64,000 nucleotides of DNA from Elusimicrobia bacterium RIFOXYA2_FULL_47_53 (lineage in GTDB: Bacteria; Elusimicrobiota; Endomicrobiia; Endomicrobiales; XYA2-FULL-47-53), in assembly GCA_001800315.1 (NCBI GenBank), contig MGVE01000008.1:62001-126000 (forward strand), in the 5' to 3' direction. The notes below the pieces were generated by a model, which was not told where the DNA came from, did no database searches, and saw nothing but the letters and a program-made list of their open reading frames with translations. Positions within the stretch are counted from its first letter, which is position 1. The number at the start of each line of letters is the position of its first letter. The translations under genes were made by a program, and so were the position numbers. This document shows, piece by piece, positions 1-64,000 of the stretch.

Positions 1-31
1 AGGGTATTTTCATTTTCTTCGGCGGAGCGAA

Positions 32-171
32 ATCCCCCGAAGCATTCGCCTGCGCTAAAATAGTTGCCGCTATGCGCGGCTATTCGCCGCAGCGCCAACT
101 TAAGCAACGGCAGATCCCCAGCTTCGCATTCATCTGCGGGTTTAAGCCAGCAGTTTTCTGCGAAGGGGGAT
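32..171. repeat. Imperfect 140-bp palindrome upstream of the first asnB-type gene
   Basis: The segment is bounded by a perfect 7-bp inverted repeat, ATCCCCC at 32-38 and GGGGGAT at 165-171. The right half folds well by itself: TCCCC (115-119) with GGGGA (166-170), CTTCGCA (122-128) with TGCGAAG (159-165), and an inner hairpin at 134-153. The left half has similar blocks, including ATCCCC followed by ATTCGCCTGCG, which resembles the start of the right half. It lies in the 211 bp before the first gene, where I see no coding signal. It may be a MITE-like element or a structured leader; no transposase is nearby. Confidence 0.5.
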
Positions 172-211
172 AAAACTAAATTTATTATTAACTTTAAAAA
201 AGGGCGTTTGA

Positions 212-2098
212 GTGTGCGGCATAACCGGCATATATAATTTCACTAATAGGCCTGTGGACAGGGAAATACTTTGCGCTATGGCCGATTCCCTGCGCCACAG
301 AGGCCCGGATGACGACGGTTATCTGGTTAAGGATAACATAGGCCTTGGGTTCAGGCGCCTTTCAATAATAGACCTTTCCACAGGGCATCAGCCTATACAT
401 AACGAGGACTCTACGGTATGGGTGATATTAAACGGCGAGATATATAACTTTGCCAACCTCAGAGAAAACCTGCTTTCCAGAGGCCATAAATTCTATACAA
501 AAACCGATACCGAGGTAATTGTTCACCTATACGAGGACCTCGGTGAGAGTTTTCTGGAAGAGATAGACGGCATGTTTGCCCTGGCCTTGTGGGATTCCAG
601 GGCAAACAAACTTATCCTGGCCAGGGACAGGATGGGAAAAAAACCTCTTCACTACTGCCTGTTAAAAGATAAACTGCTGTTTGGATCGGAAATCAAGGCT
701 CTGCTGAAACATCCGGAATGCCCGAGAGAGCTTGATTATGATTCAGTCGCGAAATATTTTCATTTTGAATATGTTCCGGCCCCGAATTCCATATTCAGGC
801 AAATTAAGAAACTGCTGCCGTCCGAGTATCTGGTTGTTCAAAACTCAGAAATCAAACACAAAACCTACTGGCAGATACCTTATAACGAAACAAAACTTAA
901 ACTTAGCCTTGAGGATGCATCCGGAGAGCTTTTCAGGCTTCTTCAGAACGCTGTCCGTAAAAGGCTGGTCTCGGATGTGCCGCTCGGAGTTTTCCTCTCC
1001 GGAGGTATAGATTCCTCCACAATAGCCGCTTTAATGTCCGCTTCAGCCTCGGATGAAGTGAAATCCTTCAGCATTTCCTTTTCGGATCCCGATTACGACG
1101 AGGGCCCCCAAGCGCTGCTGGCAGCCAGGCATATAGGAACCCGGCATTTTCAGGAAAAATTTTCTCCGCAGACACTTATTGATCTCATTCCCGAACTGGC
1201 CGATTTTATTGACGAGCCTATGGCGGACCCTTCCATTGTGCCGACATATCTGCTCTCAAAATTCACGAAACAAAATGTGACGGTCGCGCTGGGAGGCGAC
1301 GGCGGAGACGAATTATTCGGCGGCTACCCAACTTACAGGGCGCATAAGCTGTATTCCTGTTACTCCGCGCTCCCGGGATTTATCAGAAAGGGAGCGGCAG
1401 GCATTGTGAACTCGCTGCCTTCCGGTGAAGGGTATTTCAGCCTGGACTTTAAGGCCAAGCGTTTTCTCAGGGGAGACGGCTATCCGGCCGACGAGAGGCA
1501 CGCCAGGTGGATGTCGGCCTTTCTTCCGGAGGAACTGCCGGTTCTTTTTACGCCTCAGGTCGCGGCTAAAACCGATTTTTCCGCGCTCTACTCGGAACTC
1601 AAGCATTATTACGGACCCGGAACAAAAGACCCTCTGGACGCAGTCATGTACCTGGACCAGAAAATGTACATGCAGGACGATATTCTGGTTAAAGTTGACA
1701 GGGCAAGCATGGCCGCTTCGCTGGAAGTCAGAGCGCCTCTATTGGATAAAGACATCGTATCGTTCGCCGCAAGGCTCCCGTCCTCCTTTAAACTTAAAGG
1801 GGCGACTACCAAATATCTGCTGAAACGGGCCGCGGGCAAACTGCTTCCTCCCGGCATTATCAACAGAAAAAAACAGGGCTTCGCGCTGCCTCTTACAAAG
1901 TGGATCAAGCACGACCTATCCGGACTTTTAGACGAGTATCTTAACGCCGGCAGGATTTCCGGCGAAGGTATTTTTAATCCTGACTGTGTAAAACAGCTCC
2001 TCTCTGAGCACAGAGCCGGGAGAAAGGATAACAGGAAAGCCGTATGGTCCCTGCTTGTATTCCAGATGTGGAAGGAAAGATTTAATCCGTCTCTGTAA
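212..2098 (+). CDS. Asparagine synthase-type glutamine amidotransferase (paralogue 1 of 4)
   Basis: This two-domain class II glutamine amidotransferase hydrolyses glutamine and transfers ammonia to a carboxylate activated as an acyl-adenylate. Residues 1 to about 190 are the N-terminal nucleophile domain, with catalytic Cys2 (MCGITG), the RHRGPDD motif and the RRLSIIDL and NGEIYN segments. The synthetase domain carries the ATP PP-loop SGGIDSS near residue 263 and GGDGGDELFGGY further on. At 628 residues it matches the length of amidotransferases found in exopolysaccharide loci and is longer than E. coli AsnB (554). The start is GTG, forced by the need for Cys at position 2, behind an AAAAAAGGG ribosome site. 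A glycan-uronic acid acceptor is plausible from the context, but free aspartate cannot be excluded. Confidence 0.9.
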   Translation: MCGITGIYNFTNRPVDREILCAMADSLRHRGPDDDGYLVKDNIGLGFRRLSIIDLSTGHQPIHNEDSTVWVILNGEIYNFANLRENLLSRGHKFYTKTDTEVIVHLYEDLGESFLEEIDGMFALALWDSRANKLILARDRMGKKPLHYCLLKDKLLFGSEIKALLKHPECPRELDYDSVAKYFHFEYVPAPNSIFRQIKKLLPSEYLVVQNSEIKHKTYWQIPYNETKLKLSLEDASGELFRLLQNAVRKRLVSDVPLGVFLSGGIDSSTIAALMSASASDEVKSFSISFSDPDYDEGPQALLAARHIGTRHFQEKFSPQTLIDLIPELADFIDEPMADPSIVPTYLLSKFTKQNVTVALGGDGGDELFGGYPTYRAHKLYSCYSALPGFIRKGAAGIVNSLPSGEGYFSLDFKAKRFLRGDGYPADERHARWMSAFLPEELPVLFTPQVAAKTDFSALYSELKHYYGPGTKDPLDAVMYLDQKMYMQDDILVKVDRASMAASLEVRAPLLDKDIVSFAARLPSSFKLKGATTKYLLKRAAGKLLPPGIINRKKQGFALPLTKWIKHDLSGLLDEYLNAGRISGEGIFNPDCVKQLLSEHRAGRKDNRKAVWSLLVFQMWKERFNPSL

Positions 2099-2103
2099 AA
2101 TAT

Positions 2104-4131
2104 ATGAAAAAGATATTATTTTTTTCCCTTATGTTTGCCGCGCTTTGCCTGATACTATTCGGCAAACTTTTTTTTCATTTAAATTCCGTATTCGGCAACT
2201 TCGGGGACCTTTACCTGCATTACTTCCCTTTAAAGTACCTTGTCTCGGAACACCTTATATCCGGCAAAATGCCGCTTTGGAACCCGTACATTTTCGCTGG
2301 GCAGCCGCTGCTGGCGAATCCCCAAAGCGCGGTATTCTATCCTTTTACCCTGCTGTTCTGTTTAGCGCCTCTGCCCTTCGCGTTTAACTTATTCGTGGCT
2401 GTGCATTTTTTTCTTGCCGGCCTGTTTGCCTACATCTTCCTGTCCAGCCTTAACCTTTCAAGAACGGCCTCGGCGCTGGGAAGCCTGGCGTTGGCATTTT
2501 CATCATTTCTAATATACAAAGTTCCGGCAGGGCATCCGATAGCCTTGTCTGGATATATATGGCTGCCTGTTATTCTTATGCTGTTAAATAAGATGGCTAA
2601 GGAAGACTCGGCTTTATGGCTCGCTCTGTTCTCGCTGTCTTTGGCTATTCAGTTTTTGTCCGGGCACACTCAACCCGTTTTTATTTCACTGACCTTTATT
2701 GCTTTTCACCTGGCCGCGCATAAGTTCTCGTACTGGAAAAAGCTTTTAATCGCTGCTGCTTTCACAATTTTATTGTCCTCCTTCCAGCTTATCCCAACCA
2801 TGGAGCTTTCCAACATCCTGGAAAATGCCGTCTGGCCCCGCCTCGCGGCCGCGTATTCGCTTCCGTTGGGCAATCTTGTAAATATCCTGCTTCCAAATTA
2901 TTTCGGCAATATCCTTGACGGAACTTTTATTTACCCGGGCAACGCATCGTATTTTTTTGAGCGCCACGCCCTGTATTTCGGGGTTATTCCGGCCCTGCTG
3001 GCGATGAGCGGCATCTACTTTGCCTTTAAACACCGCAGGTTTTTCTGGCCGCTTACCGTTATCTCGGGCCTGCTGCTTTCGTTCGGATTCGCCCTGCCTT
3101 TTTACGAAGACTTGTACTGGTTCGTGCCCGGCATGAAAATGCTCAGAGTGCCGGCGCGGTTTTATTTCATGGCCCTGACGGGCTTAACGGTGCTCGCGGC
3201 CGGTATGTGGGACCACTATTTTTCCAGGGCGTCCAGGTACCTTAAGTTCGCGCTTCTCGCGGTCGTCGCCGCCGACCTGCTGTTCTGGGGAGGTAAATTC
3301 ATCTATTCGGAAAGCCTCGCGGGCTACAGAAAACCCAGCGAGCTTACCGGGTATTTCAGCCCTTTCTACAGGGTGATTACCCAGCCGGAAAAACTGCCCT
3401 CAAACAAATCAATGCTGTACCACCACTATAACCTTAACGGCTATGAAGCCGTGCTGCTGCAGGATTACTGCAGGTACCTGGGCCTGCAGGAAAAAAATGT
3501 TCTCTCCACGACGGGGCTGGCAAGGCACGATTTTACTTCGCCTCTGATAAAGGGCTTTTCTGCGGCCTATCTTATTTCGGCCGACAAGACAACGGGCTTC
3601 GGAGAACTTCTTGATGCCAGGGGCGGAACATATATTTATCACGACAAAGCGGCCTCAGGCAGGATTTTTCTGCCGAAAACCGTGGCGCCGATTTCCGAAG
3701 GCGAAGGTTTTGACCAGATAAATTACCTTCGTGCCGCGAAGCTCGCCCCGCAGGAGGAGCTTATGGTCACTGCGGCGCCTAAGGACTTCCCGTTGTATAC
3801 TTCAGGAGGCAGGATTGTTTCATTTTTTTCAAGCTCCGACAAGATTTCCGCCGAACTTATTTTAAACGGGCCTTCGGCGGTTGTGATCGGGGATATCTTT
3901 TATCCTGGATGGAAAGCATATGCCGACTCAAGAAGCTTGCAGATTGTGCGGGGAAATAAGTCGTTTAGAACCGTATTTTTAAACTCCGGAGAGTACACGG
4001 GCGTCAAAAAGCTTTATTTGGTATACGACCCGGCTTCATTGCGTTTCGGGCTGATACTTTTCCTTCTCTCGCTGATATCATTGGCGGTTTATCTGGTTGT
4101 AAATGAATCAAAAAGGGAAAAAGTAAAATAA
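2104..4131 (+). CDS. YfhO-family polytopic membrane protein, probable GT-C glycosyltransferase
   Basis: This 675-residue protein has about 11 to 13 hydrophobic helices covering residues 1 to 400, then a soluble C-terminal part and a last helix near residue 650. The first outer loop has the YfhO-type pattern: an acidic GDLYLHYFP stretch, then MPLWNPYIFAGQPLLAN and YPFTLLF. YfhO relatives are GT-C fold enzymes that use lipid-phosphate sugars on the outer face of the membrane, for example in teichoic-acid glycosylation. The C-terminal FYPGWKAY motif is typical of the family. The gene begins 5 bp after the first amidotransferase and must be co-transcribed with it. The exact donor and acceptor are unknown. 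Confidence 0.75.
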   Translation: MKKILFFSLMFAALCLILFGKLFFHLNSVFGNFGDLYLHYFPLKYLVSEHLISGKMPLWNPYIFAGQPLLANPQSAVFYPFTLLFCLAPLPFAFNLFVAVHFFLAGLFAYIFLSSLNLSRTASALGSLALAFSSFLIYKVPAGHPIALSGYIWLPVILMLLNKMAKEDSALWLALFSLSLAIQFLSGHTQPVFISLTFIAFHLAAHKFSYWKKLLIAAAFTILLSSFQLIPTMELSNILENAVWPRLAAAYSLPLGNLVNILLPNYFGNILDGTFIYPGNASYFFERHALYFGVIPALLAMSGIYFAFKHRRFFWPLTVISGLLLSFGFALPFYEDLYWFVPGMKMLRVPARFYFMALTGLTVLAAGMWDHYFSRASRYLKFALLAVVAADLLFWGGKFIYSESLAGYRKPSELTGYFSPFYRVITQPEKLPSNKSMLYHHYNLNGYEAVLLQDYCRYLGLQEKNVLSTTGLARHDFTSPLIKGFSAAYLISADKTTGFGELLDARGGTYIYHDKAASGRIFLPKTVAPISEGEGFDQINYLRAAKLAPQEELMVTAAPKDFPLYTSGGRIVSFFSSSDKISAELILNGPSAVVIGDIFYPGWKAYADSRSLQIVRGNKSFRTVFLNSGEYTGVKKLYLVYDPASLRFGLILFLLSLISLAVYLVVNESKREKVK

Positions 4132-4176
4132 ATACTTTGAGACCATTGTAAGATACGCCCCTTCTTTCCAAAAGTT

Positions 4177-4206
4177 TTGACAATTAGCCCGGAATCTTGA
4201 TAGAAT
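4177..4206 (+). promoter_or_regulatory. Sigma-70-type promoter for the second gene group
   Basis: A perfect -35 box TTGACA (4177-4182) is followed after 18 bp by TAGAAT (4201-4206), five of six matches to the -10 consensus. The expected transcription start is around 4213, exactly where the long palindrome begins. The transcript would then open with that hairpin and run into the membrane protein at 4396. Confidence 0.6.
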
Positions 4207-4212
4207 TCAAAA

Positions 4213-4381
4213 TTGAGTCAATTGAAAAAGCCTGTTTCAGGAGCGAAATTTTGGGCTTTGTGCCGAGGCAAGGCGGCCGAAGCGAGCATATGCTCCACGG
4301 AGTATCTGTAAGCTGAGGGCAACGAAGCCGCAGGCCAAAGACCGAAATTGCAGCCCGAAAGAGGTTTTGCAACTGACTCAA
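4213..4381. repeat. Long imperfect palindrome (about 169 bp) forming a probable mRNA leader hairpin
   Basis: The arms begin TTGAGTCA (4213-4220) and end TGACTCAA (4374-4381), perfect inverted repeats. Inward, the arms continue to pair with mismatches and bulges to a centre near 4297, where TATGCTCC faces GGAGTAT. The element fills the intergenic space between the YfhO-type gene and the next gene, whose ribosome site begins 3 bp later. I see no gene in it: a 65-codon minus-strand frame there is a by-product of the palindrome. It may be a MITE-like insertion that became a 5' leader, or a regulatory RNA structure. Confidence 0.6.
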
Positions 4382-4395
4382 ATTAGGAGACTCTC

Positions 4396-5361
4396 ATCAA
4401 CAAGAAAGCATTTATCGGTTTATTCATAGGCGCGCTTTTTCTGTGGCTTACGCTAAGACAGATTGACCTGGCGAGCTGCTGGTTTTATATTACCAGGGCC
4501 AGCAAACCTCTTGTGCTCGCCACCGCTCTGGTATACGCGCTGGCTTTCGTGGTGCGCGCGTTCAGGTGGTCAAAACTGATTGAGCCGCTGAAAAAAATTC
4601 CCGCGTTTAAACTTTTTTCCTACCTTATCCTGGGCTTTTTCATGAACAGTCTGCTGCCCCTGCGGCTCGGCGAATTCATAAGGGCGCATGTCGCGGGACA
4701 GAAAACCGGCCTGCCCAGAAGCGGAATGCTCGCCACGGTGCTCGTTGAACGCCTTTTTGACGGTCTTAGCTATGTGACTCTTTTTCTCGTTGTCATCCAG
4801 TTTTTGCCGTTTCCGGAACTTGCAAAAAAGTCCATGCTGGCCGCCAGCGTAATTTTCATCGGAGCCATGATATTTCTTTTCTTCTTCGTAGCGCACCGCG
4901 ATAAAGCAGAGATATTTTTCAGGAAAATTCCCATACCCGTGAAGTTCAGGGACCGGGCTCATAAAATATTCGTGAACTTTTTAGACGGGCTTACGATATT
5001 CTCTCACAAAAGCGGGCTTATCAGGGTATTTGCGTTATCTCTCGTTGTCTGGACCATTGAGGGAACGGCCTTTTTCGTGCTCGGCACAGCTTTTAACCTC
5101 AACCTTAATATTCTGCAGTGTGTCCTGGTTATGATTGTCATCGGAACCGGTTCAATCATACCCACTGCCCCCGGCTATGTGGGCACGGTTGAATTTCTCG
5201 GAGTTACATCCCTGACTTTTCTCGGGATAGATAAAAACCTCGCCTTTGGTTACATAATAACGCTCCACTTTTTACAGCTTGCCACCATCTCAATTCTGGG
5301 CATTCACGCTATGATAAAGGAAAAGCTCACGCTTTCCGAACTAGTGCGCATTCATAAATGA
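4396..5361 (+). CDS. Lysylphosphatidylglycerol synthase TM-region/AglD-type membrane protein
   Basis: This polytopic protein belongs to the MprF N-terminal/AglD family, members of which are linked to lipid or lipid-linked sugar translocation. Typical features are FVVRAFRWSKL in the second helix region, NSLLPLRLGEFIRAH, a VLVERLFDG segment, and IPTAPGYVGTVEF near the C-terminus. The first standard start in frame, GTG at 4513, would cut off the first helix. The frame stays open back to 4387 and encodes a family-typical N-terminus (NKKAFIGLFIGALFLWLTLR). A ribosome site (AGGAG, 4385-4389) sits 6 bp before an ATC codon at 4396. I therefore place the start at ATC, either a rare AUC initiation or a single-base change from ATG. 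The protein would be 321 residues. Confidence 0.8.
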   Translation: MNKKAFIGLFIGALFLWLTLRQIDLASCWFYITRASKPLVLATALVYALAFVVRAFRWSKLIEPLKKIPAFKLFSYLILGFFMNSLLPLRLGEFIRAHVAGQKTGLPRSGMLATVLVERLFDGLSYVTLFLVVIQFLPFPELAKKSMLAASVIFIGAMIFLFFFVAHRDKAEIFFRKIPIPVKFRDRAHKIFVNFLDGLTIFSHKSGLIRVFALSLVVWTIEGTAFFVLGTAFNLNLNILQCVLVMIVIGTGSIIPTAPGYVGTVEFLGVTSLTFLGIDKNLAFGYIITLHFLQLATISILGIHAMIKEKLTLSELVRIHK

Positions 5362-5435
5362 GCCGGCTCTCAAAACTCCCTTCCTGCGACAAAAACCTCA
5401 ACTAGTTTTTTCACTGATTTATCTATCAATCCGCC

Positions 5436-5464
5436 TTGAAAAATGGGGCAATATTTGATAAAAT
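5436..5464 (+). promoter_or_regulatory. Sigma-70-type promoter overlapping the start of the GT4 gene
   Basis: TTGAAA (5436-5441), a 17-bp spacer and TAAAAT (5459-5464) each match the consensus at five of six positions. The expected transcript start, near 5471, is just before the ATG at 5473. That ATG has no ribosome site, so a leaderless transcript is possible. The A-rich/T-rich dyad AAAAAC...GTTTTTT at about 5391-5411 upstream could end the previous transcript. Confidence 0.45.
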
Positions 5465-5472
5465 TCCCTCAT

Positions 5473-6642
5473 ATGAAAGATAAAATCGGCATAGCCATGC
5501 TTATAGCCAGATTCTTTCCTGTTCAGGGCGGCGCCGAAGTTCAGTGCAAGCTTCTCTCCAACGAATTAAAACAAAAAAAATGCGATGTATTTATTTTGAC
5601 CCAGTCACTTCCAGGTCTGATGCCCGTGGAAACGATTGATTCGCTTTCGGTTGTGCGGAAAGGCTTTTCTTTGAGCGGACTGATAGGGTCTTTGAGCTAC
5701 CTGCTCTCGGGGCTTTACTACCTCGCCGAGAACAAAAATAAATATGACATTATACACGCGCACCTGGCCTCTACTCCCGCCGTTTTGGCCGGCATGGCCT
5801 CTAAAATACTGCATAAACCGTCGGTTCTGCTTATAGGCGGAAGCAGGAAAACCGGCGATATCGCCAGGGCAAACGAAACTTTTTACGGCAGGCTCAAGCT
5901 TTTTATAATTAAACATACCGTTGATGTTTTTGTCTGCCTCAGTTACGAGATTAAAAAAGAACTGTTTGACGCCGGTTTTGACCTGAGCAAAACCGTTATT
6001 CTTCCCAACGGCGTAAATATATCCAAATTCAAGCCCGCTGAAGAGGATGAAAAGAGAAAGATACGGGTTAAGCTCGGCCTTCCGGTTGACTCAAAGATTG
6101 TTCTTTTCACCGGGAGGCTTGAGCCGGGGAAAGGGCTTGACATCCTTATGGAAGCGTGGAAGTCAATGGAAAATGAGAACTACGCAAAACACTTGAGCCT
6201 CGTTATAAACGGCAGCGGTTCTCTTGAGAAAAGACTTAAGAACAGATACGCGAAATGCGCAAATGTCATCTACACAGGATGGACGGAAGACGCGGCTTCC
6301 TATATGAGATGCAGCGATATTTTCGTGCTTCCTTCTCTCGGTGAGGGTATGCCGAATTCACTTATAGAGGCAATGGCCTGCGGGCTTTGCTGCGTATCCA
6401 CCAATATAGGCGGGGTCGTGGATTTAATTAACCACGCGGTCAATGGCATGCTCGTAAGGCCCGGGAACGCCAAGGAACTCGCTCAGGCTATAAAAGGCCT
6501 GTGCTTAAACAACGAGATTTCAGCCGAACTTGGGGTTAAAGCGAGAGAATTCGTGGAGAGCAAACTTTCAATAGAGAAAATAGCCTATCAGTATACCGAA
6601 CTTTATAAAACCCTGCTGAGCCGCAAAAAGGTGCCATCTTGA
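5473..6642 (+). CDS. Family 4 glycosyltransferase (GT-B fold)
   Basis: This cytoplasmic retaining glycosyltransferase has two Rossmann-like halves. The N-terminal half opens with IGIAMLIARFFPVQGGAEVQ, the glycine-rich acceptor-side loop of GT4 enzymes. The C-terminal half has VLFTGRLEPGKGLDIL and the nucleotide-sugar motif EGMPNSLIEAMACG, an E-x7-E pair. I prefer ATG 5473 to ATG 5443: the extra ten residues are not family-like and the upstream ATG lies inside a probable promoter. The gene overlaps the next one by 4 bp (TTGA), and the two products resemble each other, so they may be duplicates acting in sequence on one lipid-linked glycan. Donor sugar unknown. Confidence 0.88.
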   Translation: MKDKIGIAMLIARFFPVQGGAEVQCKLLSNELKQKKCDVFILTQSLPGLMPVETIDSLSVVRKGFSLSGLIGSLSYLLSGLYYLAENKNKYDIIHAHLASTPAVLAGMASKILHKPSVLLIGGSRKTGDIARANETFYGRLKLFIIKHTVDVFVCLSYEIKKELFDAGFDLSKTVILPNGVNISKFKPAEEDEKRKIRVKLGLPVDSKIVLFTGRLEPGKGLDILMEAWKSMENENYAKHLSLVINGSGSLEKRLKNRYAKCANVIYTGWTEDAASYMRCSDIFVLPSLGEGMPNSLIEAMACGLCCVSTNIGGVVDLINHAVNGMLVRPGNAKELAQAIKGLCLNNEISAELGVKAREFVESKLSIEKIAYQYTELYKTLLSRKKVPS

Positions 6643-7793
6643 AAATTTGTTTTGTCCTTCCGAGTTTCCATCCGATCGTCGGAGGCACGGAGAAACAGGC
6701 GCTCAGCCTTGCCAAATCGCTCAAAAACACCGGAGTCAGCGTTATTGTCGCCACCAGGCAAAGTCCCGGCCTGCGCAAAGAAGAAATTATTGAAGGCATA
6801 CCGGTTTACAGGCTTTTTTCTCCGGGCAAGGGCAGATTCGCGTCACTGTTTTTCAGCCTGTCTCTTTTCTTATTTCTTATTTCCAGGCGCGCGGACTACG
6901 ATATTATTCATTGCCATCTCATTTCCACGCTCGCCGCGGTAAGCGCCTTTGCCGCTAAATTGCTCAACAAAAGGCTGATAGTTAAACTTGGCGGCAGAGG
7001 GAGCATCGGCGATGTGAATCACATTACAAAACAGGCTCTGGCGGGCAATTTCAAGCTGAACCTGATAAAAAGAAAGGCTTCCTTTTTTGTCTGCCCGACC
7101 GCTGATATCGCCGGGGAACTGGCGGAGGCAGGTGTTGAGAGAGAAAAGATAAGGACAATTTATAACGGCGTTGACACGGGCGTTTACCGTCCCGCCGGCG
7201 GTAGTTCCCAAATAGAAGCGTTAAAAAATAAGCTTTTCAAGGGCAGTGGAAAATTCATATGCTTTACAGGCAGGCTTTCGCCGGAAAAGAACCCGGCTTT
7301 GCTGATGGAGGCGTTTATACCCCTGGCCGCAAAGTTCAAAGAATACAACCTCGCGTTTGTTGGCGCCGGGCCTCTGGAAAATACCCTCAGGAAAACGGCA
7401 AAAGAAAATAACCTGGACGAGAGAATACTTTTCACAGGCAGCACTGACAATGTCGCCGAATATCTTCAAGCCTGCGAAATATTCGCGATAACTTCGTTGT
7501 CCGAGGGCCTGCCCAACGCGATGCTTGAAGCAATGGCCTGCGGGCTCCCCGTGGTGGCTTCAAATGTGGGCGGCTGCGCGGAATTCATTTCCGATATGGT
7601 TAACGGTGTATTGTTTGAATCAAAGAACGCTTCACAATTGTCCGCGAAGCTGGAAATGCTGATAAAAGACCCGGCTCTGGCCGACAGGATCTCGGAAAAC
7701 GCGCGCGGCTATGTGGCTAAAACCTGCGGCTTATCCTCCGTCACGGGCGAGTATATAAAGCTATACGCCTCGGCAGCGGCCGCGCGATTATAA
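6639..7793 (+). CDS. Family 4 glycosyltransferase (GT-B fold)
   Basis: This 384-residue GT4 enzyme starts with TTG in the overlap TTGA with the preceding stop codon. The N-terminus (MKICFVLPSFHPIVGGTEKQ) is the classic GT4 opening. ICFTGRLSPEKNPALLMEA begins the donor-binding half and EGLPNAMLEAMACG is the E-x7-E donor motif. It resembles the preceding glycosyltransferase in layout (DIIHCHLISTLAAV versus DIIHAHLASTPAVL), which suggests tandem duplication. It probably adds a sugar to a polyprenyl-diphosphate-linked oligosaccharide in the cytoplasm; donor and acceptor cannot be read from the sequence. Confidence 0.9.
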   Translation: MKICFVLPSFHPIVGGTEKQALSLAKSLKNTGVSVIVATRQSPGLRKEEIIEGIPVYRLFSPGKGRFASLFFSLSLFLFLISRRADYDIIHCHLISTLAAVSAFAAKLLNKRLIVKLGGRGSIGDVNHITKQALAGNFKLNLIKRKASFFVCPTADIAGELAEAGVEREKIRTIYNGVDTGVYRPAGGSSQIEALKNKLFKGSGKFICFTGRLSPEKNPALLMEAFIPLAAKFKEYNLAFVGAGPLENTLRKTAKENNLDERILFTGSTDNVAEYLQACEIFAITSLSEGLPNAMLEAMACGLPVVASNVGGCAEFISDMVNGVLFESKNASQLSAKLEMLIKDPALADRISENARGYVAKTCGLSSVTGEYIKLYASAAAARL

Positions 7794-7796
7794 TTT

Positions 7797-9005
7797 ATGA
7801 ACTCAAATTATAAACTTGTCTGTATCTACCCTGCAACCTATGACGAATTAAAACAAAAGGGCGTCCTGCATCTAATGACCGAGAAGGATGAGAACGGTTT
7901 TTTTTCGCATGTTTATCATGTCCTGTATCCGGCTCCTGCCTCAAGGACTATGGAGTTAAACTCAAATCACACTATCATTGAAACGGGAAGATACCTTGGT
8001 TTTCTTTTTAATGTTCCCGGCCTGAGCTATTTAGCGGTTTTGCTGAATTTTGTTTTTTTGACTGCTAAGGTTATTCTTCTGGCGTACCGGGCCGGAGCTT
8101 CGGCCATACGCTCTCAGACTCCGTATATTGAGGGGCTCTGCGCCCTTGCTGCGTCCTGGGTAACAGGCATTCCTTTTTGCGTTTCAATACATTCCGATTA
8201 TGACAAATGTTATCTGCTGAACCCGCACGGAGGAGCTCCCGTTTTTTTTGGAAGCAGAAAATCCGCGAAAGCTTTGGAGAGATTTGTTCTTTCCAGAACA
8301 CCCGTTGTAATGCCTATTCGGGAACACCTGGCAAAATACGCGGTCTCCAGCGGGGCAAGCCCGTCCTCTATAAGGGTTATACCTCATGGCATTGATATGG
8401 CCCCTTTCCTGGAAGGAGAGCGAAACAGCGCCAGAAAAGATCTGGGACTGCCGCAGGATTTGAAAATAATTTCATTTGTCGGAAGGCTGAGCCGCGAGAA
8501 CTTTATTTTGGATTTAATACCTATAGCGGAGGAAGTCCTGGCCGGAAATAAGGATATTCTTTTTACCGTGGTCGGCTCCGGGCCTTTGGAAAAGGAATTT
8601 ATTGACAGCATCGCGGTTCACGGGTTGGGCGGCATATTTAAACTGTACGGTTTTCAGCCGAGGGAGAAAGTGGCAAAATTCAGGATTTCATGCGATATCT
8701 CGCTCTGCCTGATGGGAGGGTACAGCCTCATAGAATCCGCCGCGGCAGCGAAACCGATTGTTTCCTACGATCTGGAATGGCACCACGAGATAGTTGAAAA
8801 CGACCTGACCGGATTTCTGATCAAACAGGGGGATGTCAAACAGGCCGCCGACTCAATAACCCGCCTTTTGCAAAACAAGAATAAAGCGGAGCAAATGGGC
8901 AGAAACGCAAGGGCCAAAGTCATTGAAAAACATTCTCTGGAAAAGACTTCTCAGATAAAAATTAAATATTACGACGAATTAATCAGCGGCGGGACGCGGT
9001 TATGA
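7797..9005 (+). CDS. GT4-like glycosyltransferase with a degenerate donor motif
   Basis: This 402-residue protein has a GT-B layout: an N-terminal half ending near residue 195 and a C-terminal half starting at IISFVGRLSRENFILDLIPI. VVGSGPLEKEF and GFQPREKV are normal for the family. The usual E-x7-E donor motif is changed to MGGYSLIESAAAAKP, keeping only the second Glu. The N-terminus (YKLVCIYPATYDELKQKG) also lacks the glycine-rich GT4 loop. It may use an unusual donor or have lost activity. It begins 3 bp after the preceding stop and is followed by the second amidotransferase. Confidence 0.75.
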   Translation: MNSNYKLVCIYPATYDELKQKGVLHLMTEKDENGFFSHVYHVLYPAPASRTMELNSNHTIIETGRYLGFLFNVPGLSYLAVLLNFVFLTAKVILLAYRAGASAIRSQTPYIEGLCALAASWVTGIPFCVSIHSDYDKCYLLNPHGGAPVFFGSRKSAKALERFVLSRTPVVMPIREHLAKYAVSSGASPSSIRVIPHGIDMAPFLEGERNSARKDLGLPQDLKIISFVGRLSRENFILDLIPIAEEVLAGNKDILFTVVGSGPLEKEFIDSIAVHGLGGIFKLYGFQPREKVAKFRISCDISLCLMGGYSLIESAAAAKPIVSYDLEWHHEIVENDLTGFLIKQGDVKQAADSITRLLQNKNKAEQMGRNARAKVIEKHSLEKTSQIKIKYYDELISGGTRL

Positions 9006-9033
9006 GCAACTACTTTACCGGAGACAAATACTG

Positions 9034-10923
9034 ATGTGCGGAATATGCGGATTTATTAACTTCAACGGGAACGCCGCCGACGCGAACCTGCTTGACCGGA
9101 TGACGGATAAACTCGTCCACCGCGGGCCTGACTCAAGAGGGGTCCTGCTGCACGGGAATGTGGCTCTTGGCCACAGAAGGCTTTCAATTATTGACCTTTC
9201 GGACGCCGGAAGGCAGCCGATGCAAAATGAAGACGGCACGATAACCGTTGTTTTCAACGGGGAGATTTATAACTTTCAGTCTCTTAGAACGCGACTGGAG
9301 AGCAAAGGCCACATATTCAAGAGTCACACTGACACCGAGGTGATCGTACACCTTTACGAAGAGATGGGCGAAAACTGCCTTTCTGAACTAAGGGGGATGT
9401 TCGCCTTCGCGATCTTTGATAAAAGAAACAAAGCAGTCTTTATAGCCAGGGACAGGGTCGGCAAAAAACCGCTTGTTTATACGCTCTTTAACAACAGCTT
9501 TTACTTCGCGTCGGAAATAAAATCAATTTTAGAGGCCCCGGGCATAAAGAGAGACGCTGACCATGACGCTCTGTTAAGGTACATGTCGTTTATTTATGTG
9601 CCTTCGCCTTTTACGGCGTTCAAGAATATCAGCAAGCTTCCTCCGGGCTGTTCTCTTATGGCTAAGAACGGAAAAGTTGAGATTAAAAGATACTGGAAAC
9701 TTGAAAAACAGGAGGTTGGTTCCGGCGAAAATGAAATCAAAGACACGCTTTTTAACATTTTTGAGGAATCCGTAAAACTCCGCATGTCCAGCGATGTGCC
9801 GCTCGGGGCTCTGCTCTCGGGAGGCTTTGATTCTTCCAGCGTTGTAGCCCTGGCCAGCAGGCACTCCGCCACTCCGATAAAAACATTTTCAATAGGCACC
9901 GGAATGGGGCCTGACCCGGAATTCCCTTACGCCTCACTGGTCTCAAAAGCTTTTAAAACCGACCACACTCAGATAACGGTAAAACCTGACTTGCTCGGGA
10001 TTTTGCCGAAAGTTATCGGATATTTTGACGAGCCCTGCGCCAACTATCCCATACTTCTCTCTTATTTGCTTACCAGGGAGATGAAAAAATATGTCACTGT
10101 TGTATTGACCGGTGACGGCGCTGACGAACTTTTCGGCGGCTACTCGGGATACAACCAGCAAAAACGATTTTTAGCGCTGCACAAACTGCTTGGCGCCGTA
10201 CCGGCCGGAGCGTACGGCCTTCTGGCGAAACTTGCGGGCGGAAACCGGGGACTTGCCAGAAAATTACTGATCGCCTCAACGCCCGCGGCTGAACTTAAGG
10301 TACTGGGAGCGAATTTAAGGGGAAAAGAAATACAGAGCCGCTTTTTCCCCGGTGAAGGCATGGACACGGAACTGGGAAGGGCCTACCGCGAAATCCTGGA
10401 CAATAATTATCTTCCTGACGGCATGAACCAGTCAATGTTTATTGACCTGATGTACAACCACCAGCACAATGTCGTCCTGACTTCCGACATATGCGGCATG
10501 GCCAACAGCCTTGAGATAAGATGCCCTTATCTGGACAACAAACTGGTGGAAGCGGCCTTTAACATACCCGCGAAATTAAAGGTGCCTCATTACTGGGGGC
10601 ACAATAAAAATAAATATATCATGAAAAAAGCTTTTGAAAACATACTCCCTGATTCCGTTCGTTTCAGAAGGAAAATGGGCTTTGGCTACGCCGTCCCGTA
10701 CCAGCGCTGGCTCAGGACGGACTGGAAATCCTATGTGGAGAAACAAATAATCAACGACAGATCCTTTGATGAGCTGATCGGCAGAGACGCCGCCAAGAAA
10801 ACCTGGTCCGATTTTATAGGCGGCGATGACGGACGGACCATGGAGGTCTGGTCTTTATTAGTGCTCAAAATTTGGCACGATATGTATATTCTTAATAAAA
10901 CCGTTGAGGAATTTGAGGCGTAA
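9034..10923 (+). CDS. Asparagine synthase-type glutamine amidotransferase (paralogue 2 of 4)
   Basis: The enzyme has 629 residues, with Cys2 (MCGICGF), the HRGPDSRG motif and NGEIYNF in the glutaminase domain. The PP-loop SGGFDSS lies near residue 262, and GDGADELFGGY follows in the synthetase domain. It takes ammonia from glutamine and should amidate an adenylated carboxylate. Its stop overlaps the start of the flippase gene by 1 bp (TAATG), so the two are translationally coupled. That tie to a glycan flippase favours a glycan-related acceptor over free aspartate. It is clearly diverged from the other three copies in the window, so it is not a recent duplicate. Confidence 0.9.
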   Translation: MCGICGFINFNGNAADANLLDRMTDKLVHRGPDSRGVLLHGNVALGHRRLSIIDLSDAGRQPMQNEDGTITVVFNGEIYNFQSLRTRLESKGHIFKSHTDTEVIVHLYEEMGENCLSELRGMFAFAIFDKRNKAVFIARDRVGKKPLVYTLFNNSFYFASEIKSILEAPGIKRDADHDALLRYMSFIYVPSPFTAFKNISKLPPGCSLMAKNGKVEIKRYWKLEKQEVGSGENEIKDTLFNIFEESVKLRMSSDVPLGALLSGGFDSSSVVALASRHSATPIKTFSIGTGMGPDPEFPYASLVSKAFKTDHTQITVKPDLLGILPKVIGYFDEPCANYPILLSYLLTREMKKYVTVVLTGDGADELFGGYSGYNQQKRFLALHKLLGAVPAGAYGLLAKLAGGNRGLARKLLIASTPAAELKVLGANLRGKEIQSRFFPGEGMDTELGRAYREILDNNYLPDGMNQSMFIDLMYNHQHNVVLTSDICGMANSLEIRCPYLDNKLVEAAFNIPAKLKVPHYWGHNKNKYIMKKAFENILPDSVRFRRKMGFGYAVPYQRWLRTDWKSYVEKQIINDRSFDELIGRDAAKKTWSDFIGGDDGRTMEVWSLLVLKIWHDMYILNKTVEEFEA

Positions 10924-12443
10924 TGAATATTAAGAATCACGAGCACCAAGAAGTTAAAAACTCTTTCTGGGATTACAGCGCGATACTTACAAGCAATTTT
11001 TCGCTGATCCTTTTGTCATTTATTTCCTCAACCATTATGGCCAGAGCGTTGGGCCCGAAAGGGCTGGGGACATTCGCTTTATTTCAGATGTTCGTCGGGC
11101 CCGCCTTTATTTATCTTTCCGCGTGGACCGGAAGCGCCGCCCTGCGCTACTGCAAAGAAGAATACATGCTTGAAAACAAAATCTACCGGGTTTTCTGGGC
11201 AAGAAACTTTATCATGCTGCTTACGGGTTTTATAATACTGCCGGCCATGTTCTCTCTGCGCGGTTTTATCACTTCTTTCATGGGCCTGCCGGCCTGGTCC
11301 TTCTGGCTGCTGGTGGCGTATGTTATCATTATGTCCTATTACAATTTTCTGGAATATGTCTTTCAGTCAATGCGTTTGTTAAAGCGCTACGCGCTGATGC
11401 GCTCTTTGGAAAAACTTTTTTTCGTGACCGGGCTGCTGCTCATCGTTTTCAACGCGCTCAGGGGCGATGTGATAACCGTTGTGATAATTTCCATGAGCGG
11501 GATGCTCCTGCTCACCCTGCTCGGTTTTATTTCCGTGGGCTCCGGAGTTTTCAGGCCGGTTAAAACCGACAGAGAGACAATAACGCGCGTGCTTCGCTTC
11601 GCGGCTCCGATGCTTATTGGCGGCACCTGCACCTACATCGTCAACTGGGTGGATGTGATCGTCATAAAAACCTATTTATCCGTTGAAAAGGTCGGCATTT
11701 ATTCGCTCGCCTATCAGGGCATGACAGTCGTCCAGCAGGTATCCATGTCGGCCATAGCGGTGCTTTCGCCTATGATAGTGGCCCTGAAAGTTAAAAACCG
11801 CGAAGACCTCGTTGAAAGATACGCCGCCAGGTTTGTCCCGCAGGGAATGTTTTTCTGGGTTATCTTTGTTTCCCTGCTTATGCCGGTTTCCGCCGCGCTT
11901 ATTCCTCTGATTTTCGGAAAAGCTTTCAGCGGAACAGTGCTTCCGTTTAACATTCTCATGATAGGAATCGGCGCGAACTTTATTTCATCGCTTTTTACTC
12001 CGCTTGAGCACGCTTATGAACTGACCCGGAAAACGCAGAAAGCGTTCATAGCGATCGCGCTGATTAATATAGCCGGAGATATTTTTCTTATCCCCAGAAT
12101 CGGGATAGCTGGAGCGGCCCTGGCCACAGCGGCGGCTTTTCTTACAGGGTTTTACTGGTATGGGTATATCTGCGCCAGGCGGGCCGGGGTCTCCATAAGG
12201 ACGCCCCTATTGCTCAGTTCCGTCACAATTTTGTCTTTTATTCTGTTTAACTCCGGTTTTCCGGCCGCGCTTGAACTGGCATTTGTGCCTATCTTGCTGG
12301 CCTATTCCGTTATCCTCGCGAGATATCTTAAAATATTCAACAGAAACGATGAAAGCATTTTTGAACAGATACACATGCCGAGCGCCGTGCGCGCGCTGGC
12401 CGTAAAAGCATACAGAACAAAACTTTTAACCGGAGATAATTGA
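10923..12443 (+). CDS. Wzx-like polysaccharide flippase (MOP superfamily)
   Basis: This 506-residue integral membrane protein has about 12 to 14 helices. The N-terminal signature is typical of Wzx/RfbX-type flippases: FWDYSAILTSNFSLILLSF, then TIMARALGPKGLGTFALF. Wzx proteins move undecaprenyl-diphosphate-linked oligosaccharides across the inner membrane. The middle section (APMLIGGTCTYIVNWVDVIV, YLSVEKVGIYSLAY) and ALIPLIFGKAFSG near residue 325 are also family-typical. It is coupled to the amidotransferase before it and abuts the methyltransferase after it. No Wzy polymerase was recognised in the window, so the flipped unit may be extended by the GT-C enzymes instead. Confidence 0.88.
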   Translation: MNIKNHEHQEVKNSFWDYSAILTSNFSLILLSFISSTIMARALGPKGLGTFALFQMFVGPAFIYLSAWTGSAALRYCKEEYMLENKIYRVFWARNFIMLLTGFIILPAMFSLRGFITSFMGLPAWSFWLLVAYVIIMSYYNFLEYVFQSMRLLKRYALMRSLEKLFFVTGLLLIVFNALRGDVITVVIISMSGMLLLTLLGFISVGSGVFRPVKTDRETITRVLRFAAPMLIGGTCTYIVNWVDVIVIKTYLSVEKVGIYSLAYQGMTVVQQVSMSAIAVLSPMIVALKVKNREDLVERYAARFVPQGMFFWVIFVSLLMPVSAALIPLIFGKAFSGTVLPFNILMIGIGANFISSLFTPLEHAYELTRKTQKAFIAIALINIAGDIFLIPRIGIAGAALATAAAFLTGFYWYGYICARRAGVSIRTPLLLSSVTILSFILFNSGFPAALELAFVPILLAYSVILARYLKIFNRNDESIFEQIHMPSAVRALAVKAYRTKLLTGDN

Positions 12444-13397
12444 ATGAAACTCAAACTGATGGACCATCTGATCTGCCCCGCCTGCCATGGGAACCTGCGG
12501 CTTAAAACCGAGTCACAGGAAGCAGGCGAGATAATAAGCGGCGAACTGCTTTGCGAATGCGGCGCCAGTTACCCCGTAAGCAAAGGGGTTCCGCGCTTTG
12601 CCGCCGTCCCTTCCGCCGTGAAACAGTCGCCTGACACCGTAGAGAGCTTCGGTTTTGAATGGCAGACCCACAAACAACCTTACAGCAGAGAGAAACTTAA
12701 AAAAATCGTGCTTGAGCAGTGCAAACTTGAGGAATCATTTTTTCCGGGCAAGCTGATACTTGACGCGGGCTGCGGCGCCGGGCTCCAGACAAAATTCATG
12801 AATGAACTCGGAGCCGAAGTAATCGGAGTGGACCTTTCGGAAGCGGTCAACTCGGCCTTTGAAAATAACAAATCCTCGGAGAAGGTTCACATAATACAAG
12901 CCGACCTCAATAACCTTCCGCTCAGAAAGAAAACCTTTGACATGGCTTACAGCGAGGGAGTTCTGCACCATACTCCGGACCCGAAGGCGTCTCTGTACAA
13001 CCTGATGGGATTTGTTAAAAAAGGCGGTTACATAGCAGCCGGTTTTTATTTTAAAATGGACCGCTTTGACATAGGCCTTTCCACAAAAGATATCGTGCGC
13101 AGGATTCTTTCAGTATTCCCAAAAAAATTCGTCTATTACCTCTGCTGGCTGACCGTGCCGCTGAACAAAATGCCGGTGATAAAGAATATAATGCGGGACC
13201 GTTTTATTTTGTTTGATCCGAATAATCCCGACGATAAATTCACCTGGTGTTTGAATTTTGACTTTTTCGGACTGCACAAATACCAGTTCTATTACACGGA
13301 GAAAGAAGTACACGACATGTTTTACAACGCGTCCGTAAAGCTCAAAGACATAGTCAAGGGTAAAATCAACTTTTTCAGGGCAACGATAGATGAATGA
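12444..13397 (+). CDS. SAM-dependent methyltransferase with N-terminal Trm112-like zinc ribbon
   Basis: Residues 1 to about 55 look like a Trm112/YbaR-type ribbon: CPACHGNL, then LLCECGASYPVSKGVPRF. A class I methyltransferase follows: LILDAGCGAGLQTKFM (motif I), EVIGVDLSEAV (motif II), then LPLRKKTFDMAYSEGVLHH. Fused proteins of this type are frequent in polysaccharide and natural-product loci and methylate small molecules or sugars. The start directly follows the flippase stop, and the end overlaps the next gene by 8 bp. The C-terminal third (about residue 215 onward) is less conserved and may hold the acceptor site. Confidence 0.82.
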   Translation: MKLKLMDHLICPACHGNLRLKTESQEAGEIISGELLCECGASYPVSKGVPRFAAVPSAVKQSPDTVESFGFEWQTHKQPYSREKLKKIVLEQCKLEESFFPGKLILDAGCGAGLQTKFMNELGAEVIGVDLSEAVNSAFENNKSSEKVHIIQADLNNLPLRKKTFDMAYSEGVLHHTPDPKASLYNLMGFVKKGGYIAAGFYFKMDRFDIGLSTKDIVRRILSVFPKKFVYYLCWLTVPLNKMPVIKNIMRDRFILFDPNNPDDKFTWCLNFDFFGLHKYQFYYTEKEVHDMFYNASVKLKDIVKGKINFFRATIDE

Positions 13398-15318
13398 ACC
13401 TGTGCCGCTAAAATCCGTTCTGGCGGATTCAATAAAGAGCTTTTCCCGGGAAGACAACCTGCTTATAGAGTCAGGCCGCGGGATATACTCGTGGCTTGAA
13501 GGCCTGTTAAACGCGGAGCATGAAATTGTTGACCCTAAAACCGCCTGCGCTTTGAGCCATGTCCAGTACGCCTCCTCCTATTTCGCGCTTTCCGCCGTAA
13601 TTATGGGCATAATTTCAGGGGAGAAAAAACACTTTGATACGGCCTCCAGGGTTTTTAAAAAGTCGGTATTGAAAACCGGGAGCCGCAGGACAACAGCGGA
13701 CAATGTGTTTGCCTTCGCTTTCGCCGCGTTTTTGCTGGAAGCCTGCGGCACCGAGCCGGATTTGGCCGCGGAACTAAAAAACATCGCTCAGCATTTAAAC
13801 CATCTTTCCACAAAGGATTCCAAGGAAGGCAACAATAATTTTCTCCTGAGGCTTTTATGCGACTATATGCTCCACGGAGGAGTTTATAAGTCCAACGAGC
13901 TCGCCGAGTATCTATTTCACTGGCAGCTTAAAGACGGAATATATTTTGACTATCCGAGAAACCCCTTGGCGCGTTCCGAGATAATGGTTTCACTGGCTTA
14001 CCATTCAAGGACAACTTTCATCGCCCTTCTGGCGTACTTTGTGACAGGCAACAAGTATATTCTTGAATCCTGCCTTAAGGCCCTTTCGGCATTAAACGAG
14101 ACTACGGCGCGGGACGGTGAAGCATTTTATTTCGGCAGGTCCATGAATTCGCTTTTTGCCTGCTCCAACGCCGTCGCCTCCCTGGCGCTGGCCTCAAGGC
14201 TTCCGGTAGACTGCGGAATAGACAAAGGGCAGGCAGCCCTGCTGAAAGACAGGATCTTTTCTTTTTACGCCGGATACAGGCACAAGGACGGCAGTTTTGC
14301 CCTTGTTCCCAATGAGCGCGACAAAGAGTTTTGCGGCTACGAAAAATACATGTACCCGAGCGTTTACAATTCCTACGCCTGCGCCCTGTTTTTATTTTCC
14401 GGCCTGCTTGCCGGGCCTGCCGAAACCGAAAAACCGCGGGAGACAGAAAAACCCGCTTTTAACAAACTGTCGGATTCGGGTTTTATATTGTTTCAAACGG
14501 CGGGCTTTTCAACGGCCCTGAACATAAAACCTCCTTTGTTCATAGACACCGAAAACGGAGTTGGAAGCGGGCCCACTTTCGCCGGCCATAGCCCTCTTTT
14601 TCTCAAGTACCGCGGCACCGACCTGCTGCCCTCGCTTCCCATAAGAGAGAATGAACCCGGCAGGGGATACTACGCTAAATTTGACCCTACGACGGCCGGA
14701 TTTAACCCCTTCATTAAAACGGGAAGGGGAGTGGTAACCTTTTCCAGAGCGTCCAGGGTCTCGCTCAAGTACCGGACAAACACTATTTTTGTGTATGTCT
14801 CAGGCCCGCTGCTTGAGATAAAACTAAAACGCATGAACTCTATCCTGCGAAAGGCTTTAAAAGCCGTCAACCTTGTTTTTTCATTGCTTGGCGCGCGCCT
14901 CCCGAAACCATTGGCTTATTCGGACTATCAGGAAGTCAGGTTCACGGAGATACCGGGATCGCGCTATGACCGGCTAATCAAGCTGGAGGACGATTCATTC
15001 CTGTTCTTAGACCTGCTCCCCGCGGACAAGTGGCAGACATCGCTGAGGCTCTGCGAGCTCTCCGTCGCGGAAAACGAAATACTTGACTGCAGCTACCCGG
15101 GCCTCAAGCTTTCGGCTTTCGTTATGAACTCGCGGTTTGAGAACCCGGCGGAACTGCCCACAAGCAAAGGCCCGGCAAAGCTATGGACAACGACAGCTCC
15201 CGCCGTGCCCATAAATGAAATTTTTTCAGGCCTTACGCTTTTATATACGAATGAGAAAGCGGAGCGGTCGCTTAATGAAATGAGGTCGCTGATAAAGGAT
15301 TTCGCTAAGGAACAATGA
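13390..15318 (+). CDS. Unrecognised protein, probable alpha/alpha toroid with beta C-terminal domain
   Basis: I do not recognise this 642-residue protein with certainty. Residues 1 to about 340 are alternating amphipathic helices with aromatic- and glycine-rich turns (FHWQLKDGIYFDYP, AYHSRTTFIALLAYFVTG, GYRHKDGSFALVPNE), like the toroids of polysaccharide lyases and some glycoside hydrolases. The rest is predicted mostly beta (FILFQTAGFSTAL, GRGVVTFSRASRVSLKYR), as in heparinase/alginate-lyase-type enzymes. I see no signal peptide, so it would act in the cytoplasm unless exported another way. It overlaps both neighbours (8 bp and 4 bp), tying it to the methyltransferase and the nitroreductase. 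Catalytic residues cannot be assigned. Confidence 0.7.
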   Translation: MNEPVPLKSVLADSIKSFSREDNLLIESGRGIYSWLEGLLNAEHEIVDPKTACALSHVQYASSYFALSAVIMGIISGEKKHFDTASRVFKKSVLKTGSRRTTADNVFAFAFAAFLLEACGTEPDLAAELKNIAQHLNHLSTKDSKEGNNNFLLRLLCDYMLHGGVYKSNELAEYLFHWQLKDGIYFDYPRNPLARSEIMVSLAYHSRTTFIALLAYFVTGNKYILESCLKALSALNETTARDGEAFYFGRSMNSLFACSNAVASLALASRLPVDCGIDKGQAALLKDRIFSFYAGYRHKDGSFALVPNERDKEFCGYEKYMYPSVYNSYACALFLFSGLLAGPAETEKPRETEKPAFNKLSDSGFILFQTAGFSTALNIKPPLFIDTENGVGSGPTFAGHSPLFLKYRGTDLLPSLPIRENEPGRGYYAKFDPTTAGFNPFIKTGRGVVTFSRASRVSLKYRTNTIFVYVSGPLLEIKLKRMNSILRKALKAVNLVFSLLGARLPKPLAYSDYQEVRFTEIPGSRYDRLIKLEDDSFLFLDLLPADKWQTSLRLCELSVAENEILDCSYPGLKLSAFVMNSRFENPAELPTSKGPAKLWTTTAPAVPINEIFSGLTLLYTNEKAERSLNEMRSLIKDFAKEQ

Positions 15319-16166
15319 AAACAATTATCAAGAAACTTATTATCCTGTGTCCGCTGAGCCTTAAACTTTTCGTCTGGAGATTTCTGCGCTCAATCAATTA
15401 CAGGGACAGAAATGCCGTTTTCTTTTTTTTAAAAAACTCGGAGTTTGACAGTGACCTGCTTTCCACGCTTATCCGCATGAACGCGAGCGTCTTAAACAAG
15501 GCCATTAACAAAACCGCGCCCGCCTCCGGCGCCTCCGCCGACAATCTTAAAAAATACCTTGCCCTCTGGGAAGAAAATTCTTTTTTGAAAACTCCCGATA
15601 TAGAGTGGAGCGAGAAAACCCTCAAGGATTTCGCGGCCGGGGCCGCGGCCGGAACCGCTCCGAGTCAAAGGGAAGCAAACCCCCAGGCTGTTTTAAACAA
15701 CCTGCTATCACGCAGGAGCGTAAGGCTTTTTAAGAACAGCGATGTTTCAAAAGATGTTGTGGAAAAAATTATAGAGGCGGGCCGCTGGGCTCCCTCGTCA
15801 TGCAACAGGCAGACCTGGAAGATAATAGCCGTTAAAAGGCCCTTAGGAGTCAAACCGGACTCGCCGGCCGCCCCCGTGAGCCTGTATGTCTGCCTGGACG
15901 AGAGAGGTTACACGGAAAAATACGCCCCGGCCATGGACGCGGCCGCCATAGTTGAAAATATGCTTTTATACGCCAATGCCCTCGGCCTGGGAGCCTGCTG
16001 GATATACCAGGCCGATTCCGTCAACCAGAACTCTCTGAGACGGCGTTTTGAACTGCCGGAATATTTTTATGTATATTCGCTGGTGCTGCTGGGCCATCCT
16101 GCGGCAGAGCCCGCGGCTCCGGAGAAAAAACGCCTGCGGGAAAATGTTAAGTTTATAGGATTTTAA
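15315..16166 (+). CDS. Nitroreductase-family flavoprotein with N-terminal extension
   Basis: Residues from about 125 to 283 form a nitroreductase-fold domain. RRSVRLFKNSDVSKDVVEKI and EAGRWAPSSCNRQTWKIIAV are the FMN-phosphate and isoalloxazine contacts, and ANALGLGACWIY is the usual C-terminal helix. The first 120 residues are an unrecognised helical extension, making it longer than simple nitroreductases (about 200). Such enzymes reduce or oxidise small molecules with FMN; some in biosynthetic loci are dehydrogenases. The start overlaps the previous stop by 4 bp (ATGA) and the third amidotransferase follows after 2 bp. The arrangement suggests a joint modification step, but the substrate is unknown. 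Confidence 0.82.
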   Translation: MKTIIKKLIILCPLSLKLFVWRFLRSINYRDRNAVFFFLKNSEFDSDLLSTLIRMNASVLNKAINKTAPASGASADNLKKYLALWEENSFLKTPDIEWSEKTLKDFAAGAAAGTAPSQREANPQAVLNNLLSRRSVRLFKNSDVSKDVVEKIIEAGRWAPSSCNRQTWKIIAVKRPLGVKPDSPAAPVSLYVCLDERGYTEKYAPAMDAAAIVENMLLYANALGLGACWIYQADSVNQNSLRRRFELPEYFYVYSLVLLGHPAAEPAAPEKKRLRENVKFIGF

Positions 16167-16168
16167 TC

Positions 16169-18058
16169 ATGTGCGGCATCGCGGGACTTATCCACTTTAA
16201 TAAATCTCATAACTCCGACCCTGAAACCGTCAGGAATATGACAAACGCCATACGCCACCGAGGCCCGGACGATGACGGTTTTTTCATTGAAAACAACATC
16301 GCGCTCGGAATGCGCAGGCTTTCAATAATAGATTTGCCTGGCGGCCATCAGCCTATGACAAACGAGGACGGCACCGTATGGCTGGTTTTTAACGGAGAAA
16401 TTTATAATTTCCGTGAACTGCGCTCCGAGCTTACCGCCAAGGGACATAAATTCAAAACCAATTCCGACTCGGAAGTAATTATTCATCAATACGAGGAGAG
16501 CGGGCAGGACTGCGTCAGCTATTTTAACGGCATGTTCGCTTTCTGCATTTACGATAAAAAGAAAAACAGCCTCCTGCTGGCCCGCGACAGGATGGGGGTA
16601 AAACCATTATACTATTCAGCGAACCGGCAAAGTTTTGCTTTTGCTTCCGAAATCAAATCCCTGGTCAAAAGCAAACTGACCGGCAGAGAAGTTGATACCG
16701 AGGCGCTTTACGACTACATGACATTTCGTTTTGTGCCAGCGCCAAAAACTATGCTTAAGGGCGTCAATAAGCTTCCTCCGGCCCGCACGCTCACGGTAAA
16801 TCTGAACGATGGCTCCGCGAGCATAGCAAAATACTGGGAAATACCCACCGCCGCCGAGTCCGGCTCTATTTCTTTTGCCGAGGCAACCGATGAACTCTCG
16901 GCGCTTTTTAAGGATTCCGTTGAAAAACGCCTTATCAGCGATGTGCCTCTCGGCGTGCTTTTAAGCGGCGGCCTTGATTCCACCTGCGTCACGGCGGCGA
17001 TGCATGAAATAGGCATAAGCAGAATCAAAACTTTCTCAGTGGGCTTTTCGGAAGGCGGAATATTTGACGAGTCACCTTACGCAGAAGAGGCTTCCAGGCA
17101 CCACGGCATAGAGAACAATAAAATAATAATCGGCCTGAACGAGTTTCGGGAATACCTCGGCGATTTCGCCTACGATATTGACGAGCCCATCGCCGACCTG
17201 GCCTCCATACCGCTTTACTTTGTTTCAAAGCTCGCCAGAAAAGATGTAAAAGTTGTTTTATCCGGAGAAGGCAGCGACGAGCTGTTCGCGGGATACGATT
17301 TTGACAGGATAGCCCTGGCGCTTGAAAGAATCAAGATGGTTCACGCTGTGCCGAAAATCCTGCGCGACAGCCTGCCTAAAGCCGTTTTGTCGCCTTTTGG
17401 TTTTAAGGGGCTTCTGGAAAAGCTTGACCGGTTTAACGCGCCGGTTTCGGATTACGCCCGACAGAGATTGTTCCACATCACTAATATTTTCGGTGAAAAA
17501 GACAAGCTCGTGCTGGGCTTGTCCGGAAATAATTCTTTTGAGAAAATAAAATCGCTTTACGCCGGCTCAGGCAATCTTGACCCGATTAACCAGATTCTTT
17601 ATGTTTACTCAAAGTCGTGGCTCCCGGAAGACCTTTTAATGAAAGCCGATAAAATGACCATGGCCAACTCGCTGGAGCTCCGTGTTCCTTTTTTGGATTA
17701 CAGGCTCGTTGAATTTGCCTTCAGCCTTCCGTCAGCCTATAAGGTCAGGGACGGCGCCGGGGGTTTTTCAACAAAACACATTCTAAGAAACGCCTTCAAA
17801 GGAAAAATACCCGGCTCAATATTAAACCGCAAAAAACAGGGTTTCCCGGTGCCGGCCTATTCCTGGATCAAAGGCCCTTTAAAGGCTTACGCCAAGGAGA
17901 TCCTGCTGGACCGGGGCAGGTCGGGTTTTTTTGACGCTAAAGAAACCGCGAATCTATTTGCCGCCCTTGATTCTCCGGACGCCGGAGCTCCGGAAAAGCT
18001 CTGGTCCATGATAGTCTTTGAACTCTGGCATAAAAAATACATTAACTCCTATGAATAA
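16169..18058 (+). CDS. Asparagine synthase-type glutamine amidotransferase (paralogue 3 of 4)
   Basis: The enzyme has 629 residues, with Cys2 (MCGIAGL), RHRGPDDDG, RRLSIIDLPGGHQPM and NGEIYNF in the glutaminase half. SGGLDST near residue 266 is the PP-loop and SGEGSDELFAGYDFD the second synthetase motif. It should make an amide from a carboxylate, ATP and glutamine. The acceptor-pocket motif differs from the sister copies (SGEGSDELFAGY against GGDGGDELFGGY in copy 1), consistent with a separate acceptor. The gene is packed between the nitroreductase (2-bp gap) and a glycosyltransferase whose ATG lies inside its last three codons. Confidence 0.9.
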   Translation: MCGIAGLIHFNKSHNSDPETVRNMTNAIRHRGPDDDGFFIENNIALGMRRLSIIDLPGGHQPMTNEDGTVWLVFNGEIYNFRELRSELTAKGHKFKTNSDSEVIIHQYEESGQDCVSYFNGMFAFCIYDKKKNSLLLARDRMGVKPLYYSANRQSFAFASEIKSLVKSKLTGREVDTEALYDYMTFRFVPAPKTMLKGVNKLPPARTLTVNLNDGSASIAKYWEIPTAAESGSISFAEATDELSALFKDSVEKRLISDVPLGVLLSGGLDSTCVTAAMHEIGISRIKTFSVGFSEGGIFDESPYAEEASRHHGIENNKIIIGLNEFREYLGDFAYDIDEPIADLASIPLYFVSKLARKDVKVVLSGEGSDELFAGYDFDRIALALERIKMVHAVPKILRDSLPKAVLSPFGFKGLLEKLDRFNAPVSDYARQRLFHITNIFGEKDKLVLGLSGNNSFEKIKSLYAGSGNLDPINQILYVYSKSWLPEDLLMKADKMTMANSLELRVPFLDYRLVEFAFSLPSAYKVRDGAGGFSTKHILRNAFKGKIPGSILNRKKQGFPVPAYSWIKGPLKAYAKEILLDRGRSGFFDAKETANLFAALDSPDAGAPEKLWSMIVFELWHKKYINSYE

Positions 18059-19316
18059 ATTTTTGCTTTTATCCTACACTTTTCCGCCGCTTCTCGCTCC
18101 CGGCTCGTTTCACTGCGCCAGGATAGCGGCTAACATCCCCAACCACGGCTGGGAACCGGTTGTAGTTACGGTAAAAGGGGAAAAGAGCCTTTTTCCTGTG
18201 GACGAAAAATTGAACGAACTTTTTCCGGCCGGCACCAGTATAAACAGAACAGGGAGCTTTGAAAATATTTTGTGCGTAAAAGCAGCGGGCAGACTGGCTC
18301 CTTTTCTGCTTGCCATGCCGGATCAGCAGATAGGCTGGCTCCCTTACGCGCTCTCCCGGGCAAAACGGCTGATAAATAACGGCGGCATTGACCTTATCTA
18401 TACCAGGGCGAACCCATTTACATGCCATCTGGCGGGGCTTTCATTAAAGAAACGCTTTAATCTTCCCTGGGTCGCGCATTTTAGCGATCCGTGGACCGAT
18501 AGCCAGTATTTCAAAAAATATAACTCTTTCCAGCTCGCGAAGAATCTTAAATGGGAAAGAGAAACCATGGAACTTGCGGACCGAGTTGTTTTCACAAACG
18601 AGTACGCTATGGATCTGGTAATGCGTAAATACGGCGCCCTGAAAAGCAAATGTGAGGTAATTCCTCAGGGGTTTGACGCTTCCGTACTGGAAAAGATACG
18701 GAAATCTTCAAAACTTTCCGAGCTTAAAGCGCTAAAGAAACCGCTTAGAATTGTCTACACCGGTAACTTTTACGGCGAACGCAGCCCGCGCTATCTTATT
18801 GACCTGCTTGCCGAAATAAATTCCGCCAATGCCGGACTTTTGAAAGATTTTGAGATTTTACTCGTCGGCAGCATGGGAAGAGAAATCAAAGAACTTATTG
18901 ACCTTCGCCGCCTGAGCGGCTGTGTAAAGGCCATAAACACCGTTCCTTATTTTGAAAGCCTTGCCTACATGGAATCGGCTGATATTTTGCTTTTGATAGA
19001 CGCCCCCAATAGCGTTTTCAGCCCTTTTCTGCCTTCAAAACTAATTGAGTACGCGGCAACCGGCAAACCAATTTTGGGGCTGACTCCGGTCAAAGGAGCT
19101 GCGGCCGAGTTTTTAAGGTCAACCGGCAATCCCGTCATAAGCCCCGATGACAAAGAGGGTATTAAAAAGCTCTTCTCGTATATTCTCTCGGGAAATTTTA
19201 CTTATGCTCAAAATTATGAGAAAATAAACGGCGTTTACAACGCTTCGGCCACAACCGGCAGGCTTGCGGCTATATTTGACAAATTGATAAAACGGGGAGA
19301 AAATGAGAAAAGTTAA
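18051..19316 (+). CDS. Glycosyltransferase (GT4-type, GT-B fold)
   Basis: The start is ATG 18051 (MNKFLLLSYTFPPLLAPGSF), inside the end of the preceding gene with an 8-bp overlap. A more upstream ATG at 18018 would add eleven residues that are not family-like. The N-terminal half has the tight YTFPPLLAPGSFHCARI loop seen in amino-sugar transferases of polysaccharide loci. In the C-terminal half, LRIVYTGNFYGERSPRYLID and LPSKLIEYAATGKPILGLTP form the donor site. The product has 421 residues. The next gene, wecB, overlaps its last codons by 14 bp, so a HexNAc or HexNAcA donor is a reasonable guess. Confidence 0.85.
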   Translation: MNKFLLLSYTFPPLLAPGSFHCARIAANIPNHGWEPVVVTVKGEKSLFPVDEKLNELFPAGTSINRTGSFENILCVKAAGRLAPFLLAMPDQQIGWLPYALSRAKRLINNGGIDLIYTRANPFTCHLAGLSLKKRFNLPWVAHFSDPWTDSQYFKKYNSFQLAKNLKWERETMELADRVVFTNEYAMDLVMRKYGALKSKCEVIPQGFDASVLEKIRKSSKLSELKALKKPLRIVYTGNFYGERSPRYLIDLLAEINSANAGLLKDFEILLVGSMGREIKELIDLRRLSGCVKAINTVPYFESLAYMESADILLLIDAPNSVFSPFLPSKLIEYAATGKPILGLTPVKGAAAEFLRSTGNPVISPDDKEGIKKLFSYILSGNFTYAQNYEKINGVYNASATTGRLAAIFDKLIKRGENEKS

Positions 19317-20412
19317 GATAGCTGTCGTAGCCGGCGCCAGGCCCAATTTTATGAAGGTCGCGCCTTTAATATCGGAGCTTAATAAAATTGGAGCTTTTGA
19401 CACCGTTCTTGTGCACACCGGCCAGCATTATGACCGGGAAATGTCCGCGATTTTCTTTAAAGAGCTCGGGCTCCCGGCTCCGGATAAGTACCTTGGCGTG
19501 GGAAGCGCGAGCCATGCCGTTCAAACCGCCCGTGTAATGGAGGCTCTTGAAAAATATTTCCTGAAACTCAGGCCGGATCTGGCGGTTGTTGTCGGTGATG
19601 TCAACTCCACGCTCGCGGCCAGCGTCGTATGCTCTAAGATGCTCATTCCCGTGGCCCATGTTGAGGCAGGGCTCCGCTCTTTTGACAGGACTATGCCCGA
19701 AGAGATAAACCGGATCGTAACCGACTCGCTTTCCTCATACCTGTTCACCACAAGCCCTGAAGCCAGGATAAACCTTCTTAAAGAGGGCGCTAAGCCCGCG
19801 GCTATTTATTTCACCGGCAATGTCATGATAGATACTTTAAAAAAACTTAAAAAAGCCGCGGAACGCAGAAACACTCTCGCCGAAATGGAGCTTAACAAAA
19901 ACGGATACGCTCTGCTTACGCTTCACAGGCCTTCAAATGTAGACGACAGGGAATCTTTCGTAAAAATTATTAAGGCATTGAAATACATCTCTACAAAACT
20001 TACGGTGGTATTTCCGGCACACCCGAGAACGGTTAAACAGCTTTCAAAATTCGGGCTTGCGGGCTTGCTTAAAGGCGCCGATATCAGGCTGATAAAGCCA
20101 GCCGGCTACCTGGACTTTCTAAACCTTATGGCCAACTCAAAGTTCGTGCTCACAGATTCGGGCGGCATTCAGGAGGAGACAACGGTGCTGGGAATACCGT
20201 GCCTGACGCTGAGAAACAATACCGAAAGGCCGATCACCGTTTCTCAGGGAACCAATCTGCTTGTCGGAGGAGAAAGCTCGGCGATCAGCGCGGCAGCCGA
20301 CAAGATACTAAATAATTCTTTTAAAAAAGCGAAAATCCCCAGATTTTGGGACGGCAAGGCAGCCGTCAGGATCGCCTCTATTTTAAAGCGGGAGTTTTCA
20401 AACAGAAAATGA
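19303..20412 (+). CDS. wecB: UDP-N-acetylglucosamine 2-epimerase (non-hydrolysing)
   Basis: WecB interconverts UDP-GlcNAc and UDP-ManNAc in the cytoplasm. The 369-residue length is normal. Signatures are the N-terminal GARPNFMKVAPLI, HTGQHYD, VVGDVNSTLAAS, then HVEAGLRSFDRTMPEEINR carrying the catalytic acids. LLTLHRPSNVDD has the active-site His, and LTDSGGIQEE binds UDP. The start has a good ribosome site (GGGGAGA) and lies 14 bp inside the preceding glycosyltransferase. Its product is the normal substrate of a WecC-type dehydrogenase, but the only such gene in the window is 24 kb away at 43281 and looks closer to the WbpA type. Confidence 0.93.
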   Translation: MRKVKIAVVAGARPNFMKVAPLISELNKIGAFDTVLVHTGQHYDREMSAIFFKELGLPAPDKYLGVGSASHAVQTARVMEALEKYFLKLRPDLAVVVGDVNSTLAASVVCSKMLIPVAHVEAGLRSFDRTMPEEINRIVTDSLSSYLFTTSPEARINLLKEGAKPAAIYFTGNVMIDTLKKLKKAAERRNTLAEMELNKNGYALLTLHRPSNVDDRESFVKIIKALKYISTKLTVVFPAHPRTVKQLSKFGLAGLLKGADIRLIKPAGYLDFLNLMANSKFVLTDSGGIQEETTVLGIPCLTLRNNTERPITVSQGTNLLVGGESSAISAAADKILNNSFKKAKIPRFWDGKAAVRIASILKREFSNRK

Positions 20413-21659
20413 ACAGGCATTTGATTTACGCTTTTGTCATAGGGCTTTTATTGAGGGCGGCTTTCACGCTTTTCTATCCCTATGAAACATTTTATCCGGA
20501 CTCTTATGACTACCACAAAATTGCCGTAAATCTGGTTTCAGGACAGGGCTATTCCATTGAACCGGGCGAACCCACCGCCAGAAGGGCTCCCGTTTACCCG
20601 CTTTTTCTTGCCGCGGTATACTCTCTTTTCGGCGTAAGCGCAATTGCAGTGGGTATTATTCAGTCCGTTCTCGGCGCCTTCGCCTCAATTCTCATTTACA
20701 AACTCTCAAAAGAATATTTTTCCGAGCGCGTTTCATTAACCGCTCTTTACGCGTCAGCGCTTTATCCAGTACTTATCTCCTACTGCGGCCCCGTGCTGAC
20801 CGAGACACTATTCTCTTTTATGCTTGTGCTTTCCGCTCTCTTTATAGCAAGAGCCGTTAAAAACCGCTCTGTATTCTATTACCTTACAGCCGGGCTGGTT
20901 TTCGGCCTTGTAAACCTGACAAGGCCCGATACTATCCTTCTGCCTTTCCTGCTTCTGGCGGCTATGCTTGTTAATTACGAAAAAAAGAGAACTGTTCTGC
21001 CGCACTTTCTGCTGTTTGTTTTTGCCGCGGCTGTGCCCTTTATTCCGTGGACGGCAAGAAACTATTCAAAGTTCCATTATGTATTTCCGGGCCAGTCCGG
21101 AGCGCTTGGCGCCCTTGTAAGGTCCGATGCCTGGTACGCGATGAATGATACCACCGAAGAGAACAAGATTGAATTTGACAAATGGAACCGCTATCTTGAA
21201 TCGGTACAGAAAGAGCTGGGTCCGGCGGAAGCGGAAAAAAAGCTCTTAAACGAAGGGATAGAAATAATTCTGCGCCATCCGGTTAAATTTTCGGCCCTTG
21301 TCGCAAAAAGATTTCCGCGGTTCTGGATAACAAGCCACAGCTCAATGTTTTCCATAAGCGAACCGAACAGCGCGTACCTTTCGCGCGGACAATATCTTAT
21401 CCTGGGCGTAAAAACCGCTCTGCTCGGGCTTCATGTTTTGCTTCTGGCCTCGGCCCTGATGGGAATTTGGCTCGCGAAAACCAGGCTCAGAGAGGCCTCT
21501 TTCCTTTTAGTGCTTGTATTCTATTCCTCGCTTTATGTGTTCGTTGACATACCAAACAGGCACCATGTGCCATATATGCCGTTTATTATTATTTTTTCTT
21601 CTGTCGCGGTAAGTTATTTAATGGATAAATTTTATGTGCGGAATAACAGGCTGGTTTAA
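20409..21659 (+). CDS. GT39/ArnT-like membrane glycosyltransferase (GT-C)
   Basis: The start is ATG 20409, overlapping the wecB stop by 4 bp; an upstream in-frame start inside wecB adds a non-hydrophobic tail and is rejected. The 416-residue protein has about 10 to 11 helices. The first outer loop has the GT39 pattern: PDSYDYHKIAVNLVSGQGY, with the catalytic-type Asp, then RRAPVYPLFLAAVYSLFG. This family transfers a sugar from a polyprenyl phosphate to an acceptor on the outer face of the membrane. It closely resembles the protein at 33642. Its last 26 bp overlap the start of the fourth amidotransferase. Confidence 0.85.
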   Translation: MNRHLIYAFVIGLLLRAAFTLFYPYETFYPDSYDYHKIAVNLVSGQGYSIEPGEPTARRAPVYPLFLAAVYSLFGVSAIAVGIIQSVLGAFASILIYKLSKEYFSERVSLTALYASALYPVLISYCGPVLTETLFSFMLVLSALFIARAVKNRSVFYYLTAGLVFGLVNLTRPDTILLPFLLLAAMLVNYEKKRTVLPHFLLFVFAAAVPFIPWTARNYSKFHYVFPGQSGALGALVRSDAWYAMNDTTEENKIEFDKWNRYLESVQKELGPAEAEKKLLNEGIEIILRHPVKFSALVAKRFPRFWITSHSSMFSISEPNSAYLSRGQYLILGVKTALLGLHVLLLASALMGIWLAKTRLREASFLLVLVFYSSLYVFVDIPNRHHVPYMPFIIIFSSVAVSYLMDKFYVRNNRLV

Positions 21660-23526
21660 TTACTCCAAATCCAATATCCCGGGAAGCGAAGCGCTTTTAA
21701 GAAAAATGTGCTCCGTAATAACCCATCGAGGCCCAGACGACGAAGGGCTGCGCCTTTCTTCCGGCGCGGCTTTAGGCATAAGGCGGCTGGCGGTAATAGA
21801 CCTTAAAACCGGCTCCCAGCCTATCCACAACGAGGACAGTTCTCTTTGGGTAGTCTGCAACGGAGAGATCTATAATTTTCAGGAACTCACCGAAACCTTA
21901 AAAAAGCGGGGGCACCGGTTTTACACGAAAAGCGATGTTGAGGTAATTGTCCACCTTTACGAGGAATACGGCACGGCGCTTCTGCCGCATCTGAGAGGAA
22001 TGTTCGCCTTCGCTCTTTTTGACGAAAAGAAAAACCTGTTCTTCGCCGCCCGGGACCGGCTCGGCAAAAAACCTTTTACCTACGCCCTCTGCGGCGGTTC
22101 GCTGGTCTTCGGCTCGGAAATAAAATCCATTCTTGAGTTCCCGGGAATTAAGAGGGAAGTTAATTATAACGCGATACACCATTACCTGACATACCAGTAT
22201 GTCCCTTCGCCGCTTAGCGCCTTTGAGGGCATACACAAACTTCCGCCGGCGAGCAGCCTGATTTGCGGCTCGTCCGGGAAAGTAACGATTGAACGCTACT
22301 GGCAGCCGGATTTCAGAAATAAACTTAACTATACTGCCGCTGAGTGGGAAGAGGCCCTGCTTAATAAACTGGAAGAATCCACCAGAATCAGGATGGTCAG
22401 CGATGTTCCGCTCGGCGCCTTCCTGTCTGGAGGAGTTGATTCTTCGGCGGTGGTGGCGATGATGGCCAGAAATTCGTCCCAGCCCGTTAAAACCTTTTCT
22501 ATTGGTTTCGCAGAACAGGACTTTTCGGAACTGAAATTTGCCGCTGTTGTGGCAAAGAAGTTCGGAACCGACCACAGGGAGTTCATTGTTAAACCTGAAA
22601 CAGCGGAAATTCTTCCGAAACTTGCCTGGCACTACGGCGAACCGTTCGCGGACTCTTCCGCTCTGCCGTCGTATTTTGTGGCGAGGGAAACAAGAAAGCA
22701 TGTCACTGTCGCGTTAAACGGCGACGGTGGAGACGAAAGCTTCGCCGGATACCTGAGGTACAAAGCCTTCAGGTTTTCCGAAATGACGGCTCCCGTAAAC
22801 AAATTTATCTACGCCATAGGCTCGCCTTTGTCGCGGCATCTGCTTAAGTACTCGTCGGGCCCGGTAAGGAAATATTTAAACTACGCTCTTAGGGTCAGTT
22901 CCGCCCTTTCCCAGCCGCCGGCAAGACGAAATATCCGCTGGCATTCAATTTTTGACAATGAGGCCAAAAACGCCATTTATTCGGAAGCCATGATCAACCG
23001 CTTTGACGGCAACGACGCTTTTAAATACCTTGAAGACATTTTTAACGGCGCGCCGGCTCAAAACAATACCGACCGCCTGCTTTACACCGACCTTTCGGCG
23101 TACCTGCCCGAGTGCCTGCTCGTAAAAATGGATATCGCATCCATGGCCAACTCGCTTGAGGCCAGGAGCCCTTTTCTGGACCACGAGCTTGTTGAACTGG
23201 CCGCGCGGATGCCGCCTGAGCTTAAGCTTAAAGGACTCAACGGAAAATATATACTTAAAAAATCCTTAAAGGGCATTTTGCCCGCCGAGATACTCAGCAG
23301 AAAAAAAATGGGTTTTGGAATACCCGTTAACTCCTGGTTTAGAAACGAGCTGCGCGCCTATTTGAAAGACACCGTACTCTCGGAAAAAGCCCTCGCGAGG
23401 GGATACTTTAAGAAAGACGCGCTTGAGAAACTTATTGCCGAGCATGACTCCGGCAGGGCGGAACACGGCTACAGGCTCTGGGACCTGCTAATGCTGGAAT
23501 TATGGCACAGGGAGTTCATAGACTGA
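21634..23526 (+). CDS. Asparagine synthase-type glutamine amidotransferase (paralogue 4 of 4)
   Basis: The enzyme has 630 residues. Cys2 (MCGITGW), THRGPDDEG and NGEIYNF mark the glutaminase domain. SGGVDSS near residue 265 is the PP-loop. The second synthetase motif reads NGDGGDESFAGY, where most relatives have DELFGGY, so the acceptor pocket may differ. The start is fixed by the need for Cys at position 2 and lies 26 bp inside the preceding GT-C gene. Translation of the two is therefore linked. A membrane glycosyltransferase gene follows after 7 bp. The amide acceptor is not known. Confidence 0.9.
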   Translation: MCGITGWFNYSKSNIPGSEALLRKMCSVITHRGPDDEGLRLSSGAALGIRRLAVIDLKTGSQPIHNEDSSLWVVCNGEIYNFQELTETLKKRGHRFYTKSDVEVIVHLYEEYGTALLPHLRGMFAFALFDEKKNLFFAARDRLGKKPFTYALCGGSLVFGSEIKSILEFPGIKREVNYNAIHHYLTYQYVPSPLSAFEGIHKLPPASSLICGSSGKVTIERYWQPDFRNKLNYTAAEWEEALLNKLEESTRIRMVSDVPLGAFLSGGVDSSAVVAMMARNSSQPVKTFSIGFAEQDFSELKFAAVVAKKFGTDHREFIVKPETAEILPKLAWHYGEPFADSSALPSYFVARETRKHVTVALNGDGGDESFAGYLRYKAFRFSEMTAPVNKFIYAIGSPLSRHLLKYSSGPVRKYLNYALRVSSALSQPPARRNIRWHSIFDNEAKNAIYSEAMINRFDGNDAFKYLEDIFNGAPAQNNTDRLLYTDLSAYLPECLLVKMDIASMANSLEARSPFLDHELVELAARMPPELKLKGLNGKYILKKSLKGILPAEILSRKKMGFGIPVNSWFRNELRAYLKDTVLSEKALARGYFKKDALEKLIAEHDSGRAEHGYRLWDLLMLELWHREFID

Positions 23527-23533
23527 CAATACA

Positions 23534-25267
23534 ATGAATTCAAATATTAGCAGAACAAATACCATGCTTCTAATATCTCTTTTCACGGCCCTTTCTTTAT
23601 TCCTGAGCTTCTGGGGAGTAAACGCCGGGCTTCCGTCAAACGAAACGGCCGCTTTGATTTTTCCCGACCGCTCAGTGCTCAGGGACCTGGGCGGCGTTTT
23701 GAAGTCAACCCGGGAAGAGGTTTACTCGGACTACAGGAAACAAACCGGCATTGAACTGCTTAAGACCTATGAGCCCGACGACGACACCGTTACGGCAGTG
23801 GTATCCGGCAGGCCGGCCTCAATTCAAAAGAAAAAGCTCCACTCCATGCGCTCGGGGCTTTTGCAGAGCAGGTTTCCGGACGAACAGAAAAGCATAATGG
23901 CCCTTTCAAACATAAAACCTGCGGTTTTTGATTTTAATCCGAATATTTTCCAGTATGGGGGGCTGTACTTTTACAGCGTCGGAGCCGCTCTGAAGGCCTC
24001 GGAACTTGCCGGCATAGCGAAGATTACTTCCGATGTTGAATACTATTTTAACAACCAGGACAAAGCCGCAATGCTCTACATAGTGCCCAAATGCTTGGGA
24101 GGCATTCTCGCGGCCGCGGCTGTGCCGCTTATATATATACTCGGAGGGCTAATCTCCGGCAAAAGGGCCGGCATTTTCGCGGCCTTTATGCTGGCCGCGC
24201 TCCCGTCGGTCGCCGCGGAATCTCATTCCTTTAAACCCTATTCCTTCTTTCTTCCCTTTATGACGGCCTCGCTCATCTTTTCCTTTAAGGCCTGCAGCAG
24301 GCCGGGCAGGCTTAACTTTTTCCTTTCGGGAGTTTTCGCCGGCTTGAGCGCGGGAGCTCTTATAATAAGCGGCACGGCGCTAATCTCTTCAATCGCGGCC
24401 TATTTTTTCAGCTTAAAGAAAAATGATAAAAATCCGGCGGGCATTCTTTTCATTTTTGCCGGTTTTGCCGCGGCTTTTATCGCGGTCAACCCTTACTGGC
24501 TGCTCTCCTTTAGCGAAGTAAAAAACGAATTCTCTCACCTGACGCGCCAGGCCCCGTTTATATTTTCTCCGGCGAGAATGTTTCATCATTTCTTTTTTGA
24601 GCTTCACAAAATTACCGGCTGGGGAGTTTACATGCTGTTTGCGGGAGGCCTCCTGCTGGCACTTAAAAAAAGGTCAGCCCAGGACTGGATACTGCTTTCG
24701 GGCCTGCTTCCATTTTACATATATACCGCAAACACGCATTGGGCCTCGCCTCATTACGCTATGCCGCTGATACCGTTTGCGGTCCTGCTTGCCGCCAGGT
24801 TCGCGCTCTGGCTGGGAGATACCGTAAAGTGGAAACCGATTTATCTGTCCCTGCTCGTATTTGTCGGGTTTTACACAATTGGAAACTCCGTTTACTACGA
24901 CCTGCTGTTGACTAAAGACAAACACCTCCTTGAAGCCGGAAGCTGGATAAACAAAAATATTCCGCGCAATGCGGAACTCGGCGCTTCCATATACCCTTTA
25001 TTCGGCTATCAGGGCTATCCGCCTTTCAATGTTTTGAGCTATAATATAAACCAAAGCCGCGACCCGGAATACTTTATTTCTCTTGGAAAGGACGATCCTT
25101 TTATCAGCGGCGGACGGTCTGCCGTGGAAAATTATTCTCCGCTTGTGAAGTTTTCCAGAAAGAAAACTTTTCTGGACAAACTTTATTCAAACCATTTATT
25201 TTATTACTGGGACCTGGATGTGACGGTCTATTCAAAGAACAAATCAGCCGGTTCAAAAAAAGGATAA
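23534..25267 (+). CDS. Membrane glycosyltransferase, GT39/PMT-like (GT-C)
   Basis: This 577-residue protein has one N-terminal helix (residues 12-30), a long outer loop of about 150 residues, then about 9 to 10 further helices and a soluble C-terminal end. The loop before the second helix has FNPNIFQYGGLYFYSVGA, the usual position of GT39 sequences that contact the lipid-linked donor. The long first loop contains charged stretches (GGVLKSTREEVYSDYRKQ) and might bind the acceptor. The DPM-type GT2 gene that follows 4 bp later could supply its polyprenyl-phosphate sugar. Confidence 0.72.
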   Translation: MNSNISRTNTMLLISLFTALSLFLSFWGVNAGLPSNETAALIFPDRSVLRDLGGVLKSTREEVYSDYRKQTGIELLKTYEPDDDTVTAVVSGRPASIQKKKLHSMRSGLLQSRFPDEQKSIMALSNIKPAVFDFNPNIFQYGGLYFYSVGAALKASELAGIAKITSDVEYYFNNQDKAAMLYIVPKCLGGILAAAAVPLIYILGGLISGKRAGIFAAFMLAALPSVAAESHSFKPYSFFLPFMTASLIFSFKACSRPGRLNFFLSGVFAGLSAGALIISGTALISSIAAYFFSLKKNDKNPAGILFIFAGFAAAFIAVNPYWLLSFSEVKNEFSHLTRQAPFIFSPARMFHHFFFELHKITGWGVYMLFAGGLLLALKKRSAQDWILLSGLLPFYIYTANTHWASPHYAMPLIPFAVLLAARFALWLGDTVKWKPIYLSLLVFVGFYTIGNSVYYDLLLTKDKHLLEAGSWINKNIPRNAELGASIYPLFGYQGYPPFNVLSYNINQSRDPEYFISLGKDDPFISGGRSAVENYSPLVKFSRKKTFLDKLYSNHLFYYWDLDVTVYSKNKSAGSKKG

Positions 25268-25271
25268 CTTT

Positions 25272-25949
25272 ATGCTGACAGCTCCAGAAACCGCTGTTGT
25301 AATACCCACGCTTAACGAAGAGGCCTCCATAGCCGGAGTCATAGATTCAGTTTCCGGCTCAGCTTCCAATATTTATGTCATTGACGGCGGTTCAAAGGAT
25401 AAGACCGTAGAGATTGCGTTATCAAAAAACGCGAAAGTGATTAAACAAAAGAGCCGCGGAAAAGGATCCGCTCTGGTACAGGCCCTGAACGAAATAAATG
25501 CAGAGATAATCGTTTTTATTGATGCCGACGGCTCTCATGAAGCCGCCGACATTCCGAAACTTGTTGAGCCGATAGTTGGGGGAAAAGCCGAACTCGTAGT
25601 GGCCTCCCGCTACCTCGGCGGCTCGGATGAACTGCACGGCTCCTGGAACAATTTCGTCAGGATGGTCGGCTCTTCGCTCATTACGCTGGGAATGAACTAC
25701 CGCTGGAATGTGCGCCTTACGGATGTGGAAAACGGATTCAGGGCTGTCAGGCGTTCCGCGGCACTGAAGCTGGAACTGGAGTCAAGTGATTTTACCATTG
25801 AACAGGAAATGGTTATGAAGGCGGTAAAAAACGGTTTAAAAGTTGTGGAAGTGGCCAGCCATGAATACGAAAGAAAGGGCGGCGTTTCAAAACTGCCGAC
25901 CAGCCAGGGCTGGAAGTTTATATACAGATTTTTCAGGGATATAATATGA
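25272..25949 (+). CDS. Family 2 glycosyltransferase, polyprenyl-phosphate sugar synthase-like
   Basis: This 225-residue GT-A enzyme has no membrane helices. AVVIPTLNEEASIAGVIDSV is the nucleotide-binding start, IYVIDGGSKDKTVEI follows, and FIDADGSHEAADI has the DAD metal motif. RYLGGSDELHG and LTDVENGFRAVRRSA are typical of dolichol- or undecaprenyl-phosphate mannose synthases. It would transfer a sugar from a nucleotide donor to polyprenyl phosphate at the inner face. A GT39-like gene directly before it, and others after, are natural users of that product. Its stop overlaps the next start by 4 bp (ATGA). Confidence 0.87.
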   Translation: MLTAPETAVVIPTLNEEASIAGVIDSVSGSASNIYVIDGGSKDKTVEIALSKNAKVIKQKSRGKGSALVQALNEINAEIIVFIDADGSHEAADIPKLVEPIVGGKAELVVASRYLGGSDELHGSWNNFVRMVGSSLITLGMNYRWNVRLTDVENGFRAVRRSAALKLELESSDFTIEQEMVMKAVKNGLKVVEVASHEYERKGGVSKLPTSQGWKFIYRFFRDII

Positions 25950-27370
25950 ATATTTATCTTATCAACCCTCCGGCGGCCGACGGAGTAAAAATTGTGCGCG
26001 AAGGGCGCTGTATGCAGAGAAAGGGCGCGTGGACCTCGGTCTGGTCGCCTATATCTCTGGCTATTTTAGGCGCTATCGCCAGGCAGTCAGGCCATACCGT
26101 TAAGCTTTCCGACTGCATTGTGGAAGAAATTGATTTTAACGAATTAAAGAATCTTGCCTCTCAATTTAAACCCGACCTGGCCATAATTAACGCCGTAACT
26201 CCTTCCATTGAAAGCGACCTCTCCACCTGCAGGTATCTCAAGGAGGCCAACCCCGCGGTTCTCACGGCGGCTATAGGTATTCACCCGACGACGCTTCCAG
26301 AGGATTGCCTGAATGCCGAACCGGCCCTGGACTTTGTCATACGAGGCGAACCCGAGGCCACTGTCAAGGAAATGCTCGCCGCGCTGGCTCAGGGCAACGA
26401 CCTGACTCTAAGCGCCATCACCGGGCTGGCCTTCAGAAAAAACGGCAGGCTTTTCAGGGAGCCGGACCGGAAACCGATTGAAGACTTAAACGAACTGCCT
26501 TTCCCGGCCTGGGACCTGATTGACACAGAACTTTACACGCTTCCGTTTTCCAACAAGAAATTCCTGCTTATCGCCACCAGCCGCGGCTGCCCTTATCCCT
26601 GCCGGTTTTGCGCGGACGCCGCGTATTACGGGAAGAAGCTCAGAGTCAGGAGCCCCAAAAATGTCGTTGACGAGCTTGAATGGGCGAAGAACACTTACAA
26701 AATTGACGAGTTTCTTTTTTGGAGCGAGTCTTTCACGATAAACAAGCAGTTTTCCATTGATGTAGCTCGCGAAATTTTAAGTCGCGGCCTCAAAATTTCC
26801 TGGGTCTGCAACAGCAGGGTTGATAATGTGGATATTGAAATGCTGCGGCTCTTCAAAAAAGCCGGCTGCTGGATGATAGGCTTCGGCATTGAATCCGGAA
26901 ACCAGAATATTTTAAATTCCATGAAAAAGGGAATAACCGTTGAGCAGATTGAAAGCGCGGTAAAGGCTTCTCATGAGGCCGGGCTTGAAGTCACCGGCCA
27001 CTGCGTTATCGGATACCCGGGTGAAACCGTTGAGACTATTAAGGACACCATAAACCTGACAAAGAGGCTGCCCTTTGATTTCGTCCAATTTTACTGTTCA
27101 GTCCCGTTCCCGGGCTCGGAGCTGTACGCGCAGGCCAGGGAGATGGGCTGGATTAACACCAATAACTGGATGTTTTTTGAGCAGAACTTTTGCGTTATGG
27201 ACACGCCTCAGCTGAAAGCTAAAGACGCGATGAAATGGCGGTCAAGAGCCTACAGGCAGTTTTATTTAAGGCCTTCCGTCATAATAAAAACTATTCGCCG
27301 GCTCTCTAACTGGAAAGAATTTATCAATTTTCTGAGAATGGCGAAAGACTTCCTTACCTGGGTGAAATAA
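25946..27370 (+). CDS. Cobalamin-binding-type radical SAM protein (1 of 3)
   Basis: Residues 1 to about 150 look like the N-terminal B12-binding fold: MNIYLINPPAADG, ISLAILGAIARQSGHTVKL, then AIGIHPTTLPED and FVIRGEPEATV. The radical SAM core has C215, C219 and C222 in SRGCPYPCRFCAD, which would hold a [4Fe-4S] cluster, and the later GFGIESGNQNIL strand. This class (BchE/P-methylase-like) includes methylases and rearranging enzymes acting on unactivated carbons. Here it sits between a GT2 gene and a methyltransferase, so modification of a sugar or lipid carrier is likely, but the substrate is unknown. Confidence 0.85.
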   Translation: MNIYLINPPAADGVKIVREGRCMQRKGAWTSVWSPISLAILGAIARQSGHTVKLSDCIVEEIDFNELKNLASQFKPDLAIINAVTPSIESDLSTCRYLKEANPAVLTAAIGIHPTTLPEDCLNAEPALDFVIRGEPEATVKEMLAALAQGNDLTLSAITGLAFRKNGRLFREPDRKPIEDLNELPFPAWDLIDTELYTLPFSNKKFLLIATSRGCPYPCRFCADAAYYGKKLRVRSPKNVVDELEWAKNTYKIDEFLFWSESFTINKQFSIDVAREILSRGLKISWVCNSRVDNVDIEMLRLFKKAGCWMIGFGIESGNQNILNSMKKGITVEQIESAVKASHEAGLEVTGHCVIGYPGETVETIKDTINLTKRLPFDFVQFYCSVPFPGSELYAQAREMGWINTNNWMFFEQNFCVMDTPQLKAKDAMKWRSRAYRQFYLRPSVIIKTIRRLSNWKEFINFLRMAKDFLTWVK

Positions 27371-28093
27371 ATGAATAAACTTGAAAACGAGATAAGCCAC
27401 GGCAAAAATATTGTTTCCAAAGCGGAGCTTATATGGGGCTGGGATACCCCGGCCGGAAAGATAAGGGCCGCAAGAAGGGCCGAATACTTTATCAAGCTGG
27501 GCGGAATTGAAAAAGGCAAAAAAGTTCTTGAGATAGGCTGCGGAACCGGCTTATTCACCAGAAAAATCGCTGAAACCGCGGCCGACCTGACGGCCATAGA
27601 CATTTCTCCGGAGCTTATAGAAAAGGCGGCGGCAAATTTCAGCTTTAAGAACGCCTTATTCATGACGGCAGACGCCGAGCATCTTAATTTTGCAGGCGGT
27701 TCTTTTGACTGCGTTGTGGGAAGTTCGGTCCTGCACCACTTAAACCTGGGCGCGGCTTTAGGTGAAATATTCAGGGTTTTAAAACCGGGAGGGAAGCTTG
27801 TTTTCGCCGAACCGAATATGCTCAACCCGCAGATACTCCTGCAGAAAAACATCAAGTTTCTCGGAAAAATGCTCGGAGACACTCCTGACGAAACCGCTTT
27901 TTTCAGAGGGGCCCTTGCGGGAGATTTGAAGAAAGCCGGCTTTACAAACATAAATATCGCGCCCTACGACTTCCTTCACCCGTGGATACCACCGGCATTG
28001 ATAGCTCCTGTCAGGGTTTTAGGCTCACTGCTTGAAAAACTCCCGTTGATAAAAGAGATCGCCGGCTCTTTAATAATTGAGGCCCGGAAATGA
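27371..28093 (+). CDS. Class I SAM-dependent methyltransferase
   Basis: This 240-residue protein has KVLEIGCGTGLFTRKIAE (motif I, SAM binding), LTAIDISPELIEKA (motif II), LNFAGGSFDCVVGSSVLHHL (motif IV region) and VLKPGGKLVFAEP. It is soluble and of normal length. The first 45 residues (NKLENEISHGKNIVSKAELI) form a short helical cap. It starts directly after the radical SAM stop and overlaps the next gene by 4 bp. It could O- or N-methylate the glycan or act together with the radical SAM enzyme; its acceptor is unknown. Confidence 0.85.
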   Translation: MNKLENEISHGKNIVSKAELIWGWDTPAGKIRAARRAEYFIKLGGIEKGKKVLEIGCGTGLFTRKIAETAADLTAIDISPELIEKAAANFSFKNALFMTADAEHLNFAGGSFDCVVGSSVLHHLNLGAALGEIFRVLKPGGKLVFAEPNMLNPQILLQKNIKFLGKMLGDTPDETAFFRGALAGDLKKAGFTNINIAPYDFLHPWIPPALIAPVRVLGSLLEKLPLIKEIAGSLIIEARK

Positions 28094-29655
28094 CGGGAAT
28101 ATTCCAAAAACACGGAGCCCTGCTTATCCTCCTGGCTTTTCTGTCTGTTTTCTCTTTAAGATTTGTAAATCTGTCCGGGAAGGGTTTTTTCTCGTATGAT
28201 GAGGCCTATTACAGCCTTGAGGCGAGGACTCCCGCGCAGGCTCTTTCATGGCTGAGGGAAAACCTATCTCAGCTGAGAAACGGAGAAAAGGGGATTTCAG
28301 ATTTAAAAGAATATTTGAAACAACACGGCGCCGTATTTCCGCTGGGAACTGCCAAACCTTCTTTTTTATTCGCCCTGAGCGTATTTTACTTTATTTTCGG
28401 GAATCACGATCTCACTGCTTTTCTGTTTTCCGTTTTCTGGAGCGCGGCCCTGCTTGGCGCCGTTTTTCTGCTTTCAAAACAGCTCTGGGGAAATGAGGCC
28501 GCCGTTCTTTCGGCCTTTGCCGCGCTTATTTCCGTTGAGCATTTTTATTTTTCCAGGTCCGGATATCCGCAGACAATGGCGGCATTTTTCCTGACAGCTT
28601 CCCTGTATTTAATCGCACGGCGGAGATTTTTATCAGGCGGCGCGGCGTTTTCGCTGGCGCTGACCTCCCACTACTGCGTACTCTTCAGCCTTATTCCGGC
28701 GCTGTTATGGTTTGCGCTCTACAAACGGGAAAAACTTTTGGCTTTCCTGGCGGGTTTTATTATTCCGCTTGTAATAATTGAAGCGCTTTTCAGGATAGAA
28801 TACCTGCTGCTTAAGCCCTGGCTTTCGGATGTAAGTTTTTTCACTTATGCCCAGCACTTCGCCCGGCAGATACTCTGGGTATCGCCGAACAAAACATCAT
28901 TTTTCAGCCATGATTTTCTGCTCGTTCCTAAAATGCTTTTCAGCTCCGAGGGAATCCTGCTCGGCGCCGCGGCTCTGTCCGCCGTGACGGTTTTCGCCGC
29001 GAAATTCTCAAAGCTTTCCGTTGAGGAAAAACTGGTTGTTTTCACGGGAGCGGGCGGGCTGTTATTATGGGTAATTAACCCCGGCTTTACGGCATCAAGA
29101 GCCGTTTTTCCTTCGTGGATGCTTATTCTGGCCCTCTGCGGATATGCATTTTCTCTAATCAGGATTAAGGCGCTTTTGTTAACGCTTCTGCTGGCTTTGG
29201 GTGTTTTTTCCGCGTACAGGCACCTATCACTCTCAGCGGTTTCATCCAATTACAAAGAGGCCGCCGCCTGGGTCAGCGAAAACGGCGGGGAGGGAGTAAT
29301 AGAGATATTTAACTGGCCCATTTACCAGTTCTATTTAAATAAAACCGTATCGGCCAATTCCGACAGGATCCAGAGCCTTCCCGACCTGAAATCTTTTCAG
29401 GAGGCCGGGACAAGGTTTCTTTCCATAGATTACACCAGCGCCTTCTGGGACCGTGAAACCTGGGGCTTTGCCGATGACATTATGGCGTCCCGTCAGCCTG
29501 TTAAAACCGTTAAGACCGGGCTTTTCAAATATCCGTGGATAATCTACCAGATAGTGCCCACCGAAACGGAGCAGAAGCGCTTAAACGAAGCACCCGAATA
29601 TAAAAAGGACATTAACATTTACGATCTGGACGCGTATTTCTCCGCTAAATCTTAA
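28090..29655 (+). CDS. GT39-like membrane glycosyltransferase (GT-C)
   Basis: This 521-residue protein has about 11 hydrophobic segments in residues 1 to 400 and a soluble periplasmic-type C-terminal domain. The first loop has the family feature FFSYDEAYYSLEA, with the acidic pair after helix 1, and the second block KPSFLFALSVFYFIFG corresponds to the P-x-x-x-x-L region. It should use a polyprenyl-phosphate sugar on the outer membrane face. The start overlaps the methyltransferase stop (ATGA) and the second radical SAM gene follows 2 bp after its end. Confidence 0.8.
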   Translation: MTGIFQKHGALLILLAFLSVFSLRFVNLSGKGFFSYDEAYYSLEARTPAQALSWLRENLSQLRNGEKGISDLKEYLKQHGAVFPLGTAKPSFLFALSVFYFIFGNHDLTAFLFSVFWSAALLGAVFLLSKQLWGNEAAVLSAFAALISVEHFYFSRSGYPQTMAAFFLTASLYLIARRRFLSGGAAFSLALTSHYCVLFSLIPALLWFALYKREKLLAFLAGFIIPLVIIEALFRIEYLLLKPWLSDVSFFTYAQHFARQILWVSPNKTSFFSHDFLLVPKMLFSSEGILLGAAALSAVTVFAAKFSKLSVEEKLVVFTGAGGLLLWVINPGFTASRAVFPSWMLILALCGYAFSLIRIKALLLTLLLALGVFSAYRHLSLSAVSSNYKEAAAWVSENGGEGVIEIFNWPIYQFYLNKTVSANSDRIQSLPDLKSFQEAGTRFLSIDYTSAFWDRETWGFADDIMASRQPVKTVKTGLFKYPWIIYQIVPTETEQKRLNEAPEYKKDINIYDLDAYFSAKS

Positions 29656-29657
29656 CT

Positions 29658-31085
29658 ATGGCTAAGCTGCTATTTCTGCAGGAACTTGAATACGAATTTT
29701 TAGGGCCTATGTACCTTTCGGCCCTGCTGAAAGCCAACTCGCACGAAACGCGCATGGCTATCGGACGGGATGCCGATGATTTTTCCGGAATTATGGAAGA
29801 ATACAAACCCGACCTGGTTGCTTTTTCGGTTATGACGGGCTCTCACCGGTGGGCTCAGCGCGCCGCAGCTAAACTCAAGAAAAAGTATAACGCGCTGACC
29901 GTATTCGGAGGGCCGCATCCCACCTTCTTTCCGGAATTTATTAATGAAGACGGCGTGGACATAATCTGCAGGGGAGAGGGCGAGGAAGCTCTTTTAGACC
30001 TGATGAACGCCCTGAGAGACGGCCGCGATTTTACCCGCGTGCCGAATCTTCACATAAAAAAAGACGGAACAGTAATAAAAAATGAGGTCCGCGCGCTTTG
30101 CTCCGACATTGACCTCCTGCCGCTTGCCGACAGAAACCTCTACGACTGCCTGGACAGCGTAACGGAAAGAAGCGTGCGCAATGTCATAACTTCCCGCGGC
30201 TGTCCTTTCCACTGCACCTTTTGTTTTGAGGACAGCATGCGCGAGCTTTATAAAGACAAGGGCAAGTATGTGAGGATACGCCGCGTTGACAATGTCATGG
30301 CCGAGCTGGCAGAATTAAAGAAAACTCACGGAGCCAGGGCTGTGTATTTCTGCGACGATGTTTTCGGCATAGATAAAAAGTGGCTGTACGAATTTCTTCC
30401 CATTTATAAAAAGGAAATCGGCCTTGAGTTCTTCTGCCTGGTCAGGGCCGATGTCGTGGCTTCCGACGAAACTTACGCCGTCAAGCTTAAAGAGGCCGGC
30501 TGCTCCGGAGTTTTCTTCGGCATTGAAACCGGCTCAGAGGCTCTCAGAAACGGCCTGCTGAATAAAAATCTCAGGGACAAAGACATTTACAAGGCCGCCG
30601 CTATTCTGCGCAAAGCAGGCCTTAAATTCAGGACTTACAATATTCTCGGCCTGCCCGGCGAAACCCTGGATGACGCCTTTGCCACCGTTGAAATGAACAT
30701 TAAACTTAAGGCGGACTACCCCTGGTGCTCAATATTTTCTCCGTACCCAAGGACCAAACTGACCGAATACGCCTGCGCCAGGGGCTACCTGGAAAAAGAT
30801 TTCCAGCCGGATTCGGTCTCGCGCTCCTTTTTCATTGAGAGCAGGCTAAACATGCCGGACGCGAAGAGGATTGAGAACCTTCAGAAGTTTTTTCAGACCG
30901 CGGTGCTGTGGCCGTGGCTCCTGCCCGCGATAAAACTTCTTATAAAACTGCCGCCGAATATTTTTTTCAGGGGCTGGTTCGCTCTGGTCTATTTTTATGT
31001 GTATTTGAAAAGCGAGCGGAGGGGATTTTTAAAAACGCTTATCTTCGCTCTCCGAAACTATAAACATGTCATAATAAAGGGTTGA
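29658..31085 (+). CDS. Cobalamin-binding-type radical SAM protein (2 of 3)
   Basis: The 475-residue protein starts with a B12-binding-like domain (AKLLFLQELEYEFLGPMYLS, LVAFSVMTGS, VFGGPHPTFFPE, ICRGEGEEAL). The radical SAM core carries C182, C186 and C189 in SRGCPFHCTFCFE, followed by YFCDDVFGID and GVFFGIETGSEAL. A C-terminal domain of about 130 residues follows and ends in basic helices. It resembles the first copy only in general layout, so the two probably act on different substrates. It lies between a GT-C gene and a heptosyltransferase-like gene in a tightly packed operon. Confidence 0.85.
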   Translation: MAKLLFLQELEYEFLGPMYLSALLKANSHETRMAIGRDADDFSGIMEEYKPDLVAFSVMTGSHRWAQRAAAKLKKKYNALTVFGGPHPTFFPEFINEDGVDIICRGEGEEALLDLMNALRDGRDFTRVPNLHIKKDGTVIKNEVRALCSDIDLLPLADRNLYDCLDSVTERSVRNVITSRGCPFHCTFCFEDSMRELYKDKGKYVRIRRVDNVMAELAELKKTHGARAVYFCDDVFGIDKKWLYEFLPIYKKEIGLEFFCLVRADVVASDETYAVKLKEAGCSGVFFGIETGSEALRNGLLNKNLRDKDIYKAAAILRKAGLKFRTYNILGLPGETLDDAFATVEMNIKLKADYPWCSIFSPYPRTKLTEYACARGYLEKDFQPDSVSRSFFIESRLNMPDAKRIENLQKFFQTAVLWPWLLPAIKLLIKLPPNIFFRGWFALVYFYVYLKSERRGFLKTLIFALRNYKHVIIKG

Positions 31086-31087
31086 TC

Positions 31088-32266
31088 ATGAAAATCAAAC
31101 AAATGAAACTGCTGGACAGGTACCTGGGTTTTATAGCGTGCAAATTATTCTCGCTTTTTACGCCCCGTCCATCCAAAACCAGGCCCAAAATAGACAAACA
31201 CAAAACAAAGAACATTCTTTTGATGAAATTTTTCGGCCTCGGAAGCATTCTGCTTTTGTCTCCGGCCGTAAAGGCGATAAAAAACGGCTTCCCGCACTCA
31301 AGGCTGGTTTTCTTCACGCTTTCAAGGAACAGGGAGCTCTGCCGTTCTCTGGGAATTTTTGACGAGGTTATAACCCTGGAGGTGGACAAAGGGTGGCCGG
31401 CATTTTGTTCCTCCCTGCTTTCAAGTATTTTTTATCTCTGGAAACGCCGTTTTGACATGACGGTGGACTTTGAGTTCTTCACGAGATTCTCCGCCGTAAT
31501 GACTTTTCTTTCCTTCGCGCCGGTGAGGGTGGGATACCACGCCTGGGAAACCTGGCGGGGAAATACGCACAACATCCAGGTGCCTTTTAACCGCTACTGG
31601 CACATAATGGACAATTTTTACAACCTCGCGACCTACATAGGCCTTCCGAAAAACGGAGAGCTGAAAATTATTAGGCCGGAGGTTTCCCGCGAAGACAGCG
31701 AATTCGTCGCCTCTCTGCTTAAGGATAACGGGGCCTCGGGAGACTTTATTTCTGTCCATTTTAACGCCAGCGACCTTTCCATAGAACGCCGCTGGCCCTA
31801 CGAGAACTTCATCAAGCTCATTAACAGGCTGGTTGAAGACTACAACCTTAAGATTATTTTCATCGGCTCAAAATCCGAGTCCGGCTCCGTGGGTGAAATA
31901 GTGCGCGCGATCGGCGGCAAAAGCTCGGCGGTCCTTAACTTCGCCGGAAAACTTTCCATAACGCAGCTGGCGCGCCTCTTTGAGCTTTCAAAGCTGGTTA
32001 TTTCCAACGACTCCGGCCCCCTGCACCTGGCCGTCGCCATGGAAACGCCCACCGTTTCGTTTTTCGGTCCGGAAACTCCGGTAATTTACGGCCCGCTGGG
32101 AAAAAGCCATACTGTTTTCTTTAAAAATATTGACTGCAGCCCGTGCATTAATGTCCATGACCGCAAATCGGTTCACTGCTACTGGGAAAAACCCAGGTGC
32201 ATGGAAGCCATTTCCGTTGACGAAGTTTACGCCGCTATCGCGGACAAATTAGGCGCCAGAGAATGA
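31088..32266 (+). CDS. Family 9 glycosyltransferase (ADP-heptose:LPS heptosyltransferase-like)
   Basis: GT9 enzymes transfer heptose or related sugars in the cytoplasm, classically to the lipopolysaccharide core. Features are NILLMKFFGLGSILLLSPAV (family start), the mid-protein YENFIKLINRLVEDYN, and the donor motif SNDSGPLHLAVAMETPTVSF followed by FGPETPVIYGP. I place the start at ATG 31088, which has AAAGGG 6 bp upstream; the TTG at 31082 has no room for a ribosome site. A Cys-rich stretch follows (DCSPCINVHD, HCYWEKPRCM), as in several WaaF-like proteins. Donor and acceptor are unproven, but it hints at an LPS-like glycan. Confidence 0.87.
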   Translation: MKIKQMKLLDRYLGFIACKLFSLFTPRPSKTRPKIDKHKTKNILLMKFFGLGSILLLSPAVKAIKNGFPHSRLVFFTLSRNRELCRSLGIFDEVITLEVDKGWPAFCSSLLSSIFYLWKRRFDMTVDFEFFTRFSAVMTFLSFAPVRVGYHAWETWRGNTHNIQVPFNRYWHIMDNFYNLATYIGLPKNGELKIIRPEVSREDSEFVASLLKDNGASGDFISVHFNASDLSIERRWPYENFIKLINRLVEDYNLKIIFIGSKSESGSVGEIVRAIGGKSSAVLNFAGKLSITQLARLFELSKLVISNDSGPLHLAVAMETPTVSFFGPETPVIYGPLGKSHTVFFKNIDCSPCINVHDRKSVHCYWEKPRCMEAISVDEVYAAIADKLGARE

Positions 32267-33645
32267 AAAAGGTATTACTGCTCAACCCTCCAGGCAGAAA
32301 GCTTTACATAAGGGAATATTTCTGCAGCAAAGTTTCCCAGGCCGACTATATTCCTCACCCGGTTGACCTTGTAATGCTCAGCGGGGTTTTGTCAGGCAAA
32401 TTCGCTCTGGAACTTATTGACGCCATTACCGGAAAACTCAGCGAGGCCGGCGCGCTTGAAGCCGCGGCCGCCGTTAAACCGGAGGCGGTTATTTGCCTTG
32501 TTGGGGCGGCCAGCCTGTCGGAGGATCTGGCTTTCCTCAAAGCGCTCAGGCCCCGCCTGCCAAATGCTAAAATAATAGCTATCGGCGATGTCTTTAGAGA
32601 AGACGCGCGCAAACGCCTTGGTGATTACCCGTTCATTGACGCCGTACTGCTGGACTTTACTTCCGAAGACATTGTCCTCTACCTTGAGGGCAATACTTCA
32701 TCCCTGCCCGATATTGTCACCGCCGATTCTGTTGAAACCGCTTACCCGGTTAAAAAGGGCAGTTACTCCGTTGGAATCCCCGACCATAAACTGTTCTTAA
32801 AATACAATTACAGGCATCCCTTTGTCAGAAGCCGCCGCTTCGCGACAGTGCTGACAGACTACGGCTGTCCCTTCAAATGCACCTTTTGCGTAATGGGAAC
32901 TCTGGGATTTGCCGTCAGGGAAGTTGACAATATCATGCGGGAGCTTGAAGCGATAGTTTCTTTAGGCACCAGAGAAGTTCTTTTCCAGACTCAGACTTTC
33001 GGCGCCAATAAAAAACAGGCCGTAGAACTCTGCGAGAGGATCATTAAGTCAAAACTCGGCCTGGGGTGGGTCTGTTTTTCAAGAGTGGATGTGACGACTC
33101 CCGAACTGCTTGACAAGATGAAAAGAGCCGGCTGCCATACGATAATTTTCGGCATAGAATCCGGAGCTGACAAGATTTTGAGCGCGTATCAGAAAGGTTA
33201 TACGGCGGCGCAGGCTGAAGCCGTAATTGAATATTGCGACAGGATAGGCATTGAAACCGCCGGCACCTTCATACTGGGACTGCCCGAAGAAACCCGGGAA
33301 ACGCTCGCGCGGACTCTGTCGCTGATAAAAAGGATTCGGCTTGATTACGCTTCTTTTAATGTGGCCGTTCCGCGGGCCGGAACGGGGCTTCGGAAAGAAG
33401 CCATCGGGCTCGGATTAGCCGGTGAAAACACGGAAATTATGGACCAGTCCGGAAGCGATATTTCCATGCCAACAAAAACTTTAAGCCGAGCGGAAATACT
33501 TAAGTTCCGCAGAAAAGCCGTAGCCGCCTTTTACTTTTCTCCGAAAAATCTTGTCCGCCGGATATTCAAGGCAAGGTCTCTGCCGATGCTTTTAAGGAAT
33601 TTTTCGCAGGGCCTGTCACTAATAAGGAATACTTGGTTCTCATGA
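32263..33645 (+). CDS. Cobalamin-binding-type radical SAM protein (3 of 3)
   Basis: The 460-residue protein begins with a B12-binding-like domain (KVLLLNPPGRKLYIREYF, ICLVGAASLSEDLAFLKAL, IIAIGDVFREDA). The radical SAM domain has C202, C206 and C209 in DYGCPFKCTFCVM, then FQTQTFGANK and IIFGIESGADKIL. ETAGTFILGLPEETRETL is the usual strand near the end of the barrel. The start overlaps the GT9 stop by 4 bp (ATGA). The N-terminal domain lacks a DxHxxG motif, as do many class B radical SAM methylases, so B12 binding would be in the base-off/His-off form. Substrate unknown. Confidence 0.85.
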   Translation: MKKVLLLNPPGRKLYIREYFCSKVSQADYIPHPVDLVMLSGVLSGKFALELIDAITGKLSEAGALEAAAAVKPEAVICLVGAASLSEDLAFLKALRPRLPNAKIIAIGDVFREDARKRLGDYPFIDAVLLDFTSEDIVLYLEGNTSSLPDIVTADSVETAYPVKKGSYSVGIPDHKLFLKYNYRHPFVRSRRFATVLTDYGCPFKCTFCVMGTLGFAVREVDNIMRELEAIVSLGTREVLFQTQTFGANKKQAVELCERIIKSKLGLGWVCFSRVDVTTPELLDKMKRAGCHTIIFGIESGADKILSAYQKGYTAAQAEAVIEYCDRIGIETAGTFILGLPEETRETLARTLSLIKRIRLDYASFNVAVPRAGTGLRKEAIGLGLAGENTEIMDQSGSDISMPTKTLSRAEILKFRRKAVAAFYFSPKNLVRRIFKARSLPMLLRNFSQGLSLIRNTWFS

Positions 33646-34847
33646 ACAGAAAAACAATTACAGGCATTTTCCTGCTTTCGCTCGTTTTAAGGCTCGGGCT
33701 TTTGTATTTCTTTGACGGCACAAAGCAGGTGGAACAGATGGACGCCAAAGATTACGAGGCGATAGCTCAGAACCTTATCGGCGGGCGAGGTTTTATAAAT
33801 ATCAGCGACAGCCCGACCATGAGCCGTCCGCCCGTCTACCCGGTATTTCTCGCCGGAGTCTATTATGTGTTCGGCAGCAGGGAATCCGTTGTCAAAGTAT
33901 TCCAGTGCGTCTTAGACTCGGTGACGGTTCTGCTGGCCGCCTATATCGCGCTCTTATGCTTAAATCCCGCAGCCGCGCTGCTTACGGGATTTATTGCGGC
34001 GCTTTATCCTCCGCTTATTATTTACAGCAACATAAAGCTCGGGGAAACCGTGTTTACTTTTTTTCTGGTCTTATCCTGTCTTCTGCTGATAAAATCCTTT
34101 AAAAGCGGCGAAGCCAAACTCTTCTCCTGGGCCGGAATCGCTCACGGCCTGGCCACGCTGACCCGCTCAACGACTTTATTTTTTCCATTTTTTCTTTTGC
34201 CGCTTTTCTTTCTCAATGCCTATAAAAAATTCGCGCTCAAAGGCCTTATTATATTTTTTGCCGCGGGTTTTGCGGTGATATCCGTCTGGACAATCCGCAA
34301 TTACGCGGTTTTCGGAGAGCTGCTGCCGGTAAACACGGGCGGCGGTTACCTATTGTGGTTCGCGATTCAGGAAGACGCGTGGCAGGGGGACAAGCTTGTG
34401 GAACTCAGCCCTTACCGCGAATTTGAAGACATTAAAGGTATGTCATGGGTAAAGTGGGACAAACTGTTGACCAAGAGGGTCGTAAAATACGCCCTGGCCC
34501 ACCCTTTGGACTATTCCAGGAAAACCGCCGTTAATTTCGCCAAGCTGTGGTACCTGCCCGTGGGCAAAGTGATCCTCGCCGGAAAGTTCAGGCTCGCGGC
34601 CGATATTTATCAGGCCGTGTTTATAATATTTCTCCTGACCGCGGCGGCAGGCTTGTATTTCGCCCTGGCGCACAAAAAAGATGTTTTAATACCGCTTCTG
34701 TATCTTATCTATCTTTCGGTAATGCACAGCGTGGTTTTGCCGGTTCCCCGCTACAGGCTTCCCTTTGAACCTCTGGTATTGATGTTCGCCGCCTACGGAC
34801 TTCTGAGTTTTTACCGGAATTTCAAAAATAAACCGGCGGTGAAATAA
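33642..34847 (+). CDS. GT39/ArnT-like membrane glycosyltransferase (GT-C)
   Basis: The start is ATG 33642, overlapping the preceding stop by 4 bp; a TTG three codons upstream lacks support. The 401-residue protein has about 10 helices. The first loop reads MDAKDYEAIAQNLIGGRGF, then SRPPVYPVFLAGVYYVFG, nearly the pattern seen in the protein at 20409, so the two are paralogues. LTRSTTLFFPFFLLPLFF and YRLPFEPLVLMFAAYGL match the middle and end of ArnT-like enzymes. The likely function is transfer of a polyprenyl-phosphate-linked sugar on the outer membrane face. Confidence 0.85.
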   Translation: MNRKTITGIFLLSLVLRLGLLYFFDGTKQVEQMDAKDYEAIAQNLIGGRGFINISDSPTMSRPPVYPVFLAGVYYVFGSRESVVKVFQCVLDSVTVLLAAYIALLCLNPAAALLTGFIAALYPPLIIYSNIKLGETVFTFFLVLSCLLLIKSFKSGEAKLFSWAGIAHGLATLTRSTTLFFPFFLLPLFFLNAYKKFALKGLIIFFAAGFAVISVWTIRNYAVFGELLPVNTGGGYLLWFAIQEDAWQGDKLVELSPYREFEDIKGMSWVKWDKLLTKRVVKYALAHPLDYSRKTAVNFAKLWYLPVGKVILAGKFRLAADIYQAVFIIFLLTAAAGLYFALAHKKDVLIPLLYLIYLSVMHSVVLPVPRYRLPFEPLVLMFAAYGLLSFYRNFKNKPAVK

Positions 34848-34848
34848 T

Positions 34849-35706
34849 ATGATATGCCCCGTCTGCTCTTCAAATTCAATGCCGGCGCTTGAGATAAATA
34901 ACAGGCAGGTTTACCTCTGCGGCTCCTGCTCAACGAAATTTATCTGGCCCCAGCCTTCCGAAGATGAAATACGCGCCATATATTCAAAGAATTATTACGA
35001 TTCCTGGGGCATAACCGGAGAGCAGGGCGACGGCTCCGTGAAAGCAATGAAGACGGCCACATTTGAAAGGAGAATGGACCTGATAGAGAAACACATTAAA
35101 CCCGGGAAAATCCTGGACATAGGATGCGCCTGCGGATACTTTCTTGAGACGGCGGCCAAAAGGGGGTTTACTCCTTACGGTGTTGAGCTTTCGGATTATT
35201 CCTGTAAAATAGCGAAGGAATCTTTGGGCGAGGAAAATATATTCAACGGCACTATTGAAAACGCTCCCTTTGACGATAAAAGTTTTGACGCGGTGGCGAT
35301 GTCGGACCTCCTGGAACATGTCACGAACCCCAACAAAACCCTTTCAAAAGTCCGCGGCCTGCTTAAAGACGGCGGCGTAATAATGATAATGACGCCCGAC
35401 CACGGTTCACTGACCGCGGCGCTGATGGGCCGGCGCTGGACCCATTACAAAGAAGAGCACCTGTTTTATTTCAACCGCAGGGCGCTTAAATACATTCTTG
35501 ATAAAAACGGGTTTAAGGTTCTGGAAGTGAGGAGCGCGGAAAAAGCCATGAATCTTAAATATTTTAAAACGCAGTTTAATATTTACACCAACGCCTTAAT
35601 AACGCCTCTGGTAAATTTGGCCGTCCGGCTGCTGCCGGAGAGATTTCTGTCTAAGAATTTTTACCTGCCGTTAGGCGAGATGGCGGTTATTGCCGTAAAA
35701 AAATGA
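34849..35706 (+). CDS. SAM-dependent methyltransferase with N-terminal zinc ribbon
   Basis: This 285-residue protein opens with two CxxC pairs (CPVC, then CGSC within YLCGSCSTKFIWPQP), a small zinc ribbon common in sugar C-methyltransferases and related enzymes. A class I methyltransferase core follows: KILDIGCACGYFLETAAKRG, then PYGVELSDYSCKIA, DLLEHVTNPNKTL and IMIMTPDHGSLTA. The C-terminal 80 residues have EEHLFYFNRRALKYIL, a block seen in many such glycan-locus proteins. It starts 1 bp after the previous stop. It is the last plus-strand gene before the convergent minus-strand gene, 8 bp away. Confidence 0.83.
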   Translation: MICPVCSSNSMPALEINNRQVYLCGSCSTKFIWPQPSEDEIRAIYSKNYYDSWGITGEQGDGSVKAMKTATFERRMDLIEKHIKPGKILDIGCACGYFLETAAKRGFTPYGVELSDYSCKIAKESLGEENIFNGTIENAPFDDKSFDAVAMSDLLEHVTNPNKTLSKVRGLLKDGGVIMIMTPDHGSLTAALMGRRWTHYKEEHLFYFNRRALKYILDKNGFKVLEVRSAEKAMNLKYFKTQFNIYTNALITPLVNLAVRLLPERFLSKNFYLPLGEMAVIAVKK

Positions 35707-35714
35707 GCTGAACC

Positions 35715-36356
35715 CTATTTTACCCAGCGGCCGGCGCAGTACAGCGAAAAGTCAATAGGAAGCAGCGGCGGAAAATGGTTCAATTCTTCTCTATTAAGCG
35801 CGCTGTCAAGCGCCGAAATAATTAATTCGTGCGAAGAAACATGGTTCTTATCAAAATCAAAACCGACGGCCCCGAACAGCGCGTCAGTAAGTTTATTCTT
35901 TACGGGGAAACCCGCCAGCAGAACCCCTCCGGGCGACAATATCCTTTTTATCTCGGCTGAAGCCTTCGCCAGGTCTTTTATGTGTTCTAAAATGCTTATG
36001 CACAGAACGCAGTCAAACGAACCGTCCTCAAAAGGCAGGTTAAGTATATCGCCTTTAAAAAGTTCGGCATTAACATTTTCCTTGCTGAGCATATCGCGCA
36101 CAACAGACATATTGTCGTGCAGGTCAACTCCGAAAACGCTGTCTGCTCTTTTTGAAAGTTCCGGCAGATAAATCCCGCTCCCGTAACCGATTTCAAGTAT
36201 CTTTTTAAACTTCCTGCCCTCAATAAGCTCAAGCGACATCTTAAGCCTTTTTAAGTAAAACGAGCCTGTCACCGGCATATAGTAAAACTTAAGCGGGTCT
36301 CCTGCTCCCGTGGCTTTAATATTTTTTTTGGGGGGTATTCTGATGCTGTTTTTCAT
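35715..36356 (-). CDS. Class I SAM-dependent methyltransferase, opposite strand
   Basis: This is the only convincing minus-strand gene in the window. It encodes 213 residues with KILEIGYGSGIYLPELSKRA (motif I), SVFGVDLHDNM (motif II), LPFEDGSFDCVLCISILEHI and ILSPGGVLLAGFPV. The start has AAAGGA about 9 bp upstream on its own strand. The upstream side is the palindromic repeat at 36423-36580; the 3' end faces the preceding methyltransferase with 8 bp between stops. It may modify the same glycan, although its separate transcription suggests a separate or regulated role. Confidence 0.83.
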   Translation of the reverse strand: MKNSIRIPPKKNIKATGAGDPLKFYYMPVTGSFYLKRLKMSLELIEGRKFKKILEIGYGSGIYLPELSKRADSVFGVDLHDNMSVVRDMLSKENVNAELFKGDILNLPFEDGSFDCVLCISILEHIKDLAKASAEIKRILSPGGVLLAGFPVKNKLTDALFGAVGFDFDKNHVSSHELIISALDSALNREELNHFPPLLPIDFSLYCAGRWVK

Positions 36357-36422
36357 TCAAGTTATCCTTTGCGCTGAGAATATAATTGAAACGCGGCGTT
36401 GAAAGACGGCCCGGCCAGGTGA

Positions 36423-36580
36423 CTAATCCTCCGGTAAGGCGATGCCGTCGTTCTGATCTCCCGCAGGGAGAGAAGAATCTCGTCGTTAAATAAAAAGCGA
36501 GACCCTTCACTTCGTTCATGGTGACTTTACCTGTCTGCGCAATCTTCACCGTCAGACGCTGGGCACTATCTGAGGATTAG
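36423..36580. repeat. Palindromic dispersed-repeat element (158 bp)
   Basis: Perfect 9-bp terminal inverted repeats CTAATCCTC (36423-36431) and GAGGATTAG (36572-36580) bound the element, and the arms keep matching inward with mismatches. Inside are two smaller hairpins: CTCCC (36458-36462) with GGGAG (36466-36470), and an arm AGAATCTCG with CGAGACCCTTC. The core text (GAACGAAGTGAAGGGTCTCG on the minus strand) resembles dispersed repeats common in many bacterial genomes. It occupies much of the 348-bp gap before the gene at 36705 and contains no gene. Confidence 0.55.
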
Positions 36581-36595
36581 GGTTGTAAAAGTGAT

Positions 36596-36624
36596 TTTAC
36601 ATTATTATTAAAAAATAGTAAAAT
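36596..36624 (+). promoter_or_regulatory. Sigma-70-type promoter for the second glycan operon
   Basis: TTTACA (36596-36601), a 17-bp AT-rich spacer and TAAAAT (36619-36624) each match the consensus at five of six positions. Transcription would begin near 36631, 74 bp before the ATG at 36705. All genes from 36705 to 52217 follow on the same strand with no larger gap, so this may drive the whole 15-kb run. Confidence 0.55.
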
Positions 36625-36642
36625 AAGTTTTGAAATTTCAAT

Positions 36643-36679
36643 CACATTTGTCATTTGCGGTGCCGTAACGCCAAATGTG
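36643..36679. promoter_or_regulatory. Inverted repeat in the leader of the second glycan operon
   Basis: CACATTTG (36643-36650) pairs perfectly with CAAATGTG (36672-36679). A second CATTTG at 36652-36657 can compete for the right arm. The dyad lies between the predicted transcript start and the ribosome site, so it could be a repressor site or a leader hairpin. No T-run follows, so it is not a classic terminator. Confidence 0.35.
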
Positions 36680-36704
36680 TCAGCCTTGAACAGAACAGGA
36701 ATTG

Positions 36705-37829
36705 ATGAAAATATTAATAATATGCCATGAACACCCGCCACTTGGCGGAGGAGGCGGAAGCGCCGCCAGCCGGTTCGCGATGAACTTAGCCGGACAGGGC
36801 GATGAAGTGCTTTTTGTCACATCAACCTACAAGGATATGCCGCTGCGCGAGCAAACCGACGGTTACGGGGTTTTCAGGTTTGATATCTCAAGAAAAAATA
36901 AATTCGGCTGCGATATCCCGGAACTGATCCGGTTCGGCTTAAGGGGCAAAAGATTTATTGACGAACTTTTCAAAGATTACAGGCCGGACGCCATAGCGGC
37001 ATTTTTCGCGATCCCCTCCGGCTATGTCGCCAGATACGCTTCCCAAAAATACAAAATACCCTATATTGTCTCTCTGCGCGGCGGGGATGTCCCAGGTTTT
37101 TTAAGCAGAGAGCTGTGGTTTTACCAGTTTCTCGCGACCCCTCTGCTAAAAAAAATTATGGGCTCGGCGAAAAGAGTTTTCAGCAACAGCCGGTATCTGG
37201 CAAGGCTCGGAGAGAAAACTTCAAAATCCGAAATCGCGGTAGTGCCGAACGGTTTTGACACGGAACTTTATAAACCCGACTTCTCAAAACGCCCCGGCGG
37301 CCTGGTGAATATTCTTTTCGCGGGAAGGCTCGTTTATCAAAAAGGGCTTGATGTAGCCCTTAAAGCGGTTTCCATTTTGGATAAAACCAGATTCCATTTA
37401 AATATCGTGGGAAGCGGCCCTCTTGAAGGGGAACTTAAAGCTCTCGCCGCGCGGCTTAACCTCGCCGGCTCTACGACATTTATGGGGTGGCTCACCAAAA
37501 GCGAACTGCTCAAACTCTACCAGCAATCCCATATTCTGGTAATCCCTTCCAGGGACGAGGGCCTGCCCAATGTGGTAACCGAAGCGATGTCCTGCTCAAT
37601 GGCTGTCGTCGGCACAAACTGCGGCGGCATACCGGAACTGGTGGAGAACGGCGTAAACGGATATGTGGTTGAGCCCGATGACATTAAGGCCTTCTCCGAG
37701 AAGTTGGGCGGCCTTATTTCCGACACGGATACGATAAATAAGTTCTGCGAAAACTCGCGGGAAATGGCCGGCCGCTGGAGCTGGGCCGACGCGGCCAACA
37801 GGCTGAGGGGCCTTATCAATGAACATTGA
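36705..37829 (+). CDS. Family 4 glycosyltransferase
   Basis: The start is ATG 36705, with AGGA 4 bp upstream; the TTG one codon before it adds nothing. The 374-residue GT-B enzyme opens with MKILIICHEHPPLGGGGGSA, an extended glycine-rich loop. The donor half has ILFAGRLVYQKGLDVALKAV and EGLPNVVTEAMSCS, the E-x7-E motif. IVSLRGGDVPGF in the first half is typical of transferases acting on lipid-linked oligosaccharides. It is the first gene of the second operon and overlaps the methyltransferase after it by 11 bp. Confidence 0.9.
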   Translation: MKILIICHEHPPLGGGGGSAASRFAMNLAGQGDEVLFVTSTYKDMPLREQTDGYGVFRFDISRKNKFGCDIPELIRFGLRGKRFIDELFKDYRPDAIAAFFAIPSGYVARYASQKYKIPYIVSLRGGDVPGFLSRELWFYQFLATPLLKKIMGSAKRVFSNSRYLARLGEKTSKSEIAVVPNGFDTELYKPDFSKRPGGLVNILFAGRLVYQKGLDVALKAVSILDKTRFHLNIVGSGPLEGELKALAARLNLAGSTTFMGWLTKSELLKLYQQSHILVIPSRDEGLPNVVTEAMSCSMAVVGTNCGGIPELVENGVNGYVVEPDDIKAFSEKLGGLISDTDTINKFCENSREMAGRWSWADAANRLRGLINEH

Positions 37830-38667
37830 CAGAGCGACGCGGGAGCGGGTCGTGGAAATTTTCCGCAAAAGGTTTCTCGGCGTCTCAAACACCGACCCCG
37901 AAAAACTTGCCGGCGATACTCTTAATATTTCAAGAACCGGGGAACAGTTCAGCCTGCTTGAAGAAATTGTCGGGCCCCTGGAAGGGAAAAAACTCCTTGA
38001 GATCGGCTCCGGGCTCGGGATGTTTTTGCTGGCGGCTAAAAACCGCGGCATTGACGCTACCGGCATAGAGCCCGACAGGGAAAGCCTTGAAATCTGCGCG
38101 GAAATACTCGCGGCGAATTCCCACGATCAGCGGATCGCCCTGCACTCGGCCGGAGAAAAACTTCCGTTTGAGGACGAAACTTTTGATATAATATACTCCA
38201 CTCAGGTCTTAGAGCATGTGCAAAACCCCGGGCAGGTTCTTTCTGAAGCGGTAAGGGTGCTGAAAAAAGGGGGCCAGTTTAACCTCATCGTGCCTAACTA
38301 CGGATCTTTTTTTGAAGGCCACTACGGGATATTCTGGGTACCCTACATCCCGAAATGGCTGGCGCGTTTTTATGTCAGGCTCTGGGGCAGGGACCCGCGC
38401 TATCTTTCTGAACTTGGATTTATCAACCCCATAAACCTGAGCGGCCTGCTTAAAGCTATTCCCGGCATTTCGATTGAAGACTGGAGCTGGAGAATTTCCA
38501 GGCGCAGGCTTGATACCCTTGATTTCTCTTCCTGGGCGGAACTGCACAAACTTAAAGTTGCCCTGGAGCTGTTGTCAAAACTGGGTTTAAAACCCGTGGT
38601 TTCACTTCTGCTTAAAGCTGGATTTTATAACCCTATAATACTCAACATAAGAAAGACGGGAAACTAA
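37819..38667 (+). CDS. Class I SAM-dependent methyltransferase
   Basis: This 282-residue protein has KKLLEIGSGLGMFLLAAK (motif I), DATGIEPDRESLEI (motif II), LPFEDETFDIIYSTQVLEHV and VLKKGGQFNLIVPNYG. The C-terminal half has aromatic-rich segments (YGIFWVPYIPKWLARFYV), seen in relatives that act on glycolipids. It overlaps the preceding GT4 by 11 bp and ends immediately before the carbamoyltransferase start, so these three genes form a coupled set. The acceptor group (sugar O- or C-position) cannot be told from the sequence. Confidence 0.83.
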   Translation: MNIDRATRERVVEIFRKRFLGVSNTDPEKLAGDTLNISRTGEQFSLLEEIVGPLEGKKLLEIGSGLGMFLLAAKNRGIDATGIEPDRESLEICAEILAANSHDQRIALHSAGEKLPFEDETFDIIYSTQVLEHVQNPGQVLSEAVRVLKKGGQFNLIVPNYGSFFEGHYGIFWVPYIPKWLARFYVRLWGRDPRYLSELGFINPINLSGLLKAIPGISIEDWSWRISRRRLDTLDFSSWAELHKLKVALELLSKLGLKPVVSLLLKAGFYNPIILNIRKTGN

Positions 38668-40401
38668 ATGAAAATACTCGGACTTGTAATGCAGCATGAC
38701 GCCGGAGCCGCCGTAATTGAAAACGGACGGATCCTCTCGGCCGTAAACGAAGAGCGGCTGAACCGCCAGAAAATGTACTGGGGGATTCCGAAACTCTCTA
38801 TCGGCGAAGCCCTGCGCCTGGCCTCCTGCAGGCCCGGAGACATAGACGCCGTAGTATTTTCCAACCTCACCACCGGCAACCCCATAGTCACCTACGACGA
38901 TATCTGGCGCGACCCCTTTTCAAGAATACTGCAGTTTATTCCCGAGAACCGGCTTACAAACTGGATTGTTTCAACGAATTTGGGGATCTCCATTGGCAGA
39001 ACCGCCAACTTCGCGCTGGCTCCGCGTAACAGGGTTTTCAAACAGGCCTACGAATACTTAAGAAGCATAGACCTGGACAGAAAATTCATCCATATTGAAC
39101 ATCATAACGCCCACGCGGCGAGCGCCTGGCTTACCTCGGGCTGGAGCGACTGCCTTGTCATAACTTTAGACGCGGTGGGAGACGGCTACTGCTCAAAAAT
39201 ATTTAAGGCTACCGGCGGGCGGCTCAGGGAGATCCACTCAATACCCTTTTTTCATTCTCCCGGGTATTACTACGGATACATCACATACCTCTGCGATTTT
39301 AAACCCGGCAGGCACGAGGGAAAGATCACGGGCCTCGCCGCGCACGGCAACCCGGACAAAGTCAAGGAAATCTTAAACCGCGAAATATATTACGACCGCT
39401 CCAAGTTTTCATTTATAAACCGCGGAGGCTATCTCTGGCCCGAGATCTGGAGGCTTGAGGAAAAACTCGCCGGCTTCACCATAGAGGACATGGCGGCGGG
39501 AGTCCAGTCTCACCTTGAGGATCTGGTTTCAGCCTATGTAGCCGACGCCGTGAAAAGAACCGGCATAAAAAAAGTTGCGCTCGCCGGAGGAGTGTTCGCG
39601 AATGTCAGGCTTAACCAGAAACTCCTTGAGCTTCCCGGCATAGAGGGCATCTGGATCCACCCTCACATGGGAGACGGCGGCCTGGGCGCGGGAGCCGCGC
39701 TGGGCTACTGGGCGCGGGCAAGCCTTAAAACCGGAGCCTTCAGGCAGCCGGAGGCACTGAAACATGTTTATCTCGGGCAGGATTACACCGACGAGGAAAT
39801 AGAAACGGCTCTAAAAAACGAAAACTGCCTTTATACCCGCGAAACCAACATTGAGCTGGCCGCGGCCGACAGGCTCGCGAAAGGAAAAGTTGTCGCCAGA
39901 TTTTTCGGCCGCATGGAGTACGGCCCCAGGGCGCTCGGCAACAGGTCCATGCTCTATCAGGCTACCGACCCTAAGGTCAACGACTGGCTCAACAAGCGGC
40001 TTAAAAGGACCGAGTTTATGCCCTTCGCTCCGGTTATTCTGGAAGAAGACGCGGCGGCCTTGTTTAATAATTACGACGAGCGCTCATCTCATGCTTCGGA
40101 GTTTATGACTATCACCTACGACGCGACCGTGAAATGCAAGAAAGAGGCTCCAGCCGTTGTTCACATTGACGGCACGGCCCGCCCTCAGGTAGTAAAACCC
40201 GGGGCAAACCCGTCCTACGAAAAAATATTAAGGGAATACAAAAAGCTGACCGGCCTTTCCGTGCTTATTAACACCAGCTTTAACATGCACGAGGAGCCGA
40301 TAGTCTGCACGCCGTCCGACGCCGTTCGTTCCTTCAAACAGGGCCATATTGATTATCTCGCCATAGGAAGCTTTCTGGCGGAGAACAGGACTCAACCGTG
40401 A
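38668..40401 (+). CDS. NodU/CmcH-family carbamoyltransferase
   Basis: This 577-residue two-domain enzyme transfers the carbamoyl group of carbamoyl phosphate, via carbamoyl-AMP, to a hydroxyl group. The ASKHA-fold N-terminal domain has MKILGLVMQHDAGAAVIENG, HHNAHAASAW, LAGGVFANVRLNQKL and GDGGLGAGAALGYW. The C-terminal YrdC-related part has the signature MEYGPRALGNRSML and TSFNMHEEPIVCTPSDA. Relatives carbamoylate Nod factors, antibiotics and polysaccharides. Coupling with a glycosyltransferase, methyltransferase and membrane protein suggests carbamoylation of a glycan sugar. Its stop overlaps the next start by 4 bp (GTGA). Confidence 0.92.
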   Translation: MKILGLVMQHDAGAAVIENGRILSAVNEERLNRQKMYWGIPKLSIGEALRLASCRPGDIDAVVFSNLTTGNPIVTYDDIWRDPFSRILQFIPENRLTNWIVSTNLGISIGRTANFALAPRNRVFKQAYEYLRSIDLDRKFIHIEHHNAHAASAWLTSGWSDCLVITLDAVGDGYCSKIFKATGGRLREIHSIPFFHSPGYYYGYITYLCDFKPGRHEGKITGLAAHGNPDKVKEILNREIYYDRSKFSFINRGGYLWPEIWRLEEKLAGFTIEDMAAGVQSHLEDLVSAYVADAVKRTGIKKVALAGGVFANVRLNQKLLELPGIEGIWIHPHMGDGGLGAGAALGYWARASLKTGAFRQPEALKHVYLGQDYTDEEIETALKNENCLYTRETNIELAAADRLAKGKVVARFFGRMEYGPRALGNRSMLYQATDPKVNDWLNKRLKRTEFMPFAPVILEEDAAALFNNYDERSSHASEFMTITYDATVKCKKEAPAVVHIDGTARPQVVKPGANPSYEKILREYKKLTGLSVLINTSFNMHEEPIVCTPSDAVRSFKQGHIDYLAIGSFLAENRTQP

Positions 40402-41336
40402 AAAACAAAATATTGAATATTATTAAAATCTCCGCTATTTCGGGCCTCATAATATGGGCCGCCTTTAAATTTGATATGCAGACCGCCAGGCTCGCCCTTA
40501 GTTCGGCCGTGCCGCTGTGGGGAATACTGTCAATCCTAACCGCGTTTTTAGTGATTTATGTCATCTCTCTGAGGTGGCTTACCATAATTAAAGGTTTCTA
40601 CGGCAAGAACCGCGTAAATATCTTTTCTTTGTTTTACTTTAACCTGCTGTCCACCTTTTACACGCTGTTTATTCCGACCTCAATAGCCGGAGAAGCGGTT
40701 AGGGTCGTCAAACTTTCAAACAAAACCGACCGGGTATATTCAAAGGCCACATTAGTTATCGCCTTAGACAGGCTTCTCGGGCTTTTGACCTGGTTTATTA
40801 TTTTTCTGCTTTCGCCTTCGCCGTTTAAGAACAGCAAATACTGGCTTTTGCTGCTGATACCGGCCGGCGCCATTTTTTTCTTCGGAAAGAAATTTAAGTT
40901 CATGGGCCACGAGGTGTTTGATTTTTCGCGCCACCATCCGAGAGATATTTTTTACGGTTTTATGGTTTCCTTCGCGGGACAATTCCTGGTAATACTGACA
41001 AACTTCCTGATAATAAAGTGTTTCCGGCTGAACATTTCATTTTTTGACGCCTGCGGCATCACGGCGATAGCCGCGCTTGCCGGCATCGTGCCGCTTGCCT
41101 GGCTCGGAGTGAGCTTAAGAGAAGGCTCCTATCTGGCCGTTCTTCCCATGTTCGGGGCCTCGCATACGCAGTCCCTGCTTTTCGTCAGCCTTGTGGTTTT
41201 TACGACTTATCTGCTCGGATTCACCGGCGGTGTCACGGAGCTTGCCAAAAGCGGATGGGATTTTTCCAAATTAAGAAAGGAAGCGGAGGAAGATATTAAT
41301 ATCGCGAAAGGGGAAACTAATGGCAGACAAAATTAA
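40398..41336 (+). CDS. Lysylphosphatidylglycerol synthase TM-region/AglD-type membrane protein
   Basis: The start is GTG at 40398 in the GTGA overlap with the carbamoyltransferase stop. The protein has 312 residues and about 8 helices, as in the paralogue at 4396. Family features include ISLRWLTIIKGFYG after the second helix, LFIPTSIAGEAVRVVKLS, VIALDRLLGLLTWF and GIVPLAWLGVSLREGSYLAV. Members are linked to lipid or lipid-linked sugar transport or to glycosyl transfer. With a GT2 gene directly downstream (17-bp overlap), a role in flipping a polyprenyl-phosphate sugar is an attractive inference. Confidence 0.82.
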   Translation: MKNKILNIIKISAISGLIIWAAFKFDMQTARLALSSAVPLWGILSILTAFLVIYVISLRWLTIIKGFYGKNRVNIFSLFYFNLLSTFYTLFIPTSIAGEAVRVVKLSNKTDRVYSKATLVIALDRLLGLLTWFIIFLLSPSPFKNSKYWLLLLIPAGAIFFFGKKFKFMGHEVFDFSRHHPRDIFYGFMVSFAGQFLVILTNFLIIKCFRLNISFFDACGITAIAALAGIVPLAWLGVSLREGSYLAVLPMFGASHTQSLLFVSLVVFTTYLLGFTGGVTELAKSGWDFSKLRKEAEEDINIAKGETNGRQN

Positions 41337-42204
41337 TTCTTTGAGCGTTGTTATACCGGCCTACAACGAAGAAGCCGGTATCAAAGCTGTGATTGATGAT
41401 ATCCGCGAAACGCTCAACAACGCCGGGATAGAATACGAGATCATTGTTGTGGACGACTGCTCGGGAGATAAAACCTCCGCCCTGGCCGCCCAGTCCGGAG
41501 TCACCGTCATAACACACCCCGTAAATGCCGGCTACGGACAGTCGCTCATGACGGGATTTTCCCGCGCGAAATATCCCTACATCGCGATGATTGACGCGGA
41601 CGGCTCCTATCCCGCCCGCGAGCTGGTAAAACTATCGGGTTACGGCGGCGACTTTGACATGCTGGTCGGCGCGAGGCACGGCGCGAACTACTGGGGCAAT
41701 ATTATCAAGCATCCGGCAAGGCTGGCATTTCTGTGGTTCGCGGAATTCGTCACCGGGCAGTCCATTCCCGACGCCAACTCCGGCCTGCGCATATTAAAAA
41801 AAGAATCCCTGCCCGCAGGGCCGCTTCTCTGCCGGGGCTTTTCTTTTTCCACAACTCTTACCATGATTTTCTTTTCCACGGGCAAGTTTGTTAAATTTGT
41901 GCCGATAGAATACCTCTCCCGCAAGGGAAGCTCAAAGGTAAAAATCGTCAGAGATACCCTGAGGGCGGCCCAGGTGCTGGTTGAAACCATCATTTTCTTT
42001 AACCCGCTTAAGCTGGCTCTGCCTTTAAGCGCTTTGCCGTTTCTCGCTTCACTGGCACTTCTTGGCAGGTATTTCTTAGCTTCCGGCCGGGAAGGCTCCG
42101 GCCTGCTGGGCTGGGCTCTGATTTCTTTTAATTTTTCGCTTGTGATATTTATGATCGGCGCTCTGATGGATCTTATCAGGCTTAAAGAAAACAACAAATA
42201 CTGA
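41320..42204 (+). CDS. Family 2 glycosyltransferase, DPM1-like, with C-terminal membrane helices
   Basis: In this 294-residue protein, residues 1 to about 230 are a GT-A domain: LSVVIPAYNEEAGIKAVIDD, IIVVDDCSGDKT, MIDADGSYPA (metal motif) and ANSGLRILKKE. Two helices follow near 228-250 and 262-285. This layout matches polyprenyl-phosphate sugar synthases of the GtrB/ArnC type. The product would be a donor for the GT-C enzymes in the region. The start lies 17 bp inside the upstream AglD-type gene, behind an AAAGGGG ribosome site. Confidence 0.87.
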   Translation: MADKINSLSVVIPAYNEEAGIKAVIDDIRETLNNAGIEYEIIVVDDCSGDKTSALAAQSGVTVITHPVNAGYGQSLMTGFSRAKYPYIAMIDADGSYPARELVKLSGYGGDFDMLVGARHGANYWGNIIKHPARLAFLWFAEFVTGQSIPDANSGLRILKKESLPAGPLLCRGFSFSTTLTMIFFSTGKFVKFVPIEYLSRKGSSKVKIVRDTLRAAQVLVETIIFFNPLKLALPLSALPFLASLALLGRYFLASGREGSGLLGWALISFNFSLVIFMIGALMDLIRLKENNKY

Positions 42205-42213
42205 GTTGAATTT

Positions 42214-43290
42214 ATGAAACCAAAAGTTTTTTGCCTGATCACCAGCCTCAACACCGGGGGGACCGAGAAGTTTCTCGTAACGCTTCTTGAAACCCTGAAA
42301 AACGATTATGATTTCTCTGTCGGGTACCTGAAAGAAAAGGGCTATTTCGGCGCTTATCTTGAACAAAAAGGTTTTAAGGTAAGCAAATTCTCGCAGGTAT
42401 TGCTTCCCCTGCGTTTGAAACAGTTAAAACCCGCTATAGTCCATACATTCCTGTACCGTGCCAACATCGTAGGCAGGATAGCGGCGAAAATCGCCGGAGT
42501 TCCGGCTGTAATATCCACACAGCAGGCGATAGACGCCTGGAAAAACCCCGTTCATACTGCGGCGGATTCGTTGAGTTCGGTTTTCTGCGACCTCATCGTG
42601 GCAAACTCAAAAGCGACGAAGGACATACTTTCTTCCAGAGAGGGCATAAACCCCGACAAAATTGAAGTGGTGTATAACGGAATAAATTTCGGCGCTTTTA
42701 AACCACAAAAGGACAGAACCGAAGTAAGGAAGGCTCTTTCGCTGGAATTAGATGATACGGTTGTGGCCTGTGTTTCCAGACTTCACGAGGAAAAGGGCGC
42801 GGATCTTCTGCCCCTGATAGCCGAAAAAGTTAAAAACGCGGTTTTCATAGTTGCGGGCGAAGGCCCGGCCAGGGAGGGAATGGAAACCCGCATAAAGTCC
42901 CTGGGGCTGGAAAACAGGTTTAAGCTTCTCGGAGAGCGGCACGATATCTCCGACCTGCTCGGAGCCTCCGATATTTTCCTGCTGCCCTCCCGCGAAGAGA
43001 GCTTCCCTCAGGGAATACTTGAAGCGATGGCGTCGTCTCTGCCTGTGGTCGCGTCGGATGTCGGAGGCGTGAGCGAACTTGTTGAGGATAAACGCACCGG
43101 ATTTCTTGTTGAACCTCTTTCTGTCAGCGGCTTCGCGGAGTCGCTTAACTATCTCATAGAGCACAAAGGATACTCGCAGAACATGGGCGCGCAGGGCAGA
43201 GAAAAAAGCGCGGGTTTCACGGAAGAAGCCATGACGGCGAATATCAATATCCTATATCAAAATATATTAAAGGAGAAATCATGTATCTGA
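42214..43290 (+). CDS. Family 4 glycosyltransferase
   Basis: This 358-residue GT-B protein has KVFCLITSLNTGGTEKFLVT at the N-terminus, VVYNGINFGAF between domains, and VACVSRLHEEKGADLLPLIA at the start of the donor half. The donor motif is EESFPQGILEAMASSLPVV, a normal E-x7-E. QLKPAIVHTFLYRANIVGRI is typical of transferases near WecA and Wzx genes. It is spaced 9 bp from the GT2 gene and overlaps the dehydrogenase gene by 10 bp. Sugar specificity unknown. Confidence 0.9.
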   Translation: MKPKVFCLITSLNTGGTEKFLVTLLETLKNDYDFSVGYLKEKGYFGAYLEQKGFKVSKFSQVLLPLRLKQLKPAIVHTFLYRANIVGRIAAKIAGVPAVISTQQAIDAWKNPVHTAADSLSSVFCDLIVANSKATKDILSSREGINPDKIEVVYNGINFGAFKPQKDRTEVRKALSLELDDTVVACVSRLHEEKGADLLPLIAEKVKNAVFIVAGEGPAREGMETRIKSLGLENRFKLLGERHDISDLLGASDIFLLPSREESFPQGILEAMASSLPVVASDVGGVSELVEDKRTGFLVEPLSVSGFAESLNYLIEHKGYSQNMGAQGREKSAGFTEEAMTANINILYQNILKEKSCI

Positions 43291-44579
43291 ACCTGAAGCA
43301 AAAAGTTGCGGCAAAGAGCGCAAAAGTCGGAATTATCGGCCTTGGCTATGTGGGCCTGCCCCTGGCGGTACAGCTGGCAAAAAGCGGATTTTCAGTTTTG
43401 GGATTTGAGGTGGATTCATCCAAGGTAAAAAATGTCAAGTCGAGCCGCTCATACATAGGAGATGTCACAAGCGAAGATCTCGCCGGGCTCGTCAGAAAGA
43501 AAACTCTTGGGGCGACAACCGATTTTAAAAAACTGCGCTCCATGGACTGCGTTATCATATGCGTGCCCACCCCGCTTAGAAAATCAAAGGATCCGGATGT
43601 TTCCTACATAGTTTCCGCGACCCAGAAAGTGGCAGACAGCCTGAAAAAAGGACAGCTTATAATACTTGAGTCAACCACCTACCCGGGGACGACTCAGGAA
43701 CTGGTTAGACCAATGCTTGAGAAAACCGGCCTTAAATGCGGGCGCGATTTCTTCCTTGCCTTCAGCCCAGAACGCGTTGACCCGGGTAACAGCAAATATG
43801 ACATTCATAACACTCCCAAGGTTGTCGGAGGAGTTACGACACATTGCTCGTCTTTGGCAAGGGATCTTTACAGCAATGTCACTACCTATGTAATGCCGGT
43901 TTCTTCAACGGAAGCCGCTGAAATGGTGAAACTGCTTGAAAACACTTTCCGCGCAGTGAACATAGCCCTTGTAAACGAAGTGGCGCTTATGTGCAACAGG
44001 CTCAAGCTTGATGTCTGGGAAATAATAGACGCGGCCGCTACCAAGCCGTTCGGATTCATGCCGTTCTATCCGGGCCCGGGAATCGGCGGCCACTGCATAC
44101 CCCTTGACCCCCATTATCTTTCCTGGAAACTCAAGACGCTTAATTTCTACTCGCGTTTTATTGAACTGGCCGGAGAAATGAATTCAAAAATGCCGGAGCA
44201 CCTGGTTCAGAAAATAGTGGATGTGTTAAACGCCGACGGTAAATCAATAAAAAACTCCAAGATTCTTATTCTCGGCGTGGCCTACAAGAAAGATGTCGGC
44301 GATGTCAGGGAATCACCGGCGCTGGATGTAATTAAACTGCTTCTGGATAAAAACGCGAATATCAGCTACTACGACCCGTATGTCTCGTCCCTTGAAATTG
44401 AGGGGAAAAATATCCGTTCGGTAAAAAGCATCTCTTCGCTTAAATCCTTTGACGCCGCGGTTATCGTGACAAACCATACCAACATAGACTATAAGGCCGT
44501 CGTCGCCAACTCAAAGCTGGTCATTGACGGGCGCAACGCGACCAAAGGCATCAAGAGCAGGAAAATCTCTAAGCTTTAA
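43281..44579 (+). CDS. UDP-N-acetyl-hexosamine 6-dehydrogenase (WbpA/WecC family)
   Basis: This 432-residue NAD-dependent enzyme oxidises C6 of a UDP-HexNAc twice to give the uronic acid. The Rossmann motif VGIIGLGYVGLPLAVQLAKS is at residues 16-35. The middle domain has STTYPGTTQELV and FSPERVDPG. The catalytic region reads GPGIGGHCIPLDPHYLSWK, with the Cys nucleophile. That wording is closer to WbpA (UDP-GlcNAc dehydrogenase) than to WecC, so UDP-GlcNAcA is the best guess, with UDP-ManNAcA possible because wecB is at 19303. The product would be a carboxylate substrate for the amidotransferases. AAGGAG lies 5 bp before the start. Confidence 0.88.
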   Translation: MYLNLKQKVAAKSAKVGIIGLGYVGLPLAVQLAKSGFSVLGFEVDSSKVKNVKSSRSYIGDVTSEDLAGLVRKKTLGATTDFKKLRSMDCVIICVPTPLRKSKDPDVSYIVSATQKVADSLKKGQLIILESTTYPGTTQELVRPMLEKTGLKCGRDFFLAFSPERVDPGNSKYDIHNTPKVVGGVTTHCSSLARDLYSNVTTYVMPVSSTEAAEMVKLLENTFRAVNIALVNEVALMCNRLKLDVWEIIDAAATKPFGFMPFYPGPGIGGHCIPLDPHYLSWKLKTLNFYSRFIELAGEMNSKMPEHLVQKIVDVLNADGKSIKNSKILILGVAYKKDVGDVRESPALDVIKLLLDKNANISYYDPYVSSLEIEGKNIRSVKSISSLKSFDAAVIVTNHTNIDYKAVVANSKLVIDGRNATKGIKSRKISKL

Positions 44580-44582
44580 TTA

Positions 44583-46082
44583 ATGGGCATAATTAAGAAA
44601 TTCATCAAACCCGAATACCTTACGCTGGCCGCGTTAATAGCCACCGCGGTACTGCTGCGCCTGTGGGGGATAGACTGGGGCCTGCCGCTCAAGAAAGCCC
44701 ATATAGACGAATCCGTGGTCCTCTTTTATACGATGCGCTTTTTTACGGGCGACCTGAACCCCCATGTGTTTTTTGACTACCCGACACTCTACCTCTACCT
44801 GCTGTGGCTTGTTTATTCAGCGTGGTTTATCGCAGGTAAAACGATGGGTGTTTTCGGTTCCCTTGACTCTTTCGTGGGCATCTACCTGAACGGCGACTCC
44901 AGTTCGTTTTTTGTTATCGGGAGAGCGCTGTCAGTGCTGTTCGCGGCAGGCAGTATTTATCTTGTTTACAGGATAGGGAAAGAAAACTTTTCCGAGGGGT
45001 TCCTTCCGGCCCTGCTGTTTTCGCTTGTGCCCGTGCATGTTTTGCACAGCCACTATTCAACCGTGGATGTGCCGGCCCTGTTCTTCGTGCTTTTCGCTTT
45101 TCTCCACTTCGGCCGGTATTACTCGGGCAGCGGCGCGAAAAACCTCTATCTCGCGTCATTCCTCCTTGGGCTTGGCGCCGCAGTAAAATACTACCCCTTC
45201 GTTTTTTTGCTTCCGGTCTGGGCTGTCGTTGTTTACCTGGAGAAAAAAGCAGCAGTCAGGAAAATTCTGCTTTCGGCGGCGGCTTCGGTTTCGGCTTTTA
45301 TAGCCGGATGCCCCTTCGCGCTCCTGGATTACAAGGCCTTTATTTCAAGATTTTCGGACCGGCTTAACCTCATCGTTTCGGCGGGCCCGGCAGCAGGATC
45401 CGGCTTTGACCTTACGCGGGTTCTTTATAACCTCAAGGAGGGAATGACGCTTCCGCTTCTTTTTTTCCTTCTTATGTTAATCTCCATAGCCCTCGTAACC
45501 GGCGAGCGGGAAAACAAAAAGAAAATGCTTCTCTGGTTCTCTTTCGGGGCTTACTACATTATTTTTCTGTCTTTCTGGAAAATCGTCGCGGCGCACTATC
45601 TGCTGGCGGCGATACCCTTTATTATTCTTTCCTCGGCCTACGCGCTCAGGCAGATAAGATTTTTGAACAGACACCCGCTGCAAAGGGCTTTTCTGATTGT
45701 CCTGCTGTGCGCCGCGCCCGCTATAAAAACCGTAAGGCTCAACACCCTTATCAGTTATCCGGACTCAAGGCTGAGGGCCCACGCCTGGATAAAACACAAT
45801 ATTCCAAAAGGCGCCAAAATATTACGACTGCCCTATACTCCCGAATTTTCCGGCGCCGACCCCTACTTCGTCCGCGTAGACTGGGAGGAAAAATCCCGGG
45901 CAATTTCACCGGAAGCGCTCTCGTCTGATTATGACTTTATCATAACGGGAACTTTTGACAATAAACCGGACGGCTGGGAAGAATCTCTTGCCGGAAAGTT
46001 TACCGTAATAAAACAGTGGCCCTATATTCCGGTGGCGCCTTTCCACCAGCCAAGGATTACAATTTATGCAAAAAACGCCTAA
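44583..46082 (+). CDS. GT39/PMT-like membrane glycosyltransferase (GT-C)
   Basis: This 499-residue protein has about 11 helices in residues 15 to 385 and a soluble C-terminal domain. The first outer loop has HIDESVVLFYTMRFFTGDLN then FFDYPTLYLYLLWLV, matching the acidic and proline features of GT39 enzymes such as the PMTs. LLFSLVPVHVLHSHYSTVDVP is the second conserved block. It likely uses a polyprenyl-phosphate sugar. The next gene, a polyprenyl-phosphate sugar synthase type GT2, overlaps it by 17 bp and may provide its donor. Confidence 0.83.
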   Translation: MGIIKKFIKPEYLTLAALIATAVLLRLWGIDWGLPLKKAHIDESVVLFYTMRFFTGDLNPHVFFDYPTLYLYLLWLVYSAWFIAGKTMGVFGSLDSFVGIYLNGDSSSFFVIGRALSVLFAAGSIYLVYRIGKENFSEGFLPALLFSLVPVHVLHSHYSTVDVPALFFVLFAFLHFGRYYSGSGAKNLYLASFLLGLGAAVKYYPFVFLLPVWAVVVYLEKKAAVRKILLSAAASVSAFIAGCPFALLDYKAFISRFSDRLNLIVSAGPAAGSGFDLTRVLYNLKEGMTLPLLFFLLMLISIALVTGERENKKKMLLWFSFGAYYIIFLSFWKIVAAHYLLAAIPFIILSSAYALRQIRFLNRHPLQRAFLIVLLCAAPAIKTVRLNTLISYPDSRLRAHAWIKHNIPKGAKILRLPYTPEFSGADPYFVRVDWEEKSRAISPEALSSDYDFIITGTFDNKPDGWEESLAGKFTVIKQWPYIPVAPFHQPRITIYAKNA

Positions 46083-46818
46083 AGTAACCGTAGTCATGCC
46101 CGCTTACAACGCCGAGAAAACCCTTGAGCGCACCTTAGCCGACATACCCAAAGGCTCGGCCGACGAAATAATTTTAGTTGACGACGCCTCAAAAGACCAT
46201 ACGGCCGCGCTCGCCCAGAAACTGGGCCTTAAAGTTTTCGTTCATCCCAAAAATCTGGGTTACGGCGGAAACCAGAAAACCTGTTACACTAACGCTCTTG
46301 CCGACGGAGCCGACATAGTCGTGATGCTTCATCCCGATTACCAGTACGACCCGAGAGTGGTACCGTATCTCTCCGGCCTTATTAAAGACGATATCTGCGA
46401 TATAGTACTCGCGACCAGAATAAGAACCAGAGTGGAAGCCTTAAAGGGCGGCATGCCAGCCTATAAATATTTTTTTAACAGGCTGCTGACTCTGGTTGAA
46501 AATCTTTTTCTTGGCCTGAACTTAAGCGAGTACCACACGGGATACCGGGCTTTCTCAAGGAAAGCGCTTGAGGCGATACCCTGGCAGGAGAACTCAAACG
46601 ATTTTGTCTTTGACCAGGAGATCCTGATACAGGCGTCCTATTTCGGTTTAAGAATAGGGGAGATACCCGTGCCGGCAAAATATTTTGACGAGGCTTCATC
46701 AATAAATTTCTCCAGAAGCCTGAAATACGGCCTGGAAACTCTCTGGGCTGTCCTTAAGTACATTGCCGCCGTACTGAAAATATACAAGTCTCCTATTTTC
46801 AGGAATATAAACCGATGA
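46066..46818 (+). CDS. Family 2 glycosyltransferase, polyprenyl-phosphate sugar synthase-like
   Basis: This 250-residue GT-A enzyme has VTVVMPAYNAEKTLERTLAD, IILVDDASKDHTAALAQKL, VMLHPDYQYDPRVVPYLSGL (the metal-binding D-x-D equivalent) and EYHTGYRAFSRKALEAIPW. The pattern matches dolichol-phosphate mannose synthase relatives that lack membrane helices. It is embedded between two GT-C genes, overlapping them by 17 bp and 4 bp, which supports a donor-supply role. The C-terminus (LETLWAVLKYIAAVLKIYK) may form a membrane-touching amphipathic helix. Confidence 0.87.
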   Translation: MQKTPKVTVVMPAYNAEKTLERTLADIPKGSADEIILVDDASKDHTAALAQKLGLKVFVHPKNLGYGGNQKTCYTNALADGADIVVMLHPDYQYDPRVVPYLSGLIKDDICDIVLATRIRTRVEALKGGMPAYKYFFNRLLTLVENLFLGLNLSEYHTGYRAFSRKALEAIPWQENSNDFVFDQEILIQASYFGLRIGEIPVPAKYFDEASSINFSRSLKYGLETLWAVLKYIAAVLKIYKSPIFRNINR

Positions 46819-48752
46819 AACGCCTTGTTGCTCCCGTTACCTTCCTGTGGTTTGCCGCGATATTCGCCGCGTATTTCGCGCTGTTTCCGCCGTTCGCGCT
46901 ATTAGCGGGCCTGCCGCTTGTGAAAAAACTGAGCGTGACCGGAGAGTTTTTAAGCCCTCTGCTTATTCTGGTATTTATAGTTATATCCGCCAACGGGTGG
47001 GGGAGCCTGTTCTGGCACAGAAGCCACCTGGCCAGGCTTGAAAAATTTGTTTTCGCCACAGGCTTCGGGCTCGGTTTTTTCTCAATTGTTGTTTTTATCG
47101 CCGGGCTGATAGGTGTTACGGGAAAGCTGTTTTATTTCACCCTGCTGCTGACGGGAGCGCTGATGTTTCTTTCGGCAGCCAAACACTCCCGCGGAAGATA
47201 TTCTCATTACATGAATACCTGGATGATTTTCGCCTTCTTTCCGCTCGTCAGCAGTTTTATCGGCGCCCTGGCTCCGCCCACTCAGTTTGACTCGCTGGTC
47301 TACCATCTCGCCTTGCCCTCGGAATACCTGAAAGCCGGCAGGTTCCTGCGCGTGGAGCACAATATATTCTTTTCATTTCCTCAGGGCCTTGAGATGCTTT
47401 TTCAGATGGGCCTCTCGCTTGACGGCGATAGCCTGGCCAACCTCCTTCACTGGCTGTTTTTGCCGCTTACCGCTTTCGCCCTGCTGGCTTTCAGCCGAAG
47501 ATTTTTTTCTATTAAAGCGGGCCTGCTGGCCTGCGCTATATGGCTTTACACCCCGGCGGCCTTGTTTATCGCGACAGGCACTTATGTTGACCTGGGCCTG
47601 GCCTTTTACATCTTTCTCGCCTTTTACGCGGCAGCCATGTGGCATGTGAGCGGGCATAAAATCTGGATAATCTCGGCCGGCATATTCTCAGGGCTTGCCC
47701 TGGGGGCAAAATACACCGCGGCCCCGGCGGTCGCGGCGGTTATGATAGCAAGCTTTCTATTCGGCAGGAAGGATTTCGCATCGCTTAAGAATATCGCGCT
47801 GGCTTCCCTGACAGCCCTGCTGGTTTTCAGCCCGTGGCTGATAAAAAATTATCTGTTTCTCGGCAATCCCATAGCGCCCTGGGGCGCGTCTTTCTTCAGC
47901 TCCCCGGAAGCGGCCGGCTTTTCTGCGTCGGTATATTTTGAGCACATAAGAAACCACGGCATCGGCGCGCTCACCATAAAAGACTTTATTCTGCTCCCCT
48001 GGAACCTGACAGCCTACGGCTTTAAGTACGGCGGCGCTTTTGATATACTCGGGCCCGCGTTTCTGCTGTTTATGCCTTTGTTGTTTTTGAAAGACAAAAT
48101 TGATAGAATAACCAAGTCAATATTATTATTCTCGGCGCTTTATTTTATATCCTGGTTTTTTACCGGAAAAGTTCTGCGGTTTCTGATTCCTCTGCTTCCT
48201 TTCGCCTGCTTAATAGCCGCGCGGGGTTTGGAACTGTTTCAAATAAGCCGTTCAACAAAAATAATTTCTTACGCGGCATTGGCAATGGTTTTTGTCCATA
48301 ACCTGCTTGTCTTTCACTGGGTAATGGCTCCCATTGATCCCTACGCGGTGGTGCTGGGGAATCAGACAAAAACCTCGTATCTGTCGTCAAAGCTCAACTA
48401 CTATTACGCGGCATACTCCTGCCTTAACCTTCTGCCGCCCGGTTCAAAGGCCGCGTTTCTGGGGGAAACCAGATCCTACTTTGTTAAATGCGATAAAATA
48501 GCGCCGACTGTTTTTGACAGGAACCCGCTGGCGGACTGGGCTAACGCTTCACAGGATCCCGACGAGTTTACGCAAACTCTCAGAGAAAACGGCGTTACCC
48601 ATATTTTTGAAAACAATTATGAAAGCAAAAGGCTTTCGTCTTACAGCAGTTTTACGCCGCGGGGATTGAGCAACCTCAGCACCGTCAAGGAGAAGCTTTC
48701 AAAAAGCGTTTACAAAGACGCCTATTGCAGCGTTTATGAAATACCTGGCTGA
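46815..48752 (+). CDS. Large polytopic membrane protein, probable GT-C glycosyltransferase
   Basis: This 645-residue protein has about 12 to 13 hydrophobic helices and a soluble C-terminal domain of roughly 120 residues. After several N-terminal helices, the loop APPTQFDSLVYHLALPSEYL carries the aspartate in the position used by GT39/GT-C enzymes, followed by FFSFPQGLEMLFQMGL. LALGAKYTAAPAVAAVM is the usual later block. It lacks close resemblance to Wzy polymerases, but polymerase-like action cannot be excluded. It overlaps its neighbours by 4 bp and 17 bp. Confidence 0.72.
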   Translation: MKRLVAPVTFLWFAAIFAAYFALFPPFALLAGLPLVKKLSVTGEFLSPLLILVFIVISANGWGSLFWHRSHLARLEKFVFATGFGLGFFSIVVFIAGLIGVTGKLFYFTLLLTGALMFLSAAKHSRGRYSHYMNTWMIFAFFPLVSSFIGALAPPTQFDSLVYHLALPSEYLKAGRFLRVEHNIFFSFPQGLEMLFQMGLSLDGDSLANLLHWLFLPLTAFALLAFSRRFFSIKAGLLACAIWLYTPAALFIATGTYVDLGLAFYIFLAFYAAAMWHVSGHKIWIISAGIFSGLALGAKYTAAPAVAAVMIASFLFGRKDFASLKNIALASLTALLVFSPWLIKNYLFLGNPIAPWGASFFSSPEAAGFSASVYFEHIRNHGIGALTIKDFILLPWNLTAYGFKYGGAFDILGPAFLLFMPLLFLKDKIDRITKSILLFSALYFISWFFTGKVLRFLIPLLPFACLIAARGLELFQISRSTKIISYAALAMVFVHNLLVFHWVMAPIDPYAVVLGNQTKTSYLSSKLNYYYAAYSCLNLLPPGSKAAFLGETRSYFVKCDKIAPTVFDRNPLADWANASQDPDEFTQTLRENGVTHIFENNYESKRLSSYSSFTPRGLSNLSTVKEKLSKSVYKDAYCSVYEIPG

Positions 48753-49779
48753 CAGCCCCTATCTTCTATATCTGATAACTTTCGCGGTTTCTTTGGCCGT
48801 GGCCTTTGTTGCCACGCCGCTGATGCGCCTTATCGCGGTAAAATTTGATATTTTAGACCACCCGCATACCAATATCAAGACCCACAGGACGCCGACCCCG
48901 TATTTGGGAGGAGTGGCGATATGGCTCGGCTGGACAGCCAGCCTTTTCGCGATAAGGTTTTTTACTCACTTCCCGACGGGCACGCTCAACAGCCTGCGCG
49001 GTATGCTCTGGGGCAGCGTTGCGATAATCGGCCTCGGGCTTATTGACGACATTCTCCCGAAGGGCATGGGCTTTAAAAATAAATTTCTCTTCCAGTTTAT
49101 CGCGGCCCTGGGCCTGTTCCTTTTCAACATCCAGATTCACTTCATATCGCCCTACATCGCGGCGCTGGTCCTCAGCACAATCTGGGTTGTCGGCATAACC
49201 AACTCCTTTAACATCATAGACATTATGGACGGCCTGTCCAGCGGCATCGCGGTTGTAGCGAGCCTGGCTTTTCTTTTTATAGCGCTTCCCACGGAACAGA
49301 TCTATGTGAATTTCTCGGCCGCGGCTCTCGCCGGCGGATGCCTCGGATTCATGCCCTACAATTTTTCAAAAAAATATAAAATATTTATGGGCGATACCGG
49401 AAGCCTTATGATAGGCTTTATCCTGGCCGCCATTTCCATGGGCACCTCCTACACAAAAATAAACGACGCCGGCCTTTTGGCGCCTCTGCTCATACTCGCT
49501 ATCCCCATTTATGATACAATACTCGTCATGATAATTAGGCTGCGCAAGGGCAAATCGCCGTTCCTCGGAAGCAAGGACCATTTTGCCCTGCGCCTGGAAG
49601 CCATGGGATTTAGCAGAAAACGCATTCTTGTCGTCACCTATTCCGCCAGCGCCGCGCTCGCGTTAGGAGCCTTTCTGATAACCAGGCTCCCTCTTGCGTG
49701 GTCAATCGGCATTCTCGCGCTGATCGTAGCCGCTGCGCTTAAAGTCAGCCATAAACTAACTAAAATTGAGATGAAATAA
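48736..49779 (+). CDS. Polyprenyl-phosphate HexNAc-1-phosphate transferase (MraY/WecA/TagO family)
   Basis: This 347-residue membrane protein with about 10 helices attaches a HexNAc-1-phosphate to undecaprenyl phosphate, starting lipid-linked glycan synthesis. Motifs are HPHTNIKTHRTPTPYLGGVA, GLIDDILPKG (Mg-binding Asp pair), TNSFNIIDIMDGLSSG and FMGDTGSLMIGF. The last loop reads SPFLGSKDHFALRLEAMGF, so the H-x-H-H motif of typical WecA enzymes is reduced. The start lies 17 bp inside the preceding GT-C gene and an FAD enzyme follows directly. It is the only initiating transferase seen in the window. Confidence 0.87.
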   Translation: MKYLADSPYLLYLITFAVSLAVAFVATPLMRLIAVKFDILDHPHTNIKTHRTPTPYLGGVAIWLGWTASLFAIRFFTHFPTGTLNSLRGMLWGSVAIIGLGLIDDILPKGMGFKNKFLFQFIAALGLFLFNIQIHFISPYIAALVLSTIWVVGITNSFNIIDIMDGLSSGIAVVASLAFLFIALPTEQIYVNFSAAALAGGCLGFMPYNFSKKYKIFMGDTGSLMIGFILAAISMGTSYTKINDAGLLAPLLILAIPIYDTILVMIIRLRKGKSPFLGSKDHFALRLEAMGFSRKRILVVTYSASAALALGAFLITRLPLAWSIGILALIVAAALKVSHKLTKIEMK

Positions 49780-51060
49780 ATGAGCGAAACCGTAATAATA
49801 GGAGCCGGCATAACGGGTATTTCCTTTGCCAGGCACTACAAAAAACCCTGCGTAATCCTTGAAAAAGAAAAGAAAGCCGGAGGCCTGTGCGCGACGGAAA
49901 ACACCGGCGGGTATTATTTTGACTACTCCGGCCACTTTCTTCACTTAAGAAACAGCGAAGTAAAAAACCTCATAACAAAAATAATGAAGGGCAACCTGCT
50001 GACAGTTAAGCGAGACGCCCGCATTTTTTCGCATAACGCGCTTATACGCTACCCTTTTCAGGCCAACCTTTACAACCTGCCCCTGGAGGTAAAAAGAGAG
50101 TGCGTCCTGGACTTTGTCGCTAAACCTGAGCTCGGGAAAACAAAGCACGATTTTTATTCCTGGCTGATCTCTACCTTCGGCAAGGGGATTACAAAGTATT
50201 TCATGCGCCCCTATAACGAAAAACTCTGGACCGTTTCCTGCGACAAGCTGACGACCGAGTGGGTCGCGCCCTTTGTGCCGACCCCCGCGTTAAGCGATGT
50301 AATAACAGGCGCGCTTACCGACAACGACAAGGCCTTCGGCTACAACGCCGAGTTTTTCTACCCGAAAAAGGGCGGCTGTCAGGCTTTTATTGACGCGTTA
50401 AAAGACGGCTTAAACAACATAAAATACTCCACCGAGTGCTCGCGCGTGGATATAAAAAAGCGCGTGATTGAAACCACGGACGGGAAAACCTATTCCTTTG
50501 ACAAACTCGTCTCAACCCAGCCCCTGCCGAAGCTTCTGGAACAGATAAGCGATCTGCCCGCCAATGTAGCGCTGGCAAAAGACAACCTGGACTGGAACAA
50601 AGTTCTTAATCTTAACCTGGGAATAAAAAGGGGAAAAGGAAAAGCGAAACTCGCCAGCGGGATGAACTGGGTCTATTTTCCCTCAAAAGACTATCCTTTT
50701 TACCGGGCCGGAGTTTACACCAACGCGGCGCCTCAGATGGCGCAGGAGGGCCGCGACTCGCTTTATGTTGAATTCAGCAGAAGGCCCGGCGACGCCATCT
50801 TCCCGCAGGTCAGCGCCGTTGTGGCCAAACTCAGGCACTGCGGCATTCTTGACGACAGCGACAAAGTGGAAACCTCGTCCTGGTTTGAAATGCCGTTTGC
50901 CTATGTAATTTACGACAGCTACAGGACTCCAGCGCTCAGAGTAATAAAAAGTTTCCTGGAGAAAAACGGAATTTATTCTATCGGCAGGTACGGCGCCTGG
51001 AAATATTCGTTCATGGAAGAATCCATCCTTGACGCGAAAAAACTTGCCCGGGAAATATAA
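49780..51060 (+). CDS. FAD-dependent amine-oxidase/UDP-galactopyranose-mutase-like oxidoreductase
   Basis: In this 426-residue flavoprotein the N-terminal dinucleotide fold has VIIGAGITGISFARHY and VILEKEKKAGGLCATE. The substrate part has YDYSGH-like FDYSGHFLHL, then RYPFQANLYNLP and FMRPYNEKLWTVSCDKL, which recall UDP-galactopyranose mutases and protoporphyrinogen-oxidase-type proteins of glycan loci. Its C-terminus (GRYGAWKYSFMEESILDA) has the second FAD contact. It may isomerise or oxidise a nucleotide sugar, but it is not a clear mutase. It starts directly after the WecA-like stop and overlaps the next gene by 1 bp. Confidence 0.78.
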   Translation: MSETVIIGAGITGISFARHYKKPCVILEKEKKAGGLCATENTGGYYFDYSGHFLHLRNSEVKNLITKIMKGNLLTVKRDARIFSHNALIRYPFQANLYNLPLEVKRECVLDFVAKPELGKTKHDFYSWLISTFGKGITKYFMRPYNEKLWTVSCDKLTTEWVAPFVPTPALSDVITGALTDNDKAFGYNAEFFYPKKGGCQAFIDALKDGLNNIKYSTECSRVDIKKRVIETTDGKTYSFDKLVSTQPLPKLLEQISDLPANVALAKDNLDWNKVLNLNLGIKRGKGKAKLASGMNWVYFPSKDYPFYRAGVYTNAAPQMAQEGRDSLYVEFSRRPGDAIFPQVSAVVAKLRHCGILDDSDKVETSSWFEMPFAYVIYDSYRTPALRVIKSFLEKNGIYSIGRYGAWKYSFMEESILDAKKLAREI

Positions 51061-52217
51061 TGGACAGGGTAAAAGTCTGCCATATAATCACAAAGCTTGA
51101 GTTAGGCGGCGCCCAGCAGAACACGCTTTACACGGTAAACCATTTGAACTCCGAAAAATTTGAGGCCCTGCTCGTCTGCGGAAGCGGCGGCCTGCTGGAC
51201 AAAGAAACCGAAAGCCTCAAACAGGTAAAAACCGTATTCCTGCCTTCGCTTATAAGAAGCGCGAACCCGTTCAACGACCTTTTCTCGCTGATAAAACTCT
51301 ACCGGATACTAAAATCGGAAAAACCTCATATTGTCCACACTCATTCATCCAAGGCGGGGATACTCGGGCGCTGGGCCGCGTATTTCGCGGGCGTTCCCGT
51401 GATAATTCATACCTTCCACGGCTTCGGCTTCCACGATTTCCAGAGCTGGCCCGTTAAAACGCTGTTTGTGCTTATAGAAAAGGTTACCGCTCTGATTTCT
51501 CACAAATTAATTGTTGTCGCGAAAGACAATATTGATAAAGCGTTAAAACACGGCATAGGCAGAAAAGAACAATATATGGTTATTAGAAGCGGGATAGAAA
51601 CAAAGAAGTTTGCCTCGGCAAACTTTGATAAAACCGCGCTGAAAGCCTCGCTTGGCATACCTCAAAATTCGTCGGTAGTCACCACCATCGGTCCCTTTAA
51701 GCCGCAGAAGAATTTAAAGGATTTTATTGCCGCCGCGTCTCTGGTTTCCTCCAAACGCCCCGGCACGGTTTTTTTGGTTATCGGCGACGGAAAACAGAGG
51801 GCAGAACTGGAAAGCCTGATATCAGCATTAAAATTAAAAGATGCCATTAAACTTCTCGGCTGGAGAAGAGATATAGCCGAACTGCTCTCCGTGTCTGATA
51901 TTTTTGTGCTGACCTCGCTCTGGGAGGGGCTCCCGCGCTCGGTGCTTGAAGCCATGAGCTCCGCCCTGCCGGTTGTAGCCAACTCGGTGGACGGAACGAG
52001 GGAGATAGTTAAGGACTGCGAAAGCGGTTATCTTGTTGAACCCAAAAACCCGGATAAAACCGCAGAGAAAATACTTGAACTCCTGGAAAACCCCGAGCTC
52101 CGCTCCAAAATGGGCGCTTTCGGCAGGGAACTGATAACAACCGAGTACGATATAGACTTCATGGTCCGCCAGCAGGAAGAGCTTTACAGCGAATTGCTTT
52201 CCGCAAGTCATTCCTGA
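51060..52217 (+). CDS. Family 4 glycosyltransferase
   Basis: This 385-residue protein begins VKVCHIITKLELGGAQQNTL, the GT4 opening seen in WecA-coupled transferases such as TuaC and PglA types. THSSKAGILGRWAAYFAGVP and HTFHGFGFHD continue the acceptor half. The donor half has VVTTIGPFKPQKNLKDFIAA and EGLPRSVLEAMSSALPVV. Together with the WecA-like gene two places upstream, it is a good candidate for adding the second sugar. It is the last glycan gene; the repeat-rich gap follows. Confidence 0.9.
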   Translation: MDRVKVCHIITKLELGGAQQNTLYTVNHLNSEKFEALLVCGSGGLLDKETESLKQVKTVFLPSLIRSANPFNDLFSLIKLYRILKSEKPHIVHTHSSKAGILGRWAAYFAGVPVIIHTFHGFGFHDFQSWPVKTLFVLIEKVTALISHKLIVVAKDNIDKALKHGIGRKEQYMVIRSGIETKKFASANFDKTALKASLGIPQNSSVVTTIGPFKPQKNLKDFIAAASLVSSKRPGTVFLVIGDGKQRAELESLISALKLKDAIKLLGWRRDIAELLSVSDIFVLTSLWEGLPRSVLEAMSSALPVVANSVDGTREIVKDCESGYLVEPKNPDKTAEKILELLENPELRSKMGAFGRELITTEYDIDFMVRQQEELYSELLSASHS

Positions 52218-52680
52218 ACTCCTCGTCGGAAATCCAGCCATTCCGCCGTCATCCTTTCGCTTTCGTAGTCGCCGAGCTTGCTCGGCTGATGTTGCCCATG
52301 CCGTCATCCCCTATGCAACGGTCGGGAAACGCTCGGAATCTGTTTTCCTGCCGGACAGCGTTTGCCACACCCAAACGCCTCCGTGATGCCGCTCCCGGAA
52401 GCGCAAGTCGCGTCATCAAGGCCGGCGCGGAAAACAATTCCTCGCCTTCCCGCTCCTTAGCCCCTTAAATATTACATGATTGCTCGGTGTTCCTCCGGAA
52501 CATTCTCTGTGCCTTCGGCACAGCCTGGGCTCGCCACTGCGTCGCCCCTCGCAATGAAACACACAAAAACCCAATGTTTAGTCGCCCTTGCTGTCATTCC
52601 TGCAAAAGCAATCCAGAGGTGTTGTCCTTGTGCCGTCATTCCAGAACCGTTCTGTCATGAATCCAATCGCTATTATACTA
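52218..52680. repeat. Repeat-rich non-coding segment with degraded dispersed repeats
   Basis: No gene is apparent in this 463-bp stretch. It contains several partial copies of a common bacterial intergenic repeat: GTCATTCC or GTCATCC near 52240-52310, 52593 and 52634, with matching GCAATCC or GAATCC ends. One copy is reversed (CCCCTCGCAATGA near 52540). Small perfect hairpins include GCCGAGC/GCTCGGC (52271-52286) and CTGTGCC/GGCACAG (52507-52523), the latter possibly ending the glycan transcript although no T-run follows. The segment separates the GC-richer glycan operon from the AT-rich island. Confidence 0.5.
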
Positions 52681-52709
52681 TTGAAAAACAGGGATTATAG
52701 TTATACAAT
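52681..52709 (+). promoter_or_regulatory. Sigma-70-type promoter of the accessory island
   Basis: TTGAAA (52681-52686), a 17-bp spacer and TACAAT (52704-52709) each match the consensus at five of six positions. The expected start near 52716 gives a 20-base leader to the ATG at 52736, with a GTGGGGA ribosome site in between. Confidence 0.5.
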
Positions 52710-52735
52710 ATACGCATTAACAAAAGTGGGGACAC

Positions 52736-53110
52736 ATGAAAACATTTATTGAAATTATTATTGTTTATTGGACTTGGTTTGCTTTTGTAATTAGTATTAT
52801 CTGGGGTATTTATGGTGCAGTGTTATTTACTCCTAAGTCCGATTCAAAGTTTAAGACAATTCTTCTTAGATTCTATCAATTCAATTTTAATTTTATGGGG
52901 TCATTAGCGGGATGGTTTTGTTTCCATATTTTAACTATTCGTCTTAAAGCACCCTATTTAAATATTGGAAGTACGGATTTTATCTTAATAATACTTACAG
53001 TTTTGGGTTTAACAGGCCATTTGCCCGAATCAATCTATGGTTTAGTAATATCAATAAAAAAATTAGGAGAAGCGGTAGCAAACAGAATAATTAAATCTGA
53101 TGAGAAATAG
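52736..53110 (+). CDS. Unrecognised small membrane protein
   Basis: I do not recognise this 124-residue protein. It has three likely membrane helices: residues 4-28 (IEIIIVYWTWFAFVISIIWG), about 50-70 (FNFMGSLAGWFCFHILTI) and 80-105 (DFILIILTVLGLTGHLP). The C-terminus is charged (KKLGEAVANRIIKSDEK). Base composition is far more AT-rich than the glycan genes, and codon choice is different (many ATA, TTA, AAT), so recent transfer is likely. A promoter lies just upstream and another membrane protein of similar composition follows 24 bp later. Confidence 0.7.
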   Translation: MKTFIEIIIVYWTWFAFVISIIWGIYGAVLFTPKSDSKFKTILLRFYQFNFNFMGSLAGWFCFHILTIRLKAPYLNIGSTDFILIILTVLGLTGHLPESIYGLVISIKKLGEAVANRIIKSDEK

Positions 53111-53134
53111 GCTAATGGGGAAATAGAGGGGTTT

Positions 53135-53788
53135 ATGATAAAAACTGACAGGTCGCTCGAGAAGAAATATAATTTTATTAGTTTAGATGTAAAAGATCTT
53201 AAACAAGTATTAGAAATAATGAATCAAGGTAATAATGTTGAAATAAGGAGCGGAAGACACACTCTTGATACACTTGATGAATTAAATCAGCTTTATGCAG
53301 ACACAAATATAGTACCTCATTTATCATTTAGAATTAATGGTGCGGTTGTGGTAGGCTTCTATTATAACAGTGGTCCATGCTACTTAGAAATCGGTGACGA
53401 AGAGAACAATGCTGAATATGTCATTTTTAATCGTATTAATGAATTTCTTGAAACAAAAACAAATAAAATTTTGGAGTTTTTGTATAACGAGACATATAAA
53501 GTATTTATGCGGTTATTTTTCATTGTTTCTGGAGTCTTTGCATCTTTAATTCTTTTCAATCGTACTTTTACTAGATATTCAAATATTTATTATGTTTTCT
53601 GTGGCGTTATCATTATATATTTTATATATATGGCTAATTCTAATAAAGGAATAATATATCTAATGAAGAAGTCATTTTGGGCAAAAGAATATCTTGTCAA
53701 GGAAAAGTATAATTTATTAACGGGATTAATAGTAGCGACCCTGAGCGGTTTATTAGGAGCGGCGCTAACGAAGTATTTTTGCAAATAA
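53135..53788 (+). CDS. Unrecognised protein with cytoplasmic domain and C-terminal membrane helices
   Basis: I do not recognise this 217-residue protein. Residues 1 to about 120 are soluble, with a mixed alpha/beta character (FISLDVKDLKQVLEIM, SFRINGAVVVGFYYN, CYLEIGDEENNAEYVIFNR). Three hydrophobic segments follow near 127-145, 152-170 and 193-214. Composition is strongly AT-rich, as in the gene before it, and spacing (24 bp) suggests one operon. A sensory or effector domain anchored by helices, as in some defence or stress proteins, would fit, but nothing specific supports this. Confidence 0.68.
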   Translation: MIKTDRSLEKKYNFISLDVKDLKQVLEIMNQGNNVEIRSGRHTLDTLDELNQLYADTNIVPHLSFRINGAVVVGFYYNSGPCYLEIGDEENNAEYVIFNRINEFLETKTNKILEFLYNETYKVFMRLFFIVSGVFASLILFNRTFTRYSNIYYVFCGVIIIYFIYMANSNKGIIYLMKKSFWAKEYLVKEKYNLLTGLIVATLSGLLGAALTKYFCK

Positions 53789-53828
53789 AAATAGAGGATT
53801 AGGGGTCAGCTTGACGGCTTAACGGGTT

Positions 53829-53910
53829 AAAAGATAATGGGGACAGTTTATATAATTAAAGTTATGTATGGAATAAAATTTCGAAATAAATAGAACCGCC
53901 CCTAATAACA
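53829..53910. repeat. Direct repeat copy 1 flanking the HigA-TPR segment, with internal dyad
   Basis: This 82-bp element shares ordered blocks with a second copy at 55463-55548: AAAAGATAATGGGGAC, GTTATGT, CGAAATAA and TAATAACA. Each copy also has an internal inverted repeat, here GGGGACAGTT against AACCGCCCC. It resembles the TGGGGAC-type palindromes often linked to REP-associated (Y1/IS200-like) transposases. No such transposase is present, so it would be a non-autonomous or leftover element. Confidence 0.6.
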
Positions 53911-53930
53911 TTCATTAAGGAGAACAACTT

Positions 53931-54170
53931 ATGATTCCCAAAGAGAGAAGACCAACACATCCCGGCGAAATACTCTTGGAAGAGTTTCTAAAACCCATGG
54001 GAATGAGCCAGGTAGAATTGGCGCGTAAAATGAAAGTGCCAATTCAAAGAATAAACACACTTATAAACGGCAAGCGCGACATGACTGCAGAAACCGCCGT
54101 ATTGCTTAGCGCTGTTTTAAAGACCTCTCCGGAGTTTTGGATGAATTTACAGGTGGCTAACGACCTTTAA
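53931..54170 (+). CDS. higA: HigA-like antitoxin, orphan and shortened at the C-terminus
   Basis: This 79-residue XRE-type helix-turn-helix protein has the HigA signature RRPTHPGEILLEEFLKPMG, then MSQVELARKMKVPIQRINTL (the DNA-binding helices) and SPEFWMNLQVANDL at the end. HigA antitoxins bind and neutralise HigB mRNA interferases and repress their own operon. Usual HigA proteins have about 95-105 residues and continue after the WMNLQ segment, so this copy stops early. HigB is normally just upstream; only a repeat lies there. A strong AAGGAG ribosome site precedes ATG 53931. It may be a remnant or may act in trans. Confidence 0.85.
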   Translation: MIPKERRPTHPGEILLEEFLKPMGMSQVELARKMKVPIQRINTLINGKRDMTAETAVLLSAVLKTSPEFWMNLQVANDL

Positions 54171-54201
54171 ACAAAGTAATCCATGAATATGTTTTAAAAT
54201 T

Positions 54202-55464
54202 ATGAAAACAAAAAGAATGGCATTCTTTCTTAATTGTTTAATACTTGCCTCTGGTTATAATAATATAATATTCGCTGAAGATATTGCAGATTATTTGCAT
54301 ACTGTTCAAGCAGATAATATAAGAGGTGAATATTTGCTTAATGGTGAAAAATCGAAATTAGAAAAAGACAGAATGAAATATGAAAAATTAATAACAAAGA
54401 AACCTAACAACGGCGATGCATACATACACTTATCCTATATATATTCCTATATGGATAATGATGATAAATCTCTTGAATACGGATTAAAAGCAGAAGAATG
54501 TGGGGCTAAGAAAACTCAATTATTCAATCAAATTGGAATGTTGTATACAAAAAAAGGAAATAACGAAAAAGCAGCGGAATATTACAAAAAAACATTGGAG
54601 TACGGGGATAATAATATAATTGCGATATATAATTTGGGTGTGATTTATTATAACACCAAAAACTATGTGGAAGCGGAAAAATTTGCAGAAAAAGTATTAG
54701 ATATTGATACTAAATATTATGACGCGAACACTTTGCTTGGAAAAATATATTTTGACAAAAAGGATTATGAAGCTGCAAGGAAATGTTTTGAATTGGAACT
54801 AAAAAACAATTCCTATGCCCCCCAACCTTACCATTATCTTGGGAAAATAATGGATATTCAAGGTGATAATATCGATAAGATTATTCATAACTATTATATT
54901 GCTTTATCAGTTTCGCCGTTTAACCAGGAAGTGAGAAAAGATTTGATAGATGTATATTCAAAGAAAGGCGATGCCTATAAAGAAATCATAGAAGGTGAAA
55001 AGAAGTTGCTTGAGATGAAGGAAATGGATTCCTCTTTGTACAATTATGGGATGCTTTTGATTAGAAGCAATAATAAAAAAGATATGGAGAAAGGTTATAT
55101 GGCGATATGGGAGCAATCCAAGAGATATCCAAAATACCCGAATATATGGAATATAAAAGCAAACTACTATTTTCGTTCTGGTGATTTTGCAGAAGCAGAT
55201 AAGTGTTATATATTTGAACAGGTACTAAATCCTAATAATCTTGACATGTGGTACAATAAGGCACTTATGCATTATAACGGTAGTAAGATGTATAAAGATC
55301 GCAAAGGTTTTCTTGAAAGGGCACATGAGTATATAACGAAATGTACTTTAATTGACCCATTAGATACCGATTCGCAGGAATTCAAAAAATCAATTGAGGC
55401 GGAGTTAAAAGAAATACCACAGAACATCTCTATACAAAAGAGTACAAATACTACTTCTAAGTAA
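54202..55464 (+). CDS. Exported TPR-repeat protein
   Basis: The 420-residue protein begins with a signal-peptide-like stretch (RMAFFLNCLILASGYNNIIFA, residues 5-25) and a probable cleavage before EDIADYL. From about residue 65 to 230 there are some five tetratricopeptide repeats (QIGMLYTKKGNNEKAAEYYK, NLGVIYYNTKNYVEAEKFAE, LLGKIYFDKKDYEAARKCFE), with further degenerate ones to residue 395. TPR domains bind partner proteins. Composition is AT-rich. It lies 31 bp after higA and inside the repeat pair, so gene and antitoxin probably moved together. No ribosome site is apparent. No specific function can be assigned. Confidence 0.8.
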   Translation: MKTKRMAFFLNCLILASGYNNIIFAEDIADYLHTVQADNIRGEYLLNGEKSKLEKDRMKYEKLITKKPNNGDAYIHLSYIYSYMDNDDKSLEYGLKAEECGAKKTQLFNQIGMLYTKKGNNEKAAEYYKKTLEYGDNNIIAIYNLGVIYYNTKNYVEAEKFAEKVLDIDTKYYDANTLLGKIYFDKKDYEAARKCFELELKNNSYAPQPYHYLGKIMDIQGDNIDKIIHNYYIALSVSPFNQEVRKDLIDVYSKKGDAYKEIIEGEKKLLEMKEMDSSLYNYGMLLIRSNNKKDMEKGYMAIWEQSKRYPKYPNIWNIKANYYFRSGDFAEADKCYIFEQVLNPNNLDMWYNKALMHYNGSKMYKDRKGFLERAHEYITKCTLIDPLDTDSQEFKKSIEAELKEIPQNISIQKSTNTTSK

Positions 55465-55548
55465 AAGATAATGGGGACGGTTCTGTTTAATTATAGTTAT
55501 GTTGGGAATATAGTGTGCCGAAATAATTAGAAATCGTCCCTAATAACA
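55463..55548. repeat. Direct repeat copy 2 flanking the HigA-TPR segment
   Basis: This 86-bp copy begins in the stop codon of the TPR gene. It repeats the blocks AAAAGATAATGGGGAC, GTTATGT, CGAAATAA and TAATAACA of the element at 53829-53910. Its own dyad pairs GGGGACGGTT with AAATCGTCCC. Same order and same orientation as copy 1. Confidence 0.6.
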
Positions 55549-55576
55549 CTTACCTTACGCCTCCCATAGCGAGCGA

Positions 55577-55681
55577 GGAATGATTTCAACAAAAAGTGTT
55601 TTGGATGCGACTTGCGCTTCAAGGGAGCATCCAAACCAAGCGAACCTGCGATGGTTCGCGACTTTTTGGGAAATCCATTCC
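55577..55681. repeat. Folded three-stem element in front of the housekeeping promoter
   Basis: An outer stem pairs 55577-55597 (GGAATGATTTC, AAAAAGT) with 55661-55681 (ACTTTTTG, GAAATCCATTCC), with only small gaps. It encloses two perfect hairpins: GGATGC (55603-55608) with GCATCC (55627-55632), and GCGAACC (55640-55646) with GGTTCGC (55653-55659). The result is a branched, cruciform-like structure of 105 bases. A minus-strand 67-codon frame here is not convincing as a gene. It is transcribed only if the upstream genes read through. It could be a mobile hairpin element, a bidirectional terminator-like structure or an unknown RNA. Confidence 0.5.
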
Positions 55682-55692
55682 GAGCGAGTAAT

Positions 55693-55721
55693 TTGACAAA
55701 AGACGAAAATAGAGGTAGAAT
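55693..55721 (+). promoter_or_regulatory. Near-consensus sigma-70 promoter of the idh-ndk-ackA-fab operon
   Basis: TTGACA (55693-55698, perfect) is followed after exactly 17 bp by TAGAAT (55716-55721, five of six). The predicted start near 55728 leaves a leader of about 98 bases before the ATG at 55826. This is among the strongest promoter-like sequences in the window. Confidence 0.65.
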
Positions 55722-55825
55722 CTCCCTGTTCGTTCACGAGTTCTGGTGCCCGCCGCATTGGACCCGAACATAAATATCGTGAGCGGATTTTTCATTAATG
55801 ACTCAAGACTATACAGGAGCGAAAA

Positions 55826-56881
55826 ATGGCTTATAATGTGACATTAATCCCCGGAGACGGCACAGGCCCGGACTTGGCGGAAGTGACAGCGAGAGTAATT
55901 GACGCGACCGGCGTAAAAATCAACTGGGAAATTGCCCATGCCGGCGTTGATATAATGGAAAAAGAAGGAACTCCTCTCCCCGAATCAACCCTTAACTCAA
56001 TTAGAAAAAACAAGGTCGCCCTCAAAGGCCCGATTACCACGCCCATAGGAACAGGCTTCCGCTCGGTCAATGTGGCTATCCGCAAAGAGCTGGACCTCTA
56101 TACATGCCTCAGGCCCTGCAAAACCTACAAGGGAGTAAGATCAAAATACGAGAATATTGACCTTGTGGTAGTAAGGGAAAACACCGAAGACCTCTACGCG
56201 GGCGTTGAATTCGCGCCCGACAGCGACGAAGCGAAGAAAATTATTGAACTCTCCAAAAACAAGATTGTGCCTCATTCGGCCATATCAATTAAACCCATCT
56301 CCAGAGAAGGCTCAAGGCGCCTGGTGAAATTCGCCTTTGATTACGCCGCGAAGCACAACAGAAAGAAAGTCACCGCGGTTACCAAAGCCAACATAATGAA
56401 GTTCACCGACGGGCTTTTCTTTGAAGCCGCCCGCGAAGTCGCCAAAGAATATGAAGGAAAAATAGAATACGAAGAACGCCTTATTGACAATATGTGCATG
56501 CAGCTGGTCCAGAAACCAAACCTCTACGATGTCATAGCGCTTCCTAACCTTTACGGGGATATACTCTCAGACCTCTGCGCCGGCCTTATCGGCGGGCTCG
56601 GCATAGCCCCGGGAGCCAACTTCGGCAAAGACATAGCTGTCTTTGAAGCGGTGCACGGCTCTGCCCCGAAATACAAAGGCATGAACAAGGTTAACCCGAC
56701 GGCTCTTATACTTTCCGGGGTTCTTATGCTTGAACACTTAGGAGAAATTGAAGCCTCAAAGAAACTTGAAAAGGCCGTCGCGGCCGTTATCGCCGAAGGC
56801 AAAGAGGTCACTTACGACCTCGGCGGAACAGCCGGAACAAAAGAAATGGGCCAGGCGATAATAGCTAAACTCAAAAGTTAA
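55826..56881 (+). CDS. NAD-type isocitrate/isopropylmalate dehydrogenase family protein
   Basis: This 351-residue beta-decarboxylating dehydrogenase most likely oxidises isocitrate to 2-oxoglutarate. Signatures are [13 protein letters not shown], the substrate loop [20 protein letters not shown] followed by [45 protein letters not shown] (Lys/Tyr and Asp metal ligands), [10 protein letters not shown] and [19 protein letters not shown]. The serine and asparagine of the SVNVAIR stretch are typical of short NAD-isocitrate dehydrogenases rather than LeuB, but homologous activities cannot be excluded. It is the first gene after the promoter; AGGAG lies 7 bp upstream. Confidence 0.85.
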
Positions 56882-56886
56882 GCTCA

Positions 56887-56902
56887 GCCGGGCAGGCCCG
56901 GC
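56887..56902. other. GC-rich intergenic hairpin
   Basis: GCCGGGC (56887-56893) and GCCCGGC (56896-56902) form a tight stem right after the dehydrogenase stop. No T-run follows, so it is more likely an mRNA-stability or processing hairpin than a terminator. Similar GC hairpins occur in later gaps of the same operon. Confidence 0.4.
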
Positions 56903-56932
56903 GGCTAAAATATAACAGAAAGGATTTCGTGA

Positions 56933-57376
56933 ATGGAAAAATCTTGTTTAATAATTAAACCCGACGGCGTGGGAAAAAAAGTTGCCGGAGAGATAATCAA
57001 AAGGCTTGAGTCCGAGGGATTGAAACTCTGCGCGATGAAGATGCTTAAACCGGGCAGGGAAGTCATAGAAGGGTTTTACGAAATTCACCGCGGCAAGCCC
57101 TTTTTTGAAGCTTTCATAAAATTCATGGTGTCAGGCCCCATAATAGCAACGGTCTGGGAAGGCAAAGACGCCGTAGCCAACATAAGAAAAATTATCGGCG
57201 CGACCAATTCAAAAGAGGCGCTTCCGGGAACCTTAAGGAACCTTTACGGCACAGACAACAGGCGCAACCTGGTTCACAGTTCCGACTCGGTTGAAAACGC
57301 CAACCGCGAGATAGCCTACTATTTCGCTCAGGACGAGATTCTAAGTTACGACGAAAACTTCTGGGTAACCCAATAA
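56933..57376 (+). CDS. ndk: Nucleoside diphosphate kinase
   Basis: This 147-residue enzyme moves the gamma phosphate between nucleoside triphosphates and diphosphates through a phosphohistidine. KSCLIIKPDGVGKKVAGEII is the family start; KAFIKFMVSGP-like FIKFMVSGPIIATVWEGKDA and GTLRNLYG follow. The catalytic His is in RRNLVHSSDSVENANREI. Length is normal. ATG 56933 has AAAGGA upstream. It lies between the isocitrate dehydrogenase and acetate kinase genes, 8 bp from the latter, giving an energy-metabolism cluster. Confidence 0.95.
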   Translation: MEKSCLIIKPDGVGKKVAGEIIKRLESEGLKLCAMKMLKPGREVIEGFYEIHRGKPFFEAFIKFMVSGPIIATVWEGKDAVANIRKIIGATNSKEALPGTLRNLYGTDNRRNLVHSSDSVENANREIAYYFAQDEILSYDENFWVTQ

Positions 57377-57384
57377 AGGAAAAA

Positions 57385-58587
57385 ATGAAAGTTCTTGTGC
57401 TAAACTGCGGTTCCTCTTCTGTTAAATACACTTTTTTTGACATGGACGGCGAAAAGAGGCTGGCCTTCGGCATTGTGGAATGCATAGGCCTGCCCGAAGC
57501 TTATTACAAGCACCAGGTGGCCGGTGAGGAAGAAGTAAAGGAAGCCTGCAAAGTTTCAAACCATGTTGAGGCCGTTGACATCATCCTGCAAAACCTCATT
57601 AACCGCGACCACGGCATTATACAAGACATCCACGAGATCTCCGCGGTCGGGCACCGCATCGTGCACGGAGGAGAAAAGTTCTCCAAGTCGGTATTAATTA
57701 CCGATGAAGTGATGCAGGACATTAAAAACTGTTTCGTGCTGGCCCCTCTGCACAACCCGCACAATTATGTGGGCATAGAAGCCTGCGTTAAACTGCTCCC
57801 GGGGGTTCCTGAGATAGCCGTATTTGATACCGCCTTTCACCAGACTATTCCGCAGTTCGCCCATCTCTACGCTCTGCCCTACTCGCTATACCAGAAATAC
57901 AATATCCGTAAATACGGATTTCACGGCACTTCCCACAAATATGTGGCTCAGCGGGCCGCCGAATTTCTCGGCAAGCCATTGGAAGAATTAAAGCTTATAA
58001 CCTGCCACCTTGGCAACGGCTGTTCAATTACAGCGATAAATAAGGGCGTTTCCGTTGAAACTTCCATGGGCTTTACTCCGCTTGAAGGGCTCGTCATGGG
58101 CACCCGCTGCGGCGATATAGACCCTTATATACTTATTCATCTGCAGAATATTGAAAAGATATCGCTTGATGACTTAAACACTCTTTTAAATAAAAAGAGC
58201 GGGCTTCTGGGAATTTCAGGTCTTACCAGCGATATGAGAACAATACTTAAAGCCATGTCCAGCGGCTCCGAAAAGGCGAAACTGGCCATAGATGTATACT
58301 GCTACAGGGTAAAAAAATACATAGCCTCCTATTTAGGGGTGTTAAACGGAGCCGATGCCGTAATTTTTACGGCCGGCGTGGGGGAAAACTCGCCCACAAT
58401 CAGGGAAAGATGCTGCCAGGAGCTTTCGGGCCTTGGAATAAGCGTGGACTCCGCGCTAAACTCAAATATAGCCACCAATGAACGGCAGATATCGGAAGCT
58501 TCCTCAAAAGTGAAGGTTTTAGTTATCCCAACCAACGAAGAACTGATGATAGCGCGTGAATCCTCGCGGGTATTGACAAACAACTAA
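57385..58587 (+). CDS. ackA: Acetate kinase
   Basis: AckA interconverts acetyl phosphate plus ADP and acetate plus ATP, allowing ATP formation in fermentation. The 400-residue length is normal. Motifs include KVLVLNCGSSSVKYTFFDM, GHRIVHGGEKF, FDTAFHQTIP, RKYGFHGTSHKYVAQRA, LITCHLGNGCSITAI, GTRCGDIDPYI and VIFTAGVGENSPTIRE. The phosphotransacetylase gene usually paired with it is not in the window. It has an AAAGGA ribosome site and follows ndk after 8 bp. Confidence 0.96.
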   Translation: MKVLVLNCGSSSVKYTFFDMDGEKRLAFGIVECIGLPEAYYKHQVAGEEEVKEACKVSNHVEAVDIILQNLINRDHGIIQDIHEISAVGHRIVHGGEKFSKSVLITDEVMQDIKNCFVLAPLHNPHNYVGIEACVKLLPGVPEIAVFDTAFHQTIPQFAHLYALPYSLYQKYNIRKYGFHGTSHKYVAQRAAEFLGKPLEELKLITCHLGNGCSITAINKGVSVETSMGFTPLEGLVMGTRCGDIDPYILIHLQNIEKISLDDLNTLLNKKSGLLGISGLTSDMRTILKAMSSGSEKAKLAIDVYCYRVKKYIASYLGVLNGADAVIFTAGVGENSPTIRERCCQELSGLGISVDSALNSNIATNERQISEASSKVKVLVIPTNEELMIARESSRVLTNN

Positions 58588-58599
58588 CTAAACAATATA

Positions 58600-59055
58600 A
58601 TGGATAAACTTAAAATTTACACAGCCCGGCTGCGCAAGCTGGAATCAATAGAACAGTTCATTGAATCTTTCAGATGCCGAGAAATTGAAGAGAGTTCAAA
58701 AAACCAGAACCTTTCTGTCCGGTATTCCGCTTATATAGTTGATGAACAGGTGATAGTAAACGGGTCCATTCAGGGCACTCTGGAACTTGAATGCGGCCGA
58801 TGCCTTGAAAATTATGCTCTTCCTGTTGATCTGCCGGTCAGCTGCGTTTATCCCGCGGACCTTGAAGAAATAGACCTAAGCGACGAACTCCGCCAGACAC
58901 TCATCCTGAATCTTCCAAACAAATACCTTTGCAAAGACGACTGCCACGGCTTGTGCCCTAAGTGCGGGAAAAACCTTAACCTCGGGGCTTGCGGCTGTTT
59001 GCATGACACAGGCGATGTAAGATGGGAAAAACTGAGAGATATATTTAAAAAATAA
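58600..59055 (+). CDS. yceD: YceD/DUF177 family protein
   Basis: This 151-residue protein of the YceD family is needed for normal 23S rRNA accumulation in some bacteria and is nearly always next to rpmF, as here. It has the central LELECGRCLENYALPVDLPV block, LSDELRQTLILNLPNKYLC, and the terminal Cys-rich CHGLCPKCGKNLNLGACGC segment, which probably binds zinc. It follows ackA after 12 bp and precedes rpmF by 63 bp. Confidence 0.9.
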   Translation: MDKLKIYTARLRKLESIEQFIESFRCREIEESSKNQNLSVRYSAYIVDEQVIVNGSIQGTLELECGRCLENYALPVDLPVSCVYPADLEEIDLSDELRQTLILNLPNKYLCKDDCHGLCPKCGKNLNLGACGCLHDTGDVRWEKLRDIFKK

Positions 59056-59061
59056 ATAACG

Positions 59062-59078
59062 GCCGCCTTACCGGCGGC
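59062..59078. other. GC-rich intergenic hairpin before rpmF
   Basis: GCCGCC (59062-59067) pairs with GGCGGC (59073-59078) around a TTACC loop. It lies between yceD and rpmF with no T-run. It may slow or protect the transcript; a transcription stop is unlikely. Confidence 0.4.
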
Positions 59079-59118
59079 TTATCTAACGCAAGTTGCCCAA
59101 GAGGCAGAAGGAGAAAAA

Positions 59119-59352
59119 ATGCCAAATCCAAAGAAAAAACACTCGCCAAGCAGAAGAGACATGCGCAGAGCAGCGAACTGGAAAATTGAGGCGCTCAATC
59201 TTAACAAGTGCCCCCAGTGCGGAGCCGCGAGACAGCCGCACCATGTATGCCCTTCCTGCGGTTTTTATAACGGCGAGCTCGTCGTAGCCAAAAAAACCAA
59301 GAAAAAGGCTGCCGGCCACGAACAGCAGGAAAACGCCGGAGAGACAAAATAA
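59119..59352 (+). CDS. rpmF: 50S ribosomal protein L32
   Basis: This 77-residue ribosomal protein has the canonical start PNPKKKHSPSRRDMRRAANW and two zinc-binding Cys pairs (CPQC, CPSC within HHVCPSCGFYNGELV). After VVAKK it has an extra basic and then polar tail of about 20 residues (KKKAAGHEQQENAGETK), longer than the typical 57-60-residue protein. ATG 59119 has a GAAGGAG ribosome site. It abuts plsX with a 1-bp overlap, the usual yceD-rpmF-plsX-fab order. Confidence 0.95.
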   Translation: MPNPKKKHSPSRRDMRRAANWKIEALNLNKCPQCGAARQPHHVCPSCGFYNGELVVAKKTKKKAAGHEQQENAGETK

Positions 59353-60383
59353 TGAGATTAGCCCTTGACGCTATGGGCGGAGACCACGCGCCGTCCGTAA
59401 CCGTCGCCGGAGCCGTAGACGCAGCAAAAGAATTCGGCTACGAAATTATTTTAGTCGGCGATGAAAAGCTGATTAATGCCGAGCTGGCAAAGTATAAGAC
59501 CGCGAAACTCAAGATCTCGGTACACCATGCCTCCGAAGCTATCGGCATGGACGAACAGCCCGCTCAGGCCGTACGCCAGAAAAAGGATTCTTCTCTGGTA
59601 GTCGCCGCCTCGCTTGTAGCCGATAAAAAGGCCGACGCCCTGATCTCGGCGGGAAACTCGGGCGCCGCAATGGCCGCCTCGCTTATGGAGCTCAAACGCA
59701 TTGAAGGCGTTTCGCGCCCGGCGATAGCCACCTATTTCCCTACCCTGACCGGAAGCTGCACCCTGCTTGATGTAGGCGCCAATGTAGACTGCAAACCAAA
59801 AAACCTTTTCCAGTTTGCCATAATGGGCAAAATATACATGGAAAAGGTTTTCGGCATTAAGAATCCCCGGGTGGGCCTGATGTCTATAGGGGAAGAGGAC
59901 ACGAAAGGCAACGAGCTCTCCCTGGCGACATTTGATTACCTGAAAAAAACAGACCTTAATTTTGTCGGAAATGTTGAAGGCAGGGACATCCCCAAGGGAA
60001 ACGCGGATGTCTTTGTCTGTGACGGATTTACCGGCAACATAATACTGAAATTCGGAGAAGGCGTCGCCGAGATGATGCTTCGCCTGGTCAAAGACGAATT
60101 CAAAGCCCATCCCGTTGCCTGGGCCTCTCTGCCGTTTTTGTGGAGGCCGCTTAACGACATAAGGAAAAAAGTTGATTATTCCGAGCATGGCGGCGCGCCT
60201 CTGCTCGGTGTAAACGGAGTCTGCATAATAGCGCACGGCGGTTCAAACGCCAAGGCGATAAAAAACGCGCTGCGGGCCGCGCACCGTTACGCGGAGAAAA
60301 ATGTAAACGAAGAGATAGCTACGGAATTAGCCAAATACGAAAATTTATTTGAAGAGAGAAAGGAAACCGCCAATCATGAATAA
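59352..60383 (+). CDS. plsX: Phosphate acyltransferase PlsX
   Basis: PlsX converts acyl-ACP and phosphate to acyl phosphate for phospholipid synthesis. The 343-residue length is normal. RLALDAMGGDHAPSVTVAGA is the family start; QPAQAVRQKKDSSLVVA, ISAGNSGAAMAASLM, LDVGANVDCKP and FVCDGFTGNIILKFGEG follow. The start overlaps the rpmF stop by 1 bp (TAATG), which couples membrane lipid and ribosome genes. The end overlaps fabH by 8 bp. Confidence 0.95.
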   Translation: MRLALDAMGGDHAPSVTVAGAVDAAKEFGYEIILVGDEKLINAELAKYKTAKLKISVHHASEAIGMDEQPAQAVRQKKDSSLVVAASLVADKKADALISAGNSGAAMAASLMELKRIEGVSRPAIATYFPTLTGSCTLLDVGANVDCKPKNLFQFAIMGKIYMEKVFGIKNPRVGLMSIGEEDTKGNELSLATFDYLKKTDLNFVGNVEGRDIPKGNADVFVCDGFTGNIILKFGEGVAEMMLRLVKDEFKAHPVAWASLPFLWRPLNDIRKKVDYSEHGGAPLLGVNGVCIIAHGGSNAKAIKNALRAAHRYAEKNVNEEIATELAKYENLFEERKETANHE

Positions 60384-61362
60384 ATACGGAGTTAAAATAT
60401 TAGGCACGGGCTCATTCATGCCGCCAAAAGTTCTCACGAACGCCGACCTGGAAAAAATGGTCCAGACGAGCGACGAATGGATAACCACAAGGACCGGCAT
60501 AAAAGAGCGCCGCATAGCCGATGAAAAAACCGCAACTTCGGACTTGGCCATTGAAGCCGCCAAGAAGGCCCTTGAGGAAGCTAAATTAAAACCTGAAGAT
60601 ATTGACATGATAATAGTCGCCACGGTCACTCCCGATATGTCTTTCCCGTCAACGGCCTGCTTCGTGCAGAAGGGGCTGGGCGCGTCCAGGGCAGCGGCTT
60701 TTGACCTCGCGGCAGCCTGCAGCGGTTTTATTTACGGGATTTCCATAGCAAAAAATTTTATTGAGAACGGAACTTATAAGCATATACTTTTGATCGGCGC
60801 GGAAACTCTGTCAAAGATAACCGACTGGCAGGACAGAAACACCTGCGTGCTGTTCGGCGACGGAGCAGGCGCCATGGTGCTTGCCAGAACTGAGGGCCCG
60901 TCCAGCTTACTTTCAGTATATCTCGGAGCTGACGGCAACTACGACAAACTCCTTATCCTTCCCGGGGGAGGCTCAAGAAACCCGGTTTCAAAAGAAACCA
61001 TGGACAACCGGCTTCACTTCATTAAAATGGCCGGCAAAGAGGTATTTAAGGTTGCCGTGACAAAAATGGCGGAAGCCGCGGAAAAGGCCCTTGAAGCGGC
61101 AGGCAAAACTCCCGCTGACCTGGACCTTATAATACCGCACCAGGCGAACCTGAGAATTATTGAGGCTATCGCTAAGAGAATGGACTATCCGCTTGAAAAA
61201 GTATATGTCAACCTGCACAAATACGGCAATGTCTCGGCCGCCACGACCATAGTGGCCCTTGATGAAGCAAGGAAAGAAGGCCGTGTAAAAGAAGGCTCGC
61301 TTTTGGAGCTGGTGGCTTTCGGCGGCGGCTTCACATGGGGCGCGGCTGTAATACAGCTTTAA
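60376..61362 (+). CDS. fabH: 3-oxoacyl-ACP synthase III (KAS III)
   Basis: FabH condenses an acyl-CoA with malonyl-ACP to begin fatty-acid chains. I start it at ATG 60376 (MNKYGVKILGTGSFMPPKVL), 9 codons later than the longest frame, because the AAAGGA at 60359-60364 then fits as a ribosome site and the N-terminus matches the family. The catalytic Cys is in LAAACSGFIYG, the His in IIPHQANLRI and the Asn in HKYGNVSAATT. The 328-residue length is normal. It overlaps plsX by 8 bp. Confidence 0.95.
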   Translation: MNKYGVKILGTGSFMPPKVLTNADLEKMVQTSDEWITTRTGIKERRIADEKTATSDLAIEAAKKALEEAKLKPEDIDMIIVATVTPDMSFPSTACFVQKGLGASRAAAFDLAAACSGFIYGISIAKNFIENGTYKHILLIGAETLSKITDWQDRNTCVLFGDGAGAMVLARTEGPSSLLSVYLGADGNYDKLLILPGGGSRNPVSKETMDNRLHFIKMAGKEVFKVAVTKMAEAAEKALEAAGKTPADLDLIIPHQANLRIIEAIAKRMDYPLEKVYVNLHKYGNVSAATTIVALDEARKEGRVKEGSLLELVAFGGGFTWGAAVIQL

Positions 61363-61390
61363 CATATATATAGGTATATGAGGAACCATA

Positions 61391-62326
61391 ATGACTAAAA
61401 TAGCTTTAGTATTTCCGGGGCAGGGCGCTCAGGCCGTAGGAATGGCCAAAGAACTCTATGACAATTTCAGCCAGGCAAAACAGGTTTTTGATTCCGCCAA
61501 CGATGTGCTCGGCTTTGATTTAAAGAAAATAGTTTTTGAAGGCCCGGAGGAAACTCTGCGCCAGACCCAGTATACCCAACCGGCTATCTTTGCCGCGAGC
61601 ATGGCGGCTTTTAATGTCTTTGCCGGATCTTTTAATATTTCTGACGCCGCTGCGGCCGGCCACTCGCTGGGAGAGTATTCCGCAATGGCGGCAGCCGGAG
61701 TTTTCAATTTAAACGACGGTTTTAAACTTGTCAAAGCGCGCGGAGAGTTTATTCAGGCGGCTTCACAGAAAAATCCCGGCACCATGGCCGCAATAATCGG
61801 ACTGGACAACGGCAAAATAAATGAGATCTGCAAAAACTCCGGCGGCGTATGCGAGGCTGTCAACTTTAATTCACCGGGACAAATAGTGATAGCAGGCGCC
61901 AGTGAAGCCGTCAGCAAGACCGTCGCTTTGGCAACCGAAGCGGGAGCCGCCAAAGCCATAGTATTAAATGTATCCGGCCCGTTCCACTCTTCTCTTATGA
62001 CCCCCGCGGCAGATATGATGGGGGAAGAACTTAGAAAATACAATTTTAACAACCCAAAATTCCCGGTCTATACGAACTGCGACGCGAAAGCTAACAGCGA
62101 CGCCTCGGCCATAGCCGGCAAACTTGTCAGGCAGATTAACAACCCGGTCCTGTGGGAGCAGATCATAAGGAACATGATATCCGAGGGCTACTCGGTATTT
62201 ATAGAGATTGGCCCGGGCAGGGTTCTCTCCGGGCTGCTGCGACGCATAGACAAGGGCGTGAAATCGCTCAATATTGAAGATTCCAAGAGCCTTGAAAAGA
62301 CTATAGCCGAACTGTCAAAAAACTGA
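61391..62326 (+). CDS. fabD: Malonyl-CoA:ACP transacylase
   Basis: FabD moves the malonyl group from CoA to ACP. The 311-residue length is normal. IALVFPGQGAQAVGMAKEL is the family start; the active Ser is in AGHSLGEYSAM and the His in SGPFHSSLM. The Arg-type QTQYTQPAIFA segment and EIGPGRVLSGLLRR at the end are as expected. It follows fabH after 28 bp in the standard fabH-D-G order. Confidence 0.95.
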   Translation: MTKIALVFPGQGAQAVGMAKELYDNFSQAKQVFDSANDVLGFDLKKIVFEGPEETLRQTQYTQPAIFAASMAAFNVFAGSFNISDAAAAGHSLGEYSAMAAAGVFNLNDGFKLVKARGEFIQAASQKNPGTMAAIIGLDNGKINEICKNSGGVCEAVNFNSPGQIVIAGASEAVSKTVALATEAGAAKAIVLNVSGPFHSSLMTPAADMMGEELRKYNFNNPKFPVYTNCDAKANSDASAIAGKLVRQINNPVLWEQIIRNMISEGYSVFIEIGPGRVLSGLLRRIDKGVKSLNIEDSKSLEKTIAELSKN

Positions 62327-62357
62327 AGAACCTATTATTATCGGGAGGTTTACAGGA

Positions 62358-63101
62358 ATGAAGCTTAAAGACCAGGTATCCATAGTGACCGGAGGCGCGC
62401 AGGGCATAGGGCGCTCCATAGCCGAAGGGCTTGCCAGAGAGGGCGCCATCGTTGTGCTTTCAGACATAAACCAGGAACAGGCACAGAAAGCGGCCGATGA
62501 GATAAAAGAAAAATTTAAAGTGGAAACCATGGCTATCGTCGGTAATGTGGCCAAATATGAAGATTGTGAAAAAATTATCAACCAAGTACTTGACAAATTT
62601 TCTAAAATAAATATACTTATTAACAATGCCGGCATAACGCGCGACAATCTTTTGATGCGCATGACCGACGCCGAGTGGGATTCCGTGCTGGGAGTTAACC
62701 TTAAAGGCGTCTTCAACTGCACAAAAGCTGTTTCGCGGCACATGCTCAAGGCAAGAAACGGCAGGATAGTAAACATCGCTTCAGTCGTGGGCCTTATGGG
62801 CAACGCGGGCCAGGCCAACTATTCAGCCTCCAAAGGCGGAGTAATAGCCCTGACAAAAACCTGCGCCAGAGAGTTCGCCTCAAGAGGCGTTCTTGTAAAC
62901 GCGATAGCGCCGGGGTTCATTCGCACGGCGATGACAGACGCTCTTTCCGATGATGTTAAAAAGAAGCTCTCCGATCAAATTCCCCTGGGAAGGCTTGGCG
63001 AAGCTGACGATGTGGCGAAAGCGGCAGTGTTTCTCTGCGGCGAGGATTCTTCCTATATAACGGGGCATGTGATTTCAGTCAACGGCGGAATGTACATGTA
63101 G
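62358..63101 (+). CDS. fabG: 3-oxoacyl-ACP reductase
   Basis: FabG is the NADPH-dependent reductase of fatty-acid elongation. This 247-residue short-chain dehydrogenase has the nucleotide loop VTGGAQGIGRSIAEGLA, LINNAGITRDNLLMRM, the catalytic Ser in NIASVVGLMGNAGQ, and Tyr-x3-Lys in NYSASKGGVIAL. The C-terminal GHVISVNGGMYM is diagnostic. A good GGGAGG ribosome site precedes it. Confidence 0.95.
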   Translation: MKLKDQVSIVTGGAQGIGRSIAEGLAREGAIVVLSDINQEQAQKAADEIKEKFKVETMAIVGNVAKYEDCEKIINQVLDKFSKINILINNAGITRDNLLMRMTDAEWDSVLGVNLKGVFNCTKAVSRHMLKARNGRIVNIASVVGLMGNAGQANYSASKGGVIALTKTCAREFASRGVLVNAIAPGFIRTAMTDALSDDVKKKLSDQIPLGRLGEADDVAKAAVFLCGEDSSYITGHVISVNGGMYM

Positions 63102-63128
63102 CTGGTTTCAGATATAAAGCAAAATAAA

Positions 63129-63148
63129 CGGCCAGGCCGCACCGGCCG
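63129..63148. other. GC-rich intergenic hairpin before acpP
   Basis: CGGCC (63129-63133) pairs with GGCCG (63144-63148). It lies in the 66-bp gap between fabG and acpP, followed by the AGGAGG ribosome site of acpP. No T-run. Possibly a stability element for the highly expressed acpP message. Confidence 0.35.
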
Positions 63149-63167
63149 AAGATAACAGGAGGACAAG

Positions 63168-63407
63168 ATGGCAGACGTAGAGACAAGAGTAAAAGAGATC
63201 ATTGTGGAACAGCTTGGCGTGGACCCGGCTGAGGTAGTTACAGGAGCGTCATTTGTTAATGACCTTGGCGCGGATTCGCTTGACACGGTTGAGCTTGTCA
63301 TGGCGCTTGAGGAAGAGTTCGGCCTTGAAATTCCGGACGAAGACGCGGAAAAGATTCAGAGCGTAGGCCAGGCTGTTGATTACATTAAGAGCCACCAGCA
63401 GAAATAA
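63168..63407 (+). CDS. acpP: Acyl carrier protein
   Basis: This 79-residue acidic protein carries the growing acyl chain on a phosphopantetheine attached to the Ser in [18 protein letters not shown]. The start [17 protein letters not shown] and end [15 protein letters not shown] are standard. It has a strong AGGAGG ribosome site 8 bp before the ATG. It is followed by a terminator-like hairpin before fabF. Confidence 0.96.
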
Positions 63408-63436
63408 CTCTAAATAACAGGATATTACTTCAGAAT

Positions 63437-63475
63437 TTCAAGGCGGCTTATAAGGCCGCCTTGAGGTTTTGTTGT
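63437..63475 (+). terminator. Rho-independent terminator-like hairpin between acpP and fabF
   Basis: CAAGGCGGC (63439-63447) pairs perfectly with GCCGCCTTG (63455-63463) around a 7-base loop. The stem is followed by AGGTTTTGTTGTCTTT, a broken T-rich tract. The fabF start is only 23 bp past the stem, so partial termination would let fabF be made at a lower level than acpP. Confidence 0.65.
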
Positions 63476-63486
63476 CTTTAAAAACT

Positions 63487-64000
63487 ATGAATAAACGAAT
63501 CGTCATAACAGGTATTGGCATAGTTTCACCCATAGGCATAGGCAAAGAAGATTACGCTAAAGCGCTGCGCGAGGGAAAAAGCGGCGCCAGCCCGGTTGAA
63601 GGCTTTGATGTCAGCGCCTACTCCACGCGCATAGCCGCTCAGATAAAAAACTTTGTCCCTGAAAACTACATAGAAAAGAAAAAAGTCAAACGCATGGCCC
63701 GCTTTACCCAGGTCGGCGTTGCCGCCGCCAAGATGGCGATAGCCGATTCGGGGCTGGATTTTACAAAAGAAAATCTTGCCAGAATAGGAGCTATCACCGG
63801 AACAGGAATAGGCGGACTGGATGTTATTGAAAACGAACACTCAAGCCTGCTTGAGAAAGGGCAGAGAAGGGTCAGCCCGTTTTTAATTCCCATGATAATT
63901 ACCAATATGCTCCCGGGAGAGCTTGCCATTGAATACGGCTTCACAGGACCCAATTACGCCGTTTCAAGCGCCTGCGCCTCTTCAAACCACGCGATAGGCG
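63487..64000 (+). CDS. fabF: 3-oxoacyl-ACP synthase II, 3' end beyond the window
   Basis: The first 171 residues of a KAS I/II enzyme are visible and the frame is open to the window edge. KRIVITGIGIVSPIGIGKED is the family start, RMARFTQVGVAAAKMAI and IGAITGTGIGGLDVIEN follow, and SSACASSNHAIG holds the catalytic Cys. Position after acpP supports FabF rather than FabB. It elongates acyl-ACP with malonyl-ACP. The ATG follows the terminator-like hairpin and lacks a strong ribosome site. Confidence 0.94.
   Translation, partial: MNKRIVITGIGIVSPIGIGKEDYAKALREGKSGASPVEGFDVSAYSTRIAAQIKNFVPENYIEKKKVKRMARFTQVGVAAAKMAIADSGLDFTKENLARIGAITGTGIGGLDVIENEHSSLLEKGQRRVSPFLIPMIITNMLPGELAIEYGFTGPNYAVSSACASSNHAIG

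Follow-up and report, generated by a model that had tools for sequence, protein, structure and literature searches.

What do three radical SAM genes, interleaved with glycosyltransferase genes, contribute to the glycan made by an Elusimicrobiota genome, and do they act as one set? To our knowledge, only a small number of radical SAM enzymes work on sugars, most of them from antibiotic pathways. The window, a stretch of 64,000 nucleotides from Elusimicrobia bacterium RIFOXYA2_FULL_47_53, holds a same-strand glycan cluster of about 52 kb (Table 1), in keeping with the glycan setting proposed by the first-pass annotation. Besides the listed genes, the cluster encodes WecB, an NDP-sugar dehydrogenase, WecA-like and Wzx-like proteins, and a carbamoyltransferase.

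Table 1. Position, strand and supporting detail of the cluster and its genes (window coordinates)
Feature	Position	Strand	Detail
Whole glycan cluster	212..52217	+	ORF order and gaps; same strand except 35715-36356
Asparagine-synthase-like amidotransferase (AsnB)	21634..23526	+	
GT-C (weak PMT_2) membrane glycosyltransferase, upstream of GT2	23534..25267	+	PMT_2 25.7 bits, slightly under cut-off
GT2, polyprenyl-phosphate-sugar synthase type	25272..25949	+	Glycos_transf_2 90 bits
RSAM1, HpnJ/BchE-like cobalamin radical SAM protein	25946..27370	+	474 aa
Class I SAM methyltransferase, between RSAM1 and GT-C	27371..28093	+	Methyltransf_11 90 bits
GT-C (weak PMT_2) membrane glycosyltransferase	28090..29655	+	PMT_2 25.9 bits, cut-off 26.1
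RSAM2, cobalamin-type radical SAM protein, module core	29658..31085	+	475 aa
GT9 heptosyltransferase-family glycosyltransferase, between RSAM2 and RSAM3	31082..32266	+	PF01075 106 bits
RSAM3, radical SAM protein with degenerate B12-like domain (GD/DF), AprD4-like	32263..33645	+	460 aa
GT-C (PMT_2-like) membrane glycosyltransferase	33633..34847	+	PMT_2 50 bits
SAM methyltransferase, frequent module member	34849..35706	+	Methyltransf_23 94 bits

Kinship of the three radical SAM proteins

The interleaving of the three genes with GT2, GT-C and GT9 genes was recovered as the first-pass annotation described it, but the spacing, given there as gaps or overlaps of 2-4 bp, ranges from -13 to +2 bp, with 4-bp overlaps at four junctions including that of GT2 and RSAM1. 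Each protein carries a single C-x3-C-x2-C motif at the annotated place (first cysteine C215 in RSAM1, C182 in RSAM2, C202 in RSAM3), and all pass the Pfam Radical_SAM model (97, 74 and 79 bits, respectively). The earlier view that they have only their layout in common was mistaken, as BLASTP aligns them pairwise at 27-31% identity (E values 5e-36, 1e-47 and 2e-23). Judged by their sequences, the three are homologous, old paralogues; recent duplication, also denied earlier, was rejected because of this low identity and because they occupy separate clades in the tree.

None of the three reaches any NCBIfam cut-off, and no curated family model covers RSAM2 or RSAM3. Neither hopanoid nor tRNA modification, the unrelated functions against which the first-pass annotation had set its proposal, was borne out. 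A role in tRNA modification (MiaB/RimO methylthiotransferases) was rejected on TIGR00089 scores of at most 54 bits against a cut-off of 251, and a hopanoid role on the lack of any hopene cyclase match (SQHop_cyclase_C, PF13243) in the genome, which is listed as 100% complete. CobS and a methionine-synthase-like ORF in the genome indicate that the organism uses B12. Its genome carries other clusters of B12-type radical SAM candidates, and genomes of relatives contain up to about 50 radical SAM candidates (G003).

A recurrent RSAM2-GT9-RSAM3 module

The grouping of RSAM2 and RSAM3 with GT9 is conserved as a gene module, which recurs in some twenty lineages of bacteria and in a single archaeal bin. 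In neighbour counts made on stop-to-stop frames, 58 of 87 RSAM3 loci, under about 20 phylum-level labels, have a GT9 gene no more than 3 kb away (51 of them within 600 bp), against 0 of 17 control loci with other B12-type radical SAM genes. Over the same distance, RSAM2 accompanies RSAM3 in 16 of the 87 loci, and whole-genome searches found a strong-similarity RSAM2 in 16 of 50 RSAM3-bearing genomes. Because most RSAM3 genomes thus lack RSAM2 at strong similarity, RSAM3 and GT9 can work without it. Among cultured flavobacteria, Aquimarina algiphila and Aurantibacter aestuarii KCTC 32269 have the module, and Crocinitomix catalasitica has GT9-RSAM3 without RSAM2. Distance matrices correlate between GT9 and RSAM3 (r 0.83, n 56; best of 5000 permutations 0.16) and between RSAM3 and RSAM2 (r 0.74, n 17), although these Mantel values still include shared species history.

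Elusimicrobia have the block RSAM2-GT9-RSAM3-GTC-methyltransferase in common (L088-L091), with orthologues of the GT-C that follows RSAM3 in the window. In L110, RSAM2-methyltransferase-GT9 adjoins RSAM3, and in L097 the order is RSAM3-RSAM1like-RSAM2. The module-type methyltransferase, which occurs in all five of the loci L088-L091 and L110 and in ten RSAM3 loci altogether, bears N-terminal cysteine pairs (CxxC...CxxC) that look zinc-ribbon-like by eye. Among class-level relatives, an AsnB orthologue is contiguous with GT9-RSAM3 in L072 and L075 (AsnB-GT9-RSAM3) and shares the locus in L069 and L070.

RSAM1 is a separate, looser, HpnJ-like component outside the module core. Its relatives, one of them at 56% in a Desantisbacteria genome, seldom have a GT9 gene close by (3 of 21 loci, counted within 3 kb), for which reason a fixed trio was rejected. 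A GT2 of the polyprenyl-phosphate-sugar synthase type lies within 3 kb in 9 of the 21, and in L085 a relative of the GT-C upstream of GT2 adjoins a GT2-RSAM1-like pair. The window GT2 itself matches AglJ, PpgS and dolichyl-P-hexose models, all below cut-off. The conservation of the interleaving in relatives, proposed earlier as a check, holds for RSAM2-GT9-RSAM3, even beyond the phylum, but one set of all three radical SAM genes is not supported.

Cofactor signatures and a probable heptose link

The first-pass annotation assigned a cobalamin-type B12 fold to all three proteins, an assignment that by signature stands for RSAM1 and RSAM2, whose Pfam B12-binding (PF02310) matches of 58 and 65 bits exceed the threshold, but not for RSAM3, which has no such match. 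RSAM1 aligns over its full length with the HpnJ model TIGR03471 (299 bits, under the cut-off of 577.6) and has its corrinoid-loop motifs in variant form. RSAM2 has intact GGPHPT and RGEGE motifs and hydrophobic C-terminal helices, and GG-x-H is retained in 22 of 22 aligned members of its clade (n=23, support 0.999). Its AF2 model (pLDDT 90) finds MgmA (9ccb) as the best Foldseek match in the PDB (E 3.6e-22), only one order of magnitude ahead of AprD4; it scores 101 bits on the MgmA model TIGR04014 (cut-off 360) and 110 bits on that of HpnJ.

In the RSAM3 clade (n=76, support 1.0), GD and DF have taken the place of the B12-domain motifs GG-x-H and GEGE. The first replacement is seen in 74 of 76 members, a histidine in the loop in none and RGEGE nowhere, while two orthologues keep a sub-threshold B12-binding remnant (E 0.004-0.008). 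By signature, RSAM3 is thus not of the cobalamin type, the corrinoid signature having been lost family-wide. AprD4 is its nearest neighbour both by Foldseek with the AF2 model (6fd2, E 3e-22, TM 0.73; next match 1e-16) and by sequence search of the PDB (4.8e-23), at 112 bits on the AprD4 model NF033070 (cut-off 500) and 158 bits on TIGR03471. In our alignments, the B12-binding enzymes TokK and MgmA have GGP and GEGE, and AprD4 has neither. No AprD3-like reductase was recognised among the largest annotated neighbour clusters of RSAM3.

The window GT9 exceeds the PF01075 threshold of 22 bits widely and has NDSGPLH and RRWP motifs; its best equivalog score (TIGR02195, 89 bits, cut-off 134.6) and all others fall below the NCBIfam heptosyltransferase cut-offs (WaaC/WaaF/WaaQ). 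Three flavobacterial loci (including L156 and L158) are the only ones in which ADP-heptose genes adjoin the module, GT9, RSAM3 and RSAM2 coming after a complete ADP-heptose operon. One such locus runs GmhB-HldD-HldE-GmhA-GT9-RSAM3-GTC-RSAM2, with GmhB, HldD and the HldE domains over their NCBIfam cut-offs and GmhA below. The flavobacterial GT9s are distant from that of the window (60-90 bits). Elsewhere, it is GT9 family membership that suggests heptose. The window's own genome encodes a heptose kinase over cut-off, and adjacent GmhA and adenylyltransferase matches, both below. It also has six other GT9 matches, three of them clustered at C11:9-12 kb. Our literature searches found no paper in which GT9 or ADP-heptose is connected with radical SAM enzymes, and nothing on Elusimicrobia radical SAM/B12-binding proteins or on radical SAM, cobalamin-binding, O-antigen and GT9 together.

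Proposed function and comparison with known systems

The best explanation of the locus, which with all its steps taken jointly we hold to have an even chance of being right, is a glycan-tailoring RSAM2/GT9/RSAM3 module with a separable RSAM1 unit. Here we infer the substrates, step order, reactions and products, the best reading being that a lipid-linked glycan, probably one that contains heptose, is remodelled by radical chemistry in the cytoplasm. GT9, using a nucleotide-activated donor, would attach heptose or a sugar like it to the lipid-linked glycan at the cytoplasmic face. The membrane-associated, cobalamin-dependent RSAM2 most likely C-methylates a carbon of the glycolipid, and RSAM3 most likely works like AprD4, removing a hydrogen from a sugar carbinol in a cobalamin-free reaction that leads to dehydration or deoxygenation or to a redox rearrangement. 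Decoration and extension of the product would fall to the neighbouring methyltransferase and GT-C proteins, and RSAM1 probably uses cobalamin to remodel a hexose that the overlapping GT2 has loaded onto polyprenyl phosphate. The sequence would fit a C-methylated, a rearranged or a deoxygenated sugar equally.

The module suggests that a surface sugar undergoes a radical modification not described so far. More tentatively, and with less than even confidence, we propose that RSAM3 founds a widespread cobalamin-free, AprD4-like class coupled to GT9 and that, together with RSAM2 as the cobalamin enzyme, it produces a radical-modified heptose not seen before (deoxy, dehydrated, rearranged or branched) in surface glycans of about twenty phyla, cultured flavobacteria included. 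The module offers a bounded target, i.e., two families for which no curated model exists, a glycosyltransferase as their constant partner and a candidate substrate class, and the flavobacterial isolates make knock-out and glycan analysis possible in principle.

A rival reading, developed from the leading suggestion of the first-pass annotation, is that all three are cobalamin-dependent C-methyltransferases and jointly give the glycan several C-methyl branches. It would suit the B12-binding domains of RSAM1 and RSAM2, the structural closeness of RSAM2 to a C-methylase and the precedent of sugar C-methylation by GenK and GenD1 (PMC5461906). However, the motif loss throughout the RSAM3 clade and the nearness of RSAM1 to HpnJ and BchE, which show no methylation activity (PMC13142503), make this unlikely. 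We consider it more doubtful still that the target is the polyprenyl or lipid anchor, or some other lipid, instead of the sugar. The closest curated families (HpnJ, rSAM_ladder_B12) do act on lipids or lipid-like substrates, and the hydrophobic helices of RSAM2 would fit, but HpnJ itself targets the sugar moiety of its glycolipid, lipid-linked glucosamine (PMC12583986), the module keeps a GT9 glycosyltransferase as constant partner and not a lipid enzyme, and the genome has no hopene cyclase match. It is very improbable that three enzymes merely landed together in a phylum rich in B12-type radical SAMs in glycan loci, despite the abundance noted above. The grouping is more than chance because the genome has only 14 B12-binding-domain matches in 2.41 Mb and RSAM2/GT9/RSAM3 recurs across phyla, its two radical SAM proteins forming distinct supported clades repeatedly beside a GT9 that the control loci lack; chance is thus disfavoured for the module, while RSAM1 may still have arrived in this way. 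Least probable is a small-molecule secondary metabolite made by GT9 and RSAM3, since, although the relatives AprD4, OxsB and TsrM are natural-product enzymes and ADP-heptose is used in some antibiotics, the same cluster contains WecA-like, Wzx-like, GT-C and flippase-like genes, and the surroundings in other loci are rich in glycosyltransferases.

The preferred reading, a glycan-tailoring module, also differs from the systems that it resembles. The window GT9 shares its PF01075 domain and both motifs with the ADP-heptose heptosyltransferases WaaC, WaaF and WaaQ, but scores below their cut-offs and is coupled to radical SAM genes. RSAM1 has the glycan/lipid setting and intact B12 domain of HpnJ, the hopanoid cyclitol-ether radical SAM enzyme, but remains below the equivalog cut-off in a host lacking a cyclase match. 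RSAM2 shares GGP and GEGE motifs and its best fold match with MgmA, a cobalamin radical SAM glutamine C-methylase; however, the identity in that match is 23%, and MgmA acts on a protein. GenK and GenD1, class B radical SAM methylases, are similar by description of function only and belong to aminoglycoside pathways. AprD4, a radical SAM 1,2-diol dehydratase that acts on a sugar, is the nearest solved structure to RSAM3 and likewise has a B12-like domain without GG-x-H and GEGE; the two differ in that they are only 20% identical and RSAM3 is tied to GT9 rather than to aminoglycoside genes. RSAM3 would also illustrate how a B12 domain is kept as a scaffold after its corrinoid signature is lost.

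A module of RSAM2, GT9 and RSAM3

The real unit of the locus is a module of RSAM2, GT9 and RSAM3. The first-pass annotation had treated three cobalamin-type radical SAM genes interleaved with glycosyltransferases as the unit; that interpretation is partly supported, and it is improved by placing the unit at RSAM2-GT9-RSAM3. A scan with an RSAM3 alignment, one genome per species, yielded 80 loci labelled Elusimicrobia, Desantisbacteria, Omnitrophota, Nitrospinota, Nitrospirae, Planctomycetota, Geobacter and other deltaproteobacteria, Poribacteria, Fibrobacterota, SAR324, Sumerlaeota, Riflebacteria, Bacteroidetes, Alphaproteobacteria, Lentisphaerae and others, with a single Woesearchaeota bin also among the matches. 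Because the loci come mostly from metagenome-assembled genomes, single taxon assignments may be contaminated; isolates carrying RSAM3 include Aquimarina algiphila, Aurantibacter aestuarii and Crocinitomix catalasitica. The gene also occurs on MGVF01000091.1 (Elusimicrobia bacterium RIFOXYA2_FULL_50_26).

In counts from stop-to-stop frames, 58 of 87 loci (about five counted twice) have GT9 no more than 3 kb from RSAM3, 51 have it within 600 bp, and 16 have an RSAM2-type gene within 3 kb. Of the 25 RSAM3 loci lacking GT9, several are contigs shorter than 8 kb. GT9 was found in none of 17 control loci with other B12-type radical SAM genes and neither RSAM2 nor RSAM3. Sequence distances of RSAM3 correlate with those of GT9 (r 0.83, n=56; the highest of 5000 permutations reached 0.16) and of RSAM2 (r 0.74, n=17; highest permutation 0.44), both uncorrected for shared species history, which contributes to them.

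Four loci (L088-L091), three of them labelled Elusimicrobia, hold the window's set of RSAM2, GT9, RSAM3, GT-C (membrane glycosyltransferase) and methyltransferase, arranged as in the window wherever order can be read, and L133 has RSAM2-GT9-RSAM3. In a poribacterial locus (L110), RSAM2, a methyltransferase gene and GT9 share a strand, and RSAM3 neighbours them on the opposite one. RSAM1-like genes appear in an omnitrophotal locus (L097: GT9, RSAM3, RSAM1-like, RSAM2) and a deltaproteobacterial one (L117: RSAM3, methyltransferase, RSAM1-like, RSAM2). Among nearer relatives, an AsnB-like amidotransferase gene, GT9, RSAM3 and GT-C are adjacent in L072 and separated by one inserted methyltransferase in L075; AsnB, GT9 and RSAM3 share one locus in L069 and L070; L076 has RSAM2-GT9 without RSAM3, and in L074 RSAM2 directly adjoins RSAM3.

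A second radical SAM-rich glycan locus of the source genome (L031:6004-16395 and L032:1802-4655; G000:C11:46-65 kb) has five B12-type genes, none of which belongs to the RSAM2 or RSAM3 kind. A relative of 3.4 Mb (G003) shows a large expansion, with about 50 candidate radical SAM matches.

Kinship and cobalamin signature

The three radical SAM genes and their cluster cysteines are confirmed (see table). They had been said to share only layout, but pairwise identities of 27% over 379 aa (E 5e-36), 28% over 483 aa (1e-47) and 31% over 213 aa (2e-23) mark them, by sequence, as homologous old paralogues. A tree of 175 related sequences, a sample biased because most were taken from RSAM3 loci, places RSAM2 (23 members, support 0.999) and RSAM3 (76 members, 1.0) in separate clades, with RSAM1 outside both.

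Judged by domain match and motifs, the cobalamin-type assignment holds for RSAM1 and RSAM2 (Pfam B12-binding, 58 and 65 bits) and fails for RSAM3, which has no Pfam B12-binding match and has lost the motifs. The RSAM2 clade loop is GG-x-H-x-T, with G-G and H kept in 22/22 aligned members; the equivalent RSAM3 loop is G-D (G 76/76, D 74/76, H 0/76), and RGEGE is replaced by a D-F-T-S-like motif (F 75/76). In two RSAM3 orthologues a remnant of the domain still scores, below threshold (E 0.004-0.008). In PDB alignments, GGP and GEGE are present in TokK (solved with hydroxocobalamin) and MgmA, and neither in AprD4. By signature, then, RSAM3 is not cobalamin-type.

The RSAM3 model (7-sequence alignment, mean pLDDT 75, pTM 0.79, cluster-binding loop poorly predicted) best matches AprD4 (E 3e-22, TM 0.73), followed by TsrM (1e-16). 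That of RSAM2 (15 sequences, pLDDT 90, pTM 0.88) best matches the cobalamin C-methylase MgmA (3.6e-22), with AprD4 a close second (6e-21). With these different best matches, the predicted folds favour different classes, a preference that is clear for RSAM3 and weak for RSAM2. Novelty lies in the families, in how they are tied to GT9 and in the missing B12 signature; fold and chemistry class are already known. Since CobS and a methionine-synthase-like ORF are present, the source genome probably uses B12.

The glycan cluster and a probable heptose link

In the 2.41-Mb source genome (window, G000:C8:62001-126000), whose relatives belong to the Elusimicrobiota, a same-strand run at 212-52217, broken only by one minus-strand methyltransferase, encloses all three genes. 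It contains four AsnB-like amidotransferases (called by eye, one checked against NCBIfam), WecB, an NDP-sugar dehydrogenase, a WecA-like phosphoglycosyltransferase, Wzx-like and LPG_synthase_TM proteins, GT4, GT2, GT9 and GT-C genes, methyltransferases and a carbamoyltransferase, and looks like a cluster for surface polysaccharide or a lipid-linked glycan. Four such amidotransferases are unusually many for one glycan cluster. Just past it, GC falls from about 0.49 to 0.36-0.39 (52001-56000), possibly an inserted island.

Features of the glycan cluster and the adjoining stretch
Feature	Coordinates	Strand	Remark
AsnB-like glutamine amidotransferase	212-2098		
AsnB-like glutamine amidotransferase	9034-10923		
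642-aa protein	13390-15318		no match in Pfam or NCBIfam; between methyltransferase and nitroreductase-family protein
AsnB-like glutamine amidotransferase	16169-18058		
AsnB-like glutamine amidotransferase	21634-23526		orthologues at GT9-RSAM3 loci
RSAM1	25946-27370	+	first cysteine C215
RSAM2	29658-31085	+	first cysteine C182
GT9	31082-32266	+	
RSAM3	32263-33645	+	first cysteine C202
Methyltransferase	35715-36356	-	interrupts same-strand run
NodU/CmcH-type carbamoyltransferase	38668-40401		relatives recur close to radical SAM genes in L069, L190, L192
ORF	53135-53788		in low-GC stretch; no Pfam match
ORF	54202-55464		in low-GC stretch; TPR

GT9 is the heptosyltransferase family; the window's member scores 106 bits to PF01075, under the WaaF/WaaC/WaaQ equivalog cut-offs. 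A Flavobacteriaceae locus (L165) has, consecutively, GmhB, HldD, HldE, GmhA, GT9, RSAM3, a GT-C-like gene and RSAM2, with GmhB, HldD and both HldE domains over the curated cut-off and GmhA short of it; L156 and L158 have the same heptose genes at the locus. In these flavobacteria RSAM2 still shows 57-58% identity to the window's, RSAM3 only 36-38%. Beside its heptose operon, L165 has three further B12-type radical SAM genes and a radical SAM/SPASM-like protein (2-4285 and 16278-18880). The source genome has a heptose kinase over cut-off, and adjacent GmhA-like and adenylyltransferase-like genes, both under their cut-offs.

A proposed pathway and the place of RSAM1

We infer a likely course of events, of which the sequence fixes neither step order nor product. 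GT2 would load a hexose onto polyprenyl phosphate, to be remodelled by RSAM1, and a lipid-linked acceptor would receive a heptose-type sugar from GT9. The glycolipid would be C-methylated by RSAM2, whose hydrophobic C-terminal helices suggest membrane contact, and RSAM3, without cobalamin, may take hydrogen from a sugar carbon, leading to dehydration, deoxygenation or rearrangement. Completion of the unit, before or after flipping, would fall to methyltransferases, amidotransferases and GT-C enzymes.

Within 3 kb, nine of 21 close relatives of RSAM1 have a GT2 of the polyprenyl-phosphate-sugar-synthase type and three have GT9; RSAM1's nearest tree relatives (L107, L109, L153; support 0.62) are directly upstream of RSAM3. 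A relative (56%) in a Desantisbacteria genome is followed on its contig by a YfhO-like membrane protein gene. The source genome, listed as 100% complete, has no SQHop_cyclase_C match. Cobalamin radical SAM enzymes that do not methylate include HpnJ, BchE and OxsB (PMC13142503); HpnJ turns lipid-linked glucosamine into a cyclitol ether (PMC12583986). HpnJ is the best curated match of RSAM1, with BchE next; the HpnJ match spans the full length and stays under that family's cut-off (299 vs 577.6 bits).
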